DNA from: a virus
Strand: one strand, 5' to 3'
IMG/VR virus record: IMGVR_UViG_3300025598_000030
Span: 1 to 64,000 of that record
Length of the DNA: 64,000 bases
Part shown: piece after piece, positions 1 to 64,000 of the stretch
How the letters are laid out: each line of letters starts with the position of its first letter
Position numbering within the stretch: position 1 is the stretch's first letter
The notes under the pieces: generated by a model
What the model saw: the letters and a program-made list of their open reading frames with translations, nothing else
What the model was told of the DNA's origin: nothing
Databases searched by the model: none
Position numbers and translations under genes: made by a program

Positions 1-251
1 AGAACAAACTTAAACAGATTGTATCCGAAGGGGTAACTGTTAAACAAGAAATTGAAGTCTTAACCGAAGGTCTCAATGATACTATTAAAGCAGTTGCAGA
101 AGAACTTGACATTTCAGTCGGTGAAATCAAGCAAGCAATTAATGTAGCCTCAAAAGGCAATTGGGATCAAGTTTGGAAGAAATTTGATACTGTTGAAACC
201 ATTCTTACGATTACCGGTCACGCAGTACGTAAAGAAGATGGCGAAGCGTAA
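1..251 (+). CDS. dsbA: DsbA-like small dsDNA-binding protein (3' part)
   Basis: The 5' end is cut by the window edge; the readable frame begins at base 3 and ends with TAA, giving about 82 residues. The C-terminal half (around DTIKAVAEELDISVGEIKQA, then a WDQVWKKFDTVE segment) follows the pattern I recall for T4 DsbA, a roughly 90-residue double-stranded DNA-binding protein acting near late promoters: a short helix, an 'EELG/D' turn, another helix, then an acidic 'D-x-V' helix. It lies just upstream of DNA polymerase in the same orientation. The family call rests on this pattern only; another small helical phage protein is possible. A late-promoter-like AATAAATA overlaps the stop codon. Confidence 0.45.
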   Translation, partial: NKLKQIVSEGVTVKQEIEVLTEGLNDTIKAVAEELDISVGEIKQAINVASKGNWDQVWKKFDTVETILTITGHAVRKEDGEA

Positions 252-258
252 ATAAATA
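251..258 (+). promoter_or_regulatory. Late-promoter-like motif upstream of gene 43
   Basis: AATAAATA, one base from the T4 late consensus TATAAATA that gp55 recognises. It overlaps the stop codon of the dsbA-like gene and lies 77 bases before the polymerase start. In an AT-rich genome a single hit is weak evidence; the call rests on the same motif recurring before other genes. Confidence 0.35.
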
Positions 259-274
259 TTATTAGAACAAGGTT

Positions 275-314
275 TGGCCAGCCATAAATGGCCATGAGAT
301 GGTCTGTGAGCCAT
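275..314 (+). promoter_or_regulatory. Tandem hairpins in the gene 43 leader, candidate translational operator
   Basis: Two inverted repeats precede the polymerase Shine-Dalgarno (AAGGAG, 322-327). TGGCCA (275-280) pairs with TGGCCA (289-294) around an 8-base loop (gccataaa). ATGG (299-302) pairs with CCAT (311-314) around another 8-base loop (tctgtgag). T4 and RB69 gp43 repress their own translation by binding a short hairpin with an 8-nt loop just before the start codon; position and loop size match here, loop sequence does not. Confidence 0.4.
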
Positions 315-334
315 AAGTCACAAGGAGAAAAAAT

Positions 335-3037
335 ATGAGTTACGTTGATTCCATGTGGGATCGCGAAAATGACATTGTGCATGTCGTTGAACGTGATCCT
401 ATAAAAGGAAGAATATATCAGCAACACCCTGCAAGATATGTTTTTTACTATCCAGATAGTAGAGGAAAATATACCAGTATCTTTGGTACTCCTCTAAACC
501 GAGTAACATCTAAAAGTTGGAAAGAACATACAAAAGAGCAAAGGATTTATAGCGGTCACAAATTATTTGAAAGTGACATCAATCCTATCTTTCGTTGTTT
601 AGAAGAAAATTATCTCGGTAAAGAACCGCCAAAACTAAATGTAGCGTTCTTTGATATTGAAGTTGATTTTGATCCTGAAAGAGGATATGCAACGCCCGAC
701 GATGCATTTATGCCTATCACTGCGATTTCAGTTCATCTTCAATGGCTCGATACTTTAGTATGTTTGGCGATTCCTCCGAAAACATTGAAAATGGATCAAG
801 CGCAGGAATTAATTAAAGATTTTCCTAATACCATGTTATTTGAAACAGAATATGAGTTGCTTGATACATTTTTGCATCTTATTGAAGATGCAGATGTGTT
901 AACAGGGTGGAATTCAGAAGGATTCGATATTCCGTATACTGTTAATCGTGTTATTAAGACTTTGAGTAAAGAAGATACCAAACGATTCTGTCTTTGGAAC
1001 CAACTTCCGAAACGTAGAGAATATGAAAAATTCGGTAAAACATCTGTTACCTATGACATCGTAGGGCGCGTACATTTAGATAGTTTGGCATTATATAGAA
1101 AATATACATATGAAGAACGACATAGTTGGAAACTTGATTCAGTCGCTGAAGATGAGCTAGGCGAACGTAAAACTCAATACGAAGGCACACTTGATCAATT
1201 ATATAATAACGATTTTAAGACTTTCATTGAATATAATAGACAAGACTGTGCAATTTTAGAAAAACTCGATAAAAAATTGAAGTTTATCGACTTAGCTAAT
1301 ACAATTGCACATGAAAATACTGTATTGCTTCAAACTACTATGGGTGCAGTTGCTGTTACTGAACAAGCAATTATCAACGAAGCACATCATTTAGGATTAA
1401 TTGTTCCTAGTAGAGATAAAACTACTAAAGTAGAAGAACACACTTCAGATGATGAAGATGATATCGATGATAAAGCAGCAGGTGCATATGTAGCATATCC
1501 TAAAAAAGGGCTGCATGATTGGCTAGGATCTATGGACATTAATAGCCTGTATCCTTCAGTTATTCGTGCATTAAACATGGGTCCGGAAACAATTATCGGT
1601 CAACTTCGACAGGATTACACCAGAGAAGAAATCGAATCCAAAATGGCCAAGAATGGCGGAAAGTTCGCGTTGGCTTGGGAAGGTAAATTTGCTAGTAACG
1701 AGTTTGAATTAGTAATGTCTCGTGATAAAGCTAAAGAAATCACTATAGATTGGGAAGATGGCAAAAGTGATACGTTATCAGGTGCAGAAATCTATGAATT
1801 AATTTATGAAAATAATAATCCATGGATGCTAAGTGCTAATGGAACTATCTTTACATACGAAAAAGAAGGCATTATCCCTGGGTTATTAGCACGTTGGTAT
1901 AAAGAACGTAAAGAACTTCAGAAAAAACTCAAAGAAGCAATCGATGCCGGTAATAAGATTGAAGAAGAATACTGGGATAAAAGACAATTAGTTAAAAAGA
2001 TTAATCTAAATAGTCTCTATGGTGCAATTCTAAATGCAGGCTGTAGATTCTTTGATAACAGAATTGGTCAATCGACTACATTAACCGGTCGTCGTATTGC
2101 AAGACATATGGCTTCTAAGATTAATGAAATTATCACAGGCGAATATGATCATTTAGGTAAAGCAATTATCTATGGTGATACCGACTCTGCATATTTCAGT
2201 GCCTATACTACATTAAAGAATGAAATTAACAAAGGGCTCATATCCTGGGATAAGGATACAGTTATTCAATTGTACAACACAGTAGCGGAGGAAGTTAATG
2301 GTACATTCCCTCAATTCATGCTAAACGACTTTCATTGTCCTAAAAAACGAGGAGAAGTTATTAAAGCAGGTCGAGAGATTGTTGCTATTAAAGGGCTTTT
2401 TATTACTAAGAAGCGTTATGCTGTACTTTATTACGATAAAGACGGAAAACGACAAGATGTTAATGGAAAACCCGGTAAGATTAAGGCTATGGGATTGGAT
2501 CTTAAACGTAGTGATACTCCGGAATTTATGCAAGATTTTCTTAGTGAAATCCTAAATAAAGTATTAACCGGAGCTGGAGAGGAAGAGATTTTAGAAAGAA
2601 TTTTAGAATTCCGTACTGAATTTAAATCTCGACCAGGTTGGGAAAAAGGTAGCCCTAAGAGAGCTAATAAAATCACCGATTATCAAGCTAGAGAACAAAA
2701 AGATGGTAAAATTGATATGCCTGGGCATGTACGTGCAAGTATCAATTGGAATACTCTAAAGAGAGCACACAGTGATAAACATTCTATTAATATTGTTGAT
2801 GGAATGAAAGTAATTGTATGTAAACTTAAAGATAATCCGTTAGGATTTACTAGTGTAGCATATCCTACAGATGAACTAAGATTACCGAAATGGTTCCAAG
2901 AATTACCATTTGATCATGATGAAATGGAAATAGCGATTATTAATAAAAAATTGAAAAATCTTATCGGTGTTCTTGAATGGGATTTAGAATCTACCACAAG
3001 AAACAATACATTTAATGATTTGTTTACATTCGAATAA
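335..3037 (+). CDS. 43: DNA polymerase (T4 gp43, family B)
   Basis: Replicative family-B DNA polymerase, 900 residues (T4 gp43 is 898). The exonuclease motifs are complete: Exo I FFDIEVD (105-111; D107, E109), Exo II around GWNSEGFDIPY (D198) and Exo III YNRQDC (D304). The polymerase motifs are complete too: motif A MDINSLYPSVI (D401), motif B KKINLNSLYG (554-563) and motif C YGDTDS (D615, D617). The protein should therefore polymerise and proofread. It ends in a hydrophobic FTFE tail, a plausible clamp-binding tip. AAGGAG sits 7 bases before the ATG. The sliding clamp follows directly. No intein or intron interrupts it. Confidence 0.97.
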   Translation: MSYVDSMWDRENDIVHVVERDPIKGRIYQQHPARYVFYYPDSRGKYTSIFGTPLNRVTSKSWKEHTKEQRIYSGHKLFESDINPIFRCLEENYLGKEPPKLNVAFFDIEVDFDPERGYATPDDAFMPITAISVHLQWLDTLVCLAIPPKTLKMDQAQELIKDFPNTMLFETEYELLDTFLHLIEDADVLTGWNSEGFDIPYTVNRVIKTLSKEDTKRFCLWNQLPKRREYEKFGKTSVTYDIVGRVHLDSLALYRKYTYEERHSWKLDSVAEDELGERKTQYEGTLDQLYNNDFKTFIEYNRQDCAILEKLDKKLKFIDLANTIAHENTVLLQTTMGAVAVTEQAIINEAHHLGLIVPSRDKTTKVEEHTSDDEDDIDDKAAGAYVAYPKKGLHDWLGSMDINSLYPSVIRALNMGPETIIGQLRQDYTREEIESKMAKNGGKFALAWEGKFASNEFELVMSRDKAKEITIDWEDGKSDTLSGAEIYELIYENNNPWMLSANGTIFTYEKEGIIPGLLARWYKERKELQKKLKEAIDAGNKIEEEYWDKRQLVKKINLNSLYGAILNAGCRFFDNRIGQSTTLTGRRIARHMASKINEIITGEYDHLGKAIIYGDTDSAYFSAYTTLKNEINKGLISWDKDTVIQLYNTVAEEVNGTFPQFMLNDFHCPKKRGEVIKAGREIVAIKGLFITKKRYAVLYYDKDGKRQDVNGKPGKIKAMGLDLKRSDTPEFMQDFLSEILNKVLTGAGEEEILERILEFRTEFKSRPGWEKGSPKRANKITDYQAREQKDGKIDMPGHVRASINWNTLKRAHSDKHSINIVDGMKVIVCKLKDNPLGFTSVAYPTDELRLPKWFQELPFDHDEMEIAIINKKLKNLIGVLEWDLESTTRNNTFNDLFTFE

Positions 3038-3051
3038 AAATAGTATATACT
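3023..3051 (+). promoter_or_regulatory. Sigma70-type promoter for the clamp gene
   Basis: TTTACA (3023-3028), a 17-base spacer, then TATACT (3046-3051), overlapping the end of the polymerase gene and ending 21 bases before the clamp ATG. Near-consensus boxes at ideal spacing suggest early transcription of the clamp by host polymerase, independent of gene 43. Confidence 0.5.
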
Positions 3052-3072
3052 AATTCAAAAGGAAATATAAAA

Positions 3073-3807
3073 ATGCAAGAAATTTTAAAAGATATTGTGA
3101 GTCATACACACAATTTAGGCTTTCTAGATATTCTAAAAGTCACGGGTGATAAAAACTCAACTAAGATTGATTCTCTTTCAGCGGATCGGTCAGTAATCAT
3201 GTATTGCGAAACCGCTAAACCATATGAAGATATGATTGGGGTTTTTGGTATGCAGCAACTTAGCAAACTAAAATATTTGCTCGATGGCAGTGAATATAAA
3301 GATGATGCTAAGATTGAACTAGTCAAAGTTGATAGGAATGGAGAAAAAATACCATTTGGCATCCATTTTGAAAATAAATCAGGCGATTTTAAGAATGATT
3401 ATCGTTTTATGAACGCAGATATTGTTAATGAAAAGCTCAAGACCGTTAAATTCCGTGGGGCTAACTGGAATGTTGAGGTAACTCCTTCCTTACAAGCAAT
3501 TCAGCGCTTTCAGTTTCAAGCAGGCGCTAATAACGAGCATACTACATTCTTGGTTAAAGTAGAAAATAATAATTTGAAATTTATTTTCGGCGATCAGAGT
3601 TCACACGGTGGCGAATTTGTGTTTGCCTCTGATGTTACTGGTAAGCTATCTCATTCTCATACATGGCCAGTTCAGGCAATTTTAAGTATCTTAAAAATTG
3701 CAGATGTCAATACCTGTAAACTCAGCATTAGTGATGCCGGTGCTTTACAGATCACTATGGATAGTGGGTTAGCTACTTACAAATATATTATTCCAGCTAA
3801 GGCTTAA
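3073..3807 (+). CDS. 45: Sliding clamp (T4 gp45-like)
   Basis: A 244-residue protein right after the polymerase, the size and context of the trimeric T4 sliding clamp gp45 (228 residues), which tethers polymerase to DNA and also activates late transcription with gp55 and gp33. The sequence alternates beta strands and short helices, with an N-terminal 'ILKDIVSHTHNLGFLDILKV' segment and a C-terminal 'LATYKYIIPAKA' strand. No catalytic motif is expected. Identity is diverged from T4, so the call leans on size, position and general pattern. AAAGGA lies upstream. Confidence 0.8.
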   Translation: MQEILKDIVSHTHNLGFLDILKVTGDKNSTKIDSLSADRSVIMYCETAKPYEDMIGVFGMQQLSKLKYLLDGSEYKDDAKIELVKVDRNGEKIPFGIHFENKSGDFKNDYRFMNADIVNEKLKTVKFRGANWNVEVTPSLQAIQRFQFQAGANNEHTTFLVKVENNNLKFIFGDQSSHGGEFVFASDVTGKLSHSHTWPVQAILSILKIADVNTCKLSISDAGALQITMDSGLATYKYIIPAKA

Positions 3808-3851
3808 AAATGATTAAAGGTGAATAATAATAGGTATATATAGCAAGTAAG

Positions 3852-3859
3852 TATAAATA
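3852..3859 (+). promoter_or_regulatory. T4-type late promoter motif
   Basis: Perfect TATAAATA 20 bases before the ATG of the GIY-YIG endonuclease gene, followed by an AGGAG ribosome binding site at 3868-3872. Confidence 0.5.
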
Positions 3860-3878
3860 AACATATAGGAGAACTATT

Positions 3879-4559
3879 ATGTTTTATGTATATGCTTATT
3901 TGAGAACTAAAGATTTAACACCGTATTATATTGGTAAAGGAAAAGATGACAGAGCGTGGCAAAAGTCTCACTCTGTTATTGTTCCTAAAGACCTAAATAG
4001 GATTATTATATTAGAAACAAATTTAACAGAGCTTGGAGCATTTGCTATTGAGCGTAGAATGATCCGTTGGTATGGTCGAAAAGATATAGGTACAGGTATT
4101 TTACATAATAGGACAGACGGTGGTGATGGATCGGCAGGCATTATTCCATGGAACAAAGATATAAAAACTGGGTCGTATCTATCAGAAAAGGGGAGAAAGA
4201 CTATTTCCGAAGCAAATAAGAAACCAAGAAAAGATACGCACAAAGAAAGAATATCAGAAGCGTTAAAAGGTAAAACAAAATCAGAAGAGCATAGAAAAAA
4301 ATTAAGCGAAGCTGGTAAAGGTAAAACTCCTTGGAATAAAGGCAAGACAGGTGTTCAAAAAGGTTCGAGATTAGGAGTAGAAGTAAGTGCTGAAACCCGT
4401 GCTAAAATGAGTGCCGCACAAAAAGGTAAAGTAATGTCGGACTTGCAAAAAGAAAAAATAAGTGCTACACTTAAAGGTAGAAAAATGTCAGACGAAACTA
4501 AAAGAAAAATGTCAGAGGCAAGAAAAAAATTATGGGAACAAAAACGAAATGAAAAGTAG
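3879..4559 (+). CDS. GIY-YIG homing endonuclease with NUMOD3 repeats
   Basis: A 226-residue Seg/Mob-like homing endonuclease. The N-terminal nuclease domain (about 1-90) has the diverged GIY-YIG signature (FYVYAYLR ... [12 protein letters not shown]) and a later conserved E-R-x-x-I-x-W-Y-G helix. The C-terminal two thirds is a run of basic NUMOD3-type DNA-binding repeats of the 'S-x-E-T-K-x-K-M-S-E-A-x-K-G-K' kind (near 115, 130, 170, 185 and 205). It sits between the clamp and the DNA transglycosylase gene, under its own late motif, and its last 11 bases overlap the next start. This is the pattern of a free-standing selfish gene dropped between conserved genes. Confidence 0.88.
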
Positions 4560-6195
4560 ACCACCAGTAGATTTAAGTGTATTGAATAAGGATTATGCCT
4601 GCTATTTGCCAGCAATCAGCTCGTTCTATTCAACTTATGTTGCTAAACAACGTTTAGAAGAGTATGTTCCTAAAGATCGTATCCCTAAATCATTCGATCG
4701 TGGGATCGAAGGCATGAACTTTCTTAATCCGGAAGAAGGTTATTTTACCTACAAATACGGTCTTTATTCTGCAGGTCACGCACAATTAGATCTTAATAAG
4801 AGTCTTGTACAAGAATCTATGATTCAGCAACGAGATCGAGCTAATACTATGATCTTAGGTGACTCAGGTGGCTATCAAATCGGTAAAGGTGTACTTAAAT
4901 TTGATTGGTTAAACTTCGAAGGAGCTGCTGCTAATAAGACTAGGCAGCAGATCCTCGAATGGCTAGAGCTTACAGCCGACTGGTCAATGATGCTCGATGT
5001 ACCAACTTGGGCTTGTGATCACATTCATAGTCCCAAAACTGGGCTAAAAACTTTCGAAGATTGTCTCGATAAAACAAAATTTAACAATGAATATTTCTTA
5101 AAAAATCGTCTAGGCCAGACTAAATTCTTGAATGTATTGCAGGGAAGTGACTGGGATACTGCGGAAAAATGGTATAACGGTGTTAAGGAATTCAGTGACA
5201 ATAAAGTTTGGGGTGATAAAGCTGCAGAAGGGTGGGCATTCGGTGGTGCAAATATGTGTAAGATGGATATTACACTAAAGCGTTTAATGACTATGCGCGA
5301 AGAAGGAATGTTAACCGGCAAAGATTGGATACATTTCCTAGGAACTGCACAACTAGATTGGAGTGTATTCTTGACCAGTATACAACGTCAAATTAGAAAA
5401 CATATTAACCCTAATCTTACTATTAGTTTCGACTGTGCAAGTCCATTTATTGCAACTGCTCACGGGTTGGTATACACAACTGCGCAGCATAGCAAAAAGC
5501 GCTGGTCGATTCTCATGGATAAAGCACCAGATAATAAAGCACTTGCTAATAGCGATATTCCGTTTCCATTTGAAAGCGAGATCGGACGTAGATTGGAAAT
5601 GGGCGACATTTGTTATTATGATCTAGGCACTCCGAAAACTAATGCAGAATTAGGTGTAGATAAGCAAGGTAATCAAATCGAATTCAATCCTGCTAATCCA
5701 GATCATTATTCTACAATTCCTAAGATGAATAAGATCGGAAAAATCGGTAAGACTAGCTGGGATAGTTTCAGTTATGCACTAATGATGTCACATAATGTAT
5801 ACTGTCATATTGCTGCTGTACAAAAAGCTAATCAATTAGTTGATATCGAACGTGCTAGATTTAAGCCTGATTGGCGTCATTGGATTAAACTTAGTGCAAA
5901 GAATTCAGATGGAGACGAGTTTTCTGATTGGGTTCCACGTAATATTTTATATTTCGATCGTTTTGTCGAAGAGTTATTCGAAACTAAAAATAAAAAAGAA
6001 GCATTTGCTATGATTGAAAGAGCAATGCCTTTCTTAAAAGCGCTAGAAGGAGCTCGATTGCGTGGGGGTCCTGATCAAAATCATTTTAATGCATTATTTG
6101 ATCTAGAAGAAGTTACGGCTCAAAATGAAATTGATCTAGCTCACCCGGATGATCCTAAACTCCAAGCACTTTCGGAATTACTTGATAACGATTAA
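4549..6195 (+). CDS. dpdA: DpdA-like DNA-guanine transglycosylase (TGT superfamily)
   Basis: 548 residues from the ATG at 4549. A longer in-frame start at 4462 exists but would add 29 residues encoded inside the homing endonuclease gene. TGT-superfamily motifs are visible: GDSGGYQ (D105, the substrate-binding Asp of 'DSGGFQ'), MMLDVPTW (D150), NVLQGSD (the 'VQGG' position), WAFGGANM (the 'AIGGL' position) and SFDCASP (D295, the nucleophile of 'FDCV-PTR'). I see no CxCxxC zinc motif of tRNA-type TGT. With FolE, QueD-like and QueE downstream, the parsimonious role is DpdA: swapping guanine for a 7-deazaguanine in phage DNA to evade restriction. A tRNA-modifying role is the main alternative. Confidence 0.85.
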
Positions 6196-6216
6196 TACAA
6201 TTAATGGTGAAATAAT

Positions 6217-6753
6217 ATGAAAAGAGATTACATAACTGGCGTATCTGAAGATGTTATGTTCTTTGTAGGTACAGAGGTTGAAAAGACTCCGGCTTATGGA
6301 ATGAAAACATTGTTTGTAACGGGCTTGCAACCTATTGCAGAAATTGAGAAAATGCTCGATGACCCATTCTTGACCATTGGAAGTTCCGTTACACATATTT
6401 TCTTTGGAGCTAATCATAGTTTTAATCCTAAAGAATATAAAGAATGGGCCGCTTGGGAAAATATGATCACACATTTCCTTGAGAAGGATTATTGGTGTAG
6501 TTTAGATATTCCTATGTCTGCTGTTGAAGAATTTAATGATGGTGTATTAAACGACTATGCTAATTTTATTCCTCAAATTATGATTCCGATTCCTTATATT
6601 AAATTATGGAATTACAATACTATGATTAAAATTGATGATAAAGATTTTAAGGCGACTAATCCCGGAGTTTGGACACATAGCCTGCATGATCTCAAAGATC
6701 GAAACAAATTCACAGATTGGTCACAATATAAAAACGATACGGTGTTAAAATGA
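6217..6753 (+). CDS. Conserved DpdA-neighbour protein of unknown function
   Basis: 178 residues, soluble, with no motif I can name. Distinct segments are 'GTEVEKTPAYGMKTLFVTG' (17-35), 'THIFFGANHSF' (about 59-69), a Trp-rich helix and a highly ordered tail 'KIDDKDFKATNPGVWTHSLH'. From memory, similar proteins accompany queuosine-like clusters in cyanomyoviruses; I cannot verify this here. It follows dpdA by 21 bases and overlaps the HNH gene by ATGA, so it is co-translated with the modification operon. A role in making or tailoring the 7-deazaguanine base is an inference from context only. Confidence 0.6.
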   Translation: MKRDYITGVSEDVMFFVGTEVEKTPAYGMKTLFVTGLQPIAEIEKMLDDPFLTIGSSVTHIFFGANHSFNPKEYKEWAAWENMITHFLEKDYWCSLDIPMSAVEEFNDGVLNDYANFIPQIMIPIPYIKLWNYNTMIKIDDKDFKATNPGVWTHSLHDLKDRNKFTDWSQYKNDTVLK

Positions 6754-7166
6754 ATTCATTAATTAATCAATGGGCTCCGGAATGTGCTGTTACTGGTTGC
6801 ACTAATCGGGTTGGATATCATAAATCTTGGGATCGACCCGATGGAACTCCGGCAGCAAAATGGAAAGTATTCTGTGAGCATCACCGAGGCAAAGGAAAAA
6901 AAGAAGCAGATATCTGGAAATTAGAGCAAGGGTGCGCTAATAAAAATAAGAAACATTATAATTTCGAATGTTTCACAACAAAAATTGTCATTCCGGATCA
7001 ATTAGATGTTAATCATATCGATGGTGATAAAAGAAATGGATCGGTTGAAAATTTAGAAATTTTATGTAAAAATTGTCATGTTATTGTGACAAAGTTAAAA
7101 GATCACCATAAAAATAGATATGTTAATGCTGTAAATTTAAACCCTAAACTATTCGAGGTTGTATGA
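6750..7166 (+). CDS. Small HNH endonuclease embedded in the modification operon
   Basis: 138 residues. The HNH core is DVNHIDGDKRNGSVENLEIL (about 91-110) followed by C-K-N-C-H, giving the His-Asn-His pattern plus a zinc knuckle. An N-terminal C-x4-C with a later CEHH may bind a second zinc. Unlike typical homing genes, it is joined to both neighbours by 4-base ATGA overlaps and has no separate promoter, so it is translated as an operon member. It could still be a domesticated homing endonuclease. Confidence 0.8.
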   Translation: MNSLINQWAPECAVTGCTNRVGYHKSWDRPDGTPAAKWKVFCEHHRGKGKKEADIWKLEQGCANKNKKHYNFECFTTKIVIPDQLDVNHIDGDKRNGSVENLEILCKNCHVIVTKLKDHHKNRYVNAVNLNPKLFEVV

Positions 7167-7534
7167 CTACACAAGATATGATGATTTGGTGTTCCTTCCA
7201 AAAAGAAGGAATACATTGTTATCCAGCAGCAGCTACCGATCCTATGCTAGCAGATGTTAGTTTTCTAGGATTTCCACACCGGCATATTTTCCATTTTAAG
7301 GTATGGATCGAAGTATTCGATGACGATCGAGAAATTGAATTTATCCAATTTAAACGTTGGTTGCAGGACTTGTATAAAGATAGTATACTAAGTCTAGATC
7401 ATAAGAGTTGTGAAATGATTGCTAAGGATTTACATGAAGTAATTCACAACAAATATGGCGCCAGAAATATCTGGATTGAGGTAAGTGAAGACAACGAAAA
7501 TGGTTGCTTCATTAAGTTTAACAATAGATGGTGA
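7163..7534 (+). CDS. QueD/PTPS-like (T-fold) protein lacking the catalytic cysteine
   Basis: 123 residues, close to bacterial QueD (about 120). A hand alignment to E. coli QueD places the zinc histidines at H18 (in E-x-x-H), H39 and H41 (HRH for HGH), followed by the 'FHFKVWIEV' strand. Next come EFIQFKRWL (for 'DFAELK'), LDH (D79, H80) and IEVSE (E109, for 'VKET'). The cysteine four residues before the HGH motif, catalytic in 6-carboxytetrahydropterin synthase, is a leucine here. The loop after LDH is about ten residues shorter. It lies between dpdA and folE/queE, matching the QueD step (dihydroneopterin triphosphate to 6-carboxytetrahydropterin). It may be a divergent QueD or a repurposed pterin/deazapurine enzyme. 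Confidence 0.62.
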   Translation: MTTQDMMIWCSFQKEGIHCYPAAATDPMLADVSFLGFPHRHIFHFKVWIEVFDDDREIEFIQFKRWLQDLYKDSILSLDHKSCEMIAKDLHEVIHNKYGARNIWIEVSEDNENGCFIKFNNRW

Positions 7535-7546
7535 GGATTTTTTTAA

Positions 7547-7756
7547 ATGGCTAATTATAAGACTCGTTCGATGAAACCCGAAGTTGTTCGTATTTACGAG
7601 GACCTCGAAGCTTGGTTGGATCACTGCAGGTTCAATCTGCTGCGGTTTGATCCGGCGGACCTTTATAAGTCGAAGGAATGGCGAGACTTTTCTGCAAAGA
7701 TGAATGGCGACCGGCGAGGTTATCGGCGAGAGCGCAGTCACAGGAATAAGGAATGA
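7547..7756 (+). CDS. Small conserved-type phage protein, unknown function
   Basis: 69 residues, basic, with a central 'EDLEAWLDHCRFNLLRFDPAD' helix pair, 'YKSKEWRDF' and an Arg-rich tail. GAGGA lies upstream, and the last bases (ATGA) overlap the glycosyltransferase start. Base composition is richer in G+C than the neighbouring genes. I do not recognise a family. Confidence 0.6.
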   Translation: MANYKTRSMKPEVVRIYEDLEAWLDHCRFNLLRFDPADLYKSKEWRDFSAKMNGDRRGYRRERSHRNKE

Positions 7757-8847
7757 CTGTTTATGTAATAGACTTAGAAAGTGTTCCAACTAGATATACC
7801 TGCGAATGGAAGACCAGTGTACCTACACTATTACGCAATCACGGACTTGATGTAAACGTAATCTCAGGCCCTTCAGATATTCCTAATGCTACTACGCCTG
7901 GTGCATTTCTTAACTTTGGTGGTACAAATGTATACAAATCTAGTCAAGTTGAACAAATTTCTCGTTTATTTTGCTCAGGAACAGTTCATGCTGGGGATCA
8001 TTTTCTTTTTACGGATGCTTGGCATCCTGGTATCATAAATCTCAAATATATGAGCGAATTGTTGCAGATTCCTGTGACAATTCACGCATTATGGCATGCA
8101 GGTAGCTATGATCCTGAAGATTTCTTAGGTAGATTGATCGGTGATAAACCATGGGTTAGACATGCTGAAAAAAGCATGTATTGGGCAATAGATCATAATT
8201 ATTTTGCAACAGATTTTCATATAAAAATGTTTTTTGATAATCTCCTGCATAATGGATCCACATCTACAAATCCTTGGTATCACGATGACTGGTTGGAACG
8301 ATTCGATGGGGATAAAATTGTACGTAGTGGTTGGCCGATGGAATATATGGAAGATACACTAACTGTGTATAAGAATATGCCCAAGCGTGACTTAATTCTT
8401 TTTCCGCATCGTATTGCTCCGGAAAAACAAGTAGAAATTTTTAGAGATCTTAAAGAACATTTACCGCAATATGAATTTGTAGTCTGCCAAGATCAGCAGT
8501 TAACTAAAAATGAATATCATAACTTGTTAGGCGAAGCAAAGCTAGTATTCAGTGCGAATCTACAAGAAACATTAGGTATTAGTTGCTATGAAGGCGCGTT
8601 AGTTGATGCAATACCGATGGTTCCTGATCGTCTAAGCTATTCAGAAATGTATTTTGAAACATTTAAATATCCTAGCGAATGGACTGAGAATTTCACTGCA
8701 TATGAAAATCATCGTGAAGAATTGTGTAATAAAATTGTTAATCATATGGAATTTTATGAAACTCGATTACCAACTTTGAAAAAACAAACAGAAATCTTAA
8801 CTAAAGATTTTTTTAGTGCAAATGAAATTTTAAAAAGATTAATTTGA
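7753..8847 (+). CDS. GT-B-type glycosyltransferase
   Basis: 364 residues. The C-terminal half carries the GT4-like donor-site pattern: 'LILFPHRIAPEKQ' (first strand of the second Rossmann domain), 'YEFVVCQDQQ', then 'FSANLQETLGISCYEGALVDAIPMVPD', in which E-T-x-G-I-S-x-x-E-G corresponds to the E-x7-E nucleotide-sugar region. The N-terminal half is the acceptor domain, with W/H-rich stretches. The target is not evident: modified DNA bases, host surface glycans or virion proteins are all possible. It is translationally coupled to the deazaguanine cluster, and the folE promoter starts within its stop codon. Confidence 0.72.
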   Translation: MTVYVIDLESVPTRYTCEWKTSVPTLLRNHGLDVNVISGPSDIPNATTPGAFLNFGGTNVYKSSQVEQISRLFCSGTVHAGDHFLFTDAWHPGIINLKYMSELLQIPVTIHALWHAGSYDPEDFLGRLIGDKPWVRHAEKSMYWAIDHNYFATDFHIKMFFDNLLHNGSTSTNPWYHDDWLERFDGDKIVRSGWPMEYMEDTLTVYKNMPKRDLILFPHRIAPEKQVEIFRDLKEHLPQYEFVVCQDQQLTKNEYHNLLGEAKLVFSANLQETLGISCYEGALVDAIPMVPDRLSYSEMYFETFKYPSEWTENFTAYENHREELCNKIVNHMEFYETRLPTLKKQTEILTKDFFSANEILKRLI

Positions 8848-8872
8848 CACCACCTAAATAATATTGTATTAT
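8844..8872 (+). promoter_or_regulatory. Consensus sigma70 promoter for folE
   Basis: TTGACA (8844-8849), 17-base spacer, TATTAT (8867-8872), overlapping the stop codon of the glycosyltransferase and 44 bases before the folE ATG. This should give early, host-polymerase transcription of folE, the phosphoribosyltransferase, HIT and queE. Confidence 0.65.
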
Positions 8873-8916
8873 AAATCATAACGTCATCCACGACGAAAAC
8901 TCGGAGAATAATTATA

Positions 8917-9609
8917 ATGAACGATGTAGGCAAAAATATAAGCGAAGTAATTCGCGATCGAATTCAACGATCAGGTGAACGATTTCACAGCAATGATAAC
9001 ATTTCAAAATTTATCTATAACGACAAAGAACTAGAACTTCTAGTTGATGAAGTTACTAATAAATTTCAAGGTGTTTTAGAAAGTTTGATCATTGATACTA
9101 AACATGATCACAACACAAATGATACTGCACGACGTGTGGCTAAAATGTTTGTTAAAGAAACATTTAGTGGTAGGTATCGACCAGTCCCTAAGGTTACAGC
9201 ATTTCCGAATATGGGTTACAAGAGCCTGTATACTACAGGACCTATTAGCATTCGTAGTACTTGTGCACATCATTTTCAGAATATTGTCGGTAAGTGTTGG
9301 GTAGGCATTGTGCCAGAAGATGAAGTGATCGGACTTAGTAAGTTTAATCGTCTTGTTCATCATATCTGTGAAAGACCGCAAATTCAAGAAGAAATGACTA
9401 CGCAGATTGCTGAAGCACTTAAGGAATATGCTAAGACTGAACATATTGCTGTTGTAGTTAAAGCAGAACACTTCTGTATGACGCAAAGAGGAGTGCGAGA
9501 ACACGAAAGCGATATGACTACAGCAATTATGCTAGGTGCTTTTAACCGTGATCCTGCATTAAAGAAAGAATTTTATGACATTTGTCTAAGCATGAAAGGA
9601 CACGGATAA
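8917..9609 (+). CDS. folE: GTP cyclohydrolase I (FolE)
   Basis: 230 residues. It converts GTP to dihydroneopterin triphosphate, the first step of both folate and 7-deazaguanine synthesis. Family signatures are complete: NDTARRVAKMF (substrate region), TCAHHF with zinc ligands C116 and H119, GLSKFNRLVHHICERPQIQEEMT (139-161) and HFCMTQRGV with the third ligand C187. It has its own consensus early promoter and a GGAG ribosome binding site. The stop overlaps the next ATG (TAATG). In this context it most likely feeds QueD/QueE for DNA modification, though the nearby DHFR and thymidylate synthase also use folates. Confidence 0.95.
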   Translation: MNDVGKNISEVIRDRIQRSGERFHSNDNISKFIYNDKELELLVDEVTNKFQGVLESLIIDTKHDHNTNDTARRVAKMFVKETFSGRYRPVPKVTAFPNMGYKSLYTTGPISIRSTCAHHFQNIVGKCWVGIVPEDEVIGLSKFNRLVHHICERPQIQEEMTTQIAEALKEYAKTEHIAVVVKAEHFCMTQRGVREHESDMTTAIMLGAFNRDPALKKEFYDICLSMKGHG

Positions 9610-10166
9610 TGAATAAACTAATTATCGATTATCAAGAATATAAATTTTTAGTTTCAAAAATCTGTCGTGATATTACTTTATCAGGTTGGAAACCCGACTA
9701 TATTGTAGGAATCACTCGTGGCGGATTGCTTCCTGCAGTAATGATTAGTCATTATTTTAATGTTCCGTGCCAAACTCTTAAAGTTAGCCTTCGAGATAGC
9801 GGCAACAATGATACAGAATCTAACTGTTGGATGGCCGACAATGCAATTGGGTATAAATTGAGAGACAACAATGATAAAACTTCAGGATTTAGTGATCCTG
9901 AAAGTAGAAAAAATATTCTTATTGTTGACGATATCAATGATACTGGTGCTACATTTAATTGGATATTAAAAGACTGGCCTTTGAGCTGTTTAAGAGATGA
10001 TCCTGCATGGAATGATGTTTGGAACGGCAACGTGAAGTTTGCAGTTCTTGTTGATAATCTTTCAAGTATTTCCCAAGTTAAAATGGACTATCAAGGTATT
10101 GAGATTAATAAAGCAAACAACGATCTTTGGGTAGAGTTTCCTTGGGAAAATTGGTGGTTAAAATGA
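9609..10166 (+). CDS. Purine-type phosphoribosyltransferase
   Basis: 185 residues from the ATG at 9609 (overlapping the folE stop); an upstream in-frame ATG at 9582 inside folE is less likely. Type I PRTase features: 'YIVGITRGGLLPAVMIS' (31-47), the R-G-G loop after the first strand, and the PRPP loop ILIVDDINDTGATF (103-116; D107, D108). It resembles Gpt/xanthine-guanine type enzymes that couple a base to PRPP. Its place between folE and queE suggests handling of guanine or a deazaguanine base; the substrate cannot be read from the sequence. It overlaps the HIT gene by ATGA. Confidence 0.85.
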   Translation: MNKLIIDYQEYKFLVSKICRDITLSGWKPDYIVGITRGGLLPAVMISHYFNVPCQTLKVSLRDSGNNDTESNCWMADNAIGYKLRDNNDKTSGFSDPESRKNILIVDDINDTGATFNWILKDWPLSCLRDDPAWNDVWNGNVKFAVLVDNLSSISQVKMDYQGIEINKANNDLWVEFPWENWWLK

Positions 10167-10570
10167 ATGATCATATTTTTCCTAGGTCTTCGAATGATAA
10201 TATTTTTGCCGGACCTTTTTCTATTAAAGATGCAAATGTTCCATGGACCAATGTATTACAGGAAGATTTTTACGTTGTAGTATACCGAGACAAATATCCA
10301 GTAACCGAAGGACACTTGCTTTTCGTACCTAAATATAATACACTAGTTGCATTAGGATTCGCATTTGATCAGGCTATTCGTTATGGAAAGTTTATGGTTT
10401 CGCAAGAAACATGCGCCGCATTTAACATCGGATTAAATGCTGGTGAAGCAGCAGGTCAAACTATCATGTGGCCACATATACACCTTATTCCTCGCAGAGT
10501 AGGTGATGTTGATGATCCTGTAGGTGGTGTACGTAACACTATCCCGGGTAAAGGAAATTATAAAAAATGA
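10163..10570 (+). CDS. HIT-family protein with altered histidine triad
   Basis: 135 residues from the ATG at 10163. The HIT fold is clear: 'VVVYRDKYPVTEGHLLFVPK', 'FNIGLNAGEAAGQT', and the active-site strand followed by 'RRVGDVDDPVGGVR', typical of nucleotide hydrolases and transferases. The triad H-x-H-x-H-x-x reads W-P-H-I-H-L-I here: the first histidine is tryptophan, while the middle (nucleophile) and third histidines remain. It could act on nucleotide adducts released during base exchange, or be a nucleotide hydrolase of changed specificity. Translation is coupled on both sides (ATGA). Confidence 0.85.
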   Translation: MNDHIFPRSSNDNIFAGPFSIKDANVPWTNVLQEDFYVVVYRDKYPVTEGHLLFVPKYNTLVALGFAFDQAIRYGKFMVSQETCAAFNIGLNAGEAAGQTIMWPHIHLIPRRVGDVDDPVGGVRNTIPGKGNYKK

Positions 10571-11403
10571 GCAAAATTAAAATAGCAGAATTATTTTACA
10601 GCATTCAAGGAGAAGGAAGGTACATGGGAGTACCTTCTATCTTCTTACGTACATTTGGATGCAATTTTCAATGTTCGGGCTTTGGAATGCCTAAGGGTGA
10701 ACGCAGTACAGAAGCTGTTAACATAGATCCTAGTAAATATAAGTCTTATGGCGAGTTGCCATTGGTTAGTACAGGCTGCGACAGTTATGCTAGCTGGGAT
10801 ACAAGATTCAAAAACCTTAGTCCTATGCTGACTACAGACAGCATTGCAGAACAAATTGTTAGCTTGTTGCCACATGGCGAATGGCGAGATGAGCATTTGG
10901 TTATTACCGGTGGTGAACCACTTTTGGGTTGGCAACGTGCTTATCCAGATTTGTTAGAACATCCTAAAATGGAAGATTTAACAGAAATTACTTTTGAAAC
11001 AAATGGTACACAGCAATTATCTCCAGAGTTCGCTGATTATCTAAATATGTGGAACAAAGTGGGTCGAGAGATTACATTTAGTGTTAGTGCAAAATTAAGT
11101 TGTAGTGGTGAATCCAGAGAGGATGCAATTAAACCTAGCACTGTTTGTGAATACGAAAAAGTAGGATTTACCTATCTTAAGTTTGTTGTTGCAACCGAAG
11201 AGGATGCACAAGAAGCCATTGATACTGTAAAAGTATACCGAGAAACTGGCTTCGAAGGACCAGTTTACCTTATGCCTGTAGGCGGAGTAGAAAGTGTATA
11301 CTCGCTAAATAATCGCCGTGTTGCCGATCTTGCAATGCAAAATGGGTTAAGATACAGTGATAGACTCCAAGTTCCACTCTTTGGTAACGCATGGTCGACG
11401 TGA
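10567..11403 (+). CDS. queE: 7-carboxy-7-deazaguanine synthase (QueE), radical SAM
   Basis: 278 residues. QueE converts 6-carboxytetrahydropterin to 7-carboxy-7-deazaguanine (CDG). The opening 'IAELFYSIQGEGRYMGVPSIFLR' is the QueE hallmark, followed by GCNFQC, GCDSY, 'LVITGGEPLL' (the SAM GGEP motif), 'ITFETNGT', 'FSVSAKLS' and 'YLKFVV'. The cluster cysteines appear as C32-x3-C36-x34-C71: about 32 residues are inserted between the second cysteine and the C-D-S/T end of the usual C-x3-C-x2-C. This is a different insertion point from the C-x14-C-x2-C form known in some bacterial QueE. The last gene of the folE unit. Confidence 0.93.
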   Translation: MSKIKIAELFYSIQGEGRYMGVPSIFLRTFGCNFQCSGFGMPKGERSTEAVNIDPSKYKSYGELPLVSTGCDSYASWDTRFKNLSPMLTTDSIAEQIVSLLPHGEWRDEHLVITGGEPLLGWQRAYPDLLEHPKMEDLTEITFETNGTQQLSPEFADYLNMWNKVGREITFSVSAKLSCSGESREDAIKPSTVCEYEKVGFTYLKFVVATEEDAQEAIDTVKVYRETGFEGPVYLMPVGGVESVYSLNNRRVADLAMQNGLRYSDRLQVPLFGNAWST

Positions 11404-11440
11404 TATAATGCCCCATTTATTTACAAATAATATAAATTTT

Positions 11441-11448
11441 TATAAATA
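11441..11448 (+). promoter_or_regulatory. T4-type late promoter motif
   Basis: Perfect TATAAATA, 16 bases before the chosen ATG of the homing-type endonuclease; a near copy (TATAAATT) lies 10 bases upstream. Its position supports 11465 over the earlier in-frame ATGs at 11357 and 11408. Confidence 0.5.
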
Positions 11449-11464
11449 CTTGGGGTACATTATC

Positions 11465-12220
11465 ATGACTAATCCAGTAAACAAAAAAACCAAAGAACAA
11501 TTTTTAAAGGAAATTCCGATCAATTTAGGAATAGAAATAATCGGTGAATATATAAACACCGATACAAAAATTGAATATAGATGTTCTCACGGAACACACT
11601 ACTCATTACCATGGCAAATAAAAAAATTCAAATATTGTTGTCGCAAAGGATACTATGAGAGTGGTAAAATGTGGGAATCAACTATGATATTATCAGAAGA
11701 AAGACTTAAATGGTATAAAGAACAACGACCGGCATTAGATTTTACAAACGCTGTATTGGTATCGGGAACCAGAAATAAATTTAATAACATAAAATGCAAT
11801 ATTCATTCTGATATTACATTTACAGGATATTCGTCAAAACAACATTGCACACCATGCCCGGCATGCAAAGTTGACGATTTTAAAGAATTAATGGCATTAA
11901 GAAAAGGAGTATTTCATGCTATACACAAAATTACACCGATATCAAAATCAGAAAAACTTTGGTTAGATGAATTAAAGATACCGGAAAGACAATACTGGCT
12001 AAAAGATGTAAAATATAGGGTAGATGGGTATGATCCTGTTTCAAACACTGTTTATCTTTATCATGGAAGATTTTGGCACGGTTGCCCAGAAACATTTGAT
12101 CCAGAAATGATACACCCTATTATAAAAATACCTATGAAAGATTTATACGAAAAAACTCTTATGTATGAAAATAAAATTAAAGAAGCTGGATATAATTTAG
12201 TAGTAAAATGGGGAACTTAA
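11465..12220 (+). CDS. Vsr-fold (EDxHD-type) homing endonuclease, putative
   Basis: 251 residues from 11465. The C-terminal third has the pattern of phage Vsr-like homing nucleases: 'KYRVDGYDPVSNTVYLYHGRFWHGCP' (about 185-210), then a helix 'YEKTLMYENKIKEAGYNLVVKW'. The middle has a Cys pair region, C-T-P-C-P-A-C, likely a zinc knuckle, and the N-terminus is basic. The usual 'Y-E-F-x-G' reads Y-L-Y-H-G, so the acidic residue there is missing and activity is uncertain. It is very AT-rich, has its own late motif, and is wedged between queE and the next conserved gene, as expected for a mobile gene. Confidence 0.65.
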   Translation: MTNPVNKKTKEQFLKEIPINLGIEIIGEYINTDTKIEYRCSHGTHYSLPWQIKKFKYCCRKGYYESGKMWESTMILSEERLKWYKEQRPALDFTNAVLVSGTRNKFNNIKCNIHSDITFTGYSSKQHCTPCPACKVDDFKELMALRKGVFHAIHKITPISKSEKLWLDELKIPERQYWLKDVKYRVDGYDPVSNTVYLYHGRFWHGCPETFDPEMIHPIIKIPMKDLYEKTLMYENKIKEAGYNLVVKWGT

Positions 12221-12699
12221 TGAATAAAATTATTAAACGAGTGTTAGGTATCGATAAACTAGAAGCTGCTACCTTAGAAGCAACTAGACTTGCAGCCGAA
12301 GCAGAAACAAAAGCTCAAGAATTGATTGCTAGGGCAGAAGCAGCTAAAATTGCAGCCAATGCAGCAGAAAATGATAGAAAAGAACAGCAAAGATTAGCTA
12401 AACTAACTCCAAAAGAAATTGCTACAGAAAAGAAAGAACCATATTTTGAAGTAGTAGGATTTCATACTACTCCAGAAAATCCACGTTTTGGCTTTTGGGA
12501 ACTTGACTGGAACGAGTATAAGGTAGTAGAATTAAAAGCGTTAGGATATTATGGTGAAACTGACGAAGAAGTCATCGATCAATGGTTTACTGAGATTTGT
12601 AGAGAATCCGGTACAGCAGTTGGGGCGAGCATGGATCGACGATCTATGGGATTCATCGATGTTAAACAAATTGGCGGTGGCCGCTCGGAGATAAGTTAA
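12220..12699 (+). CDS. Conserved T4-like phage protein with N-terminal coiled coil
   Basis: 159 residues from the ATG overlapping the previous stop (TAATG). Residues about 10-65 are an Ala/Glu/Lys-rich coiled coil. The C-terminal half is ordered: 'FEVVGFHTTPENPRFGFWELDW', then 'YKVVELKALGYYGETDEEVIDQWF'. Similar sequences occur, as I recall, in cyanomyoviruses without known function. TAATG coupling to the exonuclease gene downstream suggests a link to replication, but this is inference. Confidence 0.7.
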   Translation: MNKIIKRVLGIDKLEAATLEATRLAAEAETKAQELIARAEAAKIAANAAENDRKEQQRLAKLTPKEIATEKKEPYFEVVGFHTTPENPRFGFWELDWNEYKVVELKALGYYGETDEEVIDQWFTEICRESGTAVGASMDRRSMGFIDVKQIGGGRSEIS

Positions 12700-13697
12700 T
12701 GACATATATTTTGGTAGATACTGCAAATGTTTTTTTCCGGGCCAGGCATGTTGCTCGAGGAAACCTTGAAGAGAAAGTAGGATTAAGCCTACATACTATG
12801 TTTACTAGTATTAGAAAAGCATGGAGAGATTTTAATGGATCTCATGTAATCTTTTGTCTCGAAGGTAGGTCTTGGCGTAAAGATGTTTATCCTCCATACA
12901 AGAGACAAAGATCCGAAGCTCGTGCAGCTTTATCTCCAAGCGAAGCTGAAGAAGAAAAATTATTCTGGGAAACACTTGACGAATTCGAAAATTTCGTAAT
13001 TGAAAAAACTAATTGTACGGTGTTACATAATTCACAATTAGAGGCAGACGATCTCATTGCCGGATGGATACAAGCTCATCCCGATGATCAACATGTAATT
13101 ATTTCAACTGATGGCGATTTTGCACAGTTAATTTCTCCTAATGTTCGTCAATATAATGGTGTTACTGGTGTAACTATTACACATGAAGGTTATTTTGACG
13201 AATTAGGCAAGCGCGTTGTCGATAAAAAAACACAACAAGAAAAACCGGCACCAGACCCAGAATGGTTATTGTTTGAAAAGTGTATGCGAGGCGATACATC
13301 AGATAATATTTTCAGTGCATATCCGGGTGTTCGAACTAAAGGGTCGAAGAATAAAGTTGGCCTAATTGATGCATACGCTGACAGACAATCTAAAGGATAT
13401 AATTGGAATAATATCATGTTACAGCGATGGGTAGATCATGACGGAATCGAACATCGAGTTATCGACGATTATTCTCGAAATGTAACTTTGTGTGATTTGA
13501 CTGCACAACCCGATCATATTAAAATGATAATTAAAGAAACCATTGATGTAGCAAAAACTGCTGAAAAAAATGTCGGACAAGTAGGAGTTCGATTTCTTAA
13601 ATTTTGCGGAAAATATGATCTAGTAAAGATTACTGAAAATGCCGATAGTTACGTTTACCCACTTAATGCGAGGTATATAAATGAATGCCACAACTAA
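12699..13697 (+). CDS. rnh: 5'-3' exonuclease / RNase H (T4 Rnh-like, FEN family)
   Basis: 332 residues. FEN-superfamily nuclease that removes RNA primers and flaps on the lagging strand. The metal-binding acidic residues are in place: 'ILVDTANVFFRAR' (D7), 'VIFCLEGRSWRKDVYPPYKRQR' (helical arch region, with Glu in place of the usual Asp), 'LEADDLIAGW' (E-A-D-D), 'ISTDGDFAQLI' (S-T-D-x-D) and 'MRGDTSDNI' (G-D-x-S-D-N). The helix-hairpin-helix region follows. It overlaps the previous gene by one base and the next by 17. Confidence 0.9.
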   Translation: MTYILVDTANVFFRARHVARGNLEEKVGLSLHTMFTSIRKAWRDFNGSHVIFCLEGRSWRKDVYPPYKRQRSEARAALSPSEAEEEKLFWETLDEFENFVIEKTNCTVLHNSQLEADDLIAGWIQAHPDDQHVIISTDGDFAQLISPNVRQYNGVTGVTITHEGYFDELGKRVVDKKTQQEKPAPDPEWLLFEKCMRGDTSDNIFSAYPGVRTKGSKNKVGLIDAYADRQSKGYNWNNIMLQRWVDHDGIEHRVIDDYSRNVTLCDLTAQPDHIKMIIKETIDVAKTAEKNVGQVGVRFLKFCGKYDLVKITENADSYVYPLNARYINECHN

Positions 13698-14163
13698 AGT
13701 TTTAGTTCCTAACAAATGTTGGATCATAGAAGAACATGGTTCAAAATTAGGTACTTTGAATAAAGAAAAGAAAGGATATTCTTTTTTCCGTAAAGGAGAT
13801 AAAACAGAATTATCCACTATTAGGGATGTTCGAGAGATTTTTGGACCAGATCTATTTGATAATGTGAGTGATTCTAAACTCTCGATCAAAAAAGAAGAAA
13901 TCAAATCAATATATGATTATCCTTGTAGCTCAAAACCATTTAATCCGGTTTATAATATAAAGAAAAAGCTACCAATATATGCTAAAAGCTCAAAGAGTAA
14001 GAGTTTATATTGTGCAGGACACTATATAATTAAATTTCGAAAAGGATGGGTAAAAAGCTTCTGTCCTAAATTAATTACGTTAGAACGTTACCCTTATCAA
14101 GGCCCATTTAAAAATGAAAATGAAATGAAAAATGCTTTAAATTTGGTGAATAAAAATGAGTAA
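13681..14163 (+). CDS. Conserved hypothetical phage protein
   Basis: 160 residues, basic. The opening 'KCWIIEEHGSKLGTLNKEKKGYSFFRKGDK' looks like a small beta domain, and the C-terminal half has 'YCAGHYIIKFRKGWVKSFCPK', 'LITLERYPYQGPF'. The style is that of proteins conserved in marine T4-like phages; no function is known to me. It overlaps the exonuclease gene by 17 bases and the next gene by 8. Confidence 0.65.
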   Translation: MNATTKVLVPNKCWIIEEHGSKLGTLNKEKKGYSFFRKGDKTELSTIRDVREIFGPDLFDNVSDSKLSIKKEEIKSIYDYPCSSKPFNPVYNIKKKLPIYAKSSKSKSLYCAGHYIIKFRKGWVKSFCPKLITLERYPYQGPFKNENEMKNALNLVNKNE

Positions 14164-14386
14164 TCTCAATACATTAGCTATCGAAAAGTTTTTAGAAAAG
14201 GCAAGAATTTCAATCAAAACAAACCAAAGAAATTTAGTTTTAGACATTAAAGAAGTTCAAGCATTGTCCGATAGTTTGTCAGTTGTAATGACTAGACTAG
14301 CAGGCACACTAGACGAACAATTAAAAAATGCCCAAAATCAACCAAATGTCATTTCTATCAATATGGACGGGGGCGGTTTTCGGTAA
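14156..14386 (+). CDS. Small helical phage protein
   Basis: 76 residues, predicted largely alpha-helical ('IEKFLEKARISIKTNQRNLVLDIKEVQ...MTRLAGTLDEQL'), ending in a Gly-rich GGGFR tail. Overlaps the upstream gene by 8 bases. No recognised family. Confidence 0.6.
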   Translation: MSNLNTLAIEKFLEKARISIKTNQRNLVLDIKEVQALSDSLSVVMTRLAGTLDEQLKNAQNQPNVISINMDGGGFR

Positions 14387-14396
14387 AAATAGAATA

Positions 14397-14429
14397 AATA
14401 AGTGAGTATTTAAATTATACTCACTTATT
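14397..14429 (+). promoter_or_regulatory. Perfect 13-bp hairpin abutting a start codon
   Basis: Bases 14397-14409 are perfectly complementary to 14417-14429 around a 7-base loop (ttaaatt), and the ATG of the next gene starts at 14430. A late-like AATAAATA (14393-14400) overlaps the left arm. There is no trailing T tract, so it is not a canonical intrinsic terminator. It would block or mark the start of the next gene, which has no visible Shine-Dalgarno outside the stem. Confidence 0.6.
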
Positions 14430-14729
14430 ATGAGCCGACCAAAACCAAACATATTATTAGAAATAACCAATAAAAAAACTTATAAAACTGAACAGGTTTT
14501 AGAAGCAGAAGCTATTTGGGCGGTTTTTTATAAAGATAAACCTGTTAATCTTAAGACTAGTTCTGTATTAGCTCAGCAATTAGGTCCGAAGTATAAAAAA
14601 GTATCTTTTTCTAATGCAGGACACGCACATAATCTTGCAGAAAAACTAAACAAGTTGTATAATTGTGAAGATTTTTCAGTATACAAACTAACTACAGGTC
14701 AAAAGATTTCGGATGGATATAAAGCATAA
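14430..14729 (+). CDS. Conserved hypothetical phage protein
   Basis: 99 residues, basic: 'ILLEITNKKTYKTEQVLEAEAIWAVFYKDKPVNLK', then 'KVSFSNAGHAHNLAEKLNKLYNCEDFSVYKL'. The compact alpha/beta pattern suggests a small folded domain. Its ATG directly follows the 13-bp hairpin, so expression may depend on opening that structure. It overlaps the next gene by 17 bases. Confidence 0.6.
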   Translation: MSRPKPNILLEITNKKTYKTEQVLEAEAIWAVFYKDKPVNLKTSSVLAQQLGPKYKKVSFSNAGHAHNLAEKLNKLYNCEDFSVYKLTTGQKISDGYKA

Positions 14730-15108
14730 ATTAACGGTAGAATTTCTAACAAAATGGCTTGGGTATGAGCCAACGGCATTGGTTGTCGAAAAATATTACC
14801 AAAAATGGTGGAAAAATATTAGAGAAAATGGCGAACGTAGTCTTCGTTTGACATATGATGGTTTTACTTTTTTAAAAAATCATGACCTTTTAAAATTTTA
14901 TCAAATTGACATAGTAGATAGTGTTTATACCAGTAAAGTAATGCTGCAACTAGACAAGTATCTAGATTGTCCTTGGTACCTATCTTCTAACCAAACGATA
15001 TGGGTTAGCCGAGATAAAGTTGCAGTGCAACTCATTTTGTTCGGTGGCGATTTGGCAAAATTCGGGCATGCTAAACACAGATCCGAAGAAAAATCATTGA
15101 CTGAATGA
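14713..15108 (+). CDS. Conserved hypothetical phage protein
   Basis: 131 residues, Trp/Tyr-rich. 'FLTKWLGYEPTALVVEKYYQKWWKNIRENGERSLRLT' is followed by 'PWYLSSNQTIWVSRDKVAVQLILFGGDLAKFGHAK'. I recall the last motif from cyanomyovirus proteins of unknown function. Last gene before the early promoter of the ATPase unit. Confidence 0.6.
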   Translation: MDIKHKLTVEFLTKWLGYEPTALVVEKYYQKWWKNIRENGERSLRLTYDGFTFLKNHDLLKFYQIDIVDSVYTSKVMLQLDKYLDCPWYLSSNQTIWVSRDKVAVQLILFGGDLAKFGHAKHRSEEKSLTE

Positions 15109-15124
15109 TAAAAAAGCGTATAAT
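15097..15124 (+). promoter_or_regulatory. Sigma70-type promoter for the MoxR ATPase gene
   Basis: TTGACT (15097-15102), 16-base spacer, TATAAT (15119-15124), 47 bases before the ATPase ATG. It starts within the end of the preceding gene. A small AAGCG/CGCTT inverted repeat spans the -10 box. Confidence 0.6.
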
Positions 15125-15170
15125 AAACGCTTGAAAGATGATTCCTTAACACTAAACTTAAAGGTATTTT

Positions 15171-16259
15171 ATGGCAGAGAAAATTTCAGTTAATCGCACT
15201 GTGAGCCCCAACGAAGCTAAGAAAAGCATTCGTAAGTGCATTAAAGTCAAACGTCCTGTTTTTATGTGGGGACCTCCGGGTATTGGCAAGAGCGACATCG
15301 TTAAACAGATCGGCGATGAGCAAAATCGTCCAGTTATCGACGTTCGTTTGAGCCTTTGGGAACCTACCGATATTAAAGGTATTCCTTATTATAATGCATC
15401 ACTTAATACTATGAGTTGGGCTCCGCCTGCAGAATTGCCCACTGATCCAGATAGTAATGCTATTTTATTCCTTGATGAACTTAATTCAGCAGCTCCGGCT
15501 ACCCAAGCTGCTGCTTATCAGCTTATTTTGAATCGCCGTGTTGGCACATATCGATTGCCCGACGGTGTAGCTATTGTGGCCGCCGGTAATCGCGAAACTG
15601 ATAAGGGCGTTACTTATCGTATGCCTGCGCCGTTGGCAAATCGATTCCTTCATGTCGAACTTCGTACTGATTTTGAAGATTGGCTATTCTGGGCAACTGC
15701 TAATAACGTTCATCAACAGGTTGTTGGTTATCTTAGTTTTGCAAAGCAAGATTTGTATGATTTCGATCCTAAGAGTGCAAGCCGTAGTTTTGCAACTCCT
15801 CGCTCTTGGAGTTTTGTAAGTGATCTTCTTATCGATGATGACTTGGATGACGATACCCTAACAGATCTTATTTCAGGTGCTGTTGGTGAAGGACCTACTC
15901 ATAAATTTATGGCACACCGTAAGGTCGCTAAACAGATGCCTAACCCTGAAGACATCCTGTCAGGTAAGGTTACTAAATGTTCGATTAAAGAAATCAGCGC
16001 AATGTATTCGCTAGGCATCAGTTTGTGTTACGAACTCAAGGAAGCAGATAAGAAGAAAGTTAAGAATTGGGATGCATTAGCAGACAACTTTTTCCGCTTT
16101 TTGATGGATAATTTTCCGACTGAATTGACTGTTATGGCATCTAAAATCGCTCTTACTAACTACGATCTTCCATTTGATACGCAGCGACTTAAGAATTTTG
16201 ATGAATTCCATGACAAATATGGCAAATACATCCTCACTGCAATGGATCAAGTAGTTTGA
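15171..16259 (+). CDS. MoxR/CobS-type AAA+ ATPase
   Basis: 362 residues. Walker A GPPGIGKS (34-41), Walker B 'AILFLDELNSA', sensor-1 region 'VAIVAAGNRETD' and an Arg-finger region 'PAPLANRFLHVEL' define a MoxR-like AAA+ ATPase. Such proteins act as chaperone-like motors paired with VWA-domain partners, and the next gene encodes one. In marine phages this type is often labelled CobS (cobaltochelatase subunit), but nothing here points to cobalamin synthesis. It has a clear early promoter and is followed at once by an intrinsic terminator. Confidence 0.88.
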   Translation: MAEKISVNRTVSPNEAKKSIRKCIKVKRPVFMWGPPGIGKSDIVKQIGDEQNRPVIDVRLSLWEPTDIKGIPYYNASLNTMSWAPPAELPTDPDSNAILFLDELNSAAPATQAAAYQLILNRRVGTYRLPDGVAIVAAGNRETDKGVTYRMPAPLANRFLHVELRTDFEDWLFWATANNVHQQVVGYLSFAKQDLYDFDPKSASRSFATPRSWSFVSDLLIDDDLDDDTLTDLISGAVGEGPTHKFMAHRKVAKQMPNPEDILSGKVTKCSIKEISAMYSLGISLCYELKEADKKKVKNWDALADNFFRFLMDNFPTELTVMASKIALTNYDLPFDTQRLKNFDEFHDKYGKYILTAMDQVV

Positions 16260-16265
16260 ATTTGT

Positions 16266-16287
16266 GGGCCCGCAAGGGCCCTTTTTT
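16266..16287 (+). terminator. Rho-independent terminator
   Basis: GGGCCC, loop GCAA, GGGCCC and six T residues, beginning 7 bases after the ATPase stop codon. It lies between the ATPase and its VWA partner, so it probably sets an ATPase:VWA ratio or an early/late boundary rather than separating unrelated genes. Confidence 0.88.
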
Positions 16288-16303
16288 GATTAAGGAAATT
16301 TAT

Positions 16304-17548
16304 ATGACCACTACAGCTCCGAAAAAATCGTCAAAATCGAAACCTAATAAAACGTTTTCTACTGCAGAAAAAAATCAAATTATCGAAAAATTGATCGGTG
16401 CACGTATTGCATTGCTGCTTAAACATCCGTTTTTCGGTAATATGGCTACTCGCATGAGATTAATTGATGCTAGTGATTGGTGCGATACGTTAGCAACTGA
16501 TGGTCGTAATTTTTATTACAATAATCAATTTGTAAATGACCTTCGTCCAAAAGAAGTAGAATTTGGGTTTGCACACGAAGTTTTACATAACGTGTTTGAT
16601 CATCTTGGACGATTCGGAACTCGCGATAAACAACTTTCAAATATTGCGGCAGATTTTGCTGTTAATCAGATTTTGGTCGACAACAAAATCGGAGAAGTTC
16701 CTCGTACTATTAAAATTATCCAAGATAACAAATATAGAAGTTGGAGTTTTGAACAAATTTACGAAGATCTTGAAAAACGTTGCAAAAAGATTAATATTGA
16801 AGATCTAGGCGAATTGCTTGACGAACATCTCGACGGCGAAGACGGCAGTGGCGGAGGTGACGGCGATAAAGAAGGCAAACGTCCAAAACTTTCTCCTGAA
16901 GAACGTAAACAAATTCGCGACGAAATTAAAGAAGCAATGTTGGCTGCTGCACAGGCTGCAGGTGCAGATAAAACTCCTGCAGGTATTCAGCGATTAATTT
17001 CCGATTTTACCGAACCTAAAATGGATTGGCGCCAATTGCTTCGAATGAATATTCAAAGTATTCTTAAGAGCAATTTTAGTTTTGCTCGTCCTAATCGTAA
17101 AAGTCAGCAATGCGGTGCAGTTCTTCCTGGTTTGTTAAATGAAGAAACCATCGATGTTTGCGTTGGTATTGATATGAGTGGTAGTATTACTGATAAACAA
17201 GCTAAAGATATGATCAGCGAAGTCAAAGGTATTATGGACGAATATCAAGATTTCAAACTAACATTGTGGACGTTTGATACTAAAGTATATGATGTTGCAG
17301 AATTTACTGCAGATACTGCTAATGATATTACCGAATATATTCCTAAAGGCGGTGGTGGTACATCGTTTGAATGTAATTGGGATTTTATGAAAGACAACGG
17401 CATTGAACCAAAGAAATTTGTTATGTTTACAGATGGTTATCCTTGCAGTGGTTGGGGAGATGAAGATTATTGTGACACATTGTTCATTATTCATGGAAAC
17501 AATAAAATTGTTGCACCATTTGGTGAAACTGCGTATTACGAACTATAA
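16304..17548 (+). CDS. VWA-like metallopeptidase-domain protein (DUF2201 type)
   Basis: 414 residues from the ATG at 16304, which has AAGGAA just upstream; an earlier in-frame start at 16256 would translate the terminator stem. The N-terminal half has a zinc-peptidase motif HEVLH (H91, E92, H95) with downstream 'NIAADFAVNQIL'. An acidic/Gly linker (about 165-195) follows, then a C-terminal VWA-like domain with MIDAS motif D290-x-S-x-S ('GIDMSGSI') and 'GGGGTSF', 'MFTDGYPC'. It is the typical partner of a MoxR ATPase. The HEXXH motif argues against plain CobT. Substrate unknown. Confidence 0.85.
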   Translation: MTTTAPKKSSKSKPNKTFSTAEKNQIIEKLIGARIALLLKHPFFGNMATRMRLIDASDWCDTLATDGRNFYYNNQFVNDLRPKEVEFGFAHEVLHNVFDHLGRFGTRDKQLSNIAADFAVNQILVDNKIGEVPRTIKIIQDNKYRSWSFEQIYEDLEKRCKKINIEDLGELLDEHLDGEDGSGGGDGDKEGKRPKLSPEERKQIRDEIKEAMLAAAQAAGADKTPAGIQRLISDFTEPKMDWRQLLRMNIQSILKSNFSFARPNRKSQQCGAVLPGLLNEETIDVCVGIDMSGSITDKQAKDMISEVKGIMDEYQDFKLTLWTFDTKVYDVAEFTADTANDITEYIPKGGGGTSFECNWDFMKDNGIEPKKFVMFTDGYPCSGWGDEDYCDTLFIIHGNNKIVAPFGETAYYEL

Positions 17549-17829
17549 TGCCATTAGAAAGAGGTACTGTAAATCCGCTTAATTTATTAGAACAGCGAAA
17601 GCTGTTCTATCCCCCTCCCCATTTTGTATCCATAAATTTATCCGATATGAGATTGGCCGAAAAGTGTGACCAGTGGATCTATTCTCACTTAAATAGTAGG
17701 TACTGTGTTAGAACTAAACTAGCGTTAGATCGAGACAGGCGAACAACGAGTGTTTGCGAAATTAGCTTCGAGGATCCTAAAGAACTTTCGATGTTTAGTT
17801 TAGCATGCCCGTATTTGCATAAAACCTAG
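17548..17829 (+). CDS. Conserved hypothetical phage protein
   Basis: 93 residues, overlapping the previous stop by one base (TAATG). 'INLSDMRLAEKCDQWIYSHLNSRYCVRTKLALD' and 'CEISFEDPKELSMFSLACPYL' give an alpha/beta pattern. No known family. A strong hairpin with a GAAA tetraloop lies in codons 14-21. Confidence 0.6.
   Translation: MPLERGTVNPLNLLEQRKLFYPPPHFVSINLSDMRLAEKCDQWIYSHLNSRYCVRTKLALDRDRRTTSVCEISFEDPKELSMFSLACPYLHKT
17589..17608 (+). repeat. 8-bp hairpin with GAAA tetraloop inside a coding region
   Basis: AGAACAGC, loop GAAA, AGCTGTTC-type right arm (17601-17608), perfectly paired, near the 5' end of the small gene that starts at 17548. There is no T tract. It may be an RNA-processing or stability element, or simply coding sequence. 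Confidence 0.5.
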
Positions 17830-17843
17830 GAGAAATTATTGCA

Positions 17844-18080
17844 ATGAATACAGATGATACAAACTCAAGAGCATATACAGCTACACCACCTGCAACAGAA
17901 GCACCACAATTGAATCTTGTAGATCTACAGAATCTACGAGCAGTTGTTGATGTTGCTGCTCGTCGTGGTGCATTCGGTGCCGCTGAAATGGCATCAGTAG
18001 GAGCGGTATTTACAAAGTTAGATAGCTTTTTAAATGCTAATCTACCTGCTGATCAGTCACAGACTCCGGCAGCACAATAA
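17844..18080 (+). CDS. Small conserved T4-like phage protein
   Basis: 78 residues. A disordered Thr/Pro/Ala-rich N-terminus precedes a helical core, 'LNLVDLQNLRAVVDVAARRGAFGAAEMASVGAVFTKL', of a kind I recall from cyanomyoviruses (unknown function). AGGAG ribosome binding site. Confidence 0.65.
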   Translation: MNTDDTNSRAYTATPPATEAPQLNLVDLQNLRAVVDVAARRGAFGAAEMASVGAVFTKLDSFLNANLPADQSQTPAAQ

Positions 18081-18089
18081 GGAGATCGT

Positions 18090-18686
18090 ATGAAACATGT
18101 TGGTAAAATGAAAAATAATTCAGCTAGATTAGCTGTTCTTTATAGAACAGTTCCAGGTGAACCACATAATGCACTAGTTGTGGGAACACAAGGACTAATA
18201 GATAGTCATCATGATACTCTTATGTCTTTGATCGAGACTGAAGGCGCTCAACAGGCAAATGAACTTGCAGACATCTTGGCTGTTCGCAGATTCCCTGATG
18301 GAAGTGTTATGTTGGATTATCTGCATCGTAATAATCATATAAGAAAAGTACCGACCAACATGGTTCTTATGACTCCAGATAGTCAAACCCAAATACCATT
18401 AGACGAATTGAATGTATTAATTGCTAAACAGAAAAACGTAAGTTTGGATGAGTTAGCAGTGACGGACGGGAATCCGACACCTAAAAATACCAAGAAGGTA
18501 GAAATCGAAGTTCCTAAAGAAAAAGAGGAAACTGCATCGTCAACTCAATCATTCGAATTGACTCCTGCAGAAATGCGTAGTCGTGCTGATACCTTGTATA
18601 AAGAAGCATCACGCCTTCGTAAAGAAGCAGATGCTATGGATCCTCCAAAATCTAAGAAAAAGACGCCTAAAGTCGAAGTCGAATGA
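18090..18686 (+). CDS. Conserved T4-like phage protein, unknown function
   Basis: 198 residues. A folded N-terminal part, 'LAVLYRTVPGEPHNALVVGTQGL...HHDTLMSLIE', then 'VPTNMVLMTPDSQTQIPLDELN', is followed by a charged, Lys/Glu/Pro-rich tail with a short coiled coil ('EMRSRADTLYKEASRLRKEADAM'). The N-terminal segment matches, from memory, a protein conserved across marine T4-like phages. GGAG precedes the ATG, and it overlaps the DHFR gene by ATGA. Confidence 0.65.
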   Translation: MKHVGKMKNNSARLAVLYRTVPGEPHNALVVGTQGLIDSHHDTLMSLIETEGAQQANELADILAVRRFPDGSVMLDYLHRNNHIRKVPTNMVLMTPDSQTQIPLDELNVLIAKQKNVSLDELAVTDGNPTPKNTKKVEIEVPKEKEETASSTQSFELTPAEMRSRADTLYKEASRLRKEADAMDPPKSKKKTPKVEVE

Positions 18687-19171
18687 TAATTGGGTTAGTA
18701 GCAGTAGAAAAAGGTCATGGCATTGGATTCCAAGGTCAAATGCCATGGCCGAAATTAGAAAATGATTTATCATGGTTTAAAGAAAAAACACTTAATCAAA
18801 TTGTCATAATGGGTTCGACAACTTGGAAAAGTATCGGCAAATTTTTACCTGATAGAATAAATGTAGTAATTAGTTCTAAGTTACATACAGCAGCAAACTT
18901 TACTTTTACAGATCCTGTATCCGCTATTGAAGAATTAAAAGAAAGATTTCACAATAAAGATATATGTATTATTGGCGGCCAAAAAATATACGATAGTGTT
19001 AAAAATCTAGTGGAATGTTGGTACATTACCGAAATCGATTCTTCATATGTATGTGATACTTTTTTTGATTTAAAATTTGTACAAGACAATTACAAAGAAA
19101 TAACAGAATTAGATAAATTTGACAAAACGATTAATACCCCGGCTTATATAATTAAAGAATATAAAAAATGA
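18683..19171 (+). CDS. frd: Dihydrofolate reductase
   Basis: 162 residues, the normal DHFR length. Visible family features: 'IGLVAVEKGHGIGFQGQMPWP' (Met20-loop region and P-W), 'DLSWFKEKT' (catalytic acidic residue and Phe), 'VIMGSTTWKSIGKFLPDRINVVIS' (NADPH-binding M-G-x-x-T-W-x-S-I) and 'ICIIGGQKIYDSV' (I-G-G-x-x-I-Y). It regenerates tetrahydrofolate consumed by the thymidylate synthase gene that it overlaps by ATGA, as in T4 frd-td. Confidence 0.93.
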   Translation: MIIGLVAVEKGHGIGFQGQMPWPKLENDLSWFKEKTLNQIVIMGSTTWKSIGKFLPDRINVVISSKLHTAANFTFTDPVSAIEELKERFHNKDICIIGGQKIYDSVKNLVECWYITEIDSSYVCDTFFDLKFVQDNYKEITELDKFDKTINTPAYIIKEYKK

Positions 19172-20040
19172 AACAATATTTAGACTTACTTAAAGATGTT
19201 CTCGAAAATGGAGAAACTCGCCCAGATCGCACAGGAGTAGGTACTTTAAGCAAATTCGGAGCACAATTGAGATTTAATCTATCCGAAGGGTTTCCGGCGG
19301 TAACAACAAAGAAATTAGCATGGCGAGCTGTAGTTAGCGAACTACTTTGGTTCATAGAAGGAAGCGGAGACGAATTTCGACTTCGTGAAATACTTCATGG
19401 AAATAGATATTCTAACGAAAAAACTATTTGGACTGATAATGCTAATGCACCATATTGGGTTGGTAAAAATCTAAAAAGACATGCCGGAGATCTTGGTAGA
19501 GTCTATGGTGTACAGTGGCGTCGTTGGCGCAAGCCATTGGTGAGGATCAATAAAGTTGTTCTTCAAAATCATGATCAATTATTAGATCTTATTAACGGCA
19601 TCAAAGATGATCCATATAGTCGTAGACATATTATTACTGCATGGAATCCCGGTGAATTGGAGCTCATGGCATTACCTCCCTGTCATACTATGAGTCAATT
19701 CTATGTTAATAATGGAAAATTAAGTTGTCATATGTATCAACGATCAGCAGATTTATTTTTAGGAGTTCCTTTTAATATTGCTAGCTATGCGTTGTTTACA
19801 CATATGATTGCACAAGTTTGTAAATTAGAAGTAGGCGATTTAATTATATCATTCGGCGATGCTCATATCTATGAAAATCATATCGAACAAGTAAAGGAAC
19901 AATTAAAGAGAACCCCTCTACCTTTGCCGAAATTAGAACTTAATCCGGAAATCGATGTTATTACTGATTTTGATATGAACGATATTTCTTTAATCGATTA
20001 CCAATGTCATTCCACAATCAAAGCACCAATGTCTGTTTAA
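19168..20040 (+). CDS. td: Thymidylate synthase (ThyA type)
   Basis: 290 residues. It methylates dUMP to dTMP with methylenetetrahydrofolate. Signatures: 'RPDRTGVGTLSKFG', 'LLWFIEGS', 'GRVYGVQWRRWR', 'DPYSRRHIITAWNPGELELMALPPCHT' (catalytic C172), 'LSCHMYQRSADLFLGVPFNIASYA' and 'GDAHIYENH'. It is complete and uninterrupted (T4 td carries a group I intron). It ends convergently with the tail-fibre gene on the other strand, sharing TTAA at 20037-20040. ThyA rather than ThyX separates this phage from many cyanophages, which carry ThyX. Confidence 0.96.
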   Translation: MKQYLDLLKDVLENGETRPDRTGVGTLSKFGAQLRFNLSEGFPAVTTKKLAWRAVVSELLWFIEGSGDEFRLREILHGNRYSNEKTIWTDNANAPYWVGKNLKRHAGDLGRVYGVQWRRWRKPLVRINKVVLQNHDQLLDLINGIKDDPYSRRHIITAWNPGELELMALPPCHTMSQFYVNNGKLSCHMYQRSADLFLGVPFNIASYALFTHMIAQVCKLEVGDLIISFGDAHIYENHIEQVKEQLKRTPLPLPKLELNPEIDVITDFDMNDISLIDYQCHSTIKAPMSV

Positions 20041-21371
20041 CGTCCGATAGCAAACCAGTTAATAAATAACCCAGTTGTAGCATTTCCGCTAGCCATATAT
20101 TGTAGATATACGCCGATTCCTGTTTTGGTCATTGAGTACACCTGCGCTGCTTGATCAGCGACATTATCTGCATAAGGCAACAATATAGTTGCCTGGGCAT
20201 TTAAGCATGCATTAGGGAATCCATTAGTTAACCCGCAACTTGCAAAATTTACATTTATACCACCTTCAGTGCCGGAATAAGGACCAGCTCTTCCCCAAGC
20301 CAAGGTCAATCCACCGGGTAATATCTGATAACCGTTTACTGTAAGACTTTGGTTCGTTCCTTGGAATGTCGAAGTAGTTAAACCTCCTAAAGCATTAGCA
20401 GACACAGTTATCGGAGCTGATCCATTATAAGTTGTTCCGTCAAAGAATGTGAGAGAATTTTGAACCGAACTAGCAGGTCCTACAAAACTATTTGCAGAAA
20501 TATTTCCTGAACTATCTCTAGCAACTACAGTATTCGGAGTAGAATTAGTTGTAGCATATTCAACAGTCGTTCCATTGACATATAAACTATTAGCACGAGT
20601 TGCTGTTCCATTTATTAAATTAACTGATACATTACCACTAGAATCTCTAGCAACTATGGTATTTGCAACAGAACTGGTAGTTGCAATACTATAAGATCCT
20701 GAATCATTTAGAACCGAATCAGCTTGTAAAGCATGAGCTGCAGTTCCATATAACATTGTTCCGGTTGTTAAAGATACTGCCGATCTTCCTAATGTATCAG
20801 CTCCCGATAATGTTATTCCTTGAGAAATAACATTGAATGATGCTTGATTAGGATCTGTTACATTAACAGTAAATCTACTATCAGCTGAATTAACGTATAC
20901 TGTAGAACTGTTAACTATAACCCTCGATACTAAATGAGATTTTCCAAGAGAATCTGCTATTGTTGAAAGCACCGCTCCATTCGATCCATACCCTGATGAT
21001 AGCGAAATAAAAGTTCCGTTCGATTTAATCGACACTTGATTATTCGCGGGATTTAACCAAAAGTCTCCAGTTTGTAAATTTCCTGGAGTACTAGTGGCTG
21101 TTGAAATTACCGATAATTGTTTAAAACTAGATCCATCATAAACTTTTAGATTAATATTTTTTGAATCAAACCAAAGTTGTCCCTGCAATGGAGCACTAGG
21201 TGCTGTATTATTTGAAAAATTTTCTAACAAATATAATAGATTATTATCAATAATACCGCCATACCCGGCATAATTTTTTCCTACAAAAGTCAATGAAGTA
21301 GACTGATCAATTGACCCGTCTGCAACAGTAACTAATGTATTTCCATTTGATTTTTTTAATATATACGGCAT
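20037..21371 (-). CDS. Tail-fibre protein with Gp53-like C-terminal domain
   Basis: 444 residues, distal member of four tandem paralogues. The N-terminal module (about 1-75) 'TLVTVADGSIDQSTSLTFVGKNY...LLYLLENFSN...GQLWFD' is shared by all four. The middle has two copies of an 'NTIVARDSSGN(V/I)S' repeat seen in phage fibres. The C-terminus ('GGLTLAWGRAGPYSG ... NWFAIGR') resembles the putative fibre C-terminal domain family, a likely receptor-binding tip. Late virion gene. Confidence 0.75.
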   Translation of the reverse strand: MPYILKKSNGNTLVTVADGSIDQSTSLTFVGKNYAGYGGIIDNNLLYLLENFSNNTAPSAPLQGQLWFDSKNINLKVYDGSSFKQLSVISTATSTPGNLQTGDFWLNPANNQVSIKSNGTFISLSSGYGSNGAVLSTIADSLGKSHLVSRVIVNSSTVYVNSADSRFTVNVTDPNQASFNVISQGITLSGADTLGRSAVSLTTGTMLYGTAAHALQADSVLNDSGSYSIATTSSVANTIVARDSSGNVSVNLINGTATRANSLYVNGTTVEYATTNSTPNTVVARDSSGNISANSFVGPASSVQNSLTFFDGTTYNGSAPITVSANALGGLTTSTFQGTNQSLTVNGYQILPGGLTLAWGRAGPYSGTEGGINVNFASCGLTNGFPNACLNAQATILLPYADNVADQAAQVYSMTKTGIGVYLQYMASGNATTGLFINWFAIGR

Positions 21372-21397
21372 TATTTTATTCCAAATTTATTTAATAA

Positions 21398-22984
21398 TTA
21401 TGAGTAATAACCTATTATTCTAATAGCTACTGCTTCCATACCGCCACCATTTTGGGGTCTTGCAGGTATAGAATAATCAAAGCTTCCTGCAGGATGAGTG
21501 GTTAATCCCACTGTCTCAGCAGTCTGTCTAACCGGTACAGTAACTTGTACCATACCTATATTTTGATTCCAATACTTATAATCACCATTTACTGATCTAG
21601 CTAATAAGAAAGTATCCGACCAAGGCCATGTACTATTATTCCCAACAGTGGTTGAATTTCTACCTAAAACTACTGCGATATTATAATTACTCGGCCACAC
21701 ACCATCACCTAAATAGTGTGCAAGATAATGGATTTCTAAAATTAAAGATTTAACATTAGCTGGAATTCCGCCCACTCCGGCAGCGGTATAAGTAGTCCAC
21801 CCTACATTTAATACAGGAGTATTAGGATCTACACCACCACTGCTATTTAAAAATGCAGAACCATTGCCAGTCATATCGTATACAGTTATTGGAGTTATAA
21901 ATCCATATGTTGGTTCTATTGCATTTATTTGTGATATTAATGCTGCTTTTGTGCTATCTACATAAGATTTAACTGCTTGTTGAGTCGGCAAACGATTATT
22001 AGCATTAGCGGTCAATGATCCATCAGAATCAAACAATCCGACAGTAGTAGATGCCGAGTCAGTTAATGTCGTAAAACTTACATTCCCTGCAGACAAACTA
22101 GACCCTACAAAATTTTGAGAATAAACATTACTCCATCTCAATCCCGATGTTCCTAAGTTAACCGAATTGGTAGTAGATGGATTTAAGCTGGTATCTAAGG
22201 ACCAAGCTCCGCTAATTAATCCAGAAGTGCTGCTTAATAAATTTGCACTTATTCCTGTTACCGCAATATTTCCGCTAGAATCTCTTTCTACAATAGTACT
22301 CGGAGTTGCAGATATAGCAGCCGAAACTTCTCCGCCACCGTCACCTAATAATTGATTAGCAAGTAATGCAGCTTGAGAATAACCAATCAATACAGTATCA
22401 TTTGTTGAACCATAATTTTTAAGATTAATACCCTTCTGTATTGAAGTATACCCAGTAACCGGAGAACCTGTATTAATAGTGAATGATGAATTACTAACAA
22501 TTGCTACCATTTCCCCATTAACGAACCATTCTATAACCGGATGAGCAGTATTAGATTGATCTAAAATAGTAGTCGATACTGATCTAGTAGTACCATAACC
22601 CGGGATTCCGTCAGGACCGATAATACTAAATCCTGTTCCATTGTTAATAGAAAGTTGATTATTAACAGTATCATAATATAAATTACCAGTAGAACTAGCA
22701 TATGCTTGGTTAGTTGATAAAACCGCCAATGGTTGCCAGACAGAATTATAAACTTTTAAAAGATTATTTGTTTTATCAAACCAAAGTTGGCCGGTTAATT
22801 GATTAACAGGAGCAGTTGTATTTGCAAAATTCTCTAATAGATAAACATAATTTTCATTCTGTAATTGACCAAAATTATATAAATTTTTACCCGGCAACGA
22901 TAATGTGGTAGTTATATCATAACTCCCATCCGCAATAGTTGTTAATATCGTTCCATCACTTTTTCTTATAGTATACGGCATCAT
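21398..22984 (-). CDS. Tail-fibre protein (paralogue 2)
   Basis: 528 residues (ATG at 22984; a second ATG at 22981 aligns better with the MPY starts of the other copies). It shares the N-terminal module 'TTIADGSYDITTTLSLPGKNLYNFG...YVYLLENFAN...GQLWFDKTN' and a 'STIVERDSSGNIAV' repeat. A helix 'LPTQQAVKSYVDSTKAALISQ' of the trimeric-fibre type precedes a distinct C-terminal beta domain of about 160 residues. The C-terminal domain is unrelated to those of the other copies, suggesting modular exchange of tips. AAGGA lies upstream. Confidence 0.72.
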   Translation of the reverse strand: MMPYTIRKSDGTILTTIADGSYDITTTLSLPGKNLYNFGQLQNENYVYLLENFANTTAPVNQLTGQLWFDKTNNLLKVYNSVWQPLAVLSTNQAYASSTGNLYYDTVNNQLSINNGTGFSIIGPDGIPGYGTTRSVSTTILDQSNTAHPVIEWFVNGEMVAIVSNSSFTINTGSPVTGYTSIQKGINLKNYGSTNDTVLIGYSQAALLANQLLGDGGGEVSAAISATPSTIVERDSSGNIAVTGISANLLSSTSGLISGAWSLDTSLNPSTTNSVNLGTSGLRWSNVYSQNFVGSSLSAGNVSFTTLTDSASTTVGLFDSDGSLTANANNRLPTQQAVKSYVDSTKAALISQINAIEPTYGFITPITVYDMTGNGSAFLNSSGGVDPNTPVLNVGWTTYTAAGVGGIPANVKSLILEIHYLAHYLGDGVWPSNYNIAVVLGRNSTTVGNNSTWPWSDTFLLARSVNGDYKYWNQNIGMVQVTVPVRQTAETVGLTTHPAGSFDYSIPARPQNGGGMEAVAIRIIGYYS

Positions 22985-22991
22985 TCATTCC

Positions 22992-24899
22992 TTAAGGTAA
23001 CGTAATCGAGCCCTGATATGTCCAAACTCCGTTGACTACTTCAAATAACATAGCAGTGTATACCGTTGTATAAACAGCATTAGTTGGTTGTGTTACAACA
23101 CCTACATTGGTTACAACCTGTTGAGCATTTTGAACGCCACCTGCATCAACAAATGCATAATTTTCGGTTACATTAGTATTCAATTGAGGGATACCTACTG
23201 TAGATGCAGAACATAATACACGCATCACAGTGCCGTTAATTAAATCATATGTCGGATCAGCATTGACCGGTGGCGCTAAGACCGTAAGCCAACTAGCAAT
23301 TGTTGTGGTAGGATTTGTCATATTAGTAATATCAACACTAAAAATAAACCCTTTTGTACCGACAAGATATAATTTATTATCTACATATTGTTTATTAGCT
23401 GCATCTGTAGGATCAGTACATGTATTAACATTAGTAACCTTTGAACTATTAACATTAACTACTCCACCGCCGGCAGGTTTTAAATTCATATCAACCGACG
23501 TACCGACACCAGGAGCTACCATCGATATAGTACCGGTAGTAATACTTACATTAGTGACCGTTAAGTAATTTAAAGTCCCTAATTGATTAATTCCGATTGC
23601 AGAAGTTATTGAAGACCCTAATGTTGATGACGTTAGAACTGTAGTTCCATTAATTTGATAAGAATTATAGTTATTAACAAGGTTAAAATTATCGTCCACT
23701 TGCCATGAACTTAAAGAATTACTCCAATTTAGATTATGGGTTCTAGTACCCATTAATGTAATTCCGCCACCATCAGCTAATGAATCACTAGGTGAAGCAC
23801 TATATGCTAATTGAATATTTTTGTCTGTAATCTGTAAATTATTTGTTTGTAATGTAACCGTTGTTCCGGCTATAGTTGTATTACCTTTAATAGATACAGG
23901 ACCGGTAACTGACAATGTTCCGGTCATAGTTAAATCAGAGTTTACATTTACTATACTGGTACCGGTCGATGCTCCTGGGAAAAATGTTAATGAAGGTTTT
24001 CCGAATGTCGTATCATCGCCGTTTAATCGAATCGCTGTAAAATATCCCGGAGTTAAACTACTATTTGCTCTGATATCAAATAATTTATTCAACTCATTAC
24101 TATTCAAGTAATTAGCGGTACTACTTGAAACAATCGAAACACTACTATTTGTACCTACATATAATCCAGCATTATTTAAAATATTTAATCGTTGTGTTGT
24201 GTATTGAGTTGCAGTAGCATTAATTTGTAAATAATTCGCTGTTAAAAAGTTTGTAATTGTTGTTACAGCATCGGCATTTGTTGCATCTCCGACAAATTTA
24301 AGTCCAGGAACAGAAGGATTTAAATTTATTCCCGGCGATACTGAAGTCATTCCATGAAACGTCGATGCAAATGTAAACGATGCAGTAGTTGCCATCGCAA
24401 TTAATACACCGTTATTATATAAACTAGCAACTGTATTTGTATTATTACTCGAATCTGTGATTACATCATTAACCCAAACATTTGTTGTCGAAGTGGTGGC
24501 ATTATTTTGAGGTCCAGCTAATATCCAATTTCTGCCATCTTCTGTAAAATATAAAGTATGATTTGTGGTATTAATCCAAAGATCTCCCGCATTAGCTAAT
24601 GTAGGAGTAGTAGGATATAATTGTGCACTTGAAACTGATTTAAATACATTATCTAAGGTATAGACATATAATTTTCCATCGACTCTATTATACCAAAGCT
24701 GACCCACTAGCGGGGATCTCGGTTGAATCCCATCAGTTGCAAAATTTTCTAATAACTGAACAAGGTTGTCATTATAATATTGTCCATAGGCATTTACATT
24801 TTTACCTATTAATGCTAAACTAGTAGCTAACTGATCAACTGTGCCGTCAGCCAATGTAAGCAATACTGTACCATCTGAATTTTTTATTGTATATGCCAT
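22992..24899 (-). CDS. Tail-fibre protein (paralogue 3)
   Basis: 635 residues, longest of the four. The N-terminal module is again present ('LLTLADGTVDQLATSLALIGKNVNAYG...LVQLLENFAT...GQLWYNR'). The shaft is Thr/Asn/Ser-rich, with pyocin/T4-fibre-like 'GTLSVTGPVSIKGNTTIAGTTVTL' beta repeats and the 'DPTDAANKQYVDNKL' motif typical of tail fibres. A C-terminal domain of about 100 residues follows. Confidence 0.72.
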   Translation of the reverse strand: MAYTIKNSDGTVLLTLADGTVDQLATSLALIGKNVNAYGQYYNDNLVQLLENFATDGIQPRSPLVGQLWYNRVDGKLYVYTLDNVFKSVSSAQLYPTTPTLANAGDLWINTTNHTLYFTEDGRNWILAGPQNNATTSTTNVWVNDVITDSSNNTNTVASLYNNGVLIAMATTASFTFASTFHGMTSVSPGINLNPSVPGLKFVGDATNADAVTTITNFLTANYLQINATATQYTTQRLNILNNAGLYVGTNSSVSIVSSSTANYLNSNELNKLFDIRANSSLTPGYFTAIRLNGDDTTFGKPSLTFFPGASTGTSIVNVNSDLTMTGTLSVTGPVSIKGNTTIAGTTVTLQTNNLQITDKNIQLAYSASPSDSLADGGGITLMGTRTHNLNWSNSLSSWQVDDNFNLVNNYNSYQINGTTVLTSSTLGSSITSAIGINQLGTLNYLTVTNVSITTGTISMVAPGVGTSVDMNLKPAGGGVVNVNSSKVTNVNTCTDPTDAANKQYVDNKLYLVGTKGFIFSVDITNMTNPTTTIASWLTVLAPPVNADPTYDLINGTVMRVLCSASTVGIPQLNTNVTENYAFVDAGGVQNAQQVVTNVGVVTQPTNAVYTTVYTAMLFEVVNGVWTYQGSITLP

Positions 24900-24903
24900 A
24901 TTC

Positions 24904-25545
24904 TTAAGTCTTTATAATATATGCAGTCGAAGTAGACTGATAAGTTAATGATCCATTACTTACAGGTAACCCTGCAATCTGAGGAACATTGAAATAATCT
25001 ATTGCCGAACTTCCGTAATTAATGCCGATAACCGCATATAAATCCGGATAGTTGTATCTATAATAAGATGAACCATCACAAAGAAGCCATCCAGTAGGTG
25101 CAGGAACACTCGAAGATGGCCATATTATAATCATCCCTGTCTGCGGTGTCGAAACATCCGATAGAAAATCTGTTTTAGATATGCTTAATGCATTGCCATT
25201 ATCAGAGATAGCTAGTAATGCATCTCCGGATGCTGCTGTTTCTGTAGGTAATGACGATATCGTATTAGAGTTAAATGAATTAACTGCATTCCAATTTAAT
25301 CCATCAAATACAGATAAAGTCGATGTAGCATTATTAAACCATAACTGTCCTGCTGTCGGATTGGCTGGAGAAGTGGAATTTGAAAAATTTTCTACTAAAT
25401 GAAGGAAATTTGTAGCAAATGCTTGTCCATAATTAGGATAATTCTTTCCGATTAAGGTTAAACTAGTATCAGTAATATTAACACTATTATCTGGAATAGT
25501 AACTAATGGTTGTGTAGGATCTGATTTAGATATTACGTATGGCAT
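24904..25545 (-). CDS. Short tail-fibre protein with phage collar domain (paralogue 4)
   Basis: 213 residues. After the shared N-terminal module ('PLVTIPDNSVNITDTSLTLIGKNYPNYGQ...LHLVENFSN...GQLWFN') it carries a phage tail-collar domain: 'GMIIIWPSSSVPAPTGWLLCDGS ... YPDLYAVIGINYG ... FNVPQI' (about 137-195). The collar domain is known from T4 gp12 and other receptor-binding fibres. Closest of the four to the giant structural gene. Confidence 0.78.
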   Translation of the reverse strand: MPYVISKSDPTQPLVTIPDNSVNITDTSLTLIGKNYPNYGQAFATNFLHLVENFSNSTSPANPTAGQLWFNNATSTLSVFDGLNWNAVNSFNSNTISSLPTETAASGDALLAISDNGNALSISKTDFLSDVSTPQTGMIIIWPSSSVPAPTGWLLCDGSSYYRYNYPDLYAVIGINYGSSAIDYFNVPQIAGLPVSNGSLTYQSTSTAYIIKT

Positions 25546-25547
25546 AA

Positions 25548-26180
25548 TTAACTTCCATTAGTTAGACTTTGTATTCTAACAGTATAATCAACTTGAATTA
25601 ATCTATTTAGAGCTTTCTGAACCGGATGGAAAATGACATGTGTTAACAATGGACCAGAATTCTGACCAGTCGGGTCATAACCTCTGAGGCCCAATTCATC
25701 AAAAACAAATGTAGTATTAGATGATACACTGGCATCAAATGCTGGTTGCCCTGATGGCTCACCAAAATCTAATAAACAACTAACTAAAACATCAGAATAA
25801 TATGTTCCGGGAACATGTCTGACTTCCATAAAATTTCTAGATGGGTCAACATCATACGGGTTATTTGCATCAACTACTTTATAATAAGTTTGATTATATA
25901 ACGCAGCATCTGATCCTACTACATTCGGAGTAAGATAGGTAATAATTCCGGTAGGATCTATTCTACTTCCGCCATTTCCGAATGCCATTTCACTGATAAA
26001 ATTCTGACCTAAATTTGCAACACTATTAGCTAATGCTATAGAAAAATTCTCGTAATGAATTGCGTTTCTTTTATCAACAAAAACTTCTTTTGTTTCTGGA
26101 TCAAAGATTTTAATGTGACCTTGAATTCTAAGAGATCCTGTTTCATTGGGATTTTTAGAACTTGGTTGATTTTTTATCAT
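25548..26180 (-). CDS. Virion structural protein of marine T4-like phages
   Basis: 210 residues from the ATG at 26180, chosen because GGAAGA precedes it and a late-like GATAAATA lies about 40 bases upstream; longer in-frame starts (26216, 26276) would overlap that motif or the end of the giant gene. 'GHIKIFDPETKEVFVDKRNAIHYENFSIALANS', 'ISEMAFGNGGSRIDPTGIITYL' and 'LYNQTYYKVVD' match a tail-region protein I recall from cyanomyoviruses. Function in the tail or fibre assembly is not known. Confidence 0.65.
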   Translation of the reverse strand: MIKNQPSSKNPNETGSLRIQGHIKIFDPETKEVFVDKRNAIHYENFSIALANSVANLGQNFISEMAFGNGGSRIDPTGIITYLTPNVVGSDAALYNQTYYKVVDANNPYDVDPSRNFMEVRHVPGTYYSDVLVSCLLDFGEPSGQPAFDASVSSNTTFVFDELGLRGYDPTGQNSGPLLTHVIFHPVQKALNRLIQVDYTVRIQSLTNGS

Positions 26181-26202
26181 ATTTTCTTCCATTTTTTCGT
26201 TT

Positions 26203-29200
26203 TTATATTTGTCCATAGTAATATTTATCCGGGATAGTTGCCGGCGCATCACGTAAAAATACTGCAAATAACCCATTATCAGTTAATATCGATGTATTTG
26301 TTGAAGCATACATGTTATTTGTAGCAACTTTTTGTAATACTGTAATATGTGTTCCGGTTATTAATCCAGTTAAATTTAAATTTAAAACAGCAGTCGCTGT
26401 TGTACCATAAGATGTTAAATTATTGATTACATAATCAGGCTGAATATAGTTTATACCAGTATACATAAATCCGTTGATTGAATTTATATTATTTGAATTT
26501 AAGTAAACCCATACTTGGTTAGTTGTTGTAACTAAGTAAGAATCATATAAATTAACCGAAGTTGAGAACGTAGCGGTACTAGCAGTCGATGTTGATCCGA
26601 TTATATTAAACGGATATGGATCATAACCTACTGAAATATCTTGTTTATAATAAGATAACTTATTCAACAAGTTTCCGGCATAAAGAACAGTAAACTGATC
26701 ATTTAATGTACTTGTAGTTAACGAAATTCCATTAATTAGATACGAAGCAGTATTAGTAACTGTAAGAATTTGTTTAATTGTTGTTTCTTTATAAGGAGCA
26801 TTTTGAGATATTCCTTGATCTATTACTGATGTCCCTGCAGGATATACCGAATTTGCACCGGTTCCTAACGAACTTCTTCTTAAATTACTCAATACATTAT
26901 TATTAACAGTCAAATATTCGATCCATTCGCCGTTTATTAATATGGCTCCTGGAATTTTTCTAACTAAATCTGGCTCAGTTAATACATCCGCATCTTCTAC
27001 TACAATAGTAGTTGACGTAGAATATAATGGTTCAGCTAATTGAGTGGTATTCCCTCTACTTAATCTCTTGAATTGCGAACGTCCTAAAATATCAGTAAAG
27101 ACTCTATATCCTACTGAACCTTTATTTAAATAAGCATTGGTCATACTAAGTACAGAAATAGTTTGTCCTTGAGTGTAAGGATACGTATCTCTAATAGATA
27201 AAATCTGTCCTGTACTATCTAATGAAAAATCTAGACCGTTAACTAGAGCATTATTTTCAATTGTTACCCAAATATACTGGTCACTCAATGCAGGTCTACT
27301 TAATGTATAACGGTTTGATGGTCTAGAAATAAATGTGTCAGTTCTAATCAGACTATTATCTCCGTCAGTAAATGATATCACCTTTAATACATTTCCTACA
27401 CCGTAATTTGCACTAGGTTTAATATAAATGTATCCGTTATTAAAGTAATAATCACTAAATGTATGGTTCGTTATGGCCATTGCATCGCCTGTTTGTAAGA
27501 AACCATTATAGAAAACCACAGTATTATTCGGTTGATCCACATAGAAATCTATACCGTTTCGTATTTTGATGCCGTTTACGTAGATTTCTACTTCACTCGA
27601 ATCAAATGTTCCTGATGGATATGTATCGTTCGGATCGATCAAGAATACTGTTTGCCCACCCGCAACCGAATAATATACAGTTGTAGGTGAAATTAATCTC
27701 TTAGTGTCGATTTCAACGATAGCTTGTGCATTTGCTGGACCCAAATTACCGGGATATACAGTTAGCTGATAAGAACTTGTAATTCCATCTCCTACAAAAT
27801 ATTCTTCAGTAACATCGCTAAACTGATTGTGGGTTGAGGAGAATGACCATGTTTGCAATGTATAATCACCGATCGGTAATCCACTTACAATTAATCGACC
27901 TGAACTGATAGTGTATTGAGTCGGAGTAAGCTGTATACCATTTAATGTAGCATATATACTTCCAATTTCTTCAGCAAATCCGACATGTGCACTTATAGTT
28001 GTCACATTAGATTCTGTTACAAAATCATTAGTAATTAAATCAACACCTCCGATACCTACAATAGTTATTCCTACAGTTCCTGTGCTGGTCTGGGTATTAA
28101 TAATAATAGTATCATTGTCAAAGTTTAAATTATAATCATATCCGTATGATAATACTTCATTATTAAAGACAACCATTGCAGAATCTACATTAGGAGGCAT
28201 CATAGGTAGATTAAACACAGTAGTAGTTGAGGTTTGAATAATTTGATTAATGGAATGCGATACTAATGGGCTACCGGTATGCGTTCTTGTATATACCGAT
28301 ATACCTACACTTTCGTACATCTGTCCTTTTATCATTTCTTCCGGACTATTACTGATATACGGAGAAATGAATTGATCACCATCGACTATTATATCTTCTG
28401 GATTGATTCCGAATGCTGTCGTGTAGCCTAAATCACCACCGTCTAATATAGTATCTAATACTCCCGGAGTAAGGTTATAATCCCAGAATTCTAAAAGAGT
28501 TGTTCCAGGAGTAATTGTTTCAATAATAGGAGTATCGAATATTACCGCTGAATATACAGCATAGTTAATATACTGTAATGTGATCGGAAATGCTGTCGAA
28601 TTAGACGGCCATGTTCCTGTTATAGTATAGACGCTAGTATTCGGAGCCGGGCCACTAATTCCACCAACTGCAGCAATCACTCCGCCGTTGAATATGATTT
28701 CATAATTACTTGGGTTGGCAGCAATTGCTGCTGCTTCATTTGAATTACTAATACTCACAGTTATTGCATTAGTATCTGCATTAGATTGATTATAACTATT
28801 AGTAGGAATATTTAAACTAAACCCGATAGTATAAGAATTTGTTACACTGGTTACTAATACTGTGCTACTTCCAAATTTATTATCATTAGCAGTTGCTGTG
28901 CTAAGAGCCACGGTATTCACACGTAATCCTGGTGATATTCCTTGAATAGTGTTTACAAACAAGGTGTTTGTTCCTGTAATTGCAGTAGCAACCACTGTTG
29001 CTGTTGTATAATAACTAGAATCGTCGCCATATAATGAATTACCGTATGGTGTCATGTCCCAATTAGTAGTGTAATCGAAGGTTAATCCCTGAATTTGAGG
29101 AATAGAAGGATCTATTCCACTCATTAATTGAGATACATCATTTCCCGGCATTCCTATAGTCGGGTCATAATAGTAATTAACTCTATCCACTGCGCTGAAT

Positions 29201-32200
29201 ATATCGATTCTCTTATTATATGTAATAGATACAACCTGTCCCTGTGTTGGGACAAAATTTAATATTAATTTCGATACTAATCTATGATATCCATTAATAA
29301 ATTGTTTAGTGGTAGCAATATTATATTGTGTTGCTAAGACTCTAGTTCCGATATCATTATTGCTTATTATTATAGAAATATTAGATTTTGCATTATCTGC
29401 CGGCCATGATAATGTAAATTCATATGTATTACCATCTGCAATAAATTGATCATAGACCGAAGTGTTTGATATCTCACTCGATGGCGTTATTCTATCAAAC
29501 TTCATTTCTAGAGAATTTTGTCTAACTTTAGTATTAGACATCCTAGCATATACCTTAGCTGGAATTAATGAAGTAGATCCCCCGCCTACTAATGTTATGG
29601 TAGGTGTTTTTGTATATCCACTTCCTGGATTAGTTATAATAACAGAAGTTACTTTTCCTAAAGAAATATATGCTTCACCGGTGGCTCCTAACCCCGTGTC
29701 ACCTATAGCAGGTATTATCTGTACTTGAGGAACAGCAGTATATCCACTTCCTGCAGAAACTACATATGCACTATCTACCGATAAAGTGTAATTATCATTC
29801 CAAGATTTCCAAGGATATTCAGTTAAGAGCTTAGGTATATCTAAGACGTTAACAAAAGAGGAGTTTTCATTATCGTAGTATGCCGGAAGATCAAAATCAG
29901 TTATATATGATTGAGAGTTGTCTAATATATCATAATTAATTTGATAATTTCTAACTTTACTGTGATACGGTTTAACCTCTTCTAAATATTCTTCATAATA
30001 TTCACTATTTTGGAATCTATAAACAGGACGCTGATCTAATGATCCAGCTAAATTTTTCACATTTAAGAATGCTGTTTTAAATGCCCAATCTAGGAATTTC
30101 TGTTCACTAAATGCATATTTTACTGCTTTAAAGAATGTGTAATTCCAATAAACCTTCAATGATCCTACAAATATATCATTTTTAATAGCATTTAAAACAT
30201 TAACTAATTCTGTTATAGGAGTTTGATCATATAATGTTTGATCATATGTAAAATAAGAATCATAATTATAGGTGCTATTTGCTATATTCCAGAGGTCGTC
30301 ACTGAGTTGTATTGTGGCATTTTCGCTTAATACTAAGTTGTATTGATCAGTAAAATCGCCTCCTGAACTAACTTTTTCTAAAATAATATATTTGCCGTTG
30401 CCTTGATTTGCAACCTTTACATAAGATCCATCAGCAACTGTGAGCGTATTCAATTGCCATATTTCGTCTACCGTAGCAGTTAATGATTTCAATTCATCAT
30501 AATCATTACTGCTCCAATCCACATAAGACCAATATTGTGTTGTATCATAATCTTGGGTATGCATTTTAACCCATTTATTATTAATTCGTTGATACTGAGC
30601 CCATAAGTTATCACTATTACTATCGGATGTTACTATTACGGTATATGGTCTTACGACTAATGTTGGAGAACTACTGAATCCTATACCTGCATTGACTATT
30701 GAAGTTGTAATAATATTTCCATTGCTATTAATAGTTGTCGTAATCGATGCGTTTCCTAATGTATCACCCGGTGCTGCGATTATTTCAACAGAAGGGCCAG
30801 CCCACGCTATCGGATTTCCGTAACTATCTAATTCAACCGGTAATAATGTTCCATAAGAAGTGCCAGAATTAACAATTTGAACGCTAGTTATTGATCCATC
30901 AGTTATTTGACAAGATAGAATTGCTGGTTCAATTCCGATCGTTACTAAATTAACCAACTCATCGTATGAATTAACAATTAAATCATAAGTTCTAGAATAT
31001 ACATCTGGGATTTCTTCCTTACTGTTTAAGTTAGTAAAATCCGCAATATCAGTGATGCGATATTGAGAGAAAATCCCATTAACATATTCGATAACATTAT
31101 GTAAAGCTTCTGTTCGATTAACAAACATGCTTTGTTTTGGTCTAAATTCTATACCATATTTTTGTCTATCACTAAGGGTAGGATCCGGAACAGGGTTTCC
31201 TAAACTATCATAACCAACTAAGCTATCGATTAACTTTCTATTAAGCATAGTTGTCGGCATATAATTTTCATCACCTTCACTCAATAATACCCATTCTGTA
31301 TGTTTGTTAATAGAATTATTAATACTATCAGATGCAATATTCAAATAAATGTTATTAGAATCAAGATCATTAGTTACATTAGTAATTGCAATAGAATTTT
31401 GTGATAATATAGATACAAATTTTGTACCATTACTAGCAGGATTATAAATCAAATTAGAAACATCGTTTGCAGATAATCTTCTATTTGAAACATTAGGAAC
31501 TATAACAGTATTTTTAACCCAATAAAAATACACATTAGTAGCTGCACCTGTATTAGAATCATAATATTGTTTTACACTTATAACACTATCATCAGGATAT
31601 TTCGGTTGTCCACTAATATTCTCAGCTAATCCGGCAGTTGTATCTGCTAAAGCACTCCATTGACTTGGCAGATATTCACTTTGTATCCATTCATATACAT
31701 CTATACTGCAACCTGGGAATAAATTTCCCCATGAATTCTTTCTGTATTCTAAATCACTTTGTTCATACCATACATACTTAACTGTAGATAAATCCCACCA
31801 TAATTCACCAACGTGTTCTTCTATCCAGCTAGTGTTTGTATCAACATTTACTCCTTGCACACCGATGCTATATGTTGCAGGATCAAATTCTGTTTTATAT
31901 TTGATTTCTTGATCAGCTAATCCTAAAATTTTGCCTTTTACAGGATCTACTATGTCTAGATAATCTAAAATTTTCGACGATTGACTATCTATTGTAATGG
32001 CTTTCTTGATCTTAGAAAGGTCTACCAAATCATCTTCTTGTCTTAAAATATTCCAAGTAGGTGAATTTTTAATAATTTCTGCAAATTGATAAAACGCCCC
32101 ATGATCAGGAGTTGCAGTAGGTGCTCCTACAAATACATTTCCGTTAGAAATTGCAACGCTAGACCCATAACTACTACCATTTAATAATGTTCCATTATCA

Positions 32201-35200
32201 AACAATTCTCTTGCAAATATGAATTTAGCATTTCTTCTTTCAAAAACATAAACCGAACCGGAATTAGAAATATCATCATAAAATTTAGTCGTATTATTAT
32301 CAAAAGTGGTTGTACCACCATCTATCATGGTATTCAAACGTTGAACACCGGTTGACGAAATATAAATTGTATTATTATCTTTTATATTAATAAAAGTTCC
32401 GAAGTTTAATCTTTGATTTTTCAAAGGATTATGTATCGTTTGTATTAATTGATACCCAGATGATGTATTATTATAAACATAAACTTTTCCAGGCCCATTG
32501 ATGTCATCACCTACAGATGCCGAGGATACAAACAAGTATTGACTGTCATCTGTTATTGCTATTGCCGATCCCCAATAATCTGTAATCGAAAGATCCGATG
32601 GCGGACTAATCGAATCGATTAAAGTAGTTCCGTTATAAATTCTTACACTAGAACTAGTATTATGAACTGTTGGCATAGAGATTGCAATAACAGAACCTGT
32701 TGCATCACCGGTAATTAGGTATTTGTCTGTACCAGTAGTAAGGTTAATGACATTATTTAGAGTCAATGTTCCATTTATACCAGTTGCAGTAGTTTCAACA
32801 TTTAAATTAAATGAATAAACTTTCGACTCTAACGGTGAAGTAACATATAATGTTTTATTTCCGTAAATATCAAATGATTTTGTAAGATAAATCTCATCAC
32901 CAAACGATGTAGTAGTTGTGTTTATATAATCAACTATAAACTGTCCGGTAACAAAATTAACCTGAACTAAGTTCGCATCAGGAGCACCCGAAATAATGAT
33001 ATTAAAATCAGGATCATATATTAAAGATTTACCAAGAGATGTTTGAGATGAACTTAATGTAGGATCATTTACTTCAAAAGTCCCAATTAATGCAGGTGTT
33101 TGATTATATAACCCATTATAAATGAATACTTTTCCATATCCAGTGCTAATATCATGATAATATGGCGCACTTACTGCTAAAATATCTGCATTAACTGCTG
33201 TAGCTAAACGATACCCGAAACGTTGGTCTATTGATTGTACCCCATTTACAAACGATATAGAAGGATTAAAATTATTATTCTTTTGGTAAACTGCCCATTT
33301 TGATTGTAAAGTTCCAGCATCGCCCATATCGGCCCATATTGTCTCTCCAAAATTTAAAAATAAATTATTTTGAAGATTATCAATATCGTCGAAGCTACTA
33401 ACTCTTACACTAATAAATTTAAATAATAATGCGTTTGTAGTCGACGGAGCTATTGAACTTAATGTAGTTTCTACCGCAAATGAAGTTAAATTAGGTATAC
33501 TAATTATTTCATAGACACCGTCGGTATTGTTATCTAATCCAATAATAGAAACGATATCACCTACTGATAAATTATGATAGACATCAGTTGTAAACACCAT
33601 CGAAGTGGCCGGGTTTAATATAGCTGAATTTATTACATTTGCTACTTGTTTTGTATAACGTCGAACATCCCAATCATGATTATCTGTAAATCCGATCCAG
33701 ATAGTATCCCCATCATTAAGACTAGTATTATTAGCAATATCAAATAAACTATTTTTATTATAAGCGGTAGCAGTAATATCATCTATTCTTACATAGCCTG
33801 CAGTAGGTAATAATAAATTGTTACTGTTATATGTACATGATGGTATTGTAGAAAATACTTGATTTGAAGAATAATCTGTCGGAATGATGCTTAGATCTGA
33901 TGGTAAAATATACGATATAGCATCATTATTTCCGATTATTGGTTGGTCAACAAATGTTATAATTTGACTATTTTCTTTAAAATCTGTTTCTCTTAATGGA
34001 AATTCTATCTCATTATATGTTGTATAATTACCGTAAGATCCGATTCTAAATGCCCATTCCTCATTGAATTGCAATTGCCCTTGTAGATTATGTATACTGG
34101 CTTTTGATAGTTTTTGTATAGCATTAGCTGTGCCTTTTTCTCTAATAAATCCTTGATAGAATTTATATTGAGCTATCGGGTCAACTATAATATTAGTTAG
34201 ATAATTTCTCGGAGTATAACCTATTAAATGTTGTGCAGCTTTTTGCTGTCCGGCATCGAAATTATCTATATCTAAACTATAGAAATCTTCAAATTGACTT
34301 ATTTTATAATCAAAATTCGGTAACAATGCAGCGACCGGTTTTGTTCCTAAAATATTCCATGAACTAGCATCAAAGGTTGCAACTCCCGATAGGCTAGTTT
34401 TAGCTGCATAATATTTTCCGGAATATTTAACAACATCAGCAGCTGAATAATCAGTAAAGGGTTGCCAGCTTGATATAATTGCTTCGTCATATACAAATCC
34501 CGGAACCAAGTAATCGCCATTCCAATCTCCAGTAATGAATCCAGAGATCTTCATTCTAGATTGTCTATATCCGGTTTCAATATCGTAAACAATGTCTCCG
34601 AATATAGTATTATTATTCAATATAATCGAATGTTCTTTTTGAACTAAATTCAATCTTGCAAAATATAACCCTTGGTTAGTATTCTGCGCTGTAATAGAAC
34701 AAATATTATCTTCTCTTGAAATATTAAATTTGTCATGTGGAAATGGTAACCCTGTAGCAGTTAATAAACTATATTCATAAAAACTATCGAGTACATTATC
34801 TACTACAGAATCAGTAAATTGGAATTGAATCTGATTAGAAAATGGACTAATAGTTATAACAGAACCATTACCCCATGATTGAGTAGTCCAATATAAAAAT
34901 TCTTTAGCACTAAAATTCCAATCAATCACTGAGCCTAAATCGGAATTATATTGATTAAATTGGAAACCTTGATTAATTAGGTATTGACCATATCCTAATA
35001 TAATATCATATATTTCTTGTATTGTATCAAATTTCGAACCATATGGTATTATTGTAACATTTTCATCAAAAGATTTAGTAGCTAATGCTGATGATCCGCC
35101 GACAATCGGTAATTGTGATATTTTAATATGATTGATAATATTAAAAGAGGAACCAGAATTTTCTGTTGCATTAACTGTATAAAATTGATTGTTATATTCA

Positions 35201-38200
35201 ACAATTTGTCCTGTTTGATAAAGAGTATTTTCTGTCCATGTTAAGAAAGGAACTGTTTTCCCTCCTACAGTAACCAATGTATCACTAGAGGTATGTATAG
35301 GCAATTGCACACTAAATCGTGGATTTTCTTTATCATAACCTTTAATTACAAATTGTGCATTATTTTTTTCTACAATAATACCAGAAATACTCACAGTCTT
35401 AACAGGATTACTAATTGTATAAAATAAAGTATAATCTTCTTCTGATAATGCAACTCCGGGACTAGCAGAATTAGGACTTACTGAATCGATTAATATTTCT
35501 AATTTATTTTTACTCAAAAACCCGCCGGCTTTATAGAATAGATTAAAATTTGCATATAATAAATCGTTTTTAAGACTGGTCAAATATCCTAAAGACTTCT
35601 TTTTTCCATTTTCCACTACAAGCATACTATAACCAGAAGTTAAAGTATTATTATCTGAAAAAATAGAAACAGAATTTAAATTTAAGAAACTATTTAAAGA
35701 ACCATAGCGATATTGACCTGTTGCATCTTTAGTCAACCTAGCAGGATCATACATTTTTGCAGCATAATCAGCAGGCTTTGATAAAGCACAAATTACTTGT
35801 GCTGCAAATGGCCAAAGACTGCTGCGTCTCCATGCAGTTTCGGCCGGACTGTAATCGCCAAATACCCAATCTTGTGTGCTATTATTAAAAAATCCTTCAT
35901 TAACAATACCACTCCAGTATCTAAGGTCGACAAGGTTGCCGTGTTCGTCTACCGGAATCGCATTGGTTAATCCTGGTCTAACATATACTTCGTCTACCCC
36001 TGCTCGATCTCCGTACCTTATCAACCCTGCCTCTAAATCTTGCCATAAATTTAAATTTCCAGACGTATAAGGAGCAGGTCCGTATTCTTCTTCCCACCAA
36101 GAAGGCATAATACTAAATCCCAACATCTCCCAAGGGCAGGTATCCGGGCGATCGGTATCAAAATAATACTTATAAATGCCTCTCCACCCGCCGGCCGGCA
36201 GCGGAGTCTCTGTAATATAATCGACATTTGATCCGTAATTATAAGTTTTGTAATTATCTACATCATAATCGAGATTTTCTATATAATTTATATTAAATGT
36301 AGAGGTCCATTTAATGAAGTCTGCTGAAACTAATTTATATATCTCTGAATATGTATAATCATTTGTTCTATATAATCCGGGAAGAATTTTATCAATGTTA
36401 ATTAATTCTCGATTATATTCAACCTTAATATTATTAAAAACTCTTAATTCGAATTCTAATAATATTAAATCTCTGAGATCATAATTTCCTTGATTAAAAT
36501 TATCGATAGTTGTATATGCAATAGTTAAACTGCCGTCATGCCCTTGTAATACTACTTGAGGTACAGAATATGAATAATCTATAAAAATATTTGGAATATA
36601 TTTCGGATATAATCCTAACTTTGTAGGAGTCGGAGGAACATAATTACCTATTGTAGATGTATAATCTTTAATTACTAAGACATCACCGACAGATAATGTA
36701 GCAGTTACTTCTACTGTTGAATATGTTTCATTAAATGTATAATCTCGACCGTATGCTAACGAACTATCATTCAAATATAATAAAACAGATCTATAAGAAA
36801 GATTATCTAACGAGTACCCAGAAGTTAATGGATATGTGGTATTTCTAACGTCAGTTATGGTATATTTTTGTGTAACAACATTATTTCCATAAGCGATCAT
36901 ATCACTTTGACTATATGGAAATGAAGAATTTTTACTTAAATTTATTTCAGATAATATCGAGTCTAATGCATCTGCAGGAGTTAAATTTATATCTGCATTG
37001 GTAGAAAATTTAATAAGATTTAATTTAAATTGATAATAATCATTTCCTACTGATCTAATTGCAGGGATTAATCCGTGCTCTATATTAGTAATAAATTCTT
37101 GAGAAAAGGATAGTGGATTATTACTTGTAATAATTCTAGATCCATATTTGCTTATATCGGGCAAACTTTTTAGATTACTAATACCTGGATAATTCCCAAC
37201 AAATCTAGGATCCTTATCGACCATTGTTTTAACATGATCGGAAATCTCACTAAATGTAAATTGCAAAATTTGTCCGTTTAGTGGATTATTAGTCAGGTTG
37301 ATCGGAGTTTCATATACCCCAGTATCATTAGGATCTGAAGAAGTATACAAGTTAATTAAAACATTTGTAGCAGTATTCACCGAATTATTCAGTTTGACAG
37401 ATAATTCAGTTTTGTCTTTCACTAATGTATATTGCGAATTTAGTAATTTTGCATTATTAACAAATACTTCTAAAGTTAAGTCATTAATTAATGCAGGATT
37501 ATCAAATGCTGTAACAGATATGCTATCACCACTGTTTATTGATTGAAATTGTTGTACAGGTATTTGATAAGACTCACCCTTAGTCCATATGTTAACAAAA
37601 TTAAACCCCAAATCGCCATTGTTAATTCTTAAGAATGTCTCCGATGTCGGAACATCTGTTACTGCTGTAGGAGATAATAATTTAATAATATCTGAATTAA
37701 AGTAATTTTGAAATAAGAATAATCCTTCTATTCCGACATCTTTATACAATAATGGAAATCCTAATATAGGATCATTTGTTCCTGTGCCGATTGCATAACC
37801 GAATAACTTATTTCCTGAAAAAATAGAATCATAATACGTTTTATCGCTATAACTATTCCCATTAGCATCATATAAATCAAACAACGGAGCTTGATTTAAA
37901 ACAGTACGTTGTTGAGCAGTGACCCATTCAGAACCATTAAACCACCATTCTATTGCTTTACCGGTAGTGCCGAAAAGCGTTACCATACTATTTCCGAAGA
38001 CTGGATCGATCTTTTTAACTAGATTAATTTTATAGACGCCGAAAATACTACTTAACGTAGCTTCGAATACTTTACCTCTTACTAACGGGTCAGTATCAGC
38101 ATTAAAAATTACTAATTGACCTGGTTGTAAAGGTAATCCATCAACAGTAGCCGATGTTGCGCTTTCTATAGTAGAAAATGCATCTTTTGTTACTTGATCA

Positions 38201-39501
38201 ATAACATCAACAGAGGGTATACTATTTGTACCGAAATTATAAAGTTGTAAATCAGGTCTAAATTCTATGATAGGATAGACAGCTCGTTGATTGATCGGAA
38301 ATGTTGGAATATTTCCATTAGCAGCGGCTGATTTACGAATAACATCACTATGGAACCAACGATTATATCGAGACCACGGATTGAGATCTCTACTTGATCG
38401 ATTAATAGTAATATATTCCGGAGTTAATGGAAGATTTTGAAAATTATCAAAAGGATAATCGTCAAATAAAGTTGTATCAAAGTTATCATCATATTGTGTT
38501 GAGACATTTTCAGGAGTTTGTAAAACAGAAAAATCTACCAATCTAATAGAATCCCCCACTCCTTCAACAATATAATCTTTACCTAAATAAGATTCAGGAA
38601 TTACATTTCCAGCAAAATTAATTTTTAATCCATTAATTAATTCTATTCCATTAGCAGTAGTGTAAGTTGCTTTACCGATAATATCTGCATTGATATCTAA
38701 ATAAGAATTTTCTGTAATATTTCTAACTAAGATATTTCCCGGCACAACAGTCGTATCATCAGATGCATAATAAAGAATTCCGGGCAAAGTATCAACTACT
38801 GTAAAAATAATCTGCCCATTGCTAACACCGTTGCCGGTTAATGAACCGCCCGAGCCTGGTTCATTATTTGTTTTAATATAGAATGTATGTTTAGAATTAA
38901 TATTAAGAACGTAAGTTACGCCTTTATAAAATGTTAGAACTGGATCTTCAGTTAGCCCATCTGGCGTGAATACAAAATAACTTCCATCCGCAGAATCTGT
39001 TACTGTATACGTGCTAACGGTATTTCGTTGTTGGCCAGTTATGGTAACTGCATCAGGACCCATCGGTAACCAGTAGTATTCTCTAAAATTAACAAACTTA
39101 TCCCAATCAATATGTGGATAATATGAATTAACATCAGGTGAAAACAACTTATTAAAATTACTTGTATTAGCACCATAGAAAGATAATTGATTTACTAAAT
39201 CATCTATACCAAAAACATTTTTAATATTTCCTAGAGAATCTTGATTGATCAATGCTGGTTCAAATTGATATTTGTTTCTTAGTTCATTGCTACTAATATT
39301 AGAATTATTAACATAAACATCAGTTAATGAATTGTATGTCGGGCTTAATTTGCTACCTACAAATCCGTTAAATCTTGTTAAAGATGGAACCGAATAGAGA
39401 GGATCAAGTGCTCCGGATAAAAATTTAGTATTTTTATTGGTTTGAAAATAAGAAGGAAGTAAATTTACTGATTTTCTACGGTTTTTATTTGAATTACTCA
39501 T
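26203..39501 (-). CDS. Giant modular tail structural protein (4,432 residues)
   Basis: One uninterrupted frame covering a fifth of the window. The N-terminus ('RRKSVNLLPSYFQTNKNTKFLSGALDPL', then 'DVNSYYPHIDWDKFVNFREYYWLP') resembles the very large structural proteins of cyanomyoviruses. Residues about 2080-2480 contain FG-GAP/beta-propeller-like repeats ('FGYRLATAVNADILAVSAPYY', 'GSSVAISNGNVFVGAPT', each followed by 'GKVFIYNG'-type strands). Two 'G-S-G-Y-T-x-x-P' beta repeats lie near 2865-2950 and 3245-3315. Asn, Ser, Thr, Tyr and Asp are abundant, with almost no Cys. Position between baseplate gp6 and the fibres suggests a tail-fibre or baseplate-attached adhesin; the exact role is unknown. 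AAGGAC precedes the ATG. Confidence 0.85.
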   Translation of the reverse strand: MSNSNKNRRKSVNLLPSYFQTNKNTKFLSGALDPLYSVPSLTRFNGFVGSKLSPTYNSLTDVYVNNSNISSNELRNKYQFEPALINQDSLGNIKNVFGIDDLVNQLSFYGANTSNFNKLFSPDVNSYYPHIDWDKFVNFREYYWLPMGPDAVTITGQQRNTVSTYTVTDSADGSYFVFTPDGLTEDPVLTFYKGVTYVLNINSKHTFYIKTNNEPGSGGSLTGNGVSNGQIIFTVVDTLPGILYYASDDTTVVPGNILVRNITENSYLDINADIIGKATYTTANGIELINGLKINFAGNVIPESYLGKDYIVEGVGDSIRLVDFSVLQTPENVSTQYDDNFDTTLFDDYPFDNFQNLPLTPEYITINRSSRDLNPWSRYNRWFHSDVIRKSAAANGNIPTFPINQRAVYPIIEFRPDLQLYNFGTNSIPSVDVIDQVTKDAFSTIESATSATVDGLPLQPGQLVIFNADTDPLVRGKVFEATLSSIFGVYKINLVKKIDPVFGNSMVTLFGTTGKAIEWWFNGSEWVTAQQRTVLNQAPLFDLYDANGNSYSDKTYYDSIFSGNKLFGYAIGTGTNDPILGFPLLYKDVGIEGLFLFQNYFNSDIIKLLSPTAVTDVPTSETFLRINNGDLGFNFVNIWTKGESYQIPVQQFQSINSGDSISVTAFDNPALINDLTLEVFVNNAKLLNSQYTLVKDKTELSVKLNNSVNTATNVLINLYTSSDPNDTGVYETPINLTNNPLNGQILQFTFSEISDHVKTMVDKDPRFVGNYPGISNLKSLPDISKYGSRIITSNNPLSFSQEFITNIEHGLIPAIRSVGNDYYQFKLNLIKFSTNADINLTPADALDSILSEINLSKNSSFPYSQSDMIAYGNNVVTQKYTITDVRNTTYPLTSGYSLDNLSYRSVLLYLNDSSLAYGRDYTFNETYSTVEVTATLSVGDVLVIKDYTSTIGNYVPPTPTKLGLYPKYIPNIFIDYSYSVPQVVLQGHDGSLTIAYTTIDNFNQGNYDLRDLILLEFELRVFNNIKVEYNRELINIDKILPGLYRTNDYTYSEIYKLVSADFIKWTSTFNINYIENLDYDVDNYKTYNYGSNVDYITETPLPAGGWRGIYKYYFDTDRPDTCPWEMLGFSIMPSWWEEEYGPAPYTSGNLNLWQDLEAGLIRYGDRAGVDEVYVRPGLTNAIPVDEHGNLVDLRYWSGIVNEGFFNNSTQDWVFGDYSPAETAWRRSSLWPFAAQVICALSKPADYAAKMYDPARLTKDATGQYRYGSLNSFLNLNSVSIFSDNNTLTSGYSMLVVENGKKKSLGYLTSLKNDLLYANFNLFYKAGGFLSKNKLEILIDSVSPNSASPGVALSEEDYTLFYTISNPVKTVSISGIIVEKNNAQFVIKGYDKENPRFSVQLPIHTSSDTLVTVGGKTVPFLTWTENTLYQTGQIVEYNNQFYTVNATENSGSSFNIINHIKISQLPIVGGSSALATKSFDENVTIIPYGSKFDTIQEIYDIILGYGQYLINQGFQFNQYNSDLGSVIDWNFSAKEFLYWTTQSWGNGSVITISPFSNQIQFQFTDSVVDNVLDSFYEYSLLTATGLPFPHDKFNISREDNICSITAQNTNQGLYFARLNLVQKEHSIILNNNTIFGDIVYDIETGYRQSRMKISGFITGDWNGDYLVPGFVYDEAIISSWQPFTDYSAADVVKYSGKYYAAKTSLSGVATFDASSWNILGTKPVAALLPNFDYKISQFEDFYSLDIDNFDAGQQKAAQHLIGYTPRNYLTNIIVDPIAQYKFYQGFIREKGTANAIQKLSKASIHNLQGQLQFNEEWAFRIGSYGNYTTYNEIEFPLRETDFKENSQIITFVDQPIIGNNDAISYILPSDLSIIPTDYSSNQVFSTIPSCTYNSNNLLLPTAGYVRIDDITATAYNKNSLFDIANNTSLNDGDTIWIGFTDNHDWDVRRYTKQVANVINSAILNPATSMVFTTDVYHNLSVGDIVSIIGLDNNTDGVYEIISIPNLTSFAVETTLSSIAPSTTNALLFKFISVRVSSFDDIDNLQNNLFLNFGETIWADMGDAGTLQSKWAVYQKNNNFNPSISFVNGVQSIDQRFGYRLATAVNADILAVSAPYYHDISTGYGKVFIYNGLYNQTPALIGTFEVNDPTLSSSQTSLGKSLIYDPDFNIIISGAPDANLVQVNFVTGQFIVDYINTTTTSFGDEIYLTKSFDIYGNKTLYVTSPLESKVYSFNLNVETTATGINGTLTLNNVINLTTGTDKYLITGDATGSVIAISMPTVHNTSSSVRIYNGTTLIDSISPPSDLSITDYWGSAIAITDDSQYLFVSSASVGDDINGPGKVYVYNNTSSGYQLIQTIHNPLKNQRLNFGTFINIKDNNTIYISSTGVQRLNTMIDGGTTTFDNNTTKFYDDISNSGSVYVFERRNAKFIFARELFDNGTLLNGSSYGSSVAISNGNVFVGAPTATPDHGAFYQFAEIIKNSPTWNILRQEDDLVDLSKIKKAITIDSQSSKILDYLDIVDPVKGKILGLADQEIKYKTEFDPATYSIGVQGVNVDTNTSWIEEHVGELWWDLSTVKYVWYEQSDLEYRKNSWGNLFPGCSIDVYEWIQSEYLPSQWSALADTTAGLAENISGQPKYPDDSVISVKQYYDSNTGAATNVYFYWVKNTVIVPNVSNRRLSANDVSNLIYNPASNGTKFVSILSQNSIAITNVTNDLDSNNIYLNIASDSINNSINKHTEWVLLSEGDENYMPTTMLNRKLIDSLVGYDSLGNPVPDPTLSDRQKYGIEFRPKQSMFVNRTEALHNVIEYVNGIFSQYRITDIADFTNLNSKEEIPDVYSRTYDLIVNSYDELVNLVTIGIEPAILSCQITDGSITSVQIVNSGTSYGTLLPVELDSYGNPIAWAGPSVEIIAAPGDTLGNASITTTINSNGNIITTSIVNAGIGFSSSPTLVVRPYTVIVTSDSNSDNLWAQYQRINNKWVKMHTQDYDTTQYWSYVDWSSNDYDELKSLTATVDEIWQLNTLTVADGSYVKVANQGNGKYIILEKVSSGGDFTDQYNLVLSENATIQLSDDLWNIANSTYNYDSYFTYDQTLYDQTPITELVNVLNAIKNDIFVGSLKVYWNYTFFKAVKYAFSEQKFLDWAFKTAFLNVKNLAGSLDQRPVYRFQNSEYYEEYLEEVKPYHSKVRNYQINYDILDNSQSYITDFDLPAYYDNENSSFVNVLDIPKLLTEYPWKSWNDNYTLSVDSAYVVSAGSGYTAVPQVQIIPAIGDTGLGATGEAYISLGKVTSVIITNPGSGYTKTPTITLVGGGSTSLIPAKVYARMSNTKVRQNSLEMKFDRITPSSEISNTSVYDQFIADGNTYEFTLSWPADNAKSNISIIISNNDIGTRVLATQYNIATTKQFINGYHRLVSKLILNFVPTQGQVVSITYNKRIDIFSAVDRVNYYYDPTIGMPGNDVSQLMSGIDPSIPQIQGLTFDYTTNWDMTPYGNSLYGDDSSYYTTATVVATAITGTNTLFVNTIQGISPGLRVNTVALSTATANDNKFGSSTVLVTSVTNSYTIGFSLNIPTNSYNQSNADTNAITVSISNSNEAAAIAANPSNYEIIFNGGVIAAVGGISGPAPNTSVYTITGTWPSNSTAFPITLQYINYAVYSAVIFDTPIIETITPGTTLLEFWDYNLTPGVLDTILDGGDLGYTTAFGINPEDIIVDGDQFISPYISNSPEEMIKGQMYESVGISVYTRTHTGSPLVSHSINQIIQTSTTTVFNLPMMPPNVDSAMVVFNNEVLSYGYDYNLNFDNDTIIINTQTSTGTVGITIVGIGGVDLITNDFVTESNVTTISAHVGFAEEIGSIYATLNGIQLTPTQYTISSGRLIVSGLPIGDYTLQTWSFSSTHNQFSDVTEEYFVGDGITSSYQLTVYPGNLGPANAQAIVEIDTKRLISPTTVYYSVAGGQTVFLIDPNDTYPSGTFDSSEVEIYVNGIKIRNGIDFYVDQPNNTVVFYNGFLQTGDAMAITNHTFSDYYFNNGYIYIKPSANYGVGNVLKVISFTDGDNSLIRTDTFISRPSNRYTLSRPALSDQYIWVTIENNALVNGLDFSLDSTGQILSIRDTYPYTQGQTISVLSMTNAYLNKGSVGYRVFTDILGRSQFKRLSRGNTTQLAEPLYSTSTTIVVEDADVLTEPDLVRKIPGAILINGEWIEYLTVNNNVLSNLRRSSLGTGANSVYPAGTSVIDQGISQNAPYKETTIKQILTVTNTASYLINGISLTTSTLNDQFTVLYAGNLLNKLSYYKQDISVGYDPYPFNIIGSTSTASTATFSTSVNLYDSYLVTTTNQVWVYLNSNNINSINGFMYTGINYIQPDYVINNLTSYGTTATAVLNLNLTGLITGTHITVLQKVATNNMYASTNTSILTDNGLFAVFLRDAPATIPDKYYYGQI
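26222..26229 (-). promoter_or_regulatory. Late-promoter-like motif
   Basis: Minus-strand GATAAATA at the 3' end of the giant gene, about 40 bases before the chosen start of the structural gene ending at 25548; likely boosts late expression of that gene and the fibre cluster. Confidence 0.4.
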
Positions 39502-39515
39502 TATAAAGTTGGTCC

Positions 39516-42500
39516 TTAACTACTCGAAACGATCAATGTTGCATTTAATTCTGATGCTGTTAAACTACTTAGTATTTGTATATCACTGACTGTTGCGCCA
39601 CTAATAAAAATTTCGTTACTCTGGCAAGTTATCTGAAATAAACTTCCAAAACTGTTATTAGTCGACTTCGGAACTATAACAAAGTTAGTAATGTCCGGTG
39701 TCATTATATTCATAACATACGTTACTAACTCACCGAAATTAAAGGTTTGTCCGAAATCCCAATTTTCTATTGCAAAAAAGTTATTAATTGCAGTTAAAAT
39801 ACTCGATTGTAAACTAGTTGCACTAAGTGTGCTTGTTGGACTTTGAACTGCTTTGAAAGTTGCTTGTAACGATGTCGGTGCCGGGCCACCGAATAATACT
39901 TTGTAAATTGCAGGATGATATACGATTTCATCACTTATGCTTTTAATTGGTTCTAAATATGATGAATAATTATTTTCTAAACTTTGTGATGTTGGAGTAA
40001 TAGGTGCTGTTCCAGTTCCTGACATTAACCAACTTCTATATTCTGAATCATAACTACTGCTTAATAGATAAACATCAATAATATTCATCTTCGATGGATC
40101 TAATCTTCTTTCATTTGCAGCATTATGTATATAATGAAACTTAATATTTTTTCTACCAGATCTTGCAAAATACAAGTAAGGAGACGGAGTGTCATATGAA
40201 TTTGTCGAACTTGAATAAATTTTTATAAGATCTATATCATAAAAATAATATTTCTGTCCATCAATTGGGTTTACCACTGCATTTTGATTAGGATAAGCAA
40301 TTATGCTACCATTATATAAAGAATAAGTACTACCGGTAGCTGATTTTAGAAAATAGATAAATTTATCTTTGTATCCTGTCTGTAAACTATTACTATCAGG
40401 AGAAACAATATTGTTAAATGTATCAGGATCATCAATTTGACCATTATCATTGCGATCGTAAAAACTAATTAAAACTTTTTTAGGTTCTACATAACCGTCA
40501 GATTCGATAACAGCGCTATTAATTTGCCATGAATAATCATAACCTAATGAGATAGTATCTGGAGTAGGTCCTTTATTAATCGACAATACATCTATACGAT
40601 CTTTTACAACTGTATCATTTGTAAAATCATAATTCTTTGTCGATGTATCCACAAAGAAAGCTGTTTGAGCTGCGCTTTCAAATACATAATCAAGAGTTCT
40701 ATATCTAACATTATATTCTTTTCCAGTCCATTGAAATGCCACCATCCAACTAGCATCGAGATTCGAATTGCTAATGTCTTTTTGATGAGATAAACTGAAA
40801 GAATTTAATAGATCTAAATTAGTATCTACAATTATATACCATGTTCGTGTTGTAGCATCGAAACTTAGTCCAAAATTTCTCTTTGATAGTGATAAATTTG
40901 CAATTTCAGTCTGTATATCATAAGATAGAATATTAATAAATTTAGGTATAATAGTCTGAGGTATTGCACTCGATGGGATGCTCAATGATGGGCTTTGTAA
41001 TGATCCATTATTAATTACTTGTCCATTTCCGAATATGCTACCTGTCATAGTAATCGGCCCAACTCCGGTAACTAAATTTCCTGTTCCATTGTTAGAACCA
41101 TCACCTATAATATTAACCACTTGTGCCCATATATATGATTTAGTTGTATCATCACTTATATTAGTAAGTTGTCCATTTGGTAAAAAGTAATTATTAGCAG
41201 GTGGTACAAATTTTATCAAAGATCCTGCCGATATATAAGACAAGTTACCAGTACCTAAATATCCTACAGAAACAGGGCCAGTGTAAGAGTTAAAATATCC
41301 ATTAGTTTGATTTGTTAATAAATTCGATTGATTCCATGCAAGATTTGCATAGCTTAAATCAACTCTAGGATATTGATCTAAATAAAACGAGTTTAATCCT
41401 GCAGATCCTATAACTGTTGAAAGTTGTGTTTGTAAAACAGAGAAAATTTCATTTCGAGTAGTGAAAGAAAATTGAAAATTCCCTTCGTTATATTCTTTAT
41501 ATAAAATACCATCTGTTGCAAAAATATCAGTAGAACTATATGCTCCACTAACATCACTTAATTCATAATATTTGCTGATTCCGCTGCTAACTCTATTGAT
41601 ACTTTTAAGTTTAATAATATCAGGACTAACGTTGAGAGGAGCAATATTATAATCCTCAGCAGTAATCATTCTATTTTGAGTATAATATGTCTGAGGAGCT
41701 TTTAATTTAATATCGTCACTAGATTCACTACCTGAAGCATTCGATACTGTATATTGTAAACTTAAAATTAATGTTAATAATTGAGACTGTCCTGAACTAT
41801 CTGTAAAAGGAATTTGAACAGAAACATTGCTTAATTGCTCTGGTTTAATACTATAAGTTAATCCGCTACTTTGTCTATAATATAATGCAAATGATCCATT
41901 TGGTAAATTTCCAAAACTGCCATCAGCAAACGATAGATCTATTTGATCATTATCTCTAGTTAAGACCGCATAGATATTGCGCTGGCCGGAATTCAAGCTA
42001 TTATAAATGACATTATTGCCTGTTAGTGCAGGAACTTGTTGCCATAGAGTCTGTAAAGTAGTGCCGTCGAGGCTTTTTTGCCAAAGCCATACATCTGTAT
42101 CATTAATGTTATTGACATTAATACCTACTAATTCGTTCGGCACCGGACTACTTACTGAAAAGCTAGCATTAGACAATGTACCTTCGCGAAAATGAATAAA
42201 AAACCCGGTATTTGCACTACCACTTCCTTGATTATCATTTTGAAAAATTATTCCTAATGAATTACCAAGTTGCGGTGTTTCTTCATAGATATAATTATTA
42301 TTAGCAAAGGTCGACGATACTAATTCAAATGATAATGTTGTTCCTGCTATGCTCTTTGTAAAACTAAAAACTGGCACATCGGCATTATTAGAATTAATCT
42401 TATATTGTTCTGTAGATATCCCATTAATCACAGAACTAATAACAGGTTTACCAAACTGTGTCGGCGAAACCATTGCAGAATTTAAAATTGTAATGAATTG

Positions 42501-42959
42501 TTGATACCAATTAGAATTAGTAGGATCATCCCATCCAACAATGACATTCGATAAGTTTGTTCCATTAACATCATAAACATTACCAGTAGTAGATATAGAG
42601 GTAATTTTTAATAATCCATTTGCAGGAACATTTCTTTTAGGATTGTAACTAATTAGCTGTGCTAATCTTAGAATACTATCTCTTCTTTCAGCTGTCTCTA
42701 AAAAGTTTTCTCGAGCATTTAAATCAATTCGAAAACTGAGATTTTGTCCTAAAAAAGCAATTAGATCAACAAGTGCTATATATTCACTGCTATCAATATA
42801 ATCGTTAAAATCTTCAGGAAAATTCTCTCTAAGATATGTAATCATTGTTCGACGTAATGTGTCGAAATCATAACTTTGAAATTCTGCGTTTTGGAAACTC
42901 TGGTAAATCTTTTTCCAATCTTCTGCTACTAATAGTTGATTAGTTGTTGATGGTATCAT
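39516..42959 (-). CDS. 6: Baseplate wedge protein gp6
   Basis: 1,147 residues (T4 gp6 is 660, so nearly twice as long). The N-terminus 'DWKKIYQSFQNAEFQSYDFDTLRRTMITYLRENFPEDFNDYIDSSEYIALVDLIAFLGQNLSFRIDLNARENFLETAERRDSILRLAQLI' (about 14-103) is the gp6 hallmark, and baseplate-J-like segments occur later ('KAPQTYYTQNRMITAEDY'). gp6 forms the inner ring of baseplate wedges. The extra length, as in cyanophage gp6, lies in inserted beta-rich segments. A late-like motif and a GAGAAAGG ribosome binding site precede it. Confidence 0.9.
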   Translation of the reverse strand: MIPSTTNQLLVAEDWKKIYQSFQNAEFQSYDFDTLRRTMITYLRENFPEDFNDYIDSSEYIALVDLIAFLGQNLSFRIDLNARENFLETAERRDSILRLAQLISYNPKRNVPANGLLKITSISTTGNVYDVNGTNLSNVIVGWDDPTNSNWYQQFITILNSAMVSPTQFGKPVISSVINGISTEQYKINSNNADVPVFSFTKSIAGTTLSFELVSSTFANNNYIYEETPQLGNSLGIIFQNDNQGSGSANTGFFIHFREGTLSNASFSVSSPVPNELVGINVNNINDTDVWLWQKSLDGTTLQTLWQQVPALTGNNVIYNSLNSGQRNIYAVLTRDNDQIDLSFADGSFGNLPNGSFALYYRQSSGLTYSIKPEQLSNVSVQIPFTDSSGQSQLLTLILSLQYTVSNASGSESSDDIKLKAPQTYYTQNRMITAEDYNIAPLNVSPDIIKLKSINRVSSGISKYYELSDVSGAYSSTDIFATDGILYKEYNEGNFQFSFTTRNEIFSVLQTQLSTVIGSAGLNSFYLDQYPRVDLSYANLAWNQSNLLTNQTNGYFNSYTGPVSVGYLGTGNLSYISAGSLIKFVPPANNYFLPNGQLTNISDDTTKSYIWAQVVNIIGDGSNNGTGNLVTGVGPITMTGSIFGNGQVINNGSLQSPSLSIPSSAIPQTIIPKFINILSYDIQTEIANLSLSKRNFGLSFDATTRTWYIIVDTNLDLLNSFSLSHQKDISNSNLDASWMVAFQWTGKEYNVRYRTLDYVFESAAQTAFFVDTSTKNYDFTNDTVVKDRIDVLSINKGPTPDTISLGYDYSWQINSAVIESDGYVEPKKVLISFYDRNDNGQIDDPDTFNNIVSPDSNSLQTGYKDKFIYFLKSATGSTYSLYNGSIIAYPNQNAVVNPIDGQKYYFYDIDLIKIYSSSTNSYDTPSPYLYFARSGRKNIKFHYIHNAANERRLDPSKMNIIDVYLLSSSYDSEYRSWLMSGTGTAPITPTSQSLENNYSSYLEPIKSISDEIVYHPAIYKVLFGGPAPTSLQATFKAVQSPTSTLSATSLQSSILTAINNFFAIENWDFGQTFNFGELVTYVMNIMTPDITNFVIVPKSTNNSFGSLFQITCQSNEIFISGATVSDIQILSSLTASELNATLIVSSS

Positions 42960-42982
42960 ATAGCCTTTCTCATAAGATACCG

Positions 42983-42990
42983 TATTTATT
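42983..42990 (-). promoter_or_regulatory. Late-promoter-like motif for gene 6
   Basis: Minus-strand AATAAATA, 23 bases before the gp6 ATG and followed by a strong ribosome binding site. Confidence 0.45.
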
Positions 42991-42995
42991 TGAGT

Positions 42996-43015
42996 AATAA
43001 TATACGTATATTATT
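42996..43015. repeat. Perfect 20-bp palindrome between genes 25 and 6
   Basis: AATAATATAC followed by its exact reverse complement, overlapping the gp25 stop codon and just upstream of the gene 6 late motif. It could fold as an RNA hairpin or bind a dimeric protein. Being AT-only apart from the central CG, its meaning is uncertain. Confidence 0.6.
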
Positions 43016-43451
43016 GCGATAATAATCCTAATTCTCTATCGAATGATAAAGACATGCTAGCTGTTTGGTCTGTTCCGATATATTGAAGTGTAATTTCTAA
43101 AAGAATTCCGTATTCTTGTTCTACAGTATCTAATTGTATCGGAACAACTCTCGGATCATTATTGCAAATTCTGTTAATATCATCTGCTATAGCCTGTTTA
43201 ACACTATCGGTAAATGGCTCGTATATTAAACTCCAAATAATTGTGCCGAAAGTAGGATTCATTACTCTCTCACCTAAGCGAGTATTAAACTGATTTAATA
43301 AATCTTGTTTAATAAGGTCAAAATCGTATAATCTTACATTATTTGTAACATCAGTGTTTACCGAACTATAACCAAAATAAAATTGACTTTGTTTATAAGT
43401 TAATGTAGGTTTAAATTGAACTGGGTTTATTTCTATATTTTTATAAGGCAT
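43011..43451 (-). CDS. 25: Baseplate wedge protein gp25
   Basis: 146 residues (T4 gp25 is 132). The gp25/lysozyme-like wedge signature 'LLNQFNTRLGERVMNPTFGTIIWSLIYEP' is followed by 'ISDDINRI..DPRV' type residues and an 'LEITLQYIGT' strand. gp25 starts sheath polymerisation from the baseplate wedge. It sits between gp5 and gp6. The ATG has no clear Shine-Dalgarno and a late-like CATAAATA lies only 5 bases upstream, an unusual arrangement. Confidence 0.9.
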   Translation of the reverse strand: MPYKNIEINPVQFKPTLTYKQSQFYFGYSSVNTDVTNNVRLYDFDLIKQDLLNQFNTRLGERVMNPTFGTIIWSLIYEPFTDSVKQAIADDINRICNNDPRVVPIQLDTVEQEYGILLEITLQYIGTDQTASMSLSFDRELGLLSQ

Positions 43452-43456
43452 GTTCG

Positions 43457-43464
43457 TATTTATG
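43457..43464 (-). promoter_or_regulatory. Late-promoter-like motif close to gene 25 start
   Basis: Minus-strand CATAAATA separated from the gp25 ATG by 5 bases. If used, the transcript would be almost leaderless for gp25, so it may instead be a chance hit or serve gene 6. Confidence 0.25.
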
Positions 43465-45829
43465 GGCCGGTAGTATTACTTGTTGTTGGCGTTGTAGTGG
43501 GCCCGACAACATCGCCTGCACTATTAGTTAGAGGTACTGAAGAATCATACGTAGGAATCGGTGTACCTTGCAATTGTCCTAAGAAACATTCATAATATCC
43601 TTTCTTAGTTGCATAAATGTCAGGTGTACAATAACCTACAGCTCTTACTGCTGCATCAAAATATCCGGGATCTGTTTGAGATAGTTTAACTCTGTCTGCA
43701 ATATATATTGCACTAACATAAGCTGAAATTTTAGGATCATTTAATAAAGACGGATTATCTACTAATGCCGTTGCAGATGGTAATAACCCTCTATCATATA
43801 ATAACTTGCTATATTTTGTATAACTAGTCCGACCAGTAATTTGAATATACCCTCTACCGATAAATTTGGTACCGTCTCCTGAGGTAGTATTTCCTAAAGA
43901 TCTGTATTGATTGTCAGGCGACCCAAACGGCGGCGGTCCGTATAAAAATTCAGGTAATTTAGATGGGTCAGCGGCTTTTTCTTGAGCTAAAGCTAAGTCA
44001 CCTTTGAATATAGATGGAAAGACCTGTAATAATCTATTAGCAGAATAATTAAATTTCTCAGTTTGTATCTGCCATTTTGATTCTCCTCCTGTTATACCTA
44101 ATAAAGAAGCAATAGATATAGGAGTATTCAATCCAACTGCGGTACAAGCTGCTTTAAGTTGTGTAATTCCTGTTAGATTAGACGGATTTGAAATATCTGC
44201 TGCATATTTAGGTTCGCATGTACCAGATAATACCTCGGGTAAGTTAGCAGATGAGGCCGAAGAAACAGCCGAAGTATCAGGAATTCCACTAGCTGCTCTA
44301 CTTTGTACAGTGACATCGGTATTAGTTGAACTAAATTTCACAGGATCTATATTTTCATGTTGATCCCACGGTTCGTGTGTCGGAACGCGCTGCATAATAC
44401 TACTAATAGGATTAGCTTTATAAAATGTTCCGTGTGCCCATCCGTTCTCTGCTTTTCTATTAGGTAAGCTATATGTAGGCAACTGAGGAGGTAAACTGGC
44501 TAATTCTGCACTTGCAGCGGCTGCTGCCGATGGTCCATTTAAATGTATCTTTGCGCCAGTTGCAATTATATTTCCGCTTGCTCCGAAATGATGTGTACCT
44601 GCAGTACTTAATTTTACATCACCCTCTGCCGAAATATCGATTCCTGCTCCTGTAGTTGCTAATAAACCTTGATCTACCAATATGTTTAAATTATTCCCTA
44701 CACTGACCTTTAAATCTTTTCCTATTGTTTCGTCTTTATTTTTAGCAATAGATATCTTTGCATAATCATCTACGATTAAATTATAATACCCGGCAATATT
44801 CTGTTCCATATTTCCCAATGCACGAACATTAATATTTCTGCCGGCTTCGATGTTAATATCTCGATCAGCTCTGAAATTAAAATCTGCTTCAGAGTGTATA
44901 CTAACACTATCAGCAGCATATACATCTATTTTACCATTTGACGTTAATTCAATCCAAGCAGTTCCTTGGCTATTAGCAATATAAATCAAATCACTGCTGT
45001 TATGCATTAAAATTTGATGACCGGTTCTAGTACGTATACGTACTAATTCGTCTACAATTTTTCCAGTTTTTGGATCGACCCTGCCATCATCCATGACAAA
45101 TTGTGTGCCTCCTAATCGCTTAATAGGCACTAATGTTTTTTTATCATATCCTACTGCTGCTTTTCTTCCAGTTAAATCTAAAGGACCCGGAGTACTGATA
45201 CCATAAACTGTGCTTGGCATTTCTCGTCTAGCAGAACTAGATGTAATACCTCTAATATTATCGATTAATAGTCCTTGTGCTAATAATCGATCAGCGAATG
45301 GATGAATTGGGCGATATTGAGAACTGGGCATCGGGTGATCCTTAACTGTTCTCATCATAAATTCACCCACTGGCAATCTTGATGTTTGATATTTTAATTG
45401 CTGTTCGGGACTTATAAAAACTTTATCGCTCGCTGCAATTCCGGGAACGCTATGATTTTGGTAAGTATCCGGACAACACCCTAAAATGTAACCTTGATTA
45501 GGATCGCCGTCGATAAAAATTACCAATACCCATGCACCTATATCAGGAGGAACCATCCACATGCCATAACTATGTTGTACATCTTCATATTTTTTAGGAT
45601 CAGTTCCTTCAAATAATTGATTCATCGTTCCCCAAAATGGAGGAAGATAATATGCACGACCTGTTAACTGTTCTGCATTAGGATCGTCTGTTGTACCTCT
45701 TTGAATAGAAACTTCAAATGCTCCCATTCTAGTCGGGTCGAGATGATTTGTTACCCTGGCTTTATATGGTCCAGGACTCGGCATCTTTTTTGTAAATACC
45801 GATGTTATTCGTTTATCAACTGCACTCAT
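43460..45829 (-). CDS. 5: Baseplate hub spike gp5 with C-terminal GH19-like lysozyme
   Basis: 789 residues. The N-terminal OB-fold (about 15-125: 'GPYKARVTNHLDPTRMGAFEVSI', 'IGAWVLVIFIDGDPNQGYILG') is that of gp5. Residues about 265-425 form a repetitive beta-helix-like spike ('SVSIHSEADFNFRADRDINI', 'INVRALGNM', 'DISAEGDVKLSTAG'). After a linker, residues about 555-750 resemble a GH19/chitinase-type lysozyme: 'GGESKW' (candidate catalytic Glu), 'FNYSANRLLQVFPSIF', 'FIGRGYIQITGRTSYTKY'. T4 gp5 instead has a GH24-type lysozyme between OB-fold and spike, so the domain order and enzyme class differ. Confidence 0.9.
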   Translation of the reverse strand: MSAVDKRITSVFTKKMPSPGPYKARVTNHLDPTRMGAFEVSIQRGTTDDPNAEQLTGRAYYLPPFWGTMNQLFEGTDPKKYEDVQHSYGMWMVPPDIGAWVLVIFIDGDPNQGYILGCCPDTYQNHSVPGIAASDKVFISPEQQLKYQTSRLPVGEFMMRTVKDHPMPSSQYRPIHPFADRLLAQGLLIDNIRGITSSSARREMPSTVYGISTPGPLDLTGRKAAVGYDKKTLVPIKRLGGTQFVMDDGRVDPKTGKIVDELVRIRTRTGHQILMHNSSDLIYIANSQGTAWIELTSNGKIDVYAADSVSIHSEADFNFRADRDINIEAGRNINVRALGNMEQNIAGYYNLIVDDYAKISIAKNKDETIGKDLKVSVGNNLNILVDQGLLATTGAGIDISAEGDVKLSTAGTHHFGASGNIIATGAKIHLNGPSAAAAASAELASLPPQLPTYSLPNRKAENGWAHGTFYKANPISSIMQRVPTHEPWDQHENIDPVKFSSTNTDVTVQSRAASGIPDTSAVSSASSANLPEVLSGTCEPKYAADISNPSNLTGITQLKAACTAVGLNTPISIASLLGITGGESKWQIQTEKFNYSANRLLQVFPSIFKGDLALAQEKAADPSKLPEFLYGPPPFGSPDNQYRSLGNTTSGDGTKFIGRGYIQITGRTSYTKYSKLLYDRGLLPSATALVDNPSLLNDPKISAYVSAIYIADRVKLSQTDPGYFDAAVRAVGYCTPDIYATKKGYYECFLGQLQGTPIPTYDSSVPLTNSAGDVVGPTTTPTTSNTTGP

Positions 45830-48800
45830 TTTTTATTTGACCCATTTATTAAATTTATTAAAGGACTAGATGCTGCAGATGCACTCTTCGATCCGTATTT
45901 GCTTACTACAGACGGAGATACATTTGATACATTAGGAAGTCCTGTTGGAACCACTGAATTTATAGTATTTACTACAGCCTCTACACTAGGGGAATTTCCT
46001 GTTAATTGTGAAAAACCTGATTGAAGTGTACTGACCTTACCTGAAACTGCTATAGGAGAAAGTGCCGATCCAGCAACTACCGAAGCTTTATTATTCGAAA
46101 TTAATTTATTGATATTCGGTATACTAGCAGCTCCTGGAATATCTGATAAAGTTCCACCATTTTTTAAGATATATCTTACATCACTAATGTTTATATCAGC
46201 ATCAGGCGCACTAATTGTCGGTTGGGTTGAGGGAATATTTTTAAGTCCTTGTACCGGTATATTATTAATCAATAACCCATTACTTACTGCGGCATTAATA
46301 TCAACATTCTTAGGAACATTTTGTGCCGCTTGAATAATTGTATTATAGATTTTAGATCTCAATCCGCCACTTAAACCTGCTAATCTATTAGGATTAATAC
46401 CTAAAGTAGATTCTAGAGAATTTACATTACCGTTTATATTAGATAATTGTGCAGAATTACTAGAGACTAATCCTGCAGCATTATTACCTAAATTATTCAC
46501 TTGACTTAATGCACTACTAGAAAGATTGGAAGAATTTGCACCCGAAGCTATAGCATTTTGAGCAATTGTATTAGGTGAAACATTATTAAATCCTATCGAA
46601 TTGGCTACATTACTTAATTGATTTACCGACCCGCCTGCACTATTAATATTTGTTGAAAAATTCGTCAAACCTGAGTTAGTTAATCTAATAGCAGAAGCAA
46701 CATTTAGTAATCCTAAAGCCGAAGATCCGGATAGACGATTAATTAAAGACCCATTAATTCCTGATGCGCCGGAAGATAATGAATTAATAAATGATCCTAT
46801 CGATAATCCTCCAGTTGGAGAACCTGAAATGCTTTGTAAATTACCCGGAAGAAGGTTAGATAAATCTCCAGGTAACCCATTAAGTGATAGAGATGATGCA
46901 ATTTCCGCAGCCAAGGTATCTTCAGTGGCTCTAACTGTGGACGGAGTATCAGGAGGTGGATTAATATTTTCTCTCACCGGATCAGGGTATTCTATTACCG
47001 GTAATGGGAGTTTAGTTGGCGGAGGTACATCGGTATCTTCCACTTGTGCAGTTAATCTAATTAAATCTAATTTTTGTGTAAACTTTCCGTCTTTAAAATA
47101 ATTAACTATTTGAGTTACTCTAAATACTCCGCTATACTTAGCAGTATATACCGACTTACCTGTTTTTGAATCAGCTACTGATTGAAAAATAGCTTCACCG
47201 GTAGTCGGGTCAATATCTAAAGGATTTTTAAAATTTATAACAATATGAACATCGCCGTGGATAAATGGCGCTTCGTCTTGTCCTACAGTCCCATCTGGAT
47301 TCTTAGTATGACGTTGATTTCCGATATTATCTGTTACTAGATAATATGGATCTCCTATGATGTTTAATTCTGCAGTGCATTGATCGACATTTTCTAAAAT
47401 TGCTTTATGCATAGACTTAGCTAGGTCTGCATATGGATCAGTAGTGGGCAATGCAGTATTAGGCACACCTGATACTACAACCATTGTATTGTCTGTTGCT
47501 ACTTTTATAGGAGGTTTTCCTAACCAACTTTTTTCTCGATCGGCAAGTTTAGAATCAGGTAATGCTGTTTTACTAGATCCCGACTGTTCTGTTAATCCTC
47601 CATTAGACGGAACTCCTACCTTATTGCCTAATGCTTTAGGTATTGCACTAAAAAATAAAGTATTAAATTGCAATCTAAATCCTGTAATGTCTACATTTTT
47701 ACCAGAATATATATAATTGTATTCTCGATGAATACTTTCTTTTAACTTTGAAGTATCTGCTGTAGCAGGAACTTTAGGAGGAAACCTAGAATAATGTATT
47801 TTATATGGTACAACAACATATCTATATTTAAAAAGAGGTAGGTTTGTTTTAGGATTGTCAATACCTAAATGTTCTGTTTCAACATTGACCATAAAATAAT
47901 CAACCATACCGTTTTCATCAATTTTAAAAGTTTCTGCTATATTTTTTACATATTCGCTATCTCGTATCACCGAAGAAATACAATCTACGACATCTTGTCC
48001 TTTTGCAAATTGTGCTATAGGATTAACAGGATCGTAAGGGATTGTATCTGTATTGTTATTATCTGTGACTTTTGATTGGTCTATAAATTCATAAGCAGTG
48101 TTAGATTTATAAAGTTCGACTAATTTCTTACCAGCAATCTCATTATCTTTTGTATAATCTAATCCGGTATCTGTTGGGGTAGGGAATACGATTTCAAATA
48201 TATCATGACTAACATTACCTTGAGAATTACTAAGCGCTTGTGCTTCTTTTAGCTTTCCTGTATTAATACCATCCATAAAGCTGGTTAATATATCTTTAAT
48301 AACACTACCTTTAATCTGTACAGTATCTTTAAGATTTTGAACCTCGCCTAATGCTTGTTCATTCCAAGGAACTGCACTGCAATTATAAACCGTTCCGCTT
48401 TCTTTTACTTCAATATCAATTGAAGTAAATTTCATAGGAAAGTATCTTGTAGATTTATCGATAATCTCAGGATCTGATAAATCAGGTCCATCTGGGTATC
48501 CTATAAATTGCATTTTAAGCATATATGGACAATTAATATAACTATCATGCCCGGAAGCAATTGCAGAAACATGCAATGCTTCTATAAAACCACTCATACT
48601 ATATGGTTCAGTGATTTGAAATTTAATATTAGTAGCAGGAGACATGCTAGTTTTTTTATCACCGCCGACAATATTTTCTATTTCTACTTGATCGATATAA
48701 AAATCAAATTGCCCTGGGCTTTGTGTATTAAAATTTTGTAAGAGAGAGGAAAACGATTCATTTAATCTGTTAATTTCTGCAATTACATTTTGATTATGTT

Positions 48801-49143
48801 TAGCTTGAGTGGAATTAGGATTAGTATATAACTGCGAGGCAGGAGCAGTACGCTGAATTGGATTTTGTAAACCTGTTGTTCCTTTACCTCCTGATCTAGC
48901 AATAATCCAATAGTCTTGATTATCGTCAAGATTGAATGGATTAACCAATGCATTACCTTTAAGAGATGCTAAAGTGAAATTGTAAGTATAAGATTTATAA
49001 TTGTTTAAAATATTAGATCCTAAAGTTTTTCCTGCTATAGGTATCTTATTTTGTTCAGTACTGCTTTTAGACGGGGTTTTATTTTCTGTTTTAGAATCCC
49101 CGGAAAATGATTGTTGTTTCGGTGCAATTACGAGAGCTGGCAT
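45826..49143 (-). CDS. Large baseplate hub-region structural protein
   Basis: 1,105 residues, overlapping gp5 by ATGA. The N-terminal 500 residues look folded ('FDFYIDQVEIENIVG', 'ITEPYSMSGFIEALHVSAI..GHDSYINCPYMLKMQFIGYPDGP', 'RYRYVVVPYKIHYSRFP'). 'TAKYSGVFRVTQIVNYFKDGKFTQKLDLIRL' (about 670-700) looks like a tail-hub domain. The last 370 residues are low-complexity, rich in Ser, Asn, Gly, Leu and Ile. Place between gp53 and gp5 suggests it fills the role of hub protein gp27 or an associated tail component; sequence alone does not prove it. Confidence 0.65.
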   Translation of the reverse strand: MPALVIAPKQQSFSGDSKTENKTPSKSSTEQNKIPIAGKTLGSNILNNYKSYTYNFTLASLKGNALVNPFNLDDNQDYWIIARSGGKGTTGLQNPIQRTAPASQLYTNPNSTQAKHNQNVIAEINRLNESFSSLLQNFNTQSPGQFDFYIDQVEIENIVGGDKKTSMSPATNIKFQITEPYSMSGFIEALHVSAIASGHDSYINCPYMLKMQFIGYPDGPDLSDPEIIDKSTRYFPMKFTSIDIEVKESGTVYNCSAVPWNEQALGEVQNLKDTVQIKGSVIKDILTSFMDGINTGKLKEAQALSNSQGNVSHDIFEIVFPTPTDTGLDYTKDNEIAGKKLVELYKSNTAYEFIDQSKVTDNNNTDTIPYDPVNPIAQFAKGQDVVDCISSVIRDSEYVKNIAETFKIDENGMVDYFMVNVETEHLGIDNPKTNLPLFKYRYVVVPYKIHYSRFPPKVPATADTSKLKESIHREYNYIYSGKNVDITGFRLQFNTLFFSAIPKALGNKVGVPSNGGLTEQSGSSKTALPDSKLADREKSWLGKPPIKVATDNTMVVVSGVPNTALPTTDPYADLAKSMHKAILENVDQCTAELNIIGDPYYLVTDNIGNQRHTKNPDGTVGQDEAPFIHGDVHIVINFKNPLDIDPTTGEAIFQSVADSKTGKSVYTAKYSGVFRVTQIVNYFKDGKFTQKLDLIRLTAQVEDTDVPPPTKLPLPVIEYPDPVRENINPPPDTPSTVRATEDTLAAEIASSLSLNGLPGDLSNLLPGNLQSISGSPTGGLSIGSFINSLSSGASGINGSLINRLSGSSALGLLNVASAIRLTNSGLTNFSTNINSAGGSVNQLSNVANSIGFNNVSPNTIAQNAIASGANSSNLSSSALSQVNNLGNNAAGLVSSNSAQLSNINGNVNSLESTLGINPNRLAGLSGGLRSKIYNTIIQAAQNVPKNVDINAAVSNGLLINNIPVQGLKNIPSTQPTISAPDADINISDVRYILKNGGTLSDIPGAASIPNINKLISNNKASVVAGSALSPIAVSGKVSTLQSGFSQLTGNSPSVEAVVNTINSVVPTGLPNVSNVSPSVVSKYGSKSASAASSPLINLINGSNKK

Positions 49144-49144
49144 T

Positions 49145-49447
49145 TTATATACCTAATAATGTTTTTAAAGTTTGCAGCTGGGGAAGGTATATTGCCTGGC
49201 CGGCATATAAATCATAGATAGGATCTTTAATTATATCCTTGTTTCTTACAGCGAATACCCACCACAATGAAGGATCTCCGTATAGATCATATGCTAGCAA
49301 ATCCGGTCGATTAGCATATTGACTAGTAACAACAAACTGTACATCGTTAGTTACATTAGGAATATTACGAAAATTGATAATATCCAAGTATCCATTAGAG
49401 ACTACTGTGGTATAATAAGGGCTATTTTTAGAATAAGTTGCGGACAT
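49145..49447 (-). CDS. 53: Baseplate wedge protein gp53
   Basis: 100 residues. The gp53 signature is compact and clear: 'SQYANRPDLLAYDLYGDPSLWWVFAVRN' followed by 'DPIYDLYAGQAIYLPQ'. It is about half the length of T4 gp53 (196), as in other marine T4-like phages. Part of the wedge joining gp48/54 and gp27 regions. It overlaps the gp48-like gene by one base. Confidence 0.85.
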   Translation of the reverse strand: MSATYSKNSPYYTTVVSNGYLDIINFRNIPNVTNDVQFVVTSQYANRPDLLAYDLYGDPSLWWVFAVRNKDIIKDPIYDLYAGQAIYLPQLQTLKTLLGI

Positions 49448-50355
49448 TATAAGTATCCTTGAGCACGTTGATTACCGGTCAACCATCCAGAAACTGTACC
49501 ATTTAACATTTCTCGTCTGCTATAAACCGGAGATAATGTCAAATTAATTGTTGTAAATACCGGCACAGAAGAAGATCCATATAAAAAATTATTCTGATCG
49601 GCGCCGGCTGTAAAGTAATCTATACCTTCCGGCAGATCAAAATTAAATCCTTTAATAACAACAGGAACCATATCTAACATATAAGGACCATAGGCCATTA
49701 ATCTACAGACCGGCGGCGGCGCTCCTGCATTAGGATCATCACCAAATTTCATCTTAGTAAGAGCTCTTAATAAATGTATTACTCCTAATAAAATTTGAGA
49801 TTCGATATCATTTTGAGCTGAAAATTTACCGGTAATTTTAATATCACTTACTGCACTACTTTTATAAAAATTTTGAGTATAGTTAGAATGAACAGCATTA
49901 AATGGTTCATAATTAGCGCTATGATCTAATGTAATCGACGGAGTATAAGGAAAAATTATTCCTCCATTTCGTTTAAGTTCACCATTAGGACCTGCTGCTT
50001 GATTAATTAAATAGGAGTCCGGAACTATTAATCTAACTCTTTGATCTATATGACCAAATTTTGCTACGGCTCTAGGCGGAGTAGTCGGAGTCGCACTAGG
50101 TTTAAGAGATGCTGTTAATGATTCTGCTAATCCTGCGACATTTGCTGATAATTGTTGCGAAAGATTGACTATATTAGTAGGATTCGATATTTTTTTTAAA
50201 CTTTCAGCATCCGACACACTGGGATTTGTAATAGCTTCGGATGCGATAGATCCTGACGATGCTTGCGATGTTTGTATCGTTCCATCTGCATTAGTAGTTG
50301 TTACTAATCCAGACGAATCTGTTTGAGAAGATGTTGGAAATCCTGTAATGGCCAT
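49447..50355 (-). CDS. 48: Baseplate/tail-tube cap protein, gp48-like
   Basis: 302 residues. A disordered Ser/Thr-rich N-terminus of about 90 residues precedes the conserved part 'RVRLIVPDSYLIN', 'GIIFPYTPSITLDHSANYEPFNAVHSNY', 'ITGKFSAQNDIESQILLGVIHLLRALTKM' and 'PPPVCRLMAYGPYMLDMVPVVIKGFNF'. I recall this pattern in cyanophage proteins labelled gp48 (tail-tube-associated baseplate protein). gp54 is the alternative. First gene of the minus-strand virion block, divergent from gp55. Confidence 0.6.
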   Translation of the reverse strand: MAITGFPTSSQTDSSGLVTTTNADGTIQTSQASSGSIASEAITNPSVSDAESLKKISNPTNIVNLSQQLSANVAGLAESLTASLKPSATPTTPPRAVAKFGHIDQRVRLIVPDSYLINQAAGPNGELKRNGGIIFPYTPSITLDHSANYEPFNAVHSNYTQNFYKSSAVSDIKITGKFSAQNDIESQILLGVIHLLRALTKMKFGDDPNAGAPPPVCRLMAYGPYMLDMVPVVIKGFNFDLPEGIDYFTAGADQNNFLYGSSSVPVFTTINLTLSPVYSRREMLNGTVSGWLTGNQRAQGYL

Positions 50356-50374
50356 AGTTAATCTCGTTATCTGC

Positions 50375-50391
50375 TATTTACCCTATAAATA
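50375..50391. promoter_or_regulatory. Divergent late-promoter-like motifs between genes 48 and 55
   Basis: TATAAATA on the plus strand (50384-50391) faces gene 55. GGTAAATA on the minus strand (50375-50382), two bases from consensus, faces the virion block and lies 20 bases before the gp48-like ATG. Together they form a compact divergent late control region. Confidence 0.45.
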
Positions 50392-50409
50392 ATATTGGTA
50401 TTTAATTGG

Positions 50410-50438
50410 TTGACATTTTGTTGTTTTTTTGCTACAAT
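50410..50438 (+). promoter_or_regulatory. Consensus sigma70 promoter for gene 55
   Basis: TTGACA (50410-50415), 17-base T-rich spacer, TACAAT (50433-50438), followed by AAGGAAGG (50445-50452) and the gp55 ATG at 50465. Spacing and boxes are near ideal for early host transcription. Confidence 0.7.
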
Positions 50439-50464
50439 AACCCTAAGGAAGGAAAAATATAATA

Positions 50465-51373
50465 ATGACCATAACAACAAGTCCTACAGGAAGAAAAGTA
50501 AAATATTTAAATAATAGAGATTTATTAGCAGAAATACATAAAAGCAAATGCAGTTTTTCAAGTTTTACAAAGCCCGAATATAATCAACATGACGTTATTT
50601 TAACTGGTTTAGATAAAATCAATATAAGAACTATAGCAGAAGCTAAACGAAATAGAGCAAAAAGAATCGGCATAGAAACATTTAATCAAGCTAGATTAAA
50701 CGGTGATAAAAAGATAAAATTGATTGAGTGTACTCCCGATTATAAAACTATAGATAAAAAAGATGTTATTATACGAATTATGACATATGATCATATTCCG
50801 TTATCACCTAGTCGTAAAAAAACAGCAAAGACTACTGCGGATCGTCACGAAAAAGTAAATTTTCCACCTTTCCAGCATTGGAAATTTGATGAGAATGAAG
50901 AATTAATTTGTGTTGGTAAAAGCCATTGGAAAGGCTCTATAGATTCCGGAAAGTTTAGTAAAGATCATGGCAGAGTTACAGAAAATCTAGGCAGAATGTA
51001 TATCAAATTAAGCGAGCGTTATGCACAACGTAGTAATTGGAGAGGCTATACTTATGTTGATGAGATGCGTGGGCAAGCTATCTTACAGTTAAGCCAAATT
51101 GGATTACAATTTGATGAATCAAAAAGCGAAAATCCATTCGCTTATTATACTGCTGCAGTAACTAATTCATTTACTCGCGTACTTAATTTAGAAAAGAAAA
51201 GTCAAAATATTCGAGATGATTTACTCGAAGTCAACGGATTAACGCCTAGTCTCACTAGACAAACCAAAGAAGAATTCGCTGATGAGGTTGCAAAACAGGC
51301 CGAAATTTACAAAAACATCCGTATGCCAAAAAGTCAAGAAAGTGATTTTGCATCAGATGAGGATGAAGATTGA
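50465..51373 (+). CDS. 55: Late sigma factor gp55, long form
   Basis: 302 residues against 185 in T4. gp55 directs host RNA polymerase to late TATAAATA promoters. The sigma region 2-like core lies in the C-terminal half: 'IKLSERYAQRSNWRGYTYVDEMRGQAILQLSQIGLQFDESKSENPFAYYTAAVTNSFTRVLNLEKK' (about 180-245). An 'YLNNRDLLAEIHKSK' element near the N-terminus corresponds to the T4 start region, and roughly 120 residues, basic and with W/H-rich 'FPPFQHWKF', separate the two. The C-terminus is acidic. It has both an early promoter and a late motif. Confidence 0.85.
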   Translation: MTITTSPTGRKVKYLNNRDLLAEIHKSKCSFSSFTKPEYNQHDVILTGLDKINIRTIAEAKRNRAKRIGIETFNQARLNGDKKIKLIECTPDYKTIDKKDVIIRIMTYDHIPLSPSRKKTAKTTADRHEKVNFPPFQHWKFDENEELICVGKSHWKGSIDSGKFSKDHGRVTENLGRMYIKLSERYAQRSNWRGYTYVDEMRGQAILQLSQIGLQFDESKSENPFAYYTAAVTNSFTRVLNLEKKSQNIRDDLLEVNGLTPSLTRQTKEEFADEVAKQAEIYKNIRMPKSQESDFASDEDED

Positions 51374-51416
51374 TTATTATTTGCAATCCTGTTAAAATAA
51401 AACATGGAGTATAATA

Positions 51417-52430
51417 ATGTCACTATTTAAAAAAGTAGCAGCCTTTACAGATCTACACGTCGGTCTCAAGGGTAATAGTCAATTACACCTGCAAGATTGC
51501 GAAGAATTTGTAGATTGGTTTATTGAAAAGGCCAAAGATGCCGGTTGCGATACTGGCATCTTTTTAGGTGACTGGCATCATCAGAGAAATTCAATCAATC
51601 TAATCACTTTAGATACTAGTGTACGTCTTTTAGAAAAACTCGGAAAAGCTTTTGACCAATTTATTTGGTTTCCCGGCAACCATGATTTATTTTTTAGAGA
51701 TAAACGTGATGTACATAGTTCTTCCTTCGGACGTCATATTCCTGGAGTGACTGTTATCGATACTGTTACTACTATCGATGATGTCACTTTAGTTCCATGG
51801 CTAGTTAAAGAAGAGTGGAAATCTATTTCAAAATCTAAAAGTAGGTATGTTTTCGGCCATCTCGAATTGCCTACATTTATGATGAATGCTATGGTTGCAG
51901 CTCCAGACCACGGATTATTGCAGCCTACTCATTTCCGTAATCAGGAACTAGTGTTTAGTGGACATTTCCATAAACGTCAAAATCAAGGAAAGATTTGGTA
52001 TATCGGTAATGCGTTTCCACATGATTTTGCCGATTCGTGGGACGATGAAAGAGGAATGATGATTATGGAATGGGGTAGAACTCCTGAATTCCACGCTTGG
52101 ACCGATGCTCCTAAATATCGTTCGATCAAACTCAGTCAACTGATAGAAGATAAAGATAACATTTTAAAATCTAAGATGTATCTCAAAGTTACAGCTGATG
52201 TAGAATTAAATTACGAAGAAGCTATCTTTCTAAAAGAGAGTTTTATGGCTGATGAAAATGTGAGAGAATTTAGTATGGTTAGAGATCGTATTAGCTTAGA
52301 AGGAGTTGAAGAAACACCAACTGAAGCTACAATACAAAGTGTAGATCAAATTGTAACACAAGAATTACTTAACATTTCAAGCGAACAGTTTAGTTCGGCA
52401 ACATTATTGGATATTTGGCAACGTCTATGA
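51417..52430 (+). CDS. 47: Recombination endonuclease subunit gp47 (Mre11/SbcD)
   Basis: 337 residues (T4 gp47 is 339). Calcineurin-like phosphoesterase motifs: 'FTDLHVG' (D-x-H), 'GIFLGDWHH' (G-D), 'FPGNHD' (G-N-H-D), 'VFGHLELP' (G-H) and 'FSGHFHKRQ' (G-H-x-H). With gp46 it resects DNA ends and helps degrade host DNA. It overlaps gp46 by ATGA. GGAG precedes the ATG, and a weak TTGATT-17-TAAAAT pair lies upstream. Confidence 0.95.
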   Translation: MSLFKKVAAFTDLHVGLKGNSQLHLQDCEEFVDWFIEKAKDAGCDTGIFLGDWHHQRNSINLITLDTSVRLLEKLGKAFDQFIWFPGNHDLFFRDKRDVHSSSFGRHIPGVTVIDTVTTIDDVTLVPWLVKEEWKSISKSKSRYVFGHLELPTFMMNAMVAAPDHGLLQPTHFRNQELVFSGHFHKRQNQGKIWYIGNAFPHDFADSWDDERGMMIMEWGRTPEFHAWTDAPKYRSIKLSQLIEDKDNILKSKMYLKVTADVELNYEEAIFLKESFMADENVREFSMVRDRISLEGVEETPTEATIQSVDQIVTQELLNISSEQFSSATLLDIWQRL

Positions 52431-54217
52431 CAAACATTGAACTCGAAAGTATGACACTCAAGAATTTTATGAGTGTCGGTAATCAAACACAATCTATAAA
52501 TTTTAAAAGCGACTGTTTAACCTTAGTATTAGGAACAAATCTTGACCTCGGAGGTGAAGATACAGGTAGTCGAAATGGAACAGGCAAGACTACTATGATT
52601 AATGGATTGAGTTATCTTTTTTTCGGAGAGGCATTATCTCGAATTAAGAAAGAAAACTTAATTAACAAAACTAACGGCAAGAATTTGTTAGCTACTGGAT
52701 CATTTAAAATCAACGGTGTTCAATATAGGATCGAACGTGGCCGAAAGCCAACATTTCTTAAACTTTATATTAACGATAAAGAACATGTTGGCCGAGATAA
52801 TGAAGAATCTCAAGGCGATAGTAGAGAAACTCAAAAATATATAGAAAATCTAGTCGGTATGAGTCATACTATGTTTAAACATATTGTTGCTCTCAATACC
52901 TACACCGAGCCATTCCTTAGTTTAAAAGCTGCTGATCAGCGCGAAGTTATCGAAGAGCTTATCGGTAGTACAATGTTAAGTACTAAAGCCGAATCATTGA
53001 GATTGTTAATTAAGGAAACTAAAGATGCTATCACTACTGAACAAATAAAAATTGATAGTGTTAAAAATGCTAATGAGGGTATACAACGCAGTATCAATTC
53101 ATTAATTGCAAAGCGTGACTTATGGAACAAAAAGCAAGAAAAGGATCTTGAAGATTATGCTGCAGCGATTGCCGAATTAGAAAGTTTGGATATTTCTGCG
53201 GAACTCCAATTACATAACGATTTAAAAGTATGGAAAGATAATAATACTCAGTTACAGAATTTGAAGAAGCAAAAAGCTGGTTCGGATTCGTCATTGATAC
53301 AAGCTGATAGAAATGTCAAAAGATATACTAATGAATTAGAAAAATTAGCAGACAATAAGTGCCCTCAATGTGATCAAGATTTGCATAATGATACACATGT
53401 CACTTTAATTGCCAATACAGAGAAAAATTTATCTGATGCTGTTGATTATTATAATACTGTAAAGAGCAATATCGATGAATTAACTTTGCAAATTAATGCA
53501 ATCGGTGATATCGGAGTATGTCCTAAGACCTTTTATTCTACTGAGGCAGAAGCGTTAGGACATCAAAATCAATTAATGAATTTAGAGAAAGCATTAATTG
53601 ATTGTAGTAATCAGGTAAATCCATATACAGATCAAATTGAAGAGCTAGAAAAAACTGCCTTACAGTCTATTTCTTGGGATAAGATCAATGAATTAACGAA
53701 ATTAAAAGAGCATCAAGACTTTTTACTTAAACTATTAACTAACAAGGATAGTTTTATCCGTAAAAAGATTATCGATCAAAATCTTGCACATCTTAATCAT
53801 AGACTTAGCTATTATTTGGATAGATTGAAACTTCCGCATTTAGTTAAATTTAAAAATGATTTAGAAGTAGAGATTACAGATTTTGGTAAAGACCTAGACT
53901 TCGACAATTTATCTAGAGGCGAACGTAATAGACTTATTTTAAGTATGAGTTTTGCTTTTAGAGATGTTTGGGAAAGTCTATACCAAAGCGTTAACTTGTT
54001 ATTTGTCGACGAGTTAATGGATTCGGGAATGGACTCTGCCGGTGTTGAAGCAGGACTAAGACTGTTAAAACAAATGGCTAGAGAAGGTGGTAAAAACATT
54101 TACTTGATTTCTCATAAAGATGAACTGGTTAGTAGAGTTGACAGTATCTTAAGGGTAGTTAAAGAAAATGGATTTACTTCTTATTCAAATTCAACCGAGC
54201 CAGTAGGACTATTATGA
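52427..54217 (+). CDS. 46: Recombination endonuclease subunit gp46 (Rad50/SbcC)
   Basis: 596 residues from the ATG overlapping the gp47 stop (T4 gp46 is 560). Walker A GSRNGTGKTT (47-56), coiled coils around a zinc hook C-P-Q-C (312-315), ABC signature 'LSRGERNRLILSMSFAF' and Walker B 'LLFVDELMDSGMD' near the C-terminus are all present. It is the SMC-like ATPase partner of gp47. It overlaps the next small gene by ATGA. Confidence 0.95.
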   Translation: MTNIELESMTLKNFMSVGNQTQSINFKSDCLTLVLGTNLDLGGEDTGSRNGTGKTTMINGLSYLFFGEALSRIKKENLINKTNGKNLLATGSFKINGVQYRIERGRKPTFLKLYINDKEHVGRDNEESQGDSRETQKYIENLVGMSHTMFKHIVALNTYTEPFLSLKAADQREVIEELIGSTMLSTKAESLRLLIKETKDAITTEQIKIDSVKNANEGIQRSINSLIAKRDLWNKKQEKDLEDYAAAIAELESLDISAELQLHNDLKVWKDNNTQLQNLKKQKAGSDSSLIQADRNVKRYTNELEKLADNKCPQCDQDLHNDTHVTLIANTEKNLSDAVDYYNTVKSNIDELTLQINAIGDIGVCPKTFYSTEAEALGHQNQLMNLEKALIDCSNQVNPYTDQIEELEKTALQSISWDKINELTKLKEHQDFLLKLLTNKDSFIRKKIIDQNLAHLNHRLSYYLDRLKLPHLVKFKNDLEVEITDFGKDLDFDNLSRGERNRLILSMSFAFRDVWESLYQSVNLLFVDELMDSGMDSAGVEAGLRLLKQMAREGGKNIYLISHKDELVSRVDSILRVVKENGFTSYSNSTEPVGLL

Positions 54218-54519
54218 TAAACAAGTATATAGAATTACATGAAAAATTTATGGAATTACTCGCAGAGTATCATAATAATCACATTTATTTTATAAGGAAG
54301 CCGAATACTTATACGTTGCGATTAGTTGCAAAAACGATGAGAGAGCTAAAAAGGCTCACTCGTGAAATGAAAGTTAACAACGTAGAACTTAGTCGTACTT
54401 TATTAGAAGAAAAAAGAAAAAGTGTGATAGAAAATAAAATACAAAAGGAGATGAGGAAAAATGAGCGACTTAAACGAATCAACAGTCAATACGACGGAAC
54501 AGATGGTAACAACACTTAA
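54214..54519 (+). CDS. Small coiled-coil protein, unknown function
   Basis: 101 residues, highly basic and helical ('RLVAKTMRELKRLTREMKVNNVELSRTLLEEKRKSVIENKIQKEMRKNERL'). ATGA overlap with gp46 and a 59-base overlap with the next gene imply tight co-expression. A DNA-binding or gp46/47 accessory role is possible but not shown. Confidence 0.55.
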   Translation: MINKYIELHEKFMELLAEYHNNHIYFIRKPNTYTLRLVAKTMRELKRLTREMKVNNVELSRTLLEEKRKSVIENKIQKEMRKNERLKRINSQYDGTDGNNT

Positions 54520-54676
54520 GACATATGTAGATGAAAATAGTAAGTTTATAAATGGAAATTCAGCGGCAGGAACCCGTGCACGTAAGGCGTTAGCCGAACT
54601 TGGCAAACTAGTAAAAGCTCGACGTAATGAAATTACTGCCGAAAAGAATGCACGTAAAATTAATAAAGTAAATTAA
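54461..54676 (+). CDS. Small basic histone H1/Hc1-like protein
   Basis: 71 residues. 'SAAGTRARKALAELGKLVKARRNEITAEKNARK' (about 34-66) resembles the Hc1-type motif A-A-G-x-R-A-R-K-x-L-x-E-L-x-K-L of bacterial histone-like proteins, also found in marine T4-like phages. Probable nucleoid-like DNA binding. GGAG lies upstream, and the start is inside the preceding gene in another frame. Confidence 0.6.
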   Translation: MSDLNESTVNTTEQMVTTLKTYVDENSKFINGNSAAGTRARKALAELGKLVKARRNEITAEKNARKINKVN

Positions 54677-54679
54677 TTA

Positions 54680-55633
54680 ATGAAAGTACTATTTCACACC
54701 CATACTCCTTGTTATTTAGGAACGACCGTTTCTGTAATGAACTATGCAAGATATAATCAAGAAGTATTAGGTAATGAGAGCATTATTTGCTATAATCATG
54801 ATTTTAAGGGAGAAATGATCAATGGTAACCTTGATAAAGATGTGCTAAAAAAATGGACTGATATATGTGAAGTTAGAAGCACCACTGATGGAAACTATAA
54901 TGATGTCTGTAAAGATGTCGATGTTGCATATTTTCAAAGAAGTGGCGAGCCAGAACCATTACCGAATACTGCTAGAACTGCTATTCATGCTGTTTTTCAA
55001 CTTAACACCCCACATGGTGATCGATATGCATATATTTCGGAATGGTTATCTAAAAAAGTAACCGGCGGTGTTGCACCTTGGGTTCCATATATAGTGCAGA
55101 TGCCGAAGCCTAATCAAGATATGAGAGAATTTTTCGGTATTCCTAAAGATAAAATCATTATCGGTAGATTAGGAAGTTGGAATATTTTTGTCGACGGAAT
55201 GGAATGGGCATGTCAAGCTATTGTTAATATTGTAAACAAACGGAATGATATTGTTTTCCTATTAGTCAATACTAAAAAGTTTTACGAACATCCTAATATC
55301 ATTTATGTAAATGGGATTGCAGATGAACAAATAAAATCTAATTTTATAAACACATGTGATGCAATGATACACTCTAGATGGCAAGGAGAAAGTTTCGGAA
55401 TGGCTATCTGCGAATTTCTATTTCATAATAAGCCAGTACTATCATGGAACGGAGGAGTCGATCAGCATCATATCGATCTTCTAAAAGATACCGGATTATT
55501 GTATAATAGCACCGCTGATTTAGAGAATAAATTAGATAATATTAAATCGTTTAATGGCGATTATCATAAAATTGTCGAAAAATTTAATCCTAATAATGTA
55601 ATGCAGCAGTTTAAATCAGTATTTTTAGATTGA
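54680..55633 (+). CDS. Glycosyltransferase, GT4-like
   Basis: 317 residues. The N-terminal Rossmann half begins 'MKVLFHTHTPCYLGTTVSVMNYAR'. The C-terminal donor half has 'IIIGRLGSWNIFVDGMEWACQA' and 'AMIHSRWQGESFGMAICEFLFHNKPVLSWNGG', i.e. the E-S-F-G-x-x-x-x-E of GT4 enzymes. Substrate unknown. It resembles the 7753-8847 gene in fold class only. It ends TGATG, overlapping the GIY-YIG gene start. Confidence 0.8.
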   Translation: MKVLFHTHTPCYLGTTVSVMNYARYNQEVLGNESIICYNHDFKGEMINGNLDKDVLKKWTDICEVRSTTDGNYNDVCKDVDVAYFQRSGEPEPLPNTARTAIHAVFQLNTPHGDRYAYISEWLSKKVTGGVAPWVPYIVQMPKPNQDMREFFGIPKDKIIIGRLGSWNIFVDGMEWACQAIVNIVNKRNDIVFLLVNTKKFYEHPNIIYVNGIADEQIKSNFINTCDAMIHSRWQGESFGMAICEFLFHNKPVLSWNGGVDQHHIDLLKDTGLLYNSTADLENKLDNIKSFNGDYHKIVEKFNPNNVMQQFKSVFLD

Positions 55634-56058
55634 TGACTTGGTTCTATCAAGGACAAATAGTTACTGAACTTCCTGAGACCTGTGTTGGTTTTATATATCT
55701 TATTACTAACACTATCTCAGGACGTATGTATATTGGCAAAAAACTGGCAAAATTTTCAAAAACAAAATATAAAACAGTTAAACTTAAAAACGGCAAAAAG
55801 AAACGTAAAAAAATCAAAGGCACAATAGAATCAGATTGGCAAACATATTACGGTTCCAGTGATGAACTTAATCGAGATATAGAAAAATTAGGCAAAGAAA
55901 ACTTTCAAAGAGAAATATTACATTATTGTAATAGCAAGGCACAAACTTCATACTTAGAAGCAAAAGAACAATTTGACCGGCGCGTGTTAGAATCCACTGA
56001 ATATTACAATGGTCATATACGTGTTAGAGTCCACGGCTCACATATACTCAAAAAATAA
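55633..56058 (+). CDS. GIY-YIG nuclease-domain protein
   Basis: 141 residues from the ATG overlapping the previous stop. GIY-YIG signature 'GFIYLITNTISGRMYIGKKL' (about 20-39), a basic K-rich insert, 'SDWQTYYGSS', 'FQREILHYCNSK' and 'YLEAKEQFDRRVL' (candidate metal-binding Glu). I recall close relatives at a fixed place in cyanomyoviruses, so it may be a resident nuclease rather than a recent mobile gene. A long structured non-coding stretch follows. Confidence 0.8.
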   Translation: MTWFYQGQIVTELPETCVGFIYLITNTISGRMYIGKKLAKFSKTKYKTVKLKNGKKKRKKIKGTIESDWQTYYGSSDELNRDIEKLGKENFQREILHYCNSKAQTSYLEAKEQFDRRVLESTEYYNGHIRVRVHGSHILKK

Positions 56059-56069
56059 GGCAAAATAAG

Positions 56070-56490
56070 CAGTAAGGCTAGCATCGGCTGATATCGGATG
56101 CCCATGATAACCACACGAAAGTGATGGGGACGGAAGACTCTGCGCTGCACAGAGGACTCAACTACTATCCTTAACAGGACGAGGATCGCGAATTGCTGCG
56201 GTTTAGTTGCTTAAGAAAAGAATTCAGGCACAAAGAAGGGAGAAAAACCCTACGTTGTTACATAAGACTAGCGTTTGTGTAATAGCCGCCGTCATATAAA
56301 GACGCTGCTCGAGGTACCGGATGACCGCCTCTGTAATGCAGTAACGCTAGTGGCTGTGATACTCAGATAATCTACAGTTTTTTGCCCGGCAACGGGCAAA
56401 GCATGGCTGCTTTATCTAGATAATCATTAAAAAAAAGAAAATGCTTCGAGCTGATAAGCGAAGAAGCAGGTGAGCTCTTGCTCACCTTTC
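56070..56490 (+). ncRNA. Candidate structured non-coding RNA
   Basis: The only gene-free stretch over 300 bases (56059-56520). It is visibly richer in G+C than the surroundings and full of nested complements. A 9-bp helix, ACTAGCGTT (56267-56275) with AACGCTAGT (56343-56351), closes a domain. Inside are CGTC/GACG (56290-93, 56301-04) and a stacked CTGC/GCAG, GAGG/CCTC, CGG/CCG arm (56305-56341). Other hairpins: CTCTG/CAGAG (56138-56154), CCCAT/ATGGG with an inner CAC-GAAA-GTG (from 56101), TTTGCCCG-GCAA-CGGGCAAA (56381-56400). It ends with a terminator-like hairpin (56469-56490). It matches no tRNA, tmRNA, RNase P or SRP RNA that I recognise. Confidence 0.6.
56469..56490 (+). terminator. Terminator-like hairpin at the end of the RNA region
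   Basis: GGTGAGC, loop TCTT, GCTCACC, then TTTC: a 7-bp perfect stem with a short T run, placed between the structured region and the next late motif. The T run is short, so it may be inefficient. Confidence 0.5.
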
Positions 56491-56491
56491 G

Positions 56492-56499
56492 CATAAATA
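56492..56499 (+). promoter_or_regulatory. Late-promoter-like motif
   Basis: CATAAATA, 21 bases before the ATG of the repeat-rich protein gene at 56521. Confidence 0.4.
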
Positions 56500-56520
56500 A
56501 ATTATAGTGTGGAAAAATAA

Positions 56521-57669
56521 ATGAGATTAACTGATGTATTATCGAAAAATGAGTTAAGAACTTTAAGAGAAGCAGATAATGCGCTAGTACCTGCAGGTGG
56601 AAGAAAAATAACAGGTGGAGCAATAGTACCTGCAAATAAAGCAAATGATCCTCGTTCCGGAGAATTCCTTGGAGGAAGTTCTACAAATCCATCAGGCAAT
56701 CAAAGTAATATGCAGTATCAAGTGCCTAATACTCAGAATCCTAACGGAATTAATCCGGCTAACTGGTTTAAACCTCAAAATCCTAATGCTGTAAAGATTA
56801 ATCAAACTCCACCACCTGGTCAAACAACTCAAGCAGGTCCTACTGGGGCAACTCCACCACCTGGTCAAACAACTCAAGCAGGTCCTACTGGGGCAACAAC
56901 AACTCCGAATACGCCAACAGGAATTACAGGGCCTGCGGGAACAACCCCACCGCCGCCTGGTCAAACAACTCAGCCTGCTACAACTACAGCAGCAAATTCT
57001 GCAGCAGGACTTAATATGCCAAAAAGTGGGATTATGTCTAAAGCTGTTGGCAAAATTGCTACCGGTCTTGGAAAAGCAGTCGGAGGAGTTCAAGGTGCTG
57101 CTCAAGGTGCTAAATTAGCATTTAATCGAGGACAAAGTGCTGCGAGTGCTGCTGCAACTAGAAATGTTGCTCAAGCAGGTGGAATGAGTCCTGGTCAAAT
57201 ACGTTCAGCGCTTAATACACCGAAAGGATCAGCAACTCCTGGAGGTACTGCACCTAGTGCTAGTGGTACTAGAGGCGCAGCTGGTACAGCAGGAATAGGT
57301 AGTGGCGGAAGAGGATCTGGTGCTGCAGGTGCTGCAAGCGCCGGAGGTGCTTCAACTAATACTAGAACTGCCGGTACATCTGGTCCAGCAGGACGTAGCC
57401 CATTTCCGAATTTAGTAGGACAAGATTTTGATAGCACACACAATGTACCAGTCACTGCTGCAGGCGCTGCAAAATGGAATGCAGAAAAAACTAAAACTCA
57501 ACAAAACCTTGATTGGTTTACTCAAAAAGAAACTGCTGCTACTAGAGCAGGATATTTGCCGAATAAAAACACAGGAGTATGGACAGCACCGGCAGCTTCT
57601 GGAACACAACCTACTGCCGAATCGGTAGAAGACATAATTAGATTAGCTAAACAACTAGCGGCTCGTTAA
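56521..57669 (+). CDS. Pro/Gly/Ala-rich repeat protein, possibly virion-associated
   Basis: 382 residues, mostly low complexity. Residues about 96-125 are two perfect copies of TPPPGQTTQAGPTGA, encoded by an exact 45-bp DNA repeat, followed by a degenerate third unit (collagen-like G-x-x). The middle is Ala/Gly-rich ('GKIATGLGKAVGGVQGAAQGAKLAF'), possibly membrane-active. The C-terminus 'FDSTHNVPVTAAGAAKWNAEKTK...DIIRLAKQL' looks folded. N-terminal 'MRLTDVLSKNELRTLREA' is a helix. It has a late motif, suggesting a virion or internal protein. Function unknown. It ends convergently with the minus-strand gene, sharing TTAA. Confidence 0.65.
   Translation: MRLTDVLSKNELRTLREADNALVPAGGRKITGGAIVPANKANDPRSGEFLGGSSTNPSGNQSNMQYQVPNTQNPNGINPANWFKPQNPNAVKINQTPPPGQTTQAGPTGATPPPGQTTQAGPTGATTTPNTPTGITGPAGTTPPPPGQTTQPATTTAANSAAGLNMPKSGIMSKAVGKIATGLGKAVGGVQGAAQGAKLAFNRGQSAASAAATRNVAQAGGMSPGQIRSALNTPKGSATPGGTAPSASGTRGAAGTAGIGSGGRGSGAAGAASAGGASTNTRTAGTSGPAGRSPFPNLVGQDFDSTHNVPVTAAGAAKWNAEKTKTQQNLDWFTQKETAATRAGYLPNKNTGVWTAPAASGTQPTAESVEDIIRLAKQLAAR
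56806..56895 (+). repeat. Two exact tandem copies of a 45-bp repeat
   Basis: Units 56806-56850 and 56851-56895 are identical and encode a 15-residue Pro/Gly/Thr unit. Identity at the DNA level points to a recent duplication, so copy number probably varies. Confidence 0.9.
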
Positions 57670-57884
57670 AAGAACGGCATCCCGCTTTTTTGAGTCGTTT
57701 CTAGATTAGATTCTATAATGTTACCGATAATTTTTCGATCATCTATATCCATATTATAAGCTTCGGAAATAGTAACACCTCCTCTCATAAACCAACATAT
57801 CTTATATAGTTCATCTTTAAGGGCTTTTGAATCATTTTCCATATCTAGAACCAGTTGGTTTATCTCTTCTAGATCAAGAGACAA
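57666..57884 (-). CDS. Small baseplate-hub-associated protein (possibly gp51-like)
   Basis: 72 residues with a TTG start at 57884 (no ATG until residue 15). 'LEEINQLVLDMENDSKALKDELYKICWFMRGGVTISEAY' is followed by 'DDRKIIGNIIESN' and an ending SGMPFF. I recall similar short proteins beside the hub gene in cyanomyoviruses. It follows the gp26-like gene by 5 bases on the same strand, so a hub-assembly role is likely by context; naming it gp51 is tentative. Confidence 0.5.
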   Translation of the reverse strand: MSLDLEEINQLVLDMENDSKALKDELYKICWFMRGGVTISEAYNMDIDDRKIIGNIIESNLETTQKSGMPFF

Positions 57885-57889
57885 AAGCC

Positions 57890-58750
57890 TTATCCGAAAA
57901 AAGTTGAAGGATCGAATGTTAATGGAACTTCAACTTCCTCTGCAGAGCCAGCAGCAACCATTTCATCAGTGGCTTTAACACGTAATGGCTTAATCGCAAT
58001 ATCATCTTTAAGCTTATCTAGATGATTTTTCACAGCATTGAAGATATTTTTATCGCAATTTTGCATAAATTCTGAAATAAATTCACGTTCTGTTACAGAA
58101 CCTGCAGTAGTATCAATACGATATATAGTATTTGATACTAGATCTAAAGTCATTTTTGTTAATTTATTGAAACTGTCCGCAAATAATTCTAATTTTTTAT
58201 CTTCATCTATAGCTTTATCGTTAACTAAATTAATTATTCGTTGAGTTTCAAAGGATTCTGCACTAGCTTTTGATAGTTCTCTATAATTTAAAGGTCTTAC
58301 ATATATAACGAGATTAGAAGCTATTTCGATTCTTTCGTCCCATGCAGGCGCAGACACTAATTGTGCAAGAATATCTTTAAGATCTATACCGTATGTAGCA
58401 TCTACGCCTTTAACTGTAACAGTTGTATCCATAAATTCGCCATAAGTTGCTAGCCTGATTGCAATTAATATAGCATCAATGTCTGTCTGAGGACATTGCC
58501 ACCCATCGAGTATGTTAGGAACACAGCTTTGAATCACATCAGCAACTGCTTGCCCATTAAGTAATGCATCTGGAGTTTTTAAAATCAACTCATCTCTAGC
58601 AGTCATAGAATATACAGGATATTCGTTTGTAGGGGTACGTTGCAAAGACCCGTCGGGCCAATACTTTCCTTGACTAGGTAAAGTAATATAAATCTTAGGT
58701 TGTCTCATTAATCCTAATAATGGATTAGTTTTTTGTGGAGGAATCTGCAT
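57890..58750 (-). CDS. 26: Baseplate hub protein, gp26-like
   Basis: 286 residues. 'KIYITLPSQGKYWPDGSL', 'YPVYSMTARDELILKTPDALLNGQAVADVIQSCVPNI' and 'DIDAILIAIRLATYGEFMD' match the T4 baseplate-hub family (gp26 and relatives), which builds the central hub. The C-terminal half is helical. A perfect minus-strand TATAAATA lies about 38 bases before the ATG. With its small partner, it forms a minus-strand island inside plus-strand head/tail genes. Confidence 0.68.
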   Translation of the reverse strand: MQIPPQKTNPLLGLMRQPKIYITLPSQGKYWPDGSLQRTPTNEYPVYSMTARDELILKTPDALLNGQAVADVIQSCVPNILDGWQCPQTDIDAILIAIRLATYGEFMDTTVTVKGVDATYGIDLKDILAQLVSAPAWDERIEIASNLVIYVRPLNYRELSKASAESFETQRIINLVNDKAIDEDKKLELFADSFNKLTKMTLDLVSNTIYRIDTTAGSVTEREFISEFMQNCDKNIFNAVKNHLDKLKDDIAIKPLRVKATDEMVAAGSAEEVEVPLTFDPSTFFG

Positions 58751-58762
58751 ATTTTTAACTCC

Positions 58763-58770
58763 GATAAATA
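58763..58770 (+). promoter_or_regulatory. Late-promoter-like motif for the tape measure gene
   Basis: GATAAATA on the plus strand, 49 bases before the tape-measure ATG, facing away from the gp26-like gene. Confidence 0.4.
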
Positions 58771-58779
58771 ATTAATAGC

Positions 58780-58800
58780 GTGCATATTATTTATATGCAC
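58780..58800. promoter_or_regulatory. Hairpin containing a minus-strand late promoter motif
   Basis: GTGCATAT / ATATGCAC form a perfect 8-bp stem around TATTT. The right part reads TATAAATA on the minus strand (58788-58795), a perfect late motif for the gp26-like gene. For the plus transcript, the same bases form a 5'-leader hairpin ahead of the tape-measure start. Confidence 0.55.
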
Positions 58801-58819
58801 AGATAACTGAGGCCTTACG

Positions 58820-61102
58820 ATGGCAAATGTAACCGGTTCTATTGGCGATCAACATGTTGTTTTAGAAAATGCAGCTACAGAAGCTACATTAAAGGCTTTA
58901 TTACAGGCCTTTTTAGCTAAAAATGCGGGAGATGCATCTACACTTAAAAAAATTGCCGAAAAAGTTAATCTTAATACTGAAGAAGTTGAAGAACAATTAG
59001 AAGATTTAGGTGAAGAAGCTGAAAAAACCGGTACTGAATTTAAACGAACTACCGAAGATATATCAAGATCACGCAAAGGTTTCATTAACGCTTTTGATAG
59101 TTACACAAAAGAGTTCACTGCAGGCACCGCAAAAGCTAGCCAATTATTCGAGGCATTCGGCACTCTTAACAATACATTCGGTGTATTAGCCACTGTATCT
59201 GCCAAACTGCTAGCTATTCAAGAGCAGTATCTAGTAACATACCAGCAGATTTCCGGAGCAGGTGCTAATTTTGCAGGTAGTTTGACAGATATGAAAATGG
59301 CTTCTGCTGAATCTTATCTATCTTTAGAACAATTCGGACGACTTGTAACAGAAAATTCTGGTTCTTTTGCTAGAATGGGTAATAGTGTTGATGGTGGTGT
59401 TAGAGCATTTACAAAATTATCTCACGAATTGATTAACGGTACGACAGGAAAAAGTTTATTAGGGCTAGGCTATACTACTGACGAATTAAATCAACAAATG
59501 GTCGACTATATAGCGAATACCGGCGGTAGAACTCGAGAAGAAATGGCTAATACTAAGGAAATTTCTAATTCAACTAAAGAATACCTAACAGAATTAGATG
59601 CTTTATCTACAATTACAGGTAAATCTAGAAAAGAACAAGAAGCAGCAGCTAAAGAAGCAGCAGCTAATCAAGCTGTACAAGCAAAACTGCAAACTATGAG
59701 CGTAGAAGAACGCAAGAAATATGAAATTGCTAGAGCTGAAGCATTTGCAAGAGGCGGAAAAGGTGCGGAAGAAGCATTGCAAAGCGCATTACTAGGCTTT
59801 CCGCCTATGACTAAAGCTGCACAAGAATATACCGCAGTAGCAGGTAACATGAATGATGTTACAATGGAACAGGCTAAAGCAATTACTGATAGTACAAAAA
59901 GCGTTAAAGATATGAAAAATGGCGCAGCAGCGTACAACGAAGCAGCCATTAAAGATAAAAAAAATCTAGGTACTGCAGGCGATGCTATGATAATGAGAGG
60001 CGGAACTATGGCAAGTACTGCTGCTTCGATATATCAAACCGCTAATAGAGCAGTAGCGCAAGGTGCTGAAACTACTGCTAAATCATTAAAACAAGTAACT
60101 GACGTTTCTGATGAACAAGCTAAACGAGCAGAATCACAAGCTGCAGATGCTGCAGAGTCGAGCAAAGCTATGCAAGACCTTGCTGCAAATCTTAATACTT
60201 TCTTAAATCCGATAATAAAATACGGAGCAGGTGCTATTAATGCATTAATAAGCGGGTTTAACAAGCTTCCTCATTGGCTTCAGTTAACTGTAGAAGGTTT
60301 AGCAGCAGCCTATTTGGCAATTAGAGGTTATAAAGCTATGGTCGGCGTAAAAAGTGTTGCCGGCGGCATAGCAAGTAACATGGCAAAAGGTGCTGGAGGA
60401 GGACCGGGCGGAGTATTAGGTGAGGTTGAAAAAGCAGGTCCGGGAACTGGCGGTGTTTTACAAAGTTTAGCAGGAGGACTTAAATCTTTTGCTAATCCGC
60501 AGATTTTACTAGGCGCTACAATTTTAGCTGGCTCAATCGCAATCATTATTACAGGAATCGGTGCTGGAATTGCAGCAGCTTCGTGGTTAATGGGCAAAGC
60601 TTTACCTACTTTAGCTGAAGGATTAAGCAAGTTTGCTAACATTAATGGCGATAATCTCAAGAAAACCGGCGCAGGATTAGGTGTTCTCGGCCTGGGACTA
60701 ATGGCATTTATACCATTCGGTATTGCAGGGATGCCTGCTGTACTAGCAGTAAACTTAATGGCCAATGGTTTAGAAAAGATGGCCGCCGTAGATCCTAGTA
60801 AATTAGAGCGTGTTGCCGGTGCTATGAAATCTATAAAAGATAATACTCCTGGTATAGGTGCTAGCATATCTGCAGGTATATTCGGCCTTGTTAGCAAGGT
60901 TACTGGCGGAGGATCAGCAACTGCTACACCTGCAACAGCTACCGCAGGTATTGATGTCTCACAGAATTCGCTCTACAATGCCGTAAAAGAGTTAAATAAC
61001 ACATCAAATGGTATGCTTGAAGTGTTAAATGAAATAGCAGGACACAGCAAACGCACCGGTGATGCAGTTAAACGACTGAATAACAACAATTGGGCCAATT
61101 AA
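58820..61102 (+). CDS. Tail tape measure protein (gp29-equivalent)
   Basis: 760 residues. Features of a tape measure: long helical, Ala/Lys/Glu-rich stretches with coiled-coil character (about 40-110 and 230-330), and hydrophobic segments near 483-510, 563-593 and 617-648 that could insert into the host membrane. Gly/Ala repeats precede a C-terminal helical end. It lies between the hub genes and the portal. The T4 counterpart gp29 has 590 residues; at about 1.5 angstrom per residue 760 would imply a tail near 110 nm. Little sequence identity to T4 is visible, so the call is structural and positional. Confidence 0.72.
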   Translation: MANVTGSIGDQHVVLENAATEATLKALLQAFLAKNAGDASTLKKIAEKVNLNTEEVEEQLEDLGEEAEKTGTEFKRTTEDISRSRKGFINAFDSYTKEFTAGTAKASQLFEAFGTLNNTFGVLATVSAKLLAIQEQYLVTYQQISGAGANFAGSLTDMKMASAESYLSLEQFGRLVTENSGSFARMGNSVDGGVRAFTKLSHELINGTTGKSLLGLGYTTDELNQQMVDYIANTGGRTREEMANTKEISNSTKEYLTELDALSTITGKSRKEQEAAAKEAAANQAVQAKLQTMSVEERKKYEIARAEAFARGGKGAEEALQSALLGFPPMTKAAQEYTAVAGNMNDVTMEQAKAITDSTKSVKDMKNGAAAYNEAAIKDKKNLGTAGDAMIMRGGTMASTAASIYQTANRAVAQGAETTAKSLKQVTDVSDEQAKRAESQAADAAESSKAMQDLAANLNTFLNPIIKYGAGAINALISGFNKLPHWLQLTVEGLAAAYLAIRGYKAMVGVKSVAGGIASNMAKGAGGGPGGVLGEVEKAGPGTGGVLQSLAGGLKSFANPQILLGATILAGSIAIIITGIGAGIAAASWLMGKALPTLAEGLSKFANINGDNLKKTGAGLGVLGLGLMAFIPFGIAGMPAVLAVNLMANGLEKMAAVDPSKLERVAGAMKSIKDNTPGIGASISAGIFGLVSKVTGGGSATATPATATAGIDVSQNSLYNAVKELNNTSNGMLEVLNEIAGHSKRTGDAVKRLNNNNWAN

Positions 61103-61103
61103 T

Positions 61104-62840
61104 ATGACATGGAAACGCTTTTTTTCACCTGTATCTTCCGGGGCAATGAGCCCGTTAAGTCAAAGCGGCCGTGCAAATCCTACACGTACTAACTATTCAT
61201 CATATCTTCCGGATGTTTATAGCGGGCATCCTAACCGTTTAGAGCGTTATAGCCAGTATGATACTATGGATATGGATCCGGAAGTTAATGCTGCATTTGA
61301 CATTTTAGCTGAATTCTGCACTCAAATGAACGATGAAAATGGTACACCATTCCAAACATTCTTCAAAGAACAAGCTACTTCTACTGAAATTAAGATTATT
61401 AAGAAATACATGCAGCAATGGACTAAGTTAAACAAGTTCGGAACACGTATTTTTAAGATTATTCGCAATACTTTTAAGTATGGTGATTGCTTTTTCATTA
61501 GAGATCCTGAAACTTTAGCTTGGTTTTATATAGATCCTAGTAAGATTGATAAGATTATTGTTAACGAAAGTGAAGGTAAAGAACCCGAACAATATGTTAT
61601 TCGTGATATGAATATCAATTTTCAAAATTTAACAGTAACACAGATCAACCCAACTAATCAAAATAGTACTCCGGGCGGTACTGCTTATGTAACAGGCGGC
61701 GCACAACAACGAGGTATGGTCGGGGCATATCCTCAAGCTACCGGAAGTCGATTCACTCAAAACCAAAATCAATGGGCTATTGATGCTAAACATCTAATAC
61801 ATCTTAGCTTAAGTGAAGGATTAGATAATAATTTTCCATTTGGCAATAGTTTAATGGAAACAATTTTTAAAGTTTATAAGCAAAAAGAGTTATTAGAAGA
61901 CGCAATTATTATCTATCGCGTACAGCGTGCACCAGAACGTCGTGTATTTTATATCGACGTAGGTAATATGCCTAGTCATTTGGCTATGAGCTTTGTTGAA
62001 CGTGTTAAAAATGAAGTAAATCAACGTAGAATTCCTAGTGTATCAGGAGGCGGGCAGAGCATTATCGATGCTAGCTATAACCCTTTAAGCATTAACGAAG
62101 ACTATTTCTTCCCACAAACTGCTGAAGGACGTGGCAGCAAAGTAGAAACATTACCGGGCGGTACTAATTTAGGTGAAATTAGTGACTTGTTATTCTTTAC
62201 ACAGAAGTTAATGCGTGCATTACGCATACCTAGCAGTTACTTACCAACCGGCGCAGCCGATGATCAAACCCCGTTTAACGATGGGAGAGTCGGTACTGCA
62301 TATATTCAAGAGTTGCGTTTTAACAACTATTGCGAACGTTTACAGAGTTTGATTAACGAACAGTTTGATACTGAATTTAAATTCTATCTATATAGCAAAG
62401 GTATTAATATCGATCCTAACTTATTCGATGTTAAGTTTAATCCTCCGCAAAACTTTGCTGCACATCGTCAAGCAGAAATGGATCAAGCTAGAGTTAGTAC
62501 ATTTGGTAGTGTATCGGAGATTCCATATTTGAGTAAACGTTTTGCATTGAAACGTTTCTTAGGATTAACTGCAGAAGAAATTGCAGAAAACGAGCAGATG
62601 TGGAGAGAAGAAAACGTAGATACAGAAACTCCATTAAATGCACAAGGAGAAATGCGTTCAGCAGGTATTACTACTTCAGGATTAGGTAGCGATATGGCAA
62701 GTTTAGGACAAAGTGATGCAGGCACTGAAGAATTACAAAATATAGGTAGCGAAGCAGCTGGAGGGTCACCATTAGGAGGACAACCGGCTTCAGGCGGTGC
62801 TCCTCCTCCGCCATCCGGTGGTGCTGCTCCTCCGGCATAA
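61104..62840 (+). CDS. 20: Portal vertex protein gp20
   Basis: 578 residues (T4 gp20 is 524). Portal signatures: 'NRLERYSQYDTMDMDPEVNAAFDILAEFC', 'RIFKIIRNTFKYGDCFF', 'FPFGNSLMETIFKVYKQKELLEDAIIIYRVQRAPERRVFYIDVGNMP' and 'SDLLFFTQKLMRALRIPSSYLP'. It forms the dodecameric gate for DNA packaging and tail joining. The last 90 residues are a Gly/Pro/Ser-rich extension absent from T4. It starts 2 bases after the tape-measure stop. Confidence 0.96.
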   Translation: MTWKRFFSPVSSGAMSPLSQSGRANPTRTNYSSYLPDVYSGHPNRLERYSQYDTMDMDPEVNAAFDILAEFCTQMNDENGTPFQTFFKEQATSTEIKIIKKYMQQWTKLNKFGTRIFKIIRNTFKYGDCFFIRDPETLAWFYIDPSKIDKIIVNESEGKEPEQYVIRDMNINFQNLTVTQINPTNQNSTPGGTAYVTGGAQQRGMVGAYPQATGSRFTQNQNQWAIDAKHLIHLSLSEGLDNNFPFGNSLMETIFKVYKQKELLEDAIIIYRVQRAPERRVFYIDVGNMPSHLAMSFVERVKNEVNQRRIPSVSGGGQSIIDASYNPLSINEDYFFPQTAEGRGSKVETLPGGTNLGEISDLLFFTQKLMRALRIPSSYLPTGAADDQTPFNDGRVGTAYIQELRFNNYCERLQSLINEQFDTEFKFYLYSKGINIDPNLFDVKFNPPQNFAAHRQAEMDQARVSTFGSVSEIPYLSKRFALKRFLGLTAEEIAENEQMWREENVDTETPLNAQGEMRSAGITTSGLGSDMASLGQSDAGTEELQNIGSEAAGGSPLGGQPASGGAPPPPSGGAAPPA

Positions 62841-62855
62841 TTGGTAAATAACAGT

Positions 62856-63101
62856 ATGTTATTGAAAGAGTTTATATATTTTAGTCAAGATGATGCAGAA
62901 ATGCGTAACAATGATCGTTACGACATCGGGCACGATTCTAGTGTACTTGATTTGAAAGATACCCGTAAAAGTCGTCTTACATTAAGCGCGTTGAATAGAT
63001 TAAGGAAAGCAGGCGATGCTCGTCAGCAAGAAAAAAGAGCCGAACTCGAATTAGTAAGGAAAATGTACGCAGCACCTAAACCAGAAGCTTCGCCTCTATA
63101 A
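62856..63101 (+). CDS. Small protein after the portal gene, prohead-core-like by position
   Basis: 81 residues from the ATG at 62856 (an in-frame TTG at 62841 is a weaker start). 'KEFIYFSQDDAEMRNNDRYDIGHDSSVLDLKDTRKSRLTLSALNRLRKAGDARQQEKRAELELVRKMY' is charged and helical. In T4 the genes after 20 are 67 and 68 (prohead core), and this has a similar size, but I see no clear identity. Confidence 0.6.
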   Translation: MLLKEFIYFSQDDAEMRNNDRYDIGHDSSVLDLKDTRKSRLTLSALNRLRKAGDARQQEKRAELELVRKMYAAPKPEASPL

Positions 63102-63140
63102 ATCTACATTTTTCCAAAATAGACCGTTTTTGGCCTATTT
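63097..63140 (+). promoter_or_regulatory. Late-like motif and hairpin before the core protein gene
   Basis: TATAAATC (63097-63104) overlaps the previous stop. AAATAG-a-CC (63117-63125) pairs with GG-c-CTATTT (63132-63140) around a 6-base loop with one mismatch. A further GGCTGT/ACAGCC pair follows at about 63160-63185. These may form a leader or attenuator for the core gene. Confidence 0.35.
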
Positions 63141-63216
63141 CGCATAAGTATTCTACAATGGCTGTAAATATTACTCGACAGCCTTGCCGATTTTTTATTA
63201 TTAAGGAGAACCCGCA

Positions 63217-64000
63217 ATGTCTAACAAATTTGAAAAATTACTAGACTATCTAGTAAATGAAGAAATGGACAAAGCCAATGAGCTTTTCCATGAAATTGTT
63301 GTTGAAAAATCAAGAACAATTTATGAAAATTTAATTTCTGAAGAAGCACGTGAAGAAGATGAAGAAGATGATGAATCTATGGAAGAAGCACGTGAAGAAG
63401 ATGAATCTATGGAAGAAGCACGTGAAGAAGATGAAGAAGATGAATCTATGGAAGAGTCATGGATGAGCGACGAAAGCGTCTATGAAATCGGCGGCGATCC
63501 TGCCGATGATCTTGAACATGATACTGTAGACCATGATGCACCGGGTACATTCGGTATGGGCGGTGAAGAAGATCATGACAGCTTCGGAGATGACGACATG
63601 GGCGGCGATCATGATATGATGGGCGACGACGACATGGGCGGCGATCATGATATGATGGGCGGCGATGACGAACCAGTTACAAAAGGTGATCTAGAAGCTA
63701 TCGAAGATAGTATTGTAGATAAAGTTGTTAGCGCTCTAAAAAATACCAAAGGAGCTGAAGTAGATTTCGGCGATGACGATATGGGCGATGACGATATGGG
63801 CGATGACTTCGGTGGAGAAGACGGAGAAGATGATTCATTCGACTTTGATGACGAAGATGACGAAGATGATGAAGAAGACGAAGAAGACGAAGAAGACGAA
63901 GGGGAAATGAACCTCGACGAAAGTTTTCTAAGAGAATATAGTCAAGTCGTACGTAGCGGCAAAGATTACACAGCCGGTAGTCCAGGCGAAGAAGGCTCTG
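63217..64000 (+). CDS. Acidic prohead core/scaffold-like protein (5' part)
   Basis: At least 261 codons, open to the window end. ATG at 63217 after AAGGAG. The N-terminus 'KFEKLLDYLVNEEMDKANELFHEIVVEKSRTIYENLI' is a helix I recall from cyanomyovirus prohead core proteins (gp68-like). It is followed by acidic tandem repeats: three units of E-E-A-R-E-E-D(-E-E-D)-E-S-M, then G-D-D-D-M-G-G-D-H-D-M-M units, a short folded part ('VTKGDLEAIEDSIVDKVVSALKN') and a run of Asp/Glu. Such acidity fits an internal scaffold removed at maturation. Location after portal supports this. Confidence 0.68.
   Translation, partial: MSNKFEKLLDYLVNEEMDKANELFHEIVVEKSRTIYENLISEEAREEDEEDDESMEEAREEDESMEEAREEDEEDESMEESWMSDESVYEIGGDPADDLEHDTVDHDAPGTFGMGGEEDHDSFGDDDMGGDHDMMGDDDMGGDHDMMGGDDEPVTKGDLEAIEDSIVDKVVSALKNTKGAEVDFGDDDMGDDDMGDDFGGEDGEDDSFDFDDEDDEDDEEDEEDEEDEGEMNLDESFLREYSQVVRSGKDYTAGSPGEEGS

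Follow-up and report, generated by a model that had tools for sequence, protein, structure and literature searches.

The 7-deazaguanine modifications known from phage DNA carry small groups at C7. Some phages reportedly contain dDG and dCDG in their DNA, and a CDG decarboxylase, DpdL, is said to have been predicted; the locus described here shares the QueC-less 7-deazaguanine logic of those phages and differs from them in having a glycosyltransferase partner. In the DpdA and DpdA2 systems (Hutinet et al. 2019, PMC6884629), as in our locus, a transglycosylase of the same fold occurs with FolE and QueE. Other likenesses are the canonical QueD in the genomes of our locus's long relatives and the DNA polymerase-clamp neighbourhood. 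Unlike those systems, our locus has no QueC or amidotransferase that we could see, its transglycosylase belongs to a distinct subfamily, and it has an extra QueD paralogue and a glycosyltransferase.

Mannosyl- and galactosyl-queuosine of animal tRNA (PMC12518689) also have a sugar on a 7-deazaguanine nucleoside that TGT has already placed in a nucleic acid. There, the nucleic acid is tRNA, not DNA, and the sugar is on the cyclopentene diol of queuosine; we saw no genes for this diol in the phage cluster. In T4-type glucosyl-hydroxymethylcytosine, a glycosyltransferase-decorated base shields phage DNA, but the base is cytosine, it is made at the nucleotide level, and the handle is different.

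Gene content and conservation of the operon

The window (the 64,000 nucleotides of viral DNA that we analyzed, from an 84-kb record) was initially annotated as containing a packed run of translationally coupled 7-deazaguanine genes. All of the ORFs of this putative operon are present at about the positions originally given, on one strand and with overlaps or short gaps, but we revised the starts of two of them (the PRTase and the HIT gene):

3879..4559, + strand: GIY-YIG-like endonuclease; overlaps the transglycosylase start; family by sequence inspection only
4549..6195, + strand: transglycosylase, 548 aa, with the TGT/DpdA fold; starts at ATG; motifs D105SGGYQ, D150, LQG199, GG233, FD295
6217..6753, + strand: u178, conserved protein
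6750..7166, + strand: HNH endonuclease (Pfam HNH_3, 1.2e-5)
7163..7534, + strand: QueD paralogue, 123 aa, T-fold, Cys-less (hhalign to phage QueD, E 2e-6)
7547..7756, + strand: small conserved protein, 69 aa (BLAST matches in 65 relatives)
7753..8847, + strand: GT-B/GT4-type glycosyltransferase, 364 aa (R220, K225, E272-x7-E280)
8917..9609, + strand: FolE, GTP cyclohydrolase I (Pfam 2.4e-46)
9609..10166, + strand: purine-type phosphoribosyltransferase (PRTase), 185 aa (Pfam 1.9e-13)
10163..10570, + strand: HIT-family protein, accessory (Pfam 7e-8; 6/37 clusters)
10567..11403, + strand: QueE, 7-carboxy-7-deazaguanine synthase (PHROG 2076, 5e-53)

For the PRTase, ATG at 9609 is a better start than TTG at 9582, and for the HIT gene, ATG at 10163 is better than TTG at 10127; both of the preferred starts overlap the stop codon of the preceding gene. 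The matches listed above agree with the original assignments of FolE, QueE, PRTase, HIT, and HNH. (The initial annotation spoke of five further genes besides the core of the pathway, but it listed six.) In an alignment with other phage QueE, the window's QueE has an insertion between the second and third Cys that is shared with QueE from nt-1. The operon genes adjoin a DNA polymerase and a clamp. The rest of the record (64001-84000) contains no pathway gene, and the first 12 kb had no match to phages by megablast.

The operon is real and conserved, and its arrangement is far beyond chance. We found 467 relatives in IMG/VR, and about 80 loci have the same gene order. Within the window's clade, all 37 complete clusters have the transglycosylase, u178, the QueD paralogue, the glycosyltransferase, and QueE. 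In an independently fetched set of 77 loci with the QueD paralogue, the glycosyltransferase is present in 71 (53/58 after collapsing at 90% identity and 12/14 at 70%), the transglycosylase in 67, and a canonical QueD within the locus in 38; both sets of loci were picked via related queries, so these counts are descriptive. (One alignment included a wrong row, from Vibrio 2.275.O, which is probably an amidoligase. We ignored its match and removed the row before the 77-locus search.) Because the glycosyltransferase co-occurs in 71/77 and 37/37 loci, we consider that it forms one module with the transglycosylase and the QueD paralogue. Among cultured phages, the module is found in the PA5oct group, Acidovorax ACP17, Xanthomonas X1, Synechococcus BUCT-ZZ01, and Sinorhizobium Phosso.

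A divergent transglycosylase

Judging from profile alignments and a predicted structure, the 548-aa protein is a transglycosylase of the TGT/DpdA family, as initially proposed, and belongs to a distinct subfamily. The motif residues expected for a TGT-type fold, including the catalytic Asp motifs (DSGGxQ, QG, FD), are invariant. The protein has no match in Pfam, PHROG, or NCBIfam. The silence of the Pfam TGT model (PF01702) is uninformative because it misses every phage transglycosylase, including those annotated as such. When the transglycosylase profile was run as an HMM directly against PDB, nothing was found, so we used structure prediction. The best PDB match of the AlphaFold2 model is the DNA preQ0 insertase DpdA (7ui4, E 5.1e-5), followed by mouse QTRT (5.4e-3), and in BFVD the model matches DpdA2 from nt-1 (4.7e-9).

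By sequence profile, the protein reaches only the PA5oct, Phosso, and Vibrio 2.275.O types; the enzymes of 9g, nt-1, HVTV-1, and CJLB-14 were not found, which places it outside the known DpdA (9g) and DpdA2 (nt-1) subfamilies as defined by this search. The link of its sequence to DpdA2 is by profile-profile alignment only (hhalign E 6.7e-6 against a DpdA2-type set, with motifs in register, versus 2e-3 against E. coli TGT). By inspection, the C-x-C-x2-C zinc motif is absent. The clustering with tRNA-specific TGTs that would have argued against a role in DNA modification was not seen, and by these comparisons the protein is closer to the DNA enzymes than to tRNA TGT. We predict that it inserts a 7-deazaguanine into DNA, and we consider this very likely.

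A QueD paralogue where QueC is missing

The short QueD-like protein was first taken to be the QueD of the pathway, but this does not hold up: the catalytic Cys is absent from it, and relatives encode a canonical QueD as well, frequently within the same locus. The window's protein has LxxPHRH just where the Cys before the second zinc His would be, and across 25 sequences no Cys is conserved in this stretch. H18, H39, and H41 are invariant, and by homology they probably bind zinc. The Pfam model for QueD (PF01242) does not match anything in the window's record or in the paralogue family. Canonical QueD is encoded separately in 18/18 other related records, but we did not find it in the window's own record.

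The absence of QueC was confirmed for the whole 84-kb record, which has no match to PF06508. This is not just due to a truncated contig, because long relatives (106-353 kb) also lack a complete QueC. PF06508 has no match in four of these (G001, G002, G005, and G006), a weak match in G003, and a match in G004 that is above the cut-off yet covers only part of the profile. PF06508 matched in all 14 control genomes. We did not accept the QueC-like matches in G003, X1, and L202/L211/L231, which are below the cut-off or have E near 5e-5, because the superfamily includes other N-type ATP pyrophosphatases and the scores are weak. The QueD paralogue and a full QueC were never together in any record that we searched (in 9g and HVTV-1, this was judged by annotation). 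Across about nine unrelated phage lineages, the paralogue is present where QueC is missing and the phage keeps its own canonical QueD.

This pattern suggests that the QueD paralogue probably acts where QueC normally would, and we are fairly confident that the route is QueC-independent. The residues and the co-occurrence point to decarboxylation as the reaction, although we see this as an even call. The paralogue may be DpdL or a relative of it. The initial annotation left three options for the base. Given the pattern of QueC loss and the dedicated QueD paralogue, a QueC from the host is unlikely, and decarboxylation would fit best.

A glycosyltransferase partner

The initial annotation suggested that the extra genes could be tailoring enzymes, and the glycosyltransferase is a real candidate for this. 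R220, K225, and E272-x7-E280 are invariant within the clade, so the catalytic residues of a GT4-type enzyme are intact. Members of the family match Pfam Glycos_transf_1 down to 8e-12, although the window's protein is itself below the cut-offs; with the GT-B match in the family, the E-x7-E motif, and the R/K phosphate-binding residues, we assign it as a glycosyltransferase. In 9/37 clade clusters, a UDP-sugar dehydrogenase gene lies directly 3' of it. The glycosyltransferase is paired with two distinct types of transglycosylase: the window/PA5oct type, and the DpdA2 type in ACP17, X1, and BUCT-ZZ01. In BUCT-ZZ01, two glycosyltransferase-like genes adjoin the transglycosylase. (A match in Xanthomonas PhiXhv-15 has an aminosugar context and was left out of the counts.)

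From these residues and the co-occurrence, the base or its derivative may well be glycosylated, with the chances about balanced. Glycosylation would not be obligatory, as the glycosyltransferase is absent from 6/77 loci with the QueD paralogue and from phiST, RHph_I1_18, Ahp1, and Bakedbeans. To our knowledge, a glycosyltransferase partner of a QueC-less deazaguanine system has not been described.

Other genes in the cluster

Of the relatives that we fetched, only 6 have the HNH gene in the locus. This sporadic occurrence rules it out as a tailoring enzyme, and it is probably a homing-type insertion outside the pathway. The GIY-YIG-like endonuclease, present in few relatives, is likewise a sporadic insertion and not a member of the pathway. 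For u178, the AlphaFold2 model (pLDDT 79.5) had no convincing match in a fold search of PDB (best TM about 0.35). In most relatives, the 69-aa protein is flanked by the QueD paralogue on one side and the glycosyltransferase on the other.

The solved relatives of the PRTase are purine PRTases/HGPRT, and its PRPP loop is conserved (VDDINDTG). It is found in 14/37 clade clusters and 42/77 of the wider loci, and a GMP reductase is found in 2/37 and 9/77. Evicted guanine may be salvaged by the PRTase, together with the GMP reductase where relatives have one; alternatively, the PRTase may play the part that TubE has in tubercidin synthesis.

Proposed pathway and alternatives

We propose that FolE, QueE, and a canonical QueD, encoded by the host or at another place in the phage genome, would make 7-carboxy-7-deazaguanine (CDG). 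The Cys-less QueD paralogue, rather than QueC, would act on CDG, most likely by removing the carboxyl to give 7-deazaguanine. The transglycosylase would exchange guanine of the phage DNA for 7-deazaguanine, and the GT4-type enzyme would then put a sugar on the modified base or a form of it. The PRTase, joined in some relatives by a GMP reductase, would recycle the freed guanine. Decarboxylation and glycosylation are awkward together, because C7 of 7-deazaguanine offers neither a hydroxyl nor an amine to which a sugar could be O- or N-linked. To reconcile the two, the sugar would have to be a C-glycoside or sit on another atom, or the chemistry of the paralogue would have to be different. As a whole, we lean somewhat towards a QueC-independent 7-deazaguanine DNA-modification operon in which the base is probably glycosylated and the displaced guanine would be recycled.

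Alternatively, the base might stay as plain 7-deazaguanine or CDG, and the glycosyltransferase might serve a different base, or a component of the host or the virion. Several phages with the QueD paralogue have no glycosyltransferase, and the dDG/dCDG phages and the DpdL reportedly predicted for CDG would fit with a plain base. We still find this doubtful: the glycosyltransferase and the QueD paralogue occur together in 71/77 loci, within a few kb of each other, in unrelated phages and with two types of transglycosylase. Also, there is no sign of a hydroxymethyl-pyrimidine in the window, as its thymidylate synthase-like gene (19168-20040) resembles, by inspection, an ordinary dUMP enzyme. Bacterial hosts often encode QueC, and PF06508 had a match in every control genome; the phage could instead use the ordinary preQ0 pathway with QueC and QueD supplied by the host. 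We think this improbable, as it does not account for a dedicated QueD paralogue where QueC is missing, in so many lineages that keep their own canonical QueD.

The operon could also build 7-deazapurine nucleotides, instead of or beside the base swap, with a TubE-like PRTase (CDG + PRPP) and a TubD-like GMP reductase. In the tubercidin cluster, TubC/A/B/D/E are FolE, QueD, QueE, GMP reductase, and the CDG-PRPP transferase (PMC6112128), and the same five functions occur together in several phage clusters (such as L176, L183, and L185). However, tubercidin is a secreted nucleoside, and its cluster has a UbiD decarboxylase, which is absent among the proteins that we annotated, and no transglycosylase. 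In the phages, the transglycosylase is near-universal while the PRTase and the GMP reductase are not, and the GMP reductase of some clusters shares 65% identity with E. coli GuaC, which is consistent with plain salvage. This explanation thus seems unlikely to us. Least probable is that the transglycosylase targets tRNA and the operon only raises queuosine-type tRNA modification. Its family does include tRNA TGTs, with mouse QTRT as the second structural match, but the best fold match is DpdA, the profile is closest to DpdA2, the zinc motif is missing, the neighbours are a DNA polymerase and a clamp, and we saw no QueC or QueF-type gene in the run.

Implications

Besides correcting a likely misreading of the short QueD-like protein, our analysis points to a replacement for QueC, which is a candidate enzyme function in hundreds of viral contigs. 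More tentatively, widespread phages might have glycosylated 7-deazaguanine DNA, made with a repurposed QueD, a divergent transglycosylase, and a GT4-added sugar (possibly as a C7 C-glycoside), and with guanine salvage. Cultured phages with the module make the question testable now. If true, such DNA would be shielded in a chemically different way, by a sugar attached to a purine analogue. This would have consequences for DNA sequencing as well as for restriction, CRISPR cutting, and type IV enzymes, and the sugar on the altered base may hide phage DNA from bacterial defences.

A packed operon with a conserved core

Between the polymerase and clamp genes and an exonuclease gene, the window (bases 1-64000 of a virus record of 84,180 bases) has a modification operon of the DpdA type. 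Its transglycosylase is divergent, QueC is missing, and a QueD paralogue and a glycosyltransferase partner are present. The operon's core is already known in kind, while the whole module is a novel variation on it. The features discussed here are:

335-3807: B-family DNA polymerase and sliding clamp, on one side of the operon (inspection and context)
4549-6195, plus strand: transglycosylase (548 aa)
6217-6753, plus strand: u178, a conserved protein
7163-7534, plus strand: QueD-like protein, or paralogue (123 aa)
7753-8847, plus strand: GT4-type glycosyltransferase (364 aa)
12699-13697: 5'-3' exonuclease gene, on the other side (Pfam, 5e-19)

The tightly packed plus-strand run encodes the 548-aa protein, u178, HNH, the 123-aa QueD-like protein, a 69-aa protein, the 364-aa protein, FolE, PRTase, HIT, and QueE, with 4-base ATGA overlaps at several junctions. 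The coordinates in the initial annotation hold; the start codons of PRTase and HIT lie downstream of the longest-ORF starts. Elsewhere, a single minus-strand ORF of 4432 aa lies among structural genes (26203-39501).

IMG/VR contains 467 relatives. All 37 loci with the complete cluster encode the transglycosylase, u178, the QueD-like protein, the 364-aa protein, and QueE. The other genes are present in part (FolE in 15, PRTase in 14, UDP-sugar dehydrogenase in 9, HIT in 6, and GMP reductase in 2). Two genes of the relatives are absent from the window's run: a MazG-like protein (24 of 37) and a cupin-like protein (about 153 aa, no Pfam match) that lies between the glycosyltransferase and QueE in 30 of 37 clusters (L026:15811-16272 and 29 other loci). 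HNH and GIY-YIG-like genes are sporadic (about 6 loci each), and mobile insertion is the best explanation for both.

A divergent DpdA-like transglycosylase

The 548-aa protein has no match in Pfam, PHROGs, or NCBIfam, or in a profile search of PDB. Residues conserved across 19 relatives include D105SGG.Q, D150, Q198/G199, G233, and D295, and Q198 is nearly invariant. In profile-profile alignments, the motifs of the family line up with those of five DpdA2-type proteins (nt-1, Moby, ACP17, X1, and BUCT-ZZ01; E = 6.7e-6, probability 85%); the match to a single E. coli TGT had E = 2e-3 and low probability. The AlphaFold model (pLDDT 75.9) had one PDB match below 0.001, the DNA preQ0 insertase DpdA (7ui4, E = 5.1e-5), followed by mouse QTRT1/2 (E = 5.4e-3); TM-scores were modest (0.3-0.5), so these matches are family-level evidence. 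In a viral structure library, the model matched R9TGF0 of Vibrio phage nt-1 (4.7e-9). Given the profile alignment and both structural matches, this is a divergent DpdA-like enzyme. PA5oct-group phages (45%), Phosso (32%), and Vibrio 2.275.O (31%) have the same type, always annotated as hypothetical.

The short QueD-like protein is not the canonical QueD

The initial annotation counted the 123-aa protein as the pathway's QueD. Its C-terminal half does align with phage QueD (hhalign E = 2e-6, probability 89%), and it retains three histidines (18, 39, and 41), but it has LxxPHRH at the position of the catalytic cysteine. PF01242 finds a separate, canonical QueD in each of the 18 other records, the six long IMG/VR relatives among them; only the window's fragment lacks one. 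With three other paralogues as queries, we obtained from other lineages a wider set of 77 loci, each 15 kb or longer, among the matches listed, and in 38 of these a canonical QueD neighbours the paralogue in the same locus. Given the altered cysteine position and the separate QueD, the 123-aa protein is a second, distinct enzyme.

In L012, L049, L062, and similar loci of the window's clade, a BUCT-type paralogue (about 41% identical to the window's) occupies the same place, which suggests gene exchange with function kept. In Vibrio phage Bakedbeans (L094:15212-16363), the paralogue makes up the C-terminal portion of a 383-aa protein, and Pfam has no match to the N-terminal portion.

The QueE of the window carries an insertion of about 35 residues between cluster cysteines two and three. 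QueE from nt-1 has the same layout, and nt-1 DNA carries low levels of dPreQ0, dADG, and dG+ (PMC6884629), so the insertion is no argument against function. Two loci (L064:17244-18122 and L030:18957-19820) instead have a compact QueE with uninterrupted cysteines, resembling those of ACP17 and Phosso.

A glycosyltransferase partner

Pfam's Glycos_transf_1 matches seven members of the 364-aa family (best 8e-12); the window's own protein has weak Pfam matches only. Every member of the window's clade has R220, K225, E272, and E280 (E-x7-E). Among the matches listed in the wider set, the glycosyltransferase is present in 71/77 loci, a transglycosylase in 67/77, and both in 66/77, with a median distance from paralogue to glycosyltransferase of 0.9 kb; after collapsing these paralogues at 90% or 70% identity, the glycosyltransferase is present in 53/58 or 12/14. 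It occurs with both transglycosylase types. In Synechococcus phage BUCT-ZZ01 (L005:16778-20935), two glycosyltransferase-like genes flank the DpdA2-type transglycosylase and the paralogue, and some members of the window's clade have a UDP-glucose/GDP-mannose dehydrogenase gene directly 3' of the glycosyltransferase. Because of these associations, we place the glycosyltransferase in the modification pathway, and we infer that it glycosylates the base.

Campylobacter phage CJLB-14 has a UDP-sugar dehydrogenase-like gene just downstream of QueE (L126:13041-13811), 29% related to the clade's dehydrogenase, which is another link between sugar-nucleotide and 7-deazaguanine genes. In Xanthomonas phage PhiXhv-15 (L134:4669-7903), a distant relative of the glycosyltransferase adjoins GlmS-like aminotransferase and N-acetylglucosaminyl-malate deacetylase-like genes, an arrangement suggestive of a separate aminosugar pathway. 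The window also has a second glycosyltransferase-like ORF (54680-55633, 317 aa), remote from the operon.

Possible roles of PRTase and GMP reductase

The transglycosylase reaction releases one guanine per inserted base. Solved relatives of the PRTase are purine PRTases and HGPRT, and the GMP reductase of the relatives is 65% identical to E. coli GuaC; together, these enzymes would recycle released guanine into nucleotides. Tubercidin synthesis also uses this pair of activities, a PRPP transferase and a GMP reductase, where TubE joins 7-carboxy-7-deazaguanine (CDG) to PRPP and TubD is the GMP reductase (PMC6112128). The two genes may thus serve guanine return or a tubercidin-type role.

The fate of CDG

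PF06508 (QueC) has no match in the window's record, in four long IMG/VR relatives (G001, 230 kb; G002, 353 kb; G005; and G006), or in PA5oct, Phosso, BUCT-ZZ01, ACP17, phiST, RHph_I1_18, Ahp1, and Bakedbeans. Matches are strong in nt-1 and Vibrio 2.275.O, detected in Moby, partial but above the cut-off in G004, and weak and below threshold in G003 and X1; 9g and HVTV-1 have annotated QueC. The paralogue is found in 16 of 23 records, and not in nt-1, Vibrio 2.275.O, Moby, 9g, HVTV-1, CJLB-14, or one 61-kb fragment. Since full-length QueC and the paralogue never occur together in this sample, the most parsimonious reading is that the next step on CDG falls to the paralogue. Decarboxylation leads the candidates, since Cui et al. 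in 2023 reportedly described both dDG and DpdL, a predicted CDG decarboxylase.

Free 7-deazaguanine lacks a hydroxyl or amine group at C7. If decarboxylation and glycosylation are both right, then the sugar must be attached through a C-link or at another position; another chemistry by the paralogue could provide an ordinary handle for the sugar. Because of this conflict, we give decarboxylation by the paralogue and glycosylation of the base roughly even chances each. The module may end in a DNA base of a new class.

Follow-up and report, generated by a model that had tools for sequence, protein, structure and literature searches.

What occupies positions 56059-56520 of this phage DNA, and what might it do? 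The locus had been singled out from its letters alone, in an earlier note, as a gene-free region resembling a new, large structured RNA. It lies in the window analysed here, a stretch of 64,000 nucleotides from an 84-kb phage contig that bears T4-type genes, among them T4_baseplate at 57890-58750 and a portal protein at 61104-62840 with ~50% identity to the portals of PA5oct-like and Sinorhizobium phages.

A gene-free locus with a conserved RNA fold

The absence of genes is borne out: the interval is bounded by open reading frames at 55630-56058 and 56521-57669 and holds no credible gene. At the RNA locus of 126 homologues the reading frames are nearly always broken, which marks the locus as non-coding; the decayed coding gene that had been envisaged as the other possibility is not what these homologues contain. 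The G+C content of the interval, 0.45, had been described as higher than that of the flanks, which is true of the left flank (~0.31) but not of the right one (0.41-0.50).

Covariation among homologues had been proposed as a check of the RNA itself. In an alignment of 92 sequences, 86.6% of the cells are paired in the named structure, as against 73.1% in shuffles and 36-44% when the partners are slid, and 66 of the 83 pairs have changed on both sides. The covariation score of the structure is 0.417, compared with 0.182 for shuffles and at most 0.097 for slid versions, and when all pairs of columns are scanned without supervision, complementary pairs come out on top. Compensatory changes back most of the 18 helical segments, four pseudoknots among them. 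Folding of the RNA strand as a single sequence, a procedure that cannot show pseudoknots, gives -130.8 kcal/mol versus -113.4 kcal/mol for dinucleotide shuffles (z -2.93), none of the 100 shuffles being as good. The idea of a large structured phage RNA is strongly supported by these results, and that the RNA is genuine can be regarded as practically certain. The conserved co-linear molecule, a body followed by two repeat modules, was located with an nhmmer profile and by covariation at 56069-56424 on the + strand, which is the strand of all parts of the RNA and of its two flanking genes, and its size is about 370-430 nt.

Helices and pseudoknots

The first pseudoknot, PK1, joins 56069-56072 to a hairpin loop at 56145-56148; all four pairs have changed on both sides, 86% of the cells are paired, and its pairs rank 27, 36 and 79 in the unsupervised scan. 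PK2 (56076-56089) pairs 56076-79 with 56086-89, in the loop of the helix 56081-85/56097-101, with 86.7% of the cells paired and a GC-AU exchange at 56077/56088. Further downstream, at 56159-56209, the helix 56159-63/56205-09 surrounds the pairings 56165,168-170/177-179,181 and 56184-89/56198-203, as indicated by an Rfam match and by covariation.

The 3' domain has a hairpin at 56255-56285 whose loop, 56268-56274, forms PK3 with 56344-56350 (double changes in 11/11 and 7/7 pairs, respectively). A 9-bp helix over the same positions had been thought to close a branched domain at long range. The complement exists (56267-56275 with 56343-56351), and its inner part, 56270-56274/56344-56348, is paired in 97-100% of homologues and shows numerous double changes, but covariation makes it the loop pseudoknot of the hairpin instead of a helix that closes a domain, and conservation does not extend to its outermost pairs. 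PK4 (56291-56325) links 56291-95 to 56321-25, in the loop of the helix 56311-14/56328-31; 99.3% of the cells are paired, with CG-UA and AU-GC exchanges. The top covariation (56305-56341, score 160) belongs to the helix 56305-08/56338-41, paired in 97% of the cells. A second pairing suggested previously, between CTGCA at 56145-49 and TGCAG at 56337-41, is not conserved, three of its five pairs forming in only 28-53% of homologues. Both sides have other partners: CTGC 56145-48 covaries with GCAG 56069-72, and GCAG 56338-41 with CTGC 56305-08.

Covariation also backs the hairpin TTTGCCC..GGGCAAA at 56381-56400, between the repeat modules, whose figure of 81% is lowered by register shifts in the sequence alignment; the hairpins 56381-87/56394-400 and 56111-116/56121-127 are both under-counted in this way. 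The predicted GNRA loops are present (GAAA at 56117-56120, GCAA at 56389-56392), and loop nucleotides such as GGTACCGG and ACTATCC are invariant.

The probable 3' end of the transcript is a terminator-like hairpin at 56470-56489, found in the MFE and centroid folds. The end had been called terminator-like, and this description stands in part: the hairpin 56470-56477/56482-56489 is strong and a counterpart follows the RNA in 80 of 119 homologues (15 in shuffles), but the U tract is short and a strict terminator scan of the window region returned none. No promoter was recognised upstream of the RNA in the window and its homologues.

The RNA extends the Polynucleobacter-1 motif

The sole Rfam match in the whole window is Polynucleobacter-1 (RF01718), which covers 56076-56212 with 93.3 bits against a gathering threshold of 37 and with the model complete (1-141). 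By covariance model score, membership in this family applies to that 5' domain only. The earlier statement that no known large RNA could be matched is therefore wrong for these positions, and the claim of novelty has to be divided: the first 137 bases are a known motif, whereas the additional 5' pseudoknot strand of PK1, the whole 3' domain with its two further pseudoknots and the paired repeats lie beyond the model and are absent from Rfam. In 13 further homologues searched at relaxed thresholds, RF01718 alone matches, always over model positions 1-141 and with 62-121 bits; the 3' two thirds of the RNA are therefore undescribed in Rfam. What had been described is just the 5' third of a single co-linear RNA, ~56069-56424, and the full RNA is ~2.5-3 times longer than Polynucleobacter-1 as filed. 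In the literature searched, this motif is represented by a single table row of Weinberg et al. 2010, 'RNA y, cis-reg y, switch ?; Burkholderiales, fresh water/estuary', that is, as probably cis-regulatory (PMC2864571).

Occurrence in uncultured phages

Retrieval patterns were drawn from the 5' domain and, separately, from the 3' domain and searched in viral contigs; both lead to one and the same co-linear RNA. A 370-position profile (nhmmer) matches at least 206 of the 252 loci retrieved, 172 of them over the full length, and the partial matches mostly stop at contig ends. At <95% identity, these viral loci represent at least 126 lineages. Among the matches listed, the only confirmed RNA locus outside viral contigs is L123, on a short MAG contig. 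Only one of three pattern matches in GTDB, on a 4.5-kb MAG contig, is real; those in Variovorax and Pseudoflavonifractor are due to chance. The RNA had no blastn match among isolated phages and was not found in a search of plasmid sequences, and a covariance model of the 3' domain gave nothing convincing in the isolated phages Melnitz-1, V45v66, PA5oct, Phosso and ACP17. The RNA is carried by many uncultured freshwater-type phages.

Four copies of the RNA body are present in the 327-kb jumbo phage contig IMGVR_UViG_3300044644_001125 (G006; loci L152, L156, L297, L298 and L314-L318). The same contig contains the 12-mer CTAAAAGATAAT 139 times on both strands (reversed-pattern control: 0), often as inverted pairs around promoter-like sites, in the manner of operators or stoperators, and clusters of it follow all four RNA copies. 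A group of five divergent loci (L152, L156, L126, L166 and L193) keeps the body and lacks the repeats, which are thus not essential to every member. Other relatives are more distant. L058 and L108 keep the identity of the repeat cores described below; L047, on a 249.8-kb contig, keeps an ACTATCC..GGACGA core and matches neither RF01718 nor the 3'-domain model. Two isolated jumbo phages, Phosso (L310, 6180-7080) and PA5oct (L309, 7605-8268), also have gene-free gaps of ~0.7-1 kb at the syntenic position or close to it; these gaps match neither RF01718 nor the 3'-domain model and may hold different structured RNAs.

Neighbouring genes

The gene directly upstream, 55630-56058, lies outside the RNA and encodes a SegE-type GIY-YIG nuclease (Pfam PF19835, 1.5e-33). 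The same family is found upstream in 166 loci, where gp47- and gp46-like genes are followed by the nuclease gene and almost immediately by the RNA, with a median of 9 nt separating the nuclease stop from the start of the RNA. Other loci fill this slot, which separates gp46 from the RNA, differently: a non-homologous protein, assigned by eye as PD-(D/E)XK-like, occupies it in L018, L180, L247, L250 and L060, and neither nuclease adjoins the RNA in L107, L130, L150 and L195. As it is replaced or absent in some loci, the nuclease is probably a neighbour by gene order, and the adjacency is better explained by a conserved order after gp47-gp46. For the same reason, the hypothesis of an RNA-guided nuclease involving the GIY-YIG protein is weakened. 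The occurrence of the RNA beside other genes (a non-homologous nuclease in L018, L180 and L247, no nuclease in L107, L130, L150 and L195, four copies in the 327-kb contig) was counted in favor of a stand-alone RNA.

Two other explanations start from this neighbour. The RNA could belong to the 3' UTR of the nuclease mRNA and serve to stabilise or regulate that message, for example by acting as an exonuclease barrier, as its short distance from the stop codon in 166 loci and the lack of a recognised promoter of its own would suggest. This is quite unlikely, however, since the RNA also occurs after a non-homologous nuclease and without any, and the repeats and their concerted change would be left unexplained. 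The adjacent GIY-YIG gene and the invariant loop nucleotides GGTACCGG and ACTATCC could also recall a ribozyme or an intron-derived element, group I-like or linked to a homing endonuclease. Rfam gave no match to intron or HEARO models at E up to 1, the flanking genes are intact with no split gene, and an unrelated nuclease can take the place of this one, so that such an origin is highly improbable.

Some observations concern the upstream genes themselves. The exchange in the slot is possibly a non-homologous replacement of a Holliday junction resolvase, and at the comparable place Phosso has a gene annotated as such; if this is true, the GIY-YIG family would gain a function. In PHROG 447 and several phage records, the family of 55630-56058 is labelled 'NAD synthetase', likely a propagated misannotation. 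The small gene 54461-54676, which matches Pfam Hc1 (histone H1-like, 9.7e-13), has the gp46-like gene on one side and, on the other, a possible glycosyltransferase at 54680-55633 that falls just below the Pfam cut-off.

On the downstream side, the gene 56521-57669, also outside the RNA, begins with a T4-like capsid-targeting leader, MRLTDVLSKNELRTLRE. Of 176 loci, 122 have the next gene on the same strand and 54 have it on the opposite one. Leaders resembling the T4 capsid-targeting sequence (MKI..II.E) are found in 106 of the 122 same-strand genes, where they span 17 of 22 unrelated gene clusters, and in none of 690 upstream genes. From these sequences, the downstream genes of the 106 loci, 56521-57669 included, appear to form a hotspot of putative injected head proteins. 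The region may be read as a turnover site for putative internal head proteins, by analogy with the internal proteins of T4.

This arrangement bears directly on the earlier description of the motif. A cis-regulatory leader or riboswitch-like element of the head-protein gene would agree with the 2010 entry 'cis-reg y' (PMC2864571), with the 122 same-strand next genes and with the capsid-targeting-like start of 106 of them. On the other hand, those genes belong to 22 unrelated clusters, a terminator-like hairpin stands between the RNA and the gene, and, unlike Polynucleobacter-1 as described, about a third of the loci are not upstream of a same-strand gene. Because the next gene faces the opposite way in 54 of 176 loci, the RNA is not the 5' leader of that gene; the 'cis-reg' label is unlikely on the same grounds, and cis-regulation of the head-protein gene is very improbable as an explanation of the RNA.

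Twin repeats with a jointly changing core

The 3' end of the RNA contains a pair of direct repeats, ACTC-X and ATCT-X, X being a 7-nt core. The same order occurs twice: a helix, GTGAC, a spacer, ACTC or ATCT, and X. In the window, X is AGATAAT at 56365-56371, after the constant ACTC, and again at 56418-56424, after the constant ATCT. The two copies are identical in 171 of the 172 full-length RNAs, and in every lineage the three bases that precede them are not the same, CTC standing before one copy and TCT before the other. X was excluded from every retrieval pattern. On a tree built without X, copy 1 has changed at least 46 times and the two copies taken jointly 47 times; practically every change of X is therefore shared by both copies. 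At least 12 variants exist in the 126 or more lineages, with further ones in divergent members, where the identity still holds (AGCAGAA, AGCGAA, AACAAA). The RNA thus carries a repeated, identical candidate recognition motif, as expected of two-site RNAs.

A partner of X was searched for inside and outside the RNA. In the column-pair scan, no RNA column co-varies with X as its complement, and the reverse complement of X is not enriched in its own flanks (89 observed, 92 expected); no further site with which X would pair in cis was found in the RNA or its flanks. Two related phages with 90% identical RNAs differ in X, AGATAAT versus GCATAAT, and within 42.5 kb of aligned DNA the switch occurs at the two RNA repeats only; no other locus of that DNA co-varies with X. 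In summary, no cis or phage-encoded partner was found in the RNA, the flanks, the aligned 42.5 kb and the window's genome.

The same data address the proposal that X acts in DNA, as the protein target of a recombination site, packaging site or promoter pair, with RNA folding being secondary. Direct repeats of a variable but matched 7 bp do resemble paired DNA sites. However, sense copies of a phage's own X are not enriched in the flanking late-gene DNA (103 versus 100), and the raw excess of AGATAAT in the window's genome lies in coding sequence, the two RNA copies being the only intergenic ones; a role of X as phage promoter or dispersed motif was rejected on this basis. The extensive RNA covariation, moreover, needs a transcript, and a DNA-level site is hardly credible. 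The 12-mer CTAAAAGATAAT of the 327-kb contig contains AGATAAT, but its placement is operator-like and it was not taken as evidence on X.

A possible two-site mode of action

A model can be proposed from these observations, with a probability of roughly 60%: the locus would encode a trans-acting, structured phage noncoding RNA of ~370-430 nt that shows two identical tags to a common partner. The RNA would be transcribed in the direction of the upstream operon of recombination genes and nuclease and probably released at the 3' hairpin near 56489. A rigid body, with the four pseudoknots seen by covariation, would present two tandem 3' modules, each consisting of a helix, GUGAC, a spacer, the constant ACUC or AUCU, and the same X. 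As X changes often but in both copies at once, both copies, presumably exposed, most likely bind one common partner outside the RNA. During infection, the RNA may act as a two-site adaptor, a titrator or a dual-seed antisense RNA.

The partner would be either a host or phage nucleic acid recognised by base pairing or an RNA-binding protein. The former is favoured because X moved through many sequences while the rest of the module remained unchanged, a freedom that base pairing readily allows and that a protein would hardly have. The same pattern would arise from two binding sites for a protein whose specificity changes, and base pairing as the basis of the two-site mechanism is put forward at less than even odds. 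More tentative still is the picture of a re-addressable adaptor, whose pseudoknotted body would carry two equal 7-nt addresses, rewritten together with each change of target (probably a host nucleic acid). Any binder of X must co-vary with X among hosts or phages. Such concerted change of paired 7-nt repeats is rarely seen and offers a direct handle on function.

Comparison with known RNA classes

By the tests run, the full RNA belongs neither to GOLLD or ROOL nor to tmRNA or the known introns. It is like tmRNA in its ~360 nt and four pseudoknots, and ARAGORN was negative for tmRNA and tRNA in the window and in 16 homologous loci. GOLLD and ROOL are often near tRNA islands; no tRNA genes adjoin the present RNA in those same loci. 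Like GOLLD and ROOL, it is a large, elaborate, pseudoknot-rich RNA borne by phages. Unlike them, it is shorter and has its own repeat feature. Their Rfam models, searched to E 1 in the window region and to E 0.5 in 13 homologues, detect nothing, so that the parallel drawn earlier does not amount to membership.

Since GOLLD and ROOL form RNA cages (PMC12286853), an RNA-only homo-oligomer, cage or scaffold, with the repeats as linker or docking elements has to be weighed. A large phage-encoded RNA with many pseudoknots, highly conserved loops and no recurrent protein partner would be suited to it. Such an assembly is unlikely, given the smaller size, the lack of a match to those families and of nearby tRNA genes, and the fact that intermolecular pairing of identical copies should give complementary covariation, not identity of direct repeats.

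The trans-acting, two-tag reading has parallels elsewhere. In dual-seed antisense RNAs and CsrB-type sponge RNAs, one molecule carries a short single-stranded recognition motif in two or more identical copies, and the repetition of an identical short motif is shared with them. The difference is that here the motif varies from lineage to lineage, with both copies changing together, and is placed on a large pseudoknotted body. An orphan motif of 141 nt, filed as probably cis-regulatory, thus becomes a large phage RNA that stands on its own, its fold defined and its limits clear. Considered alongside GOLLD and ROOL, it suggests that several elaborate RNAs, unrelated to one another, are maintained by phages, among which this one is set apart by its twin, jointly evolving cores.
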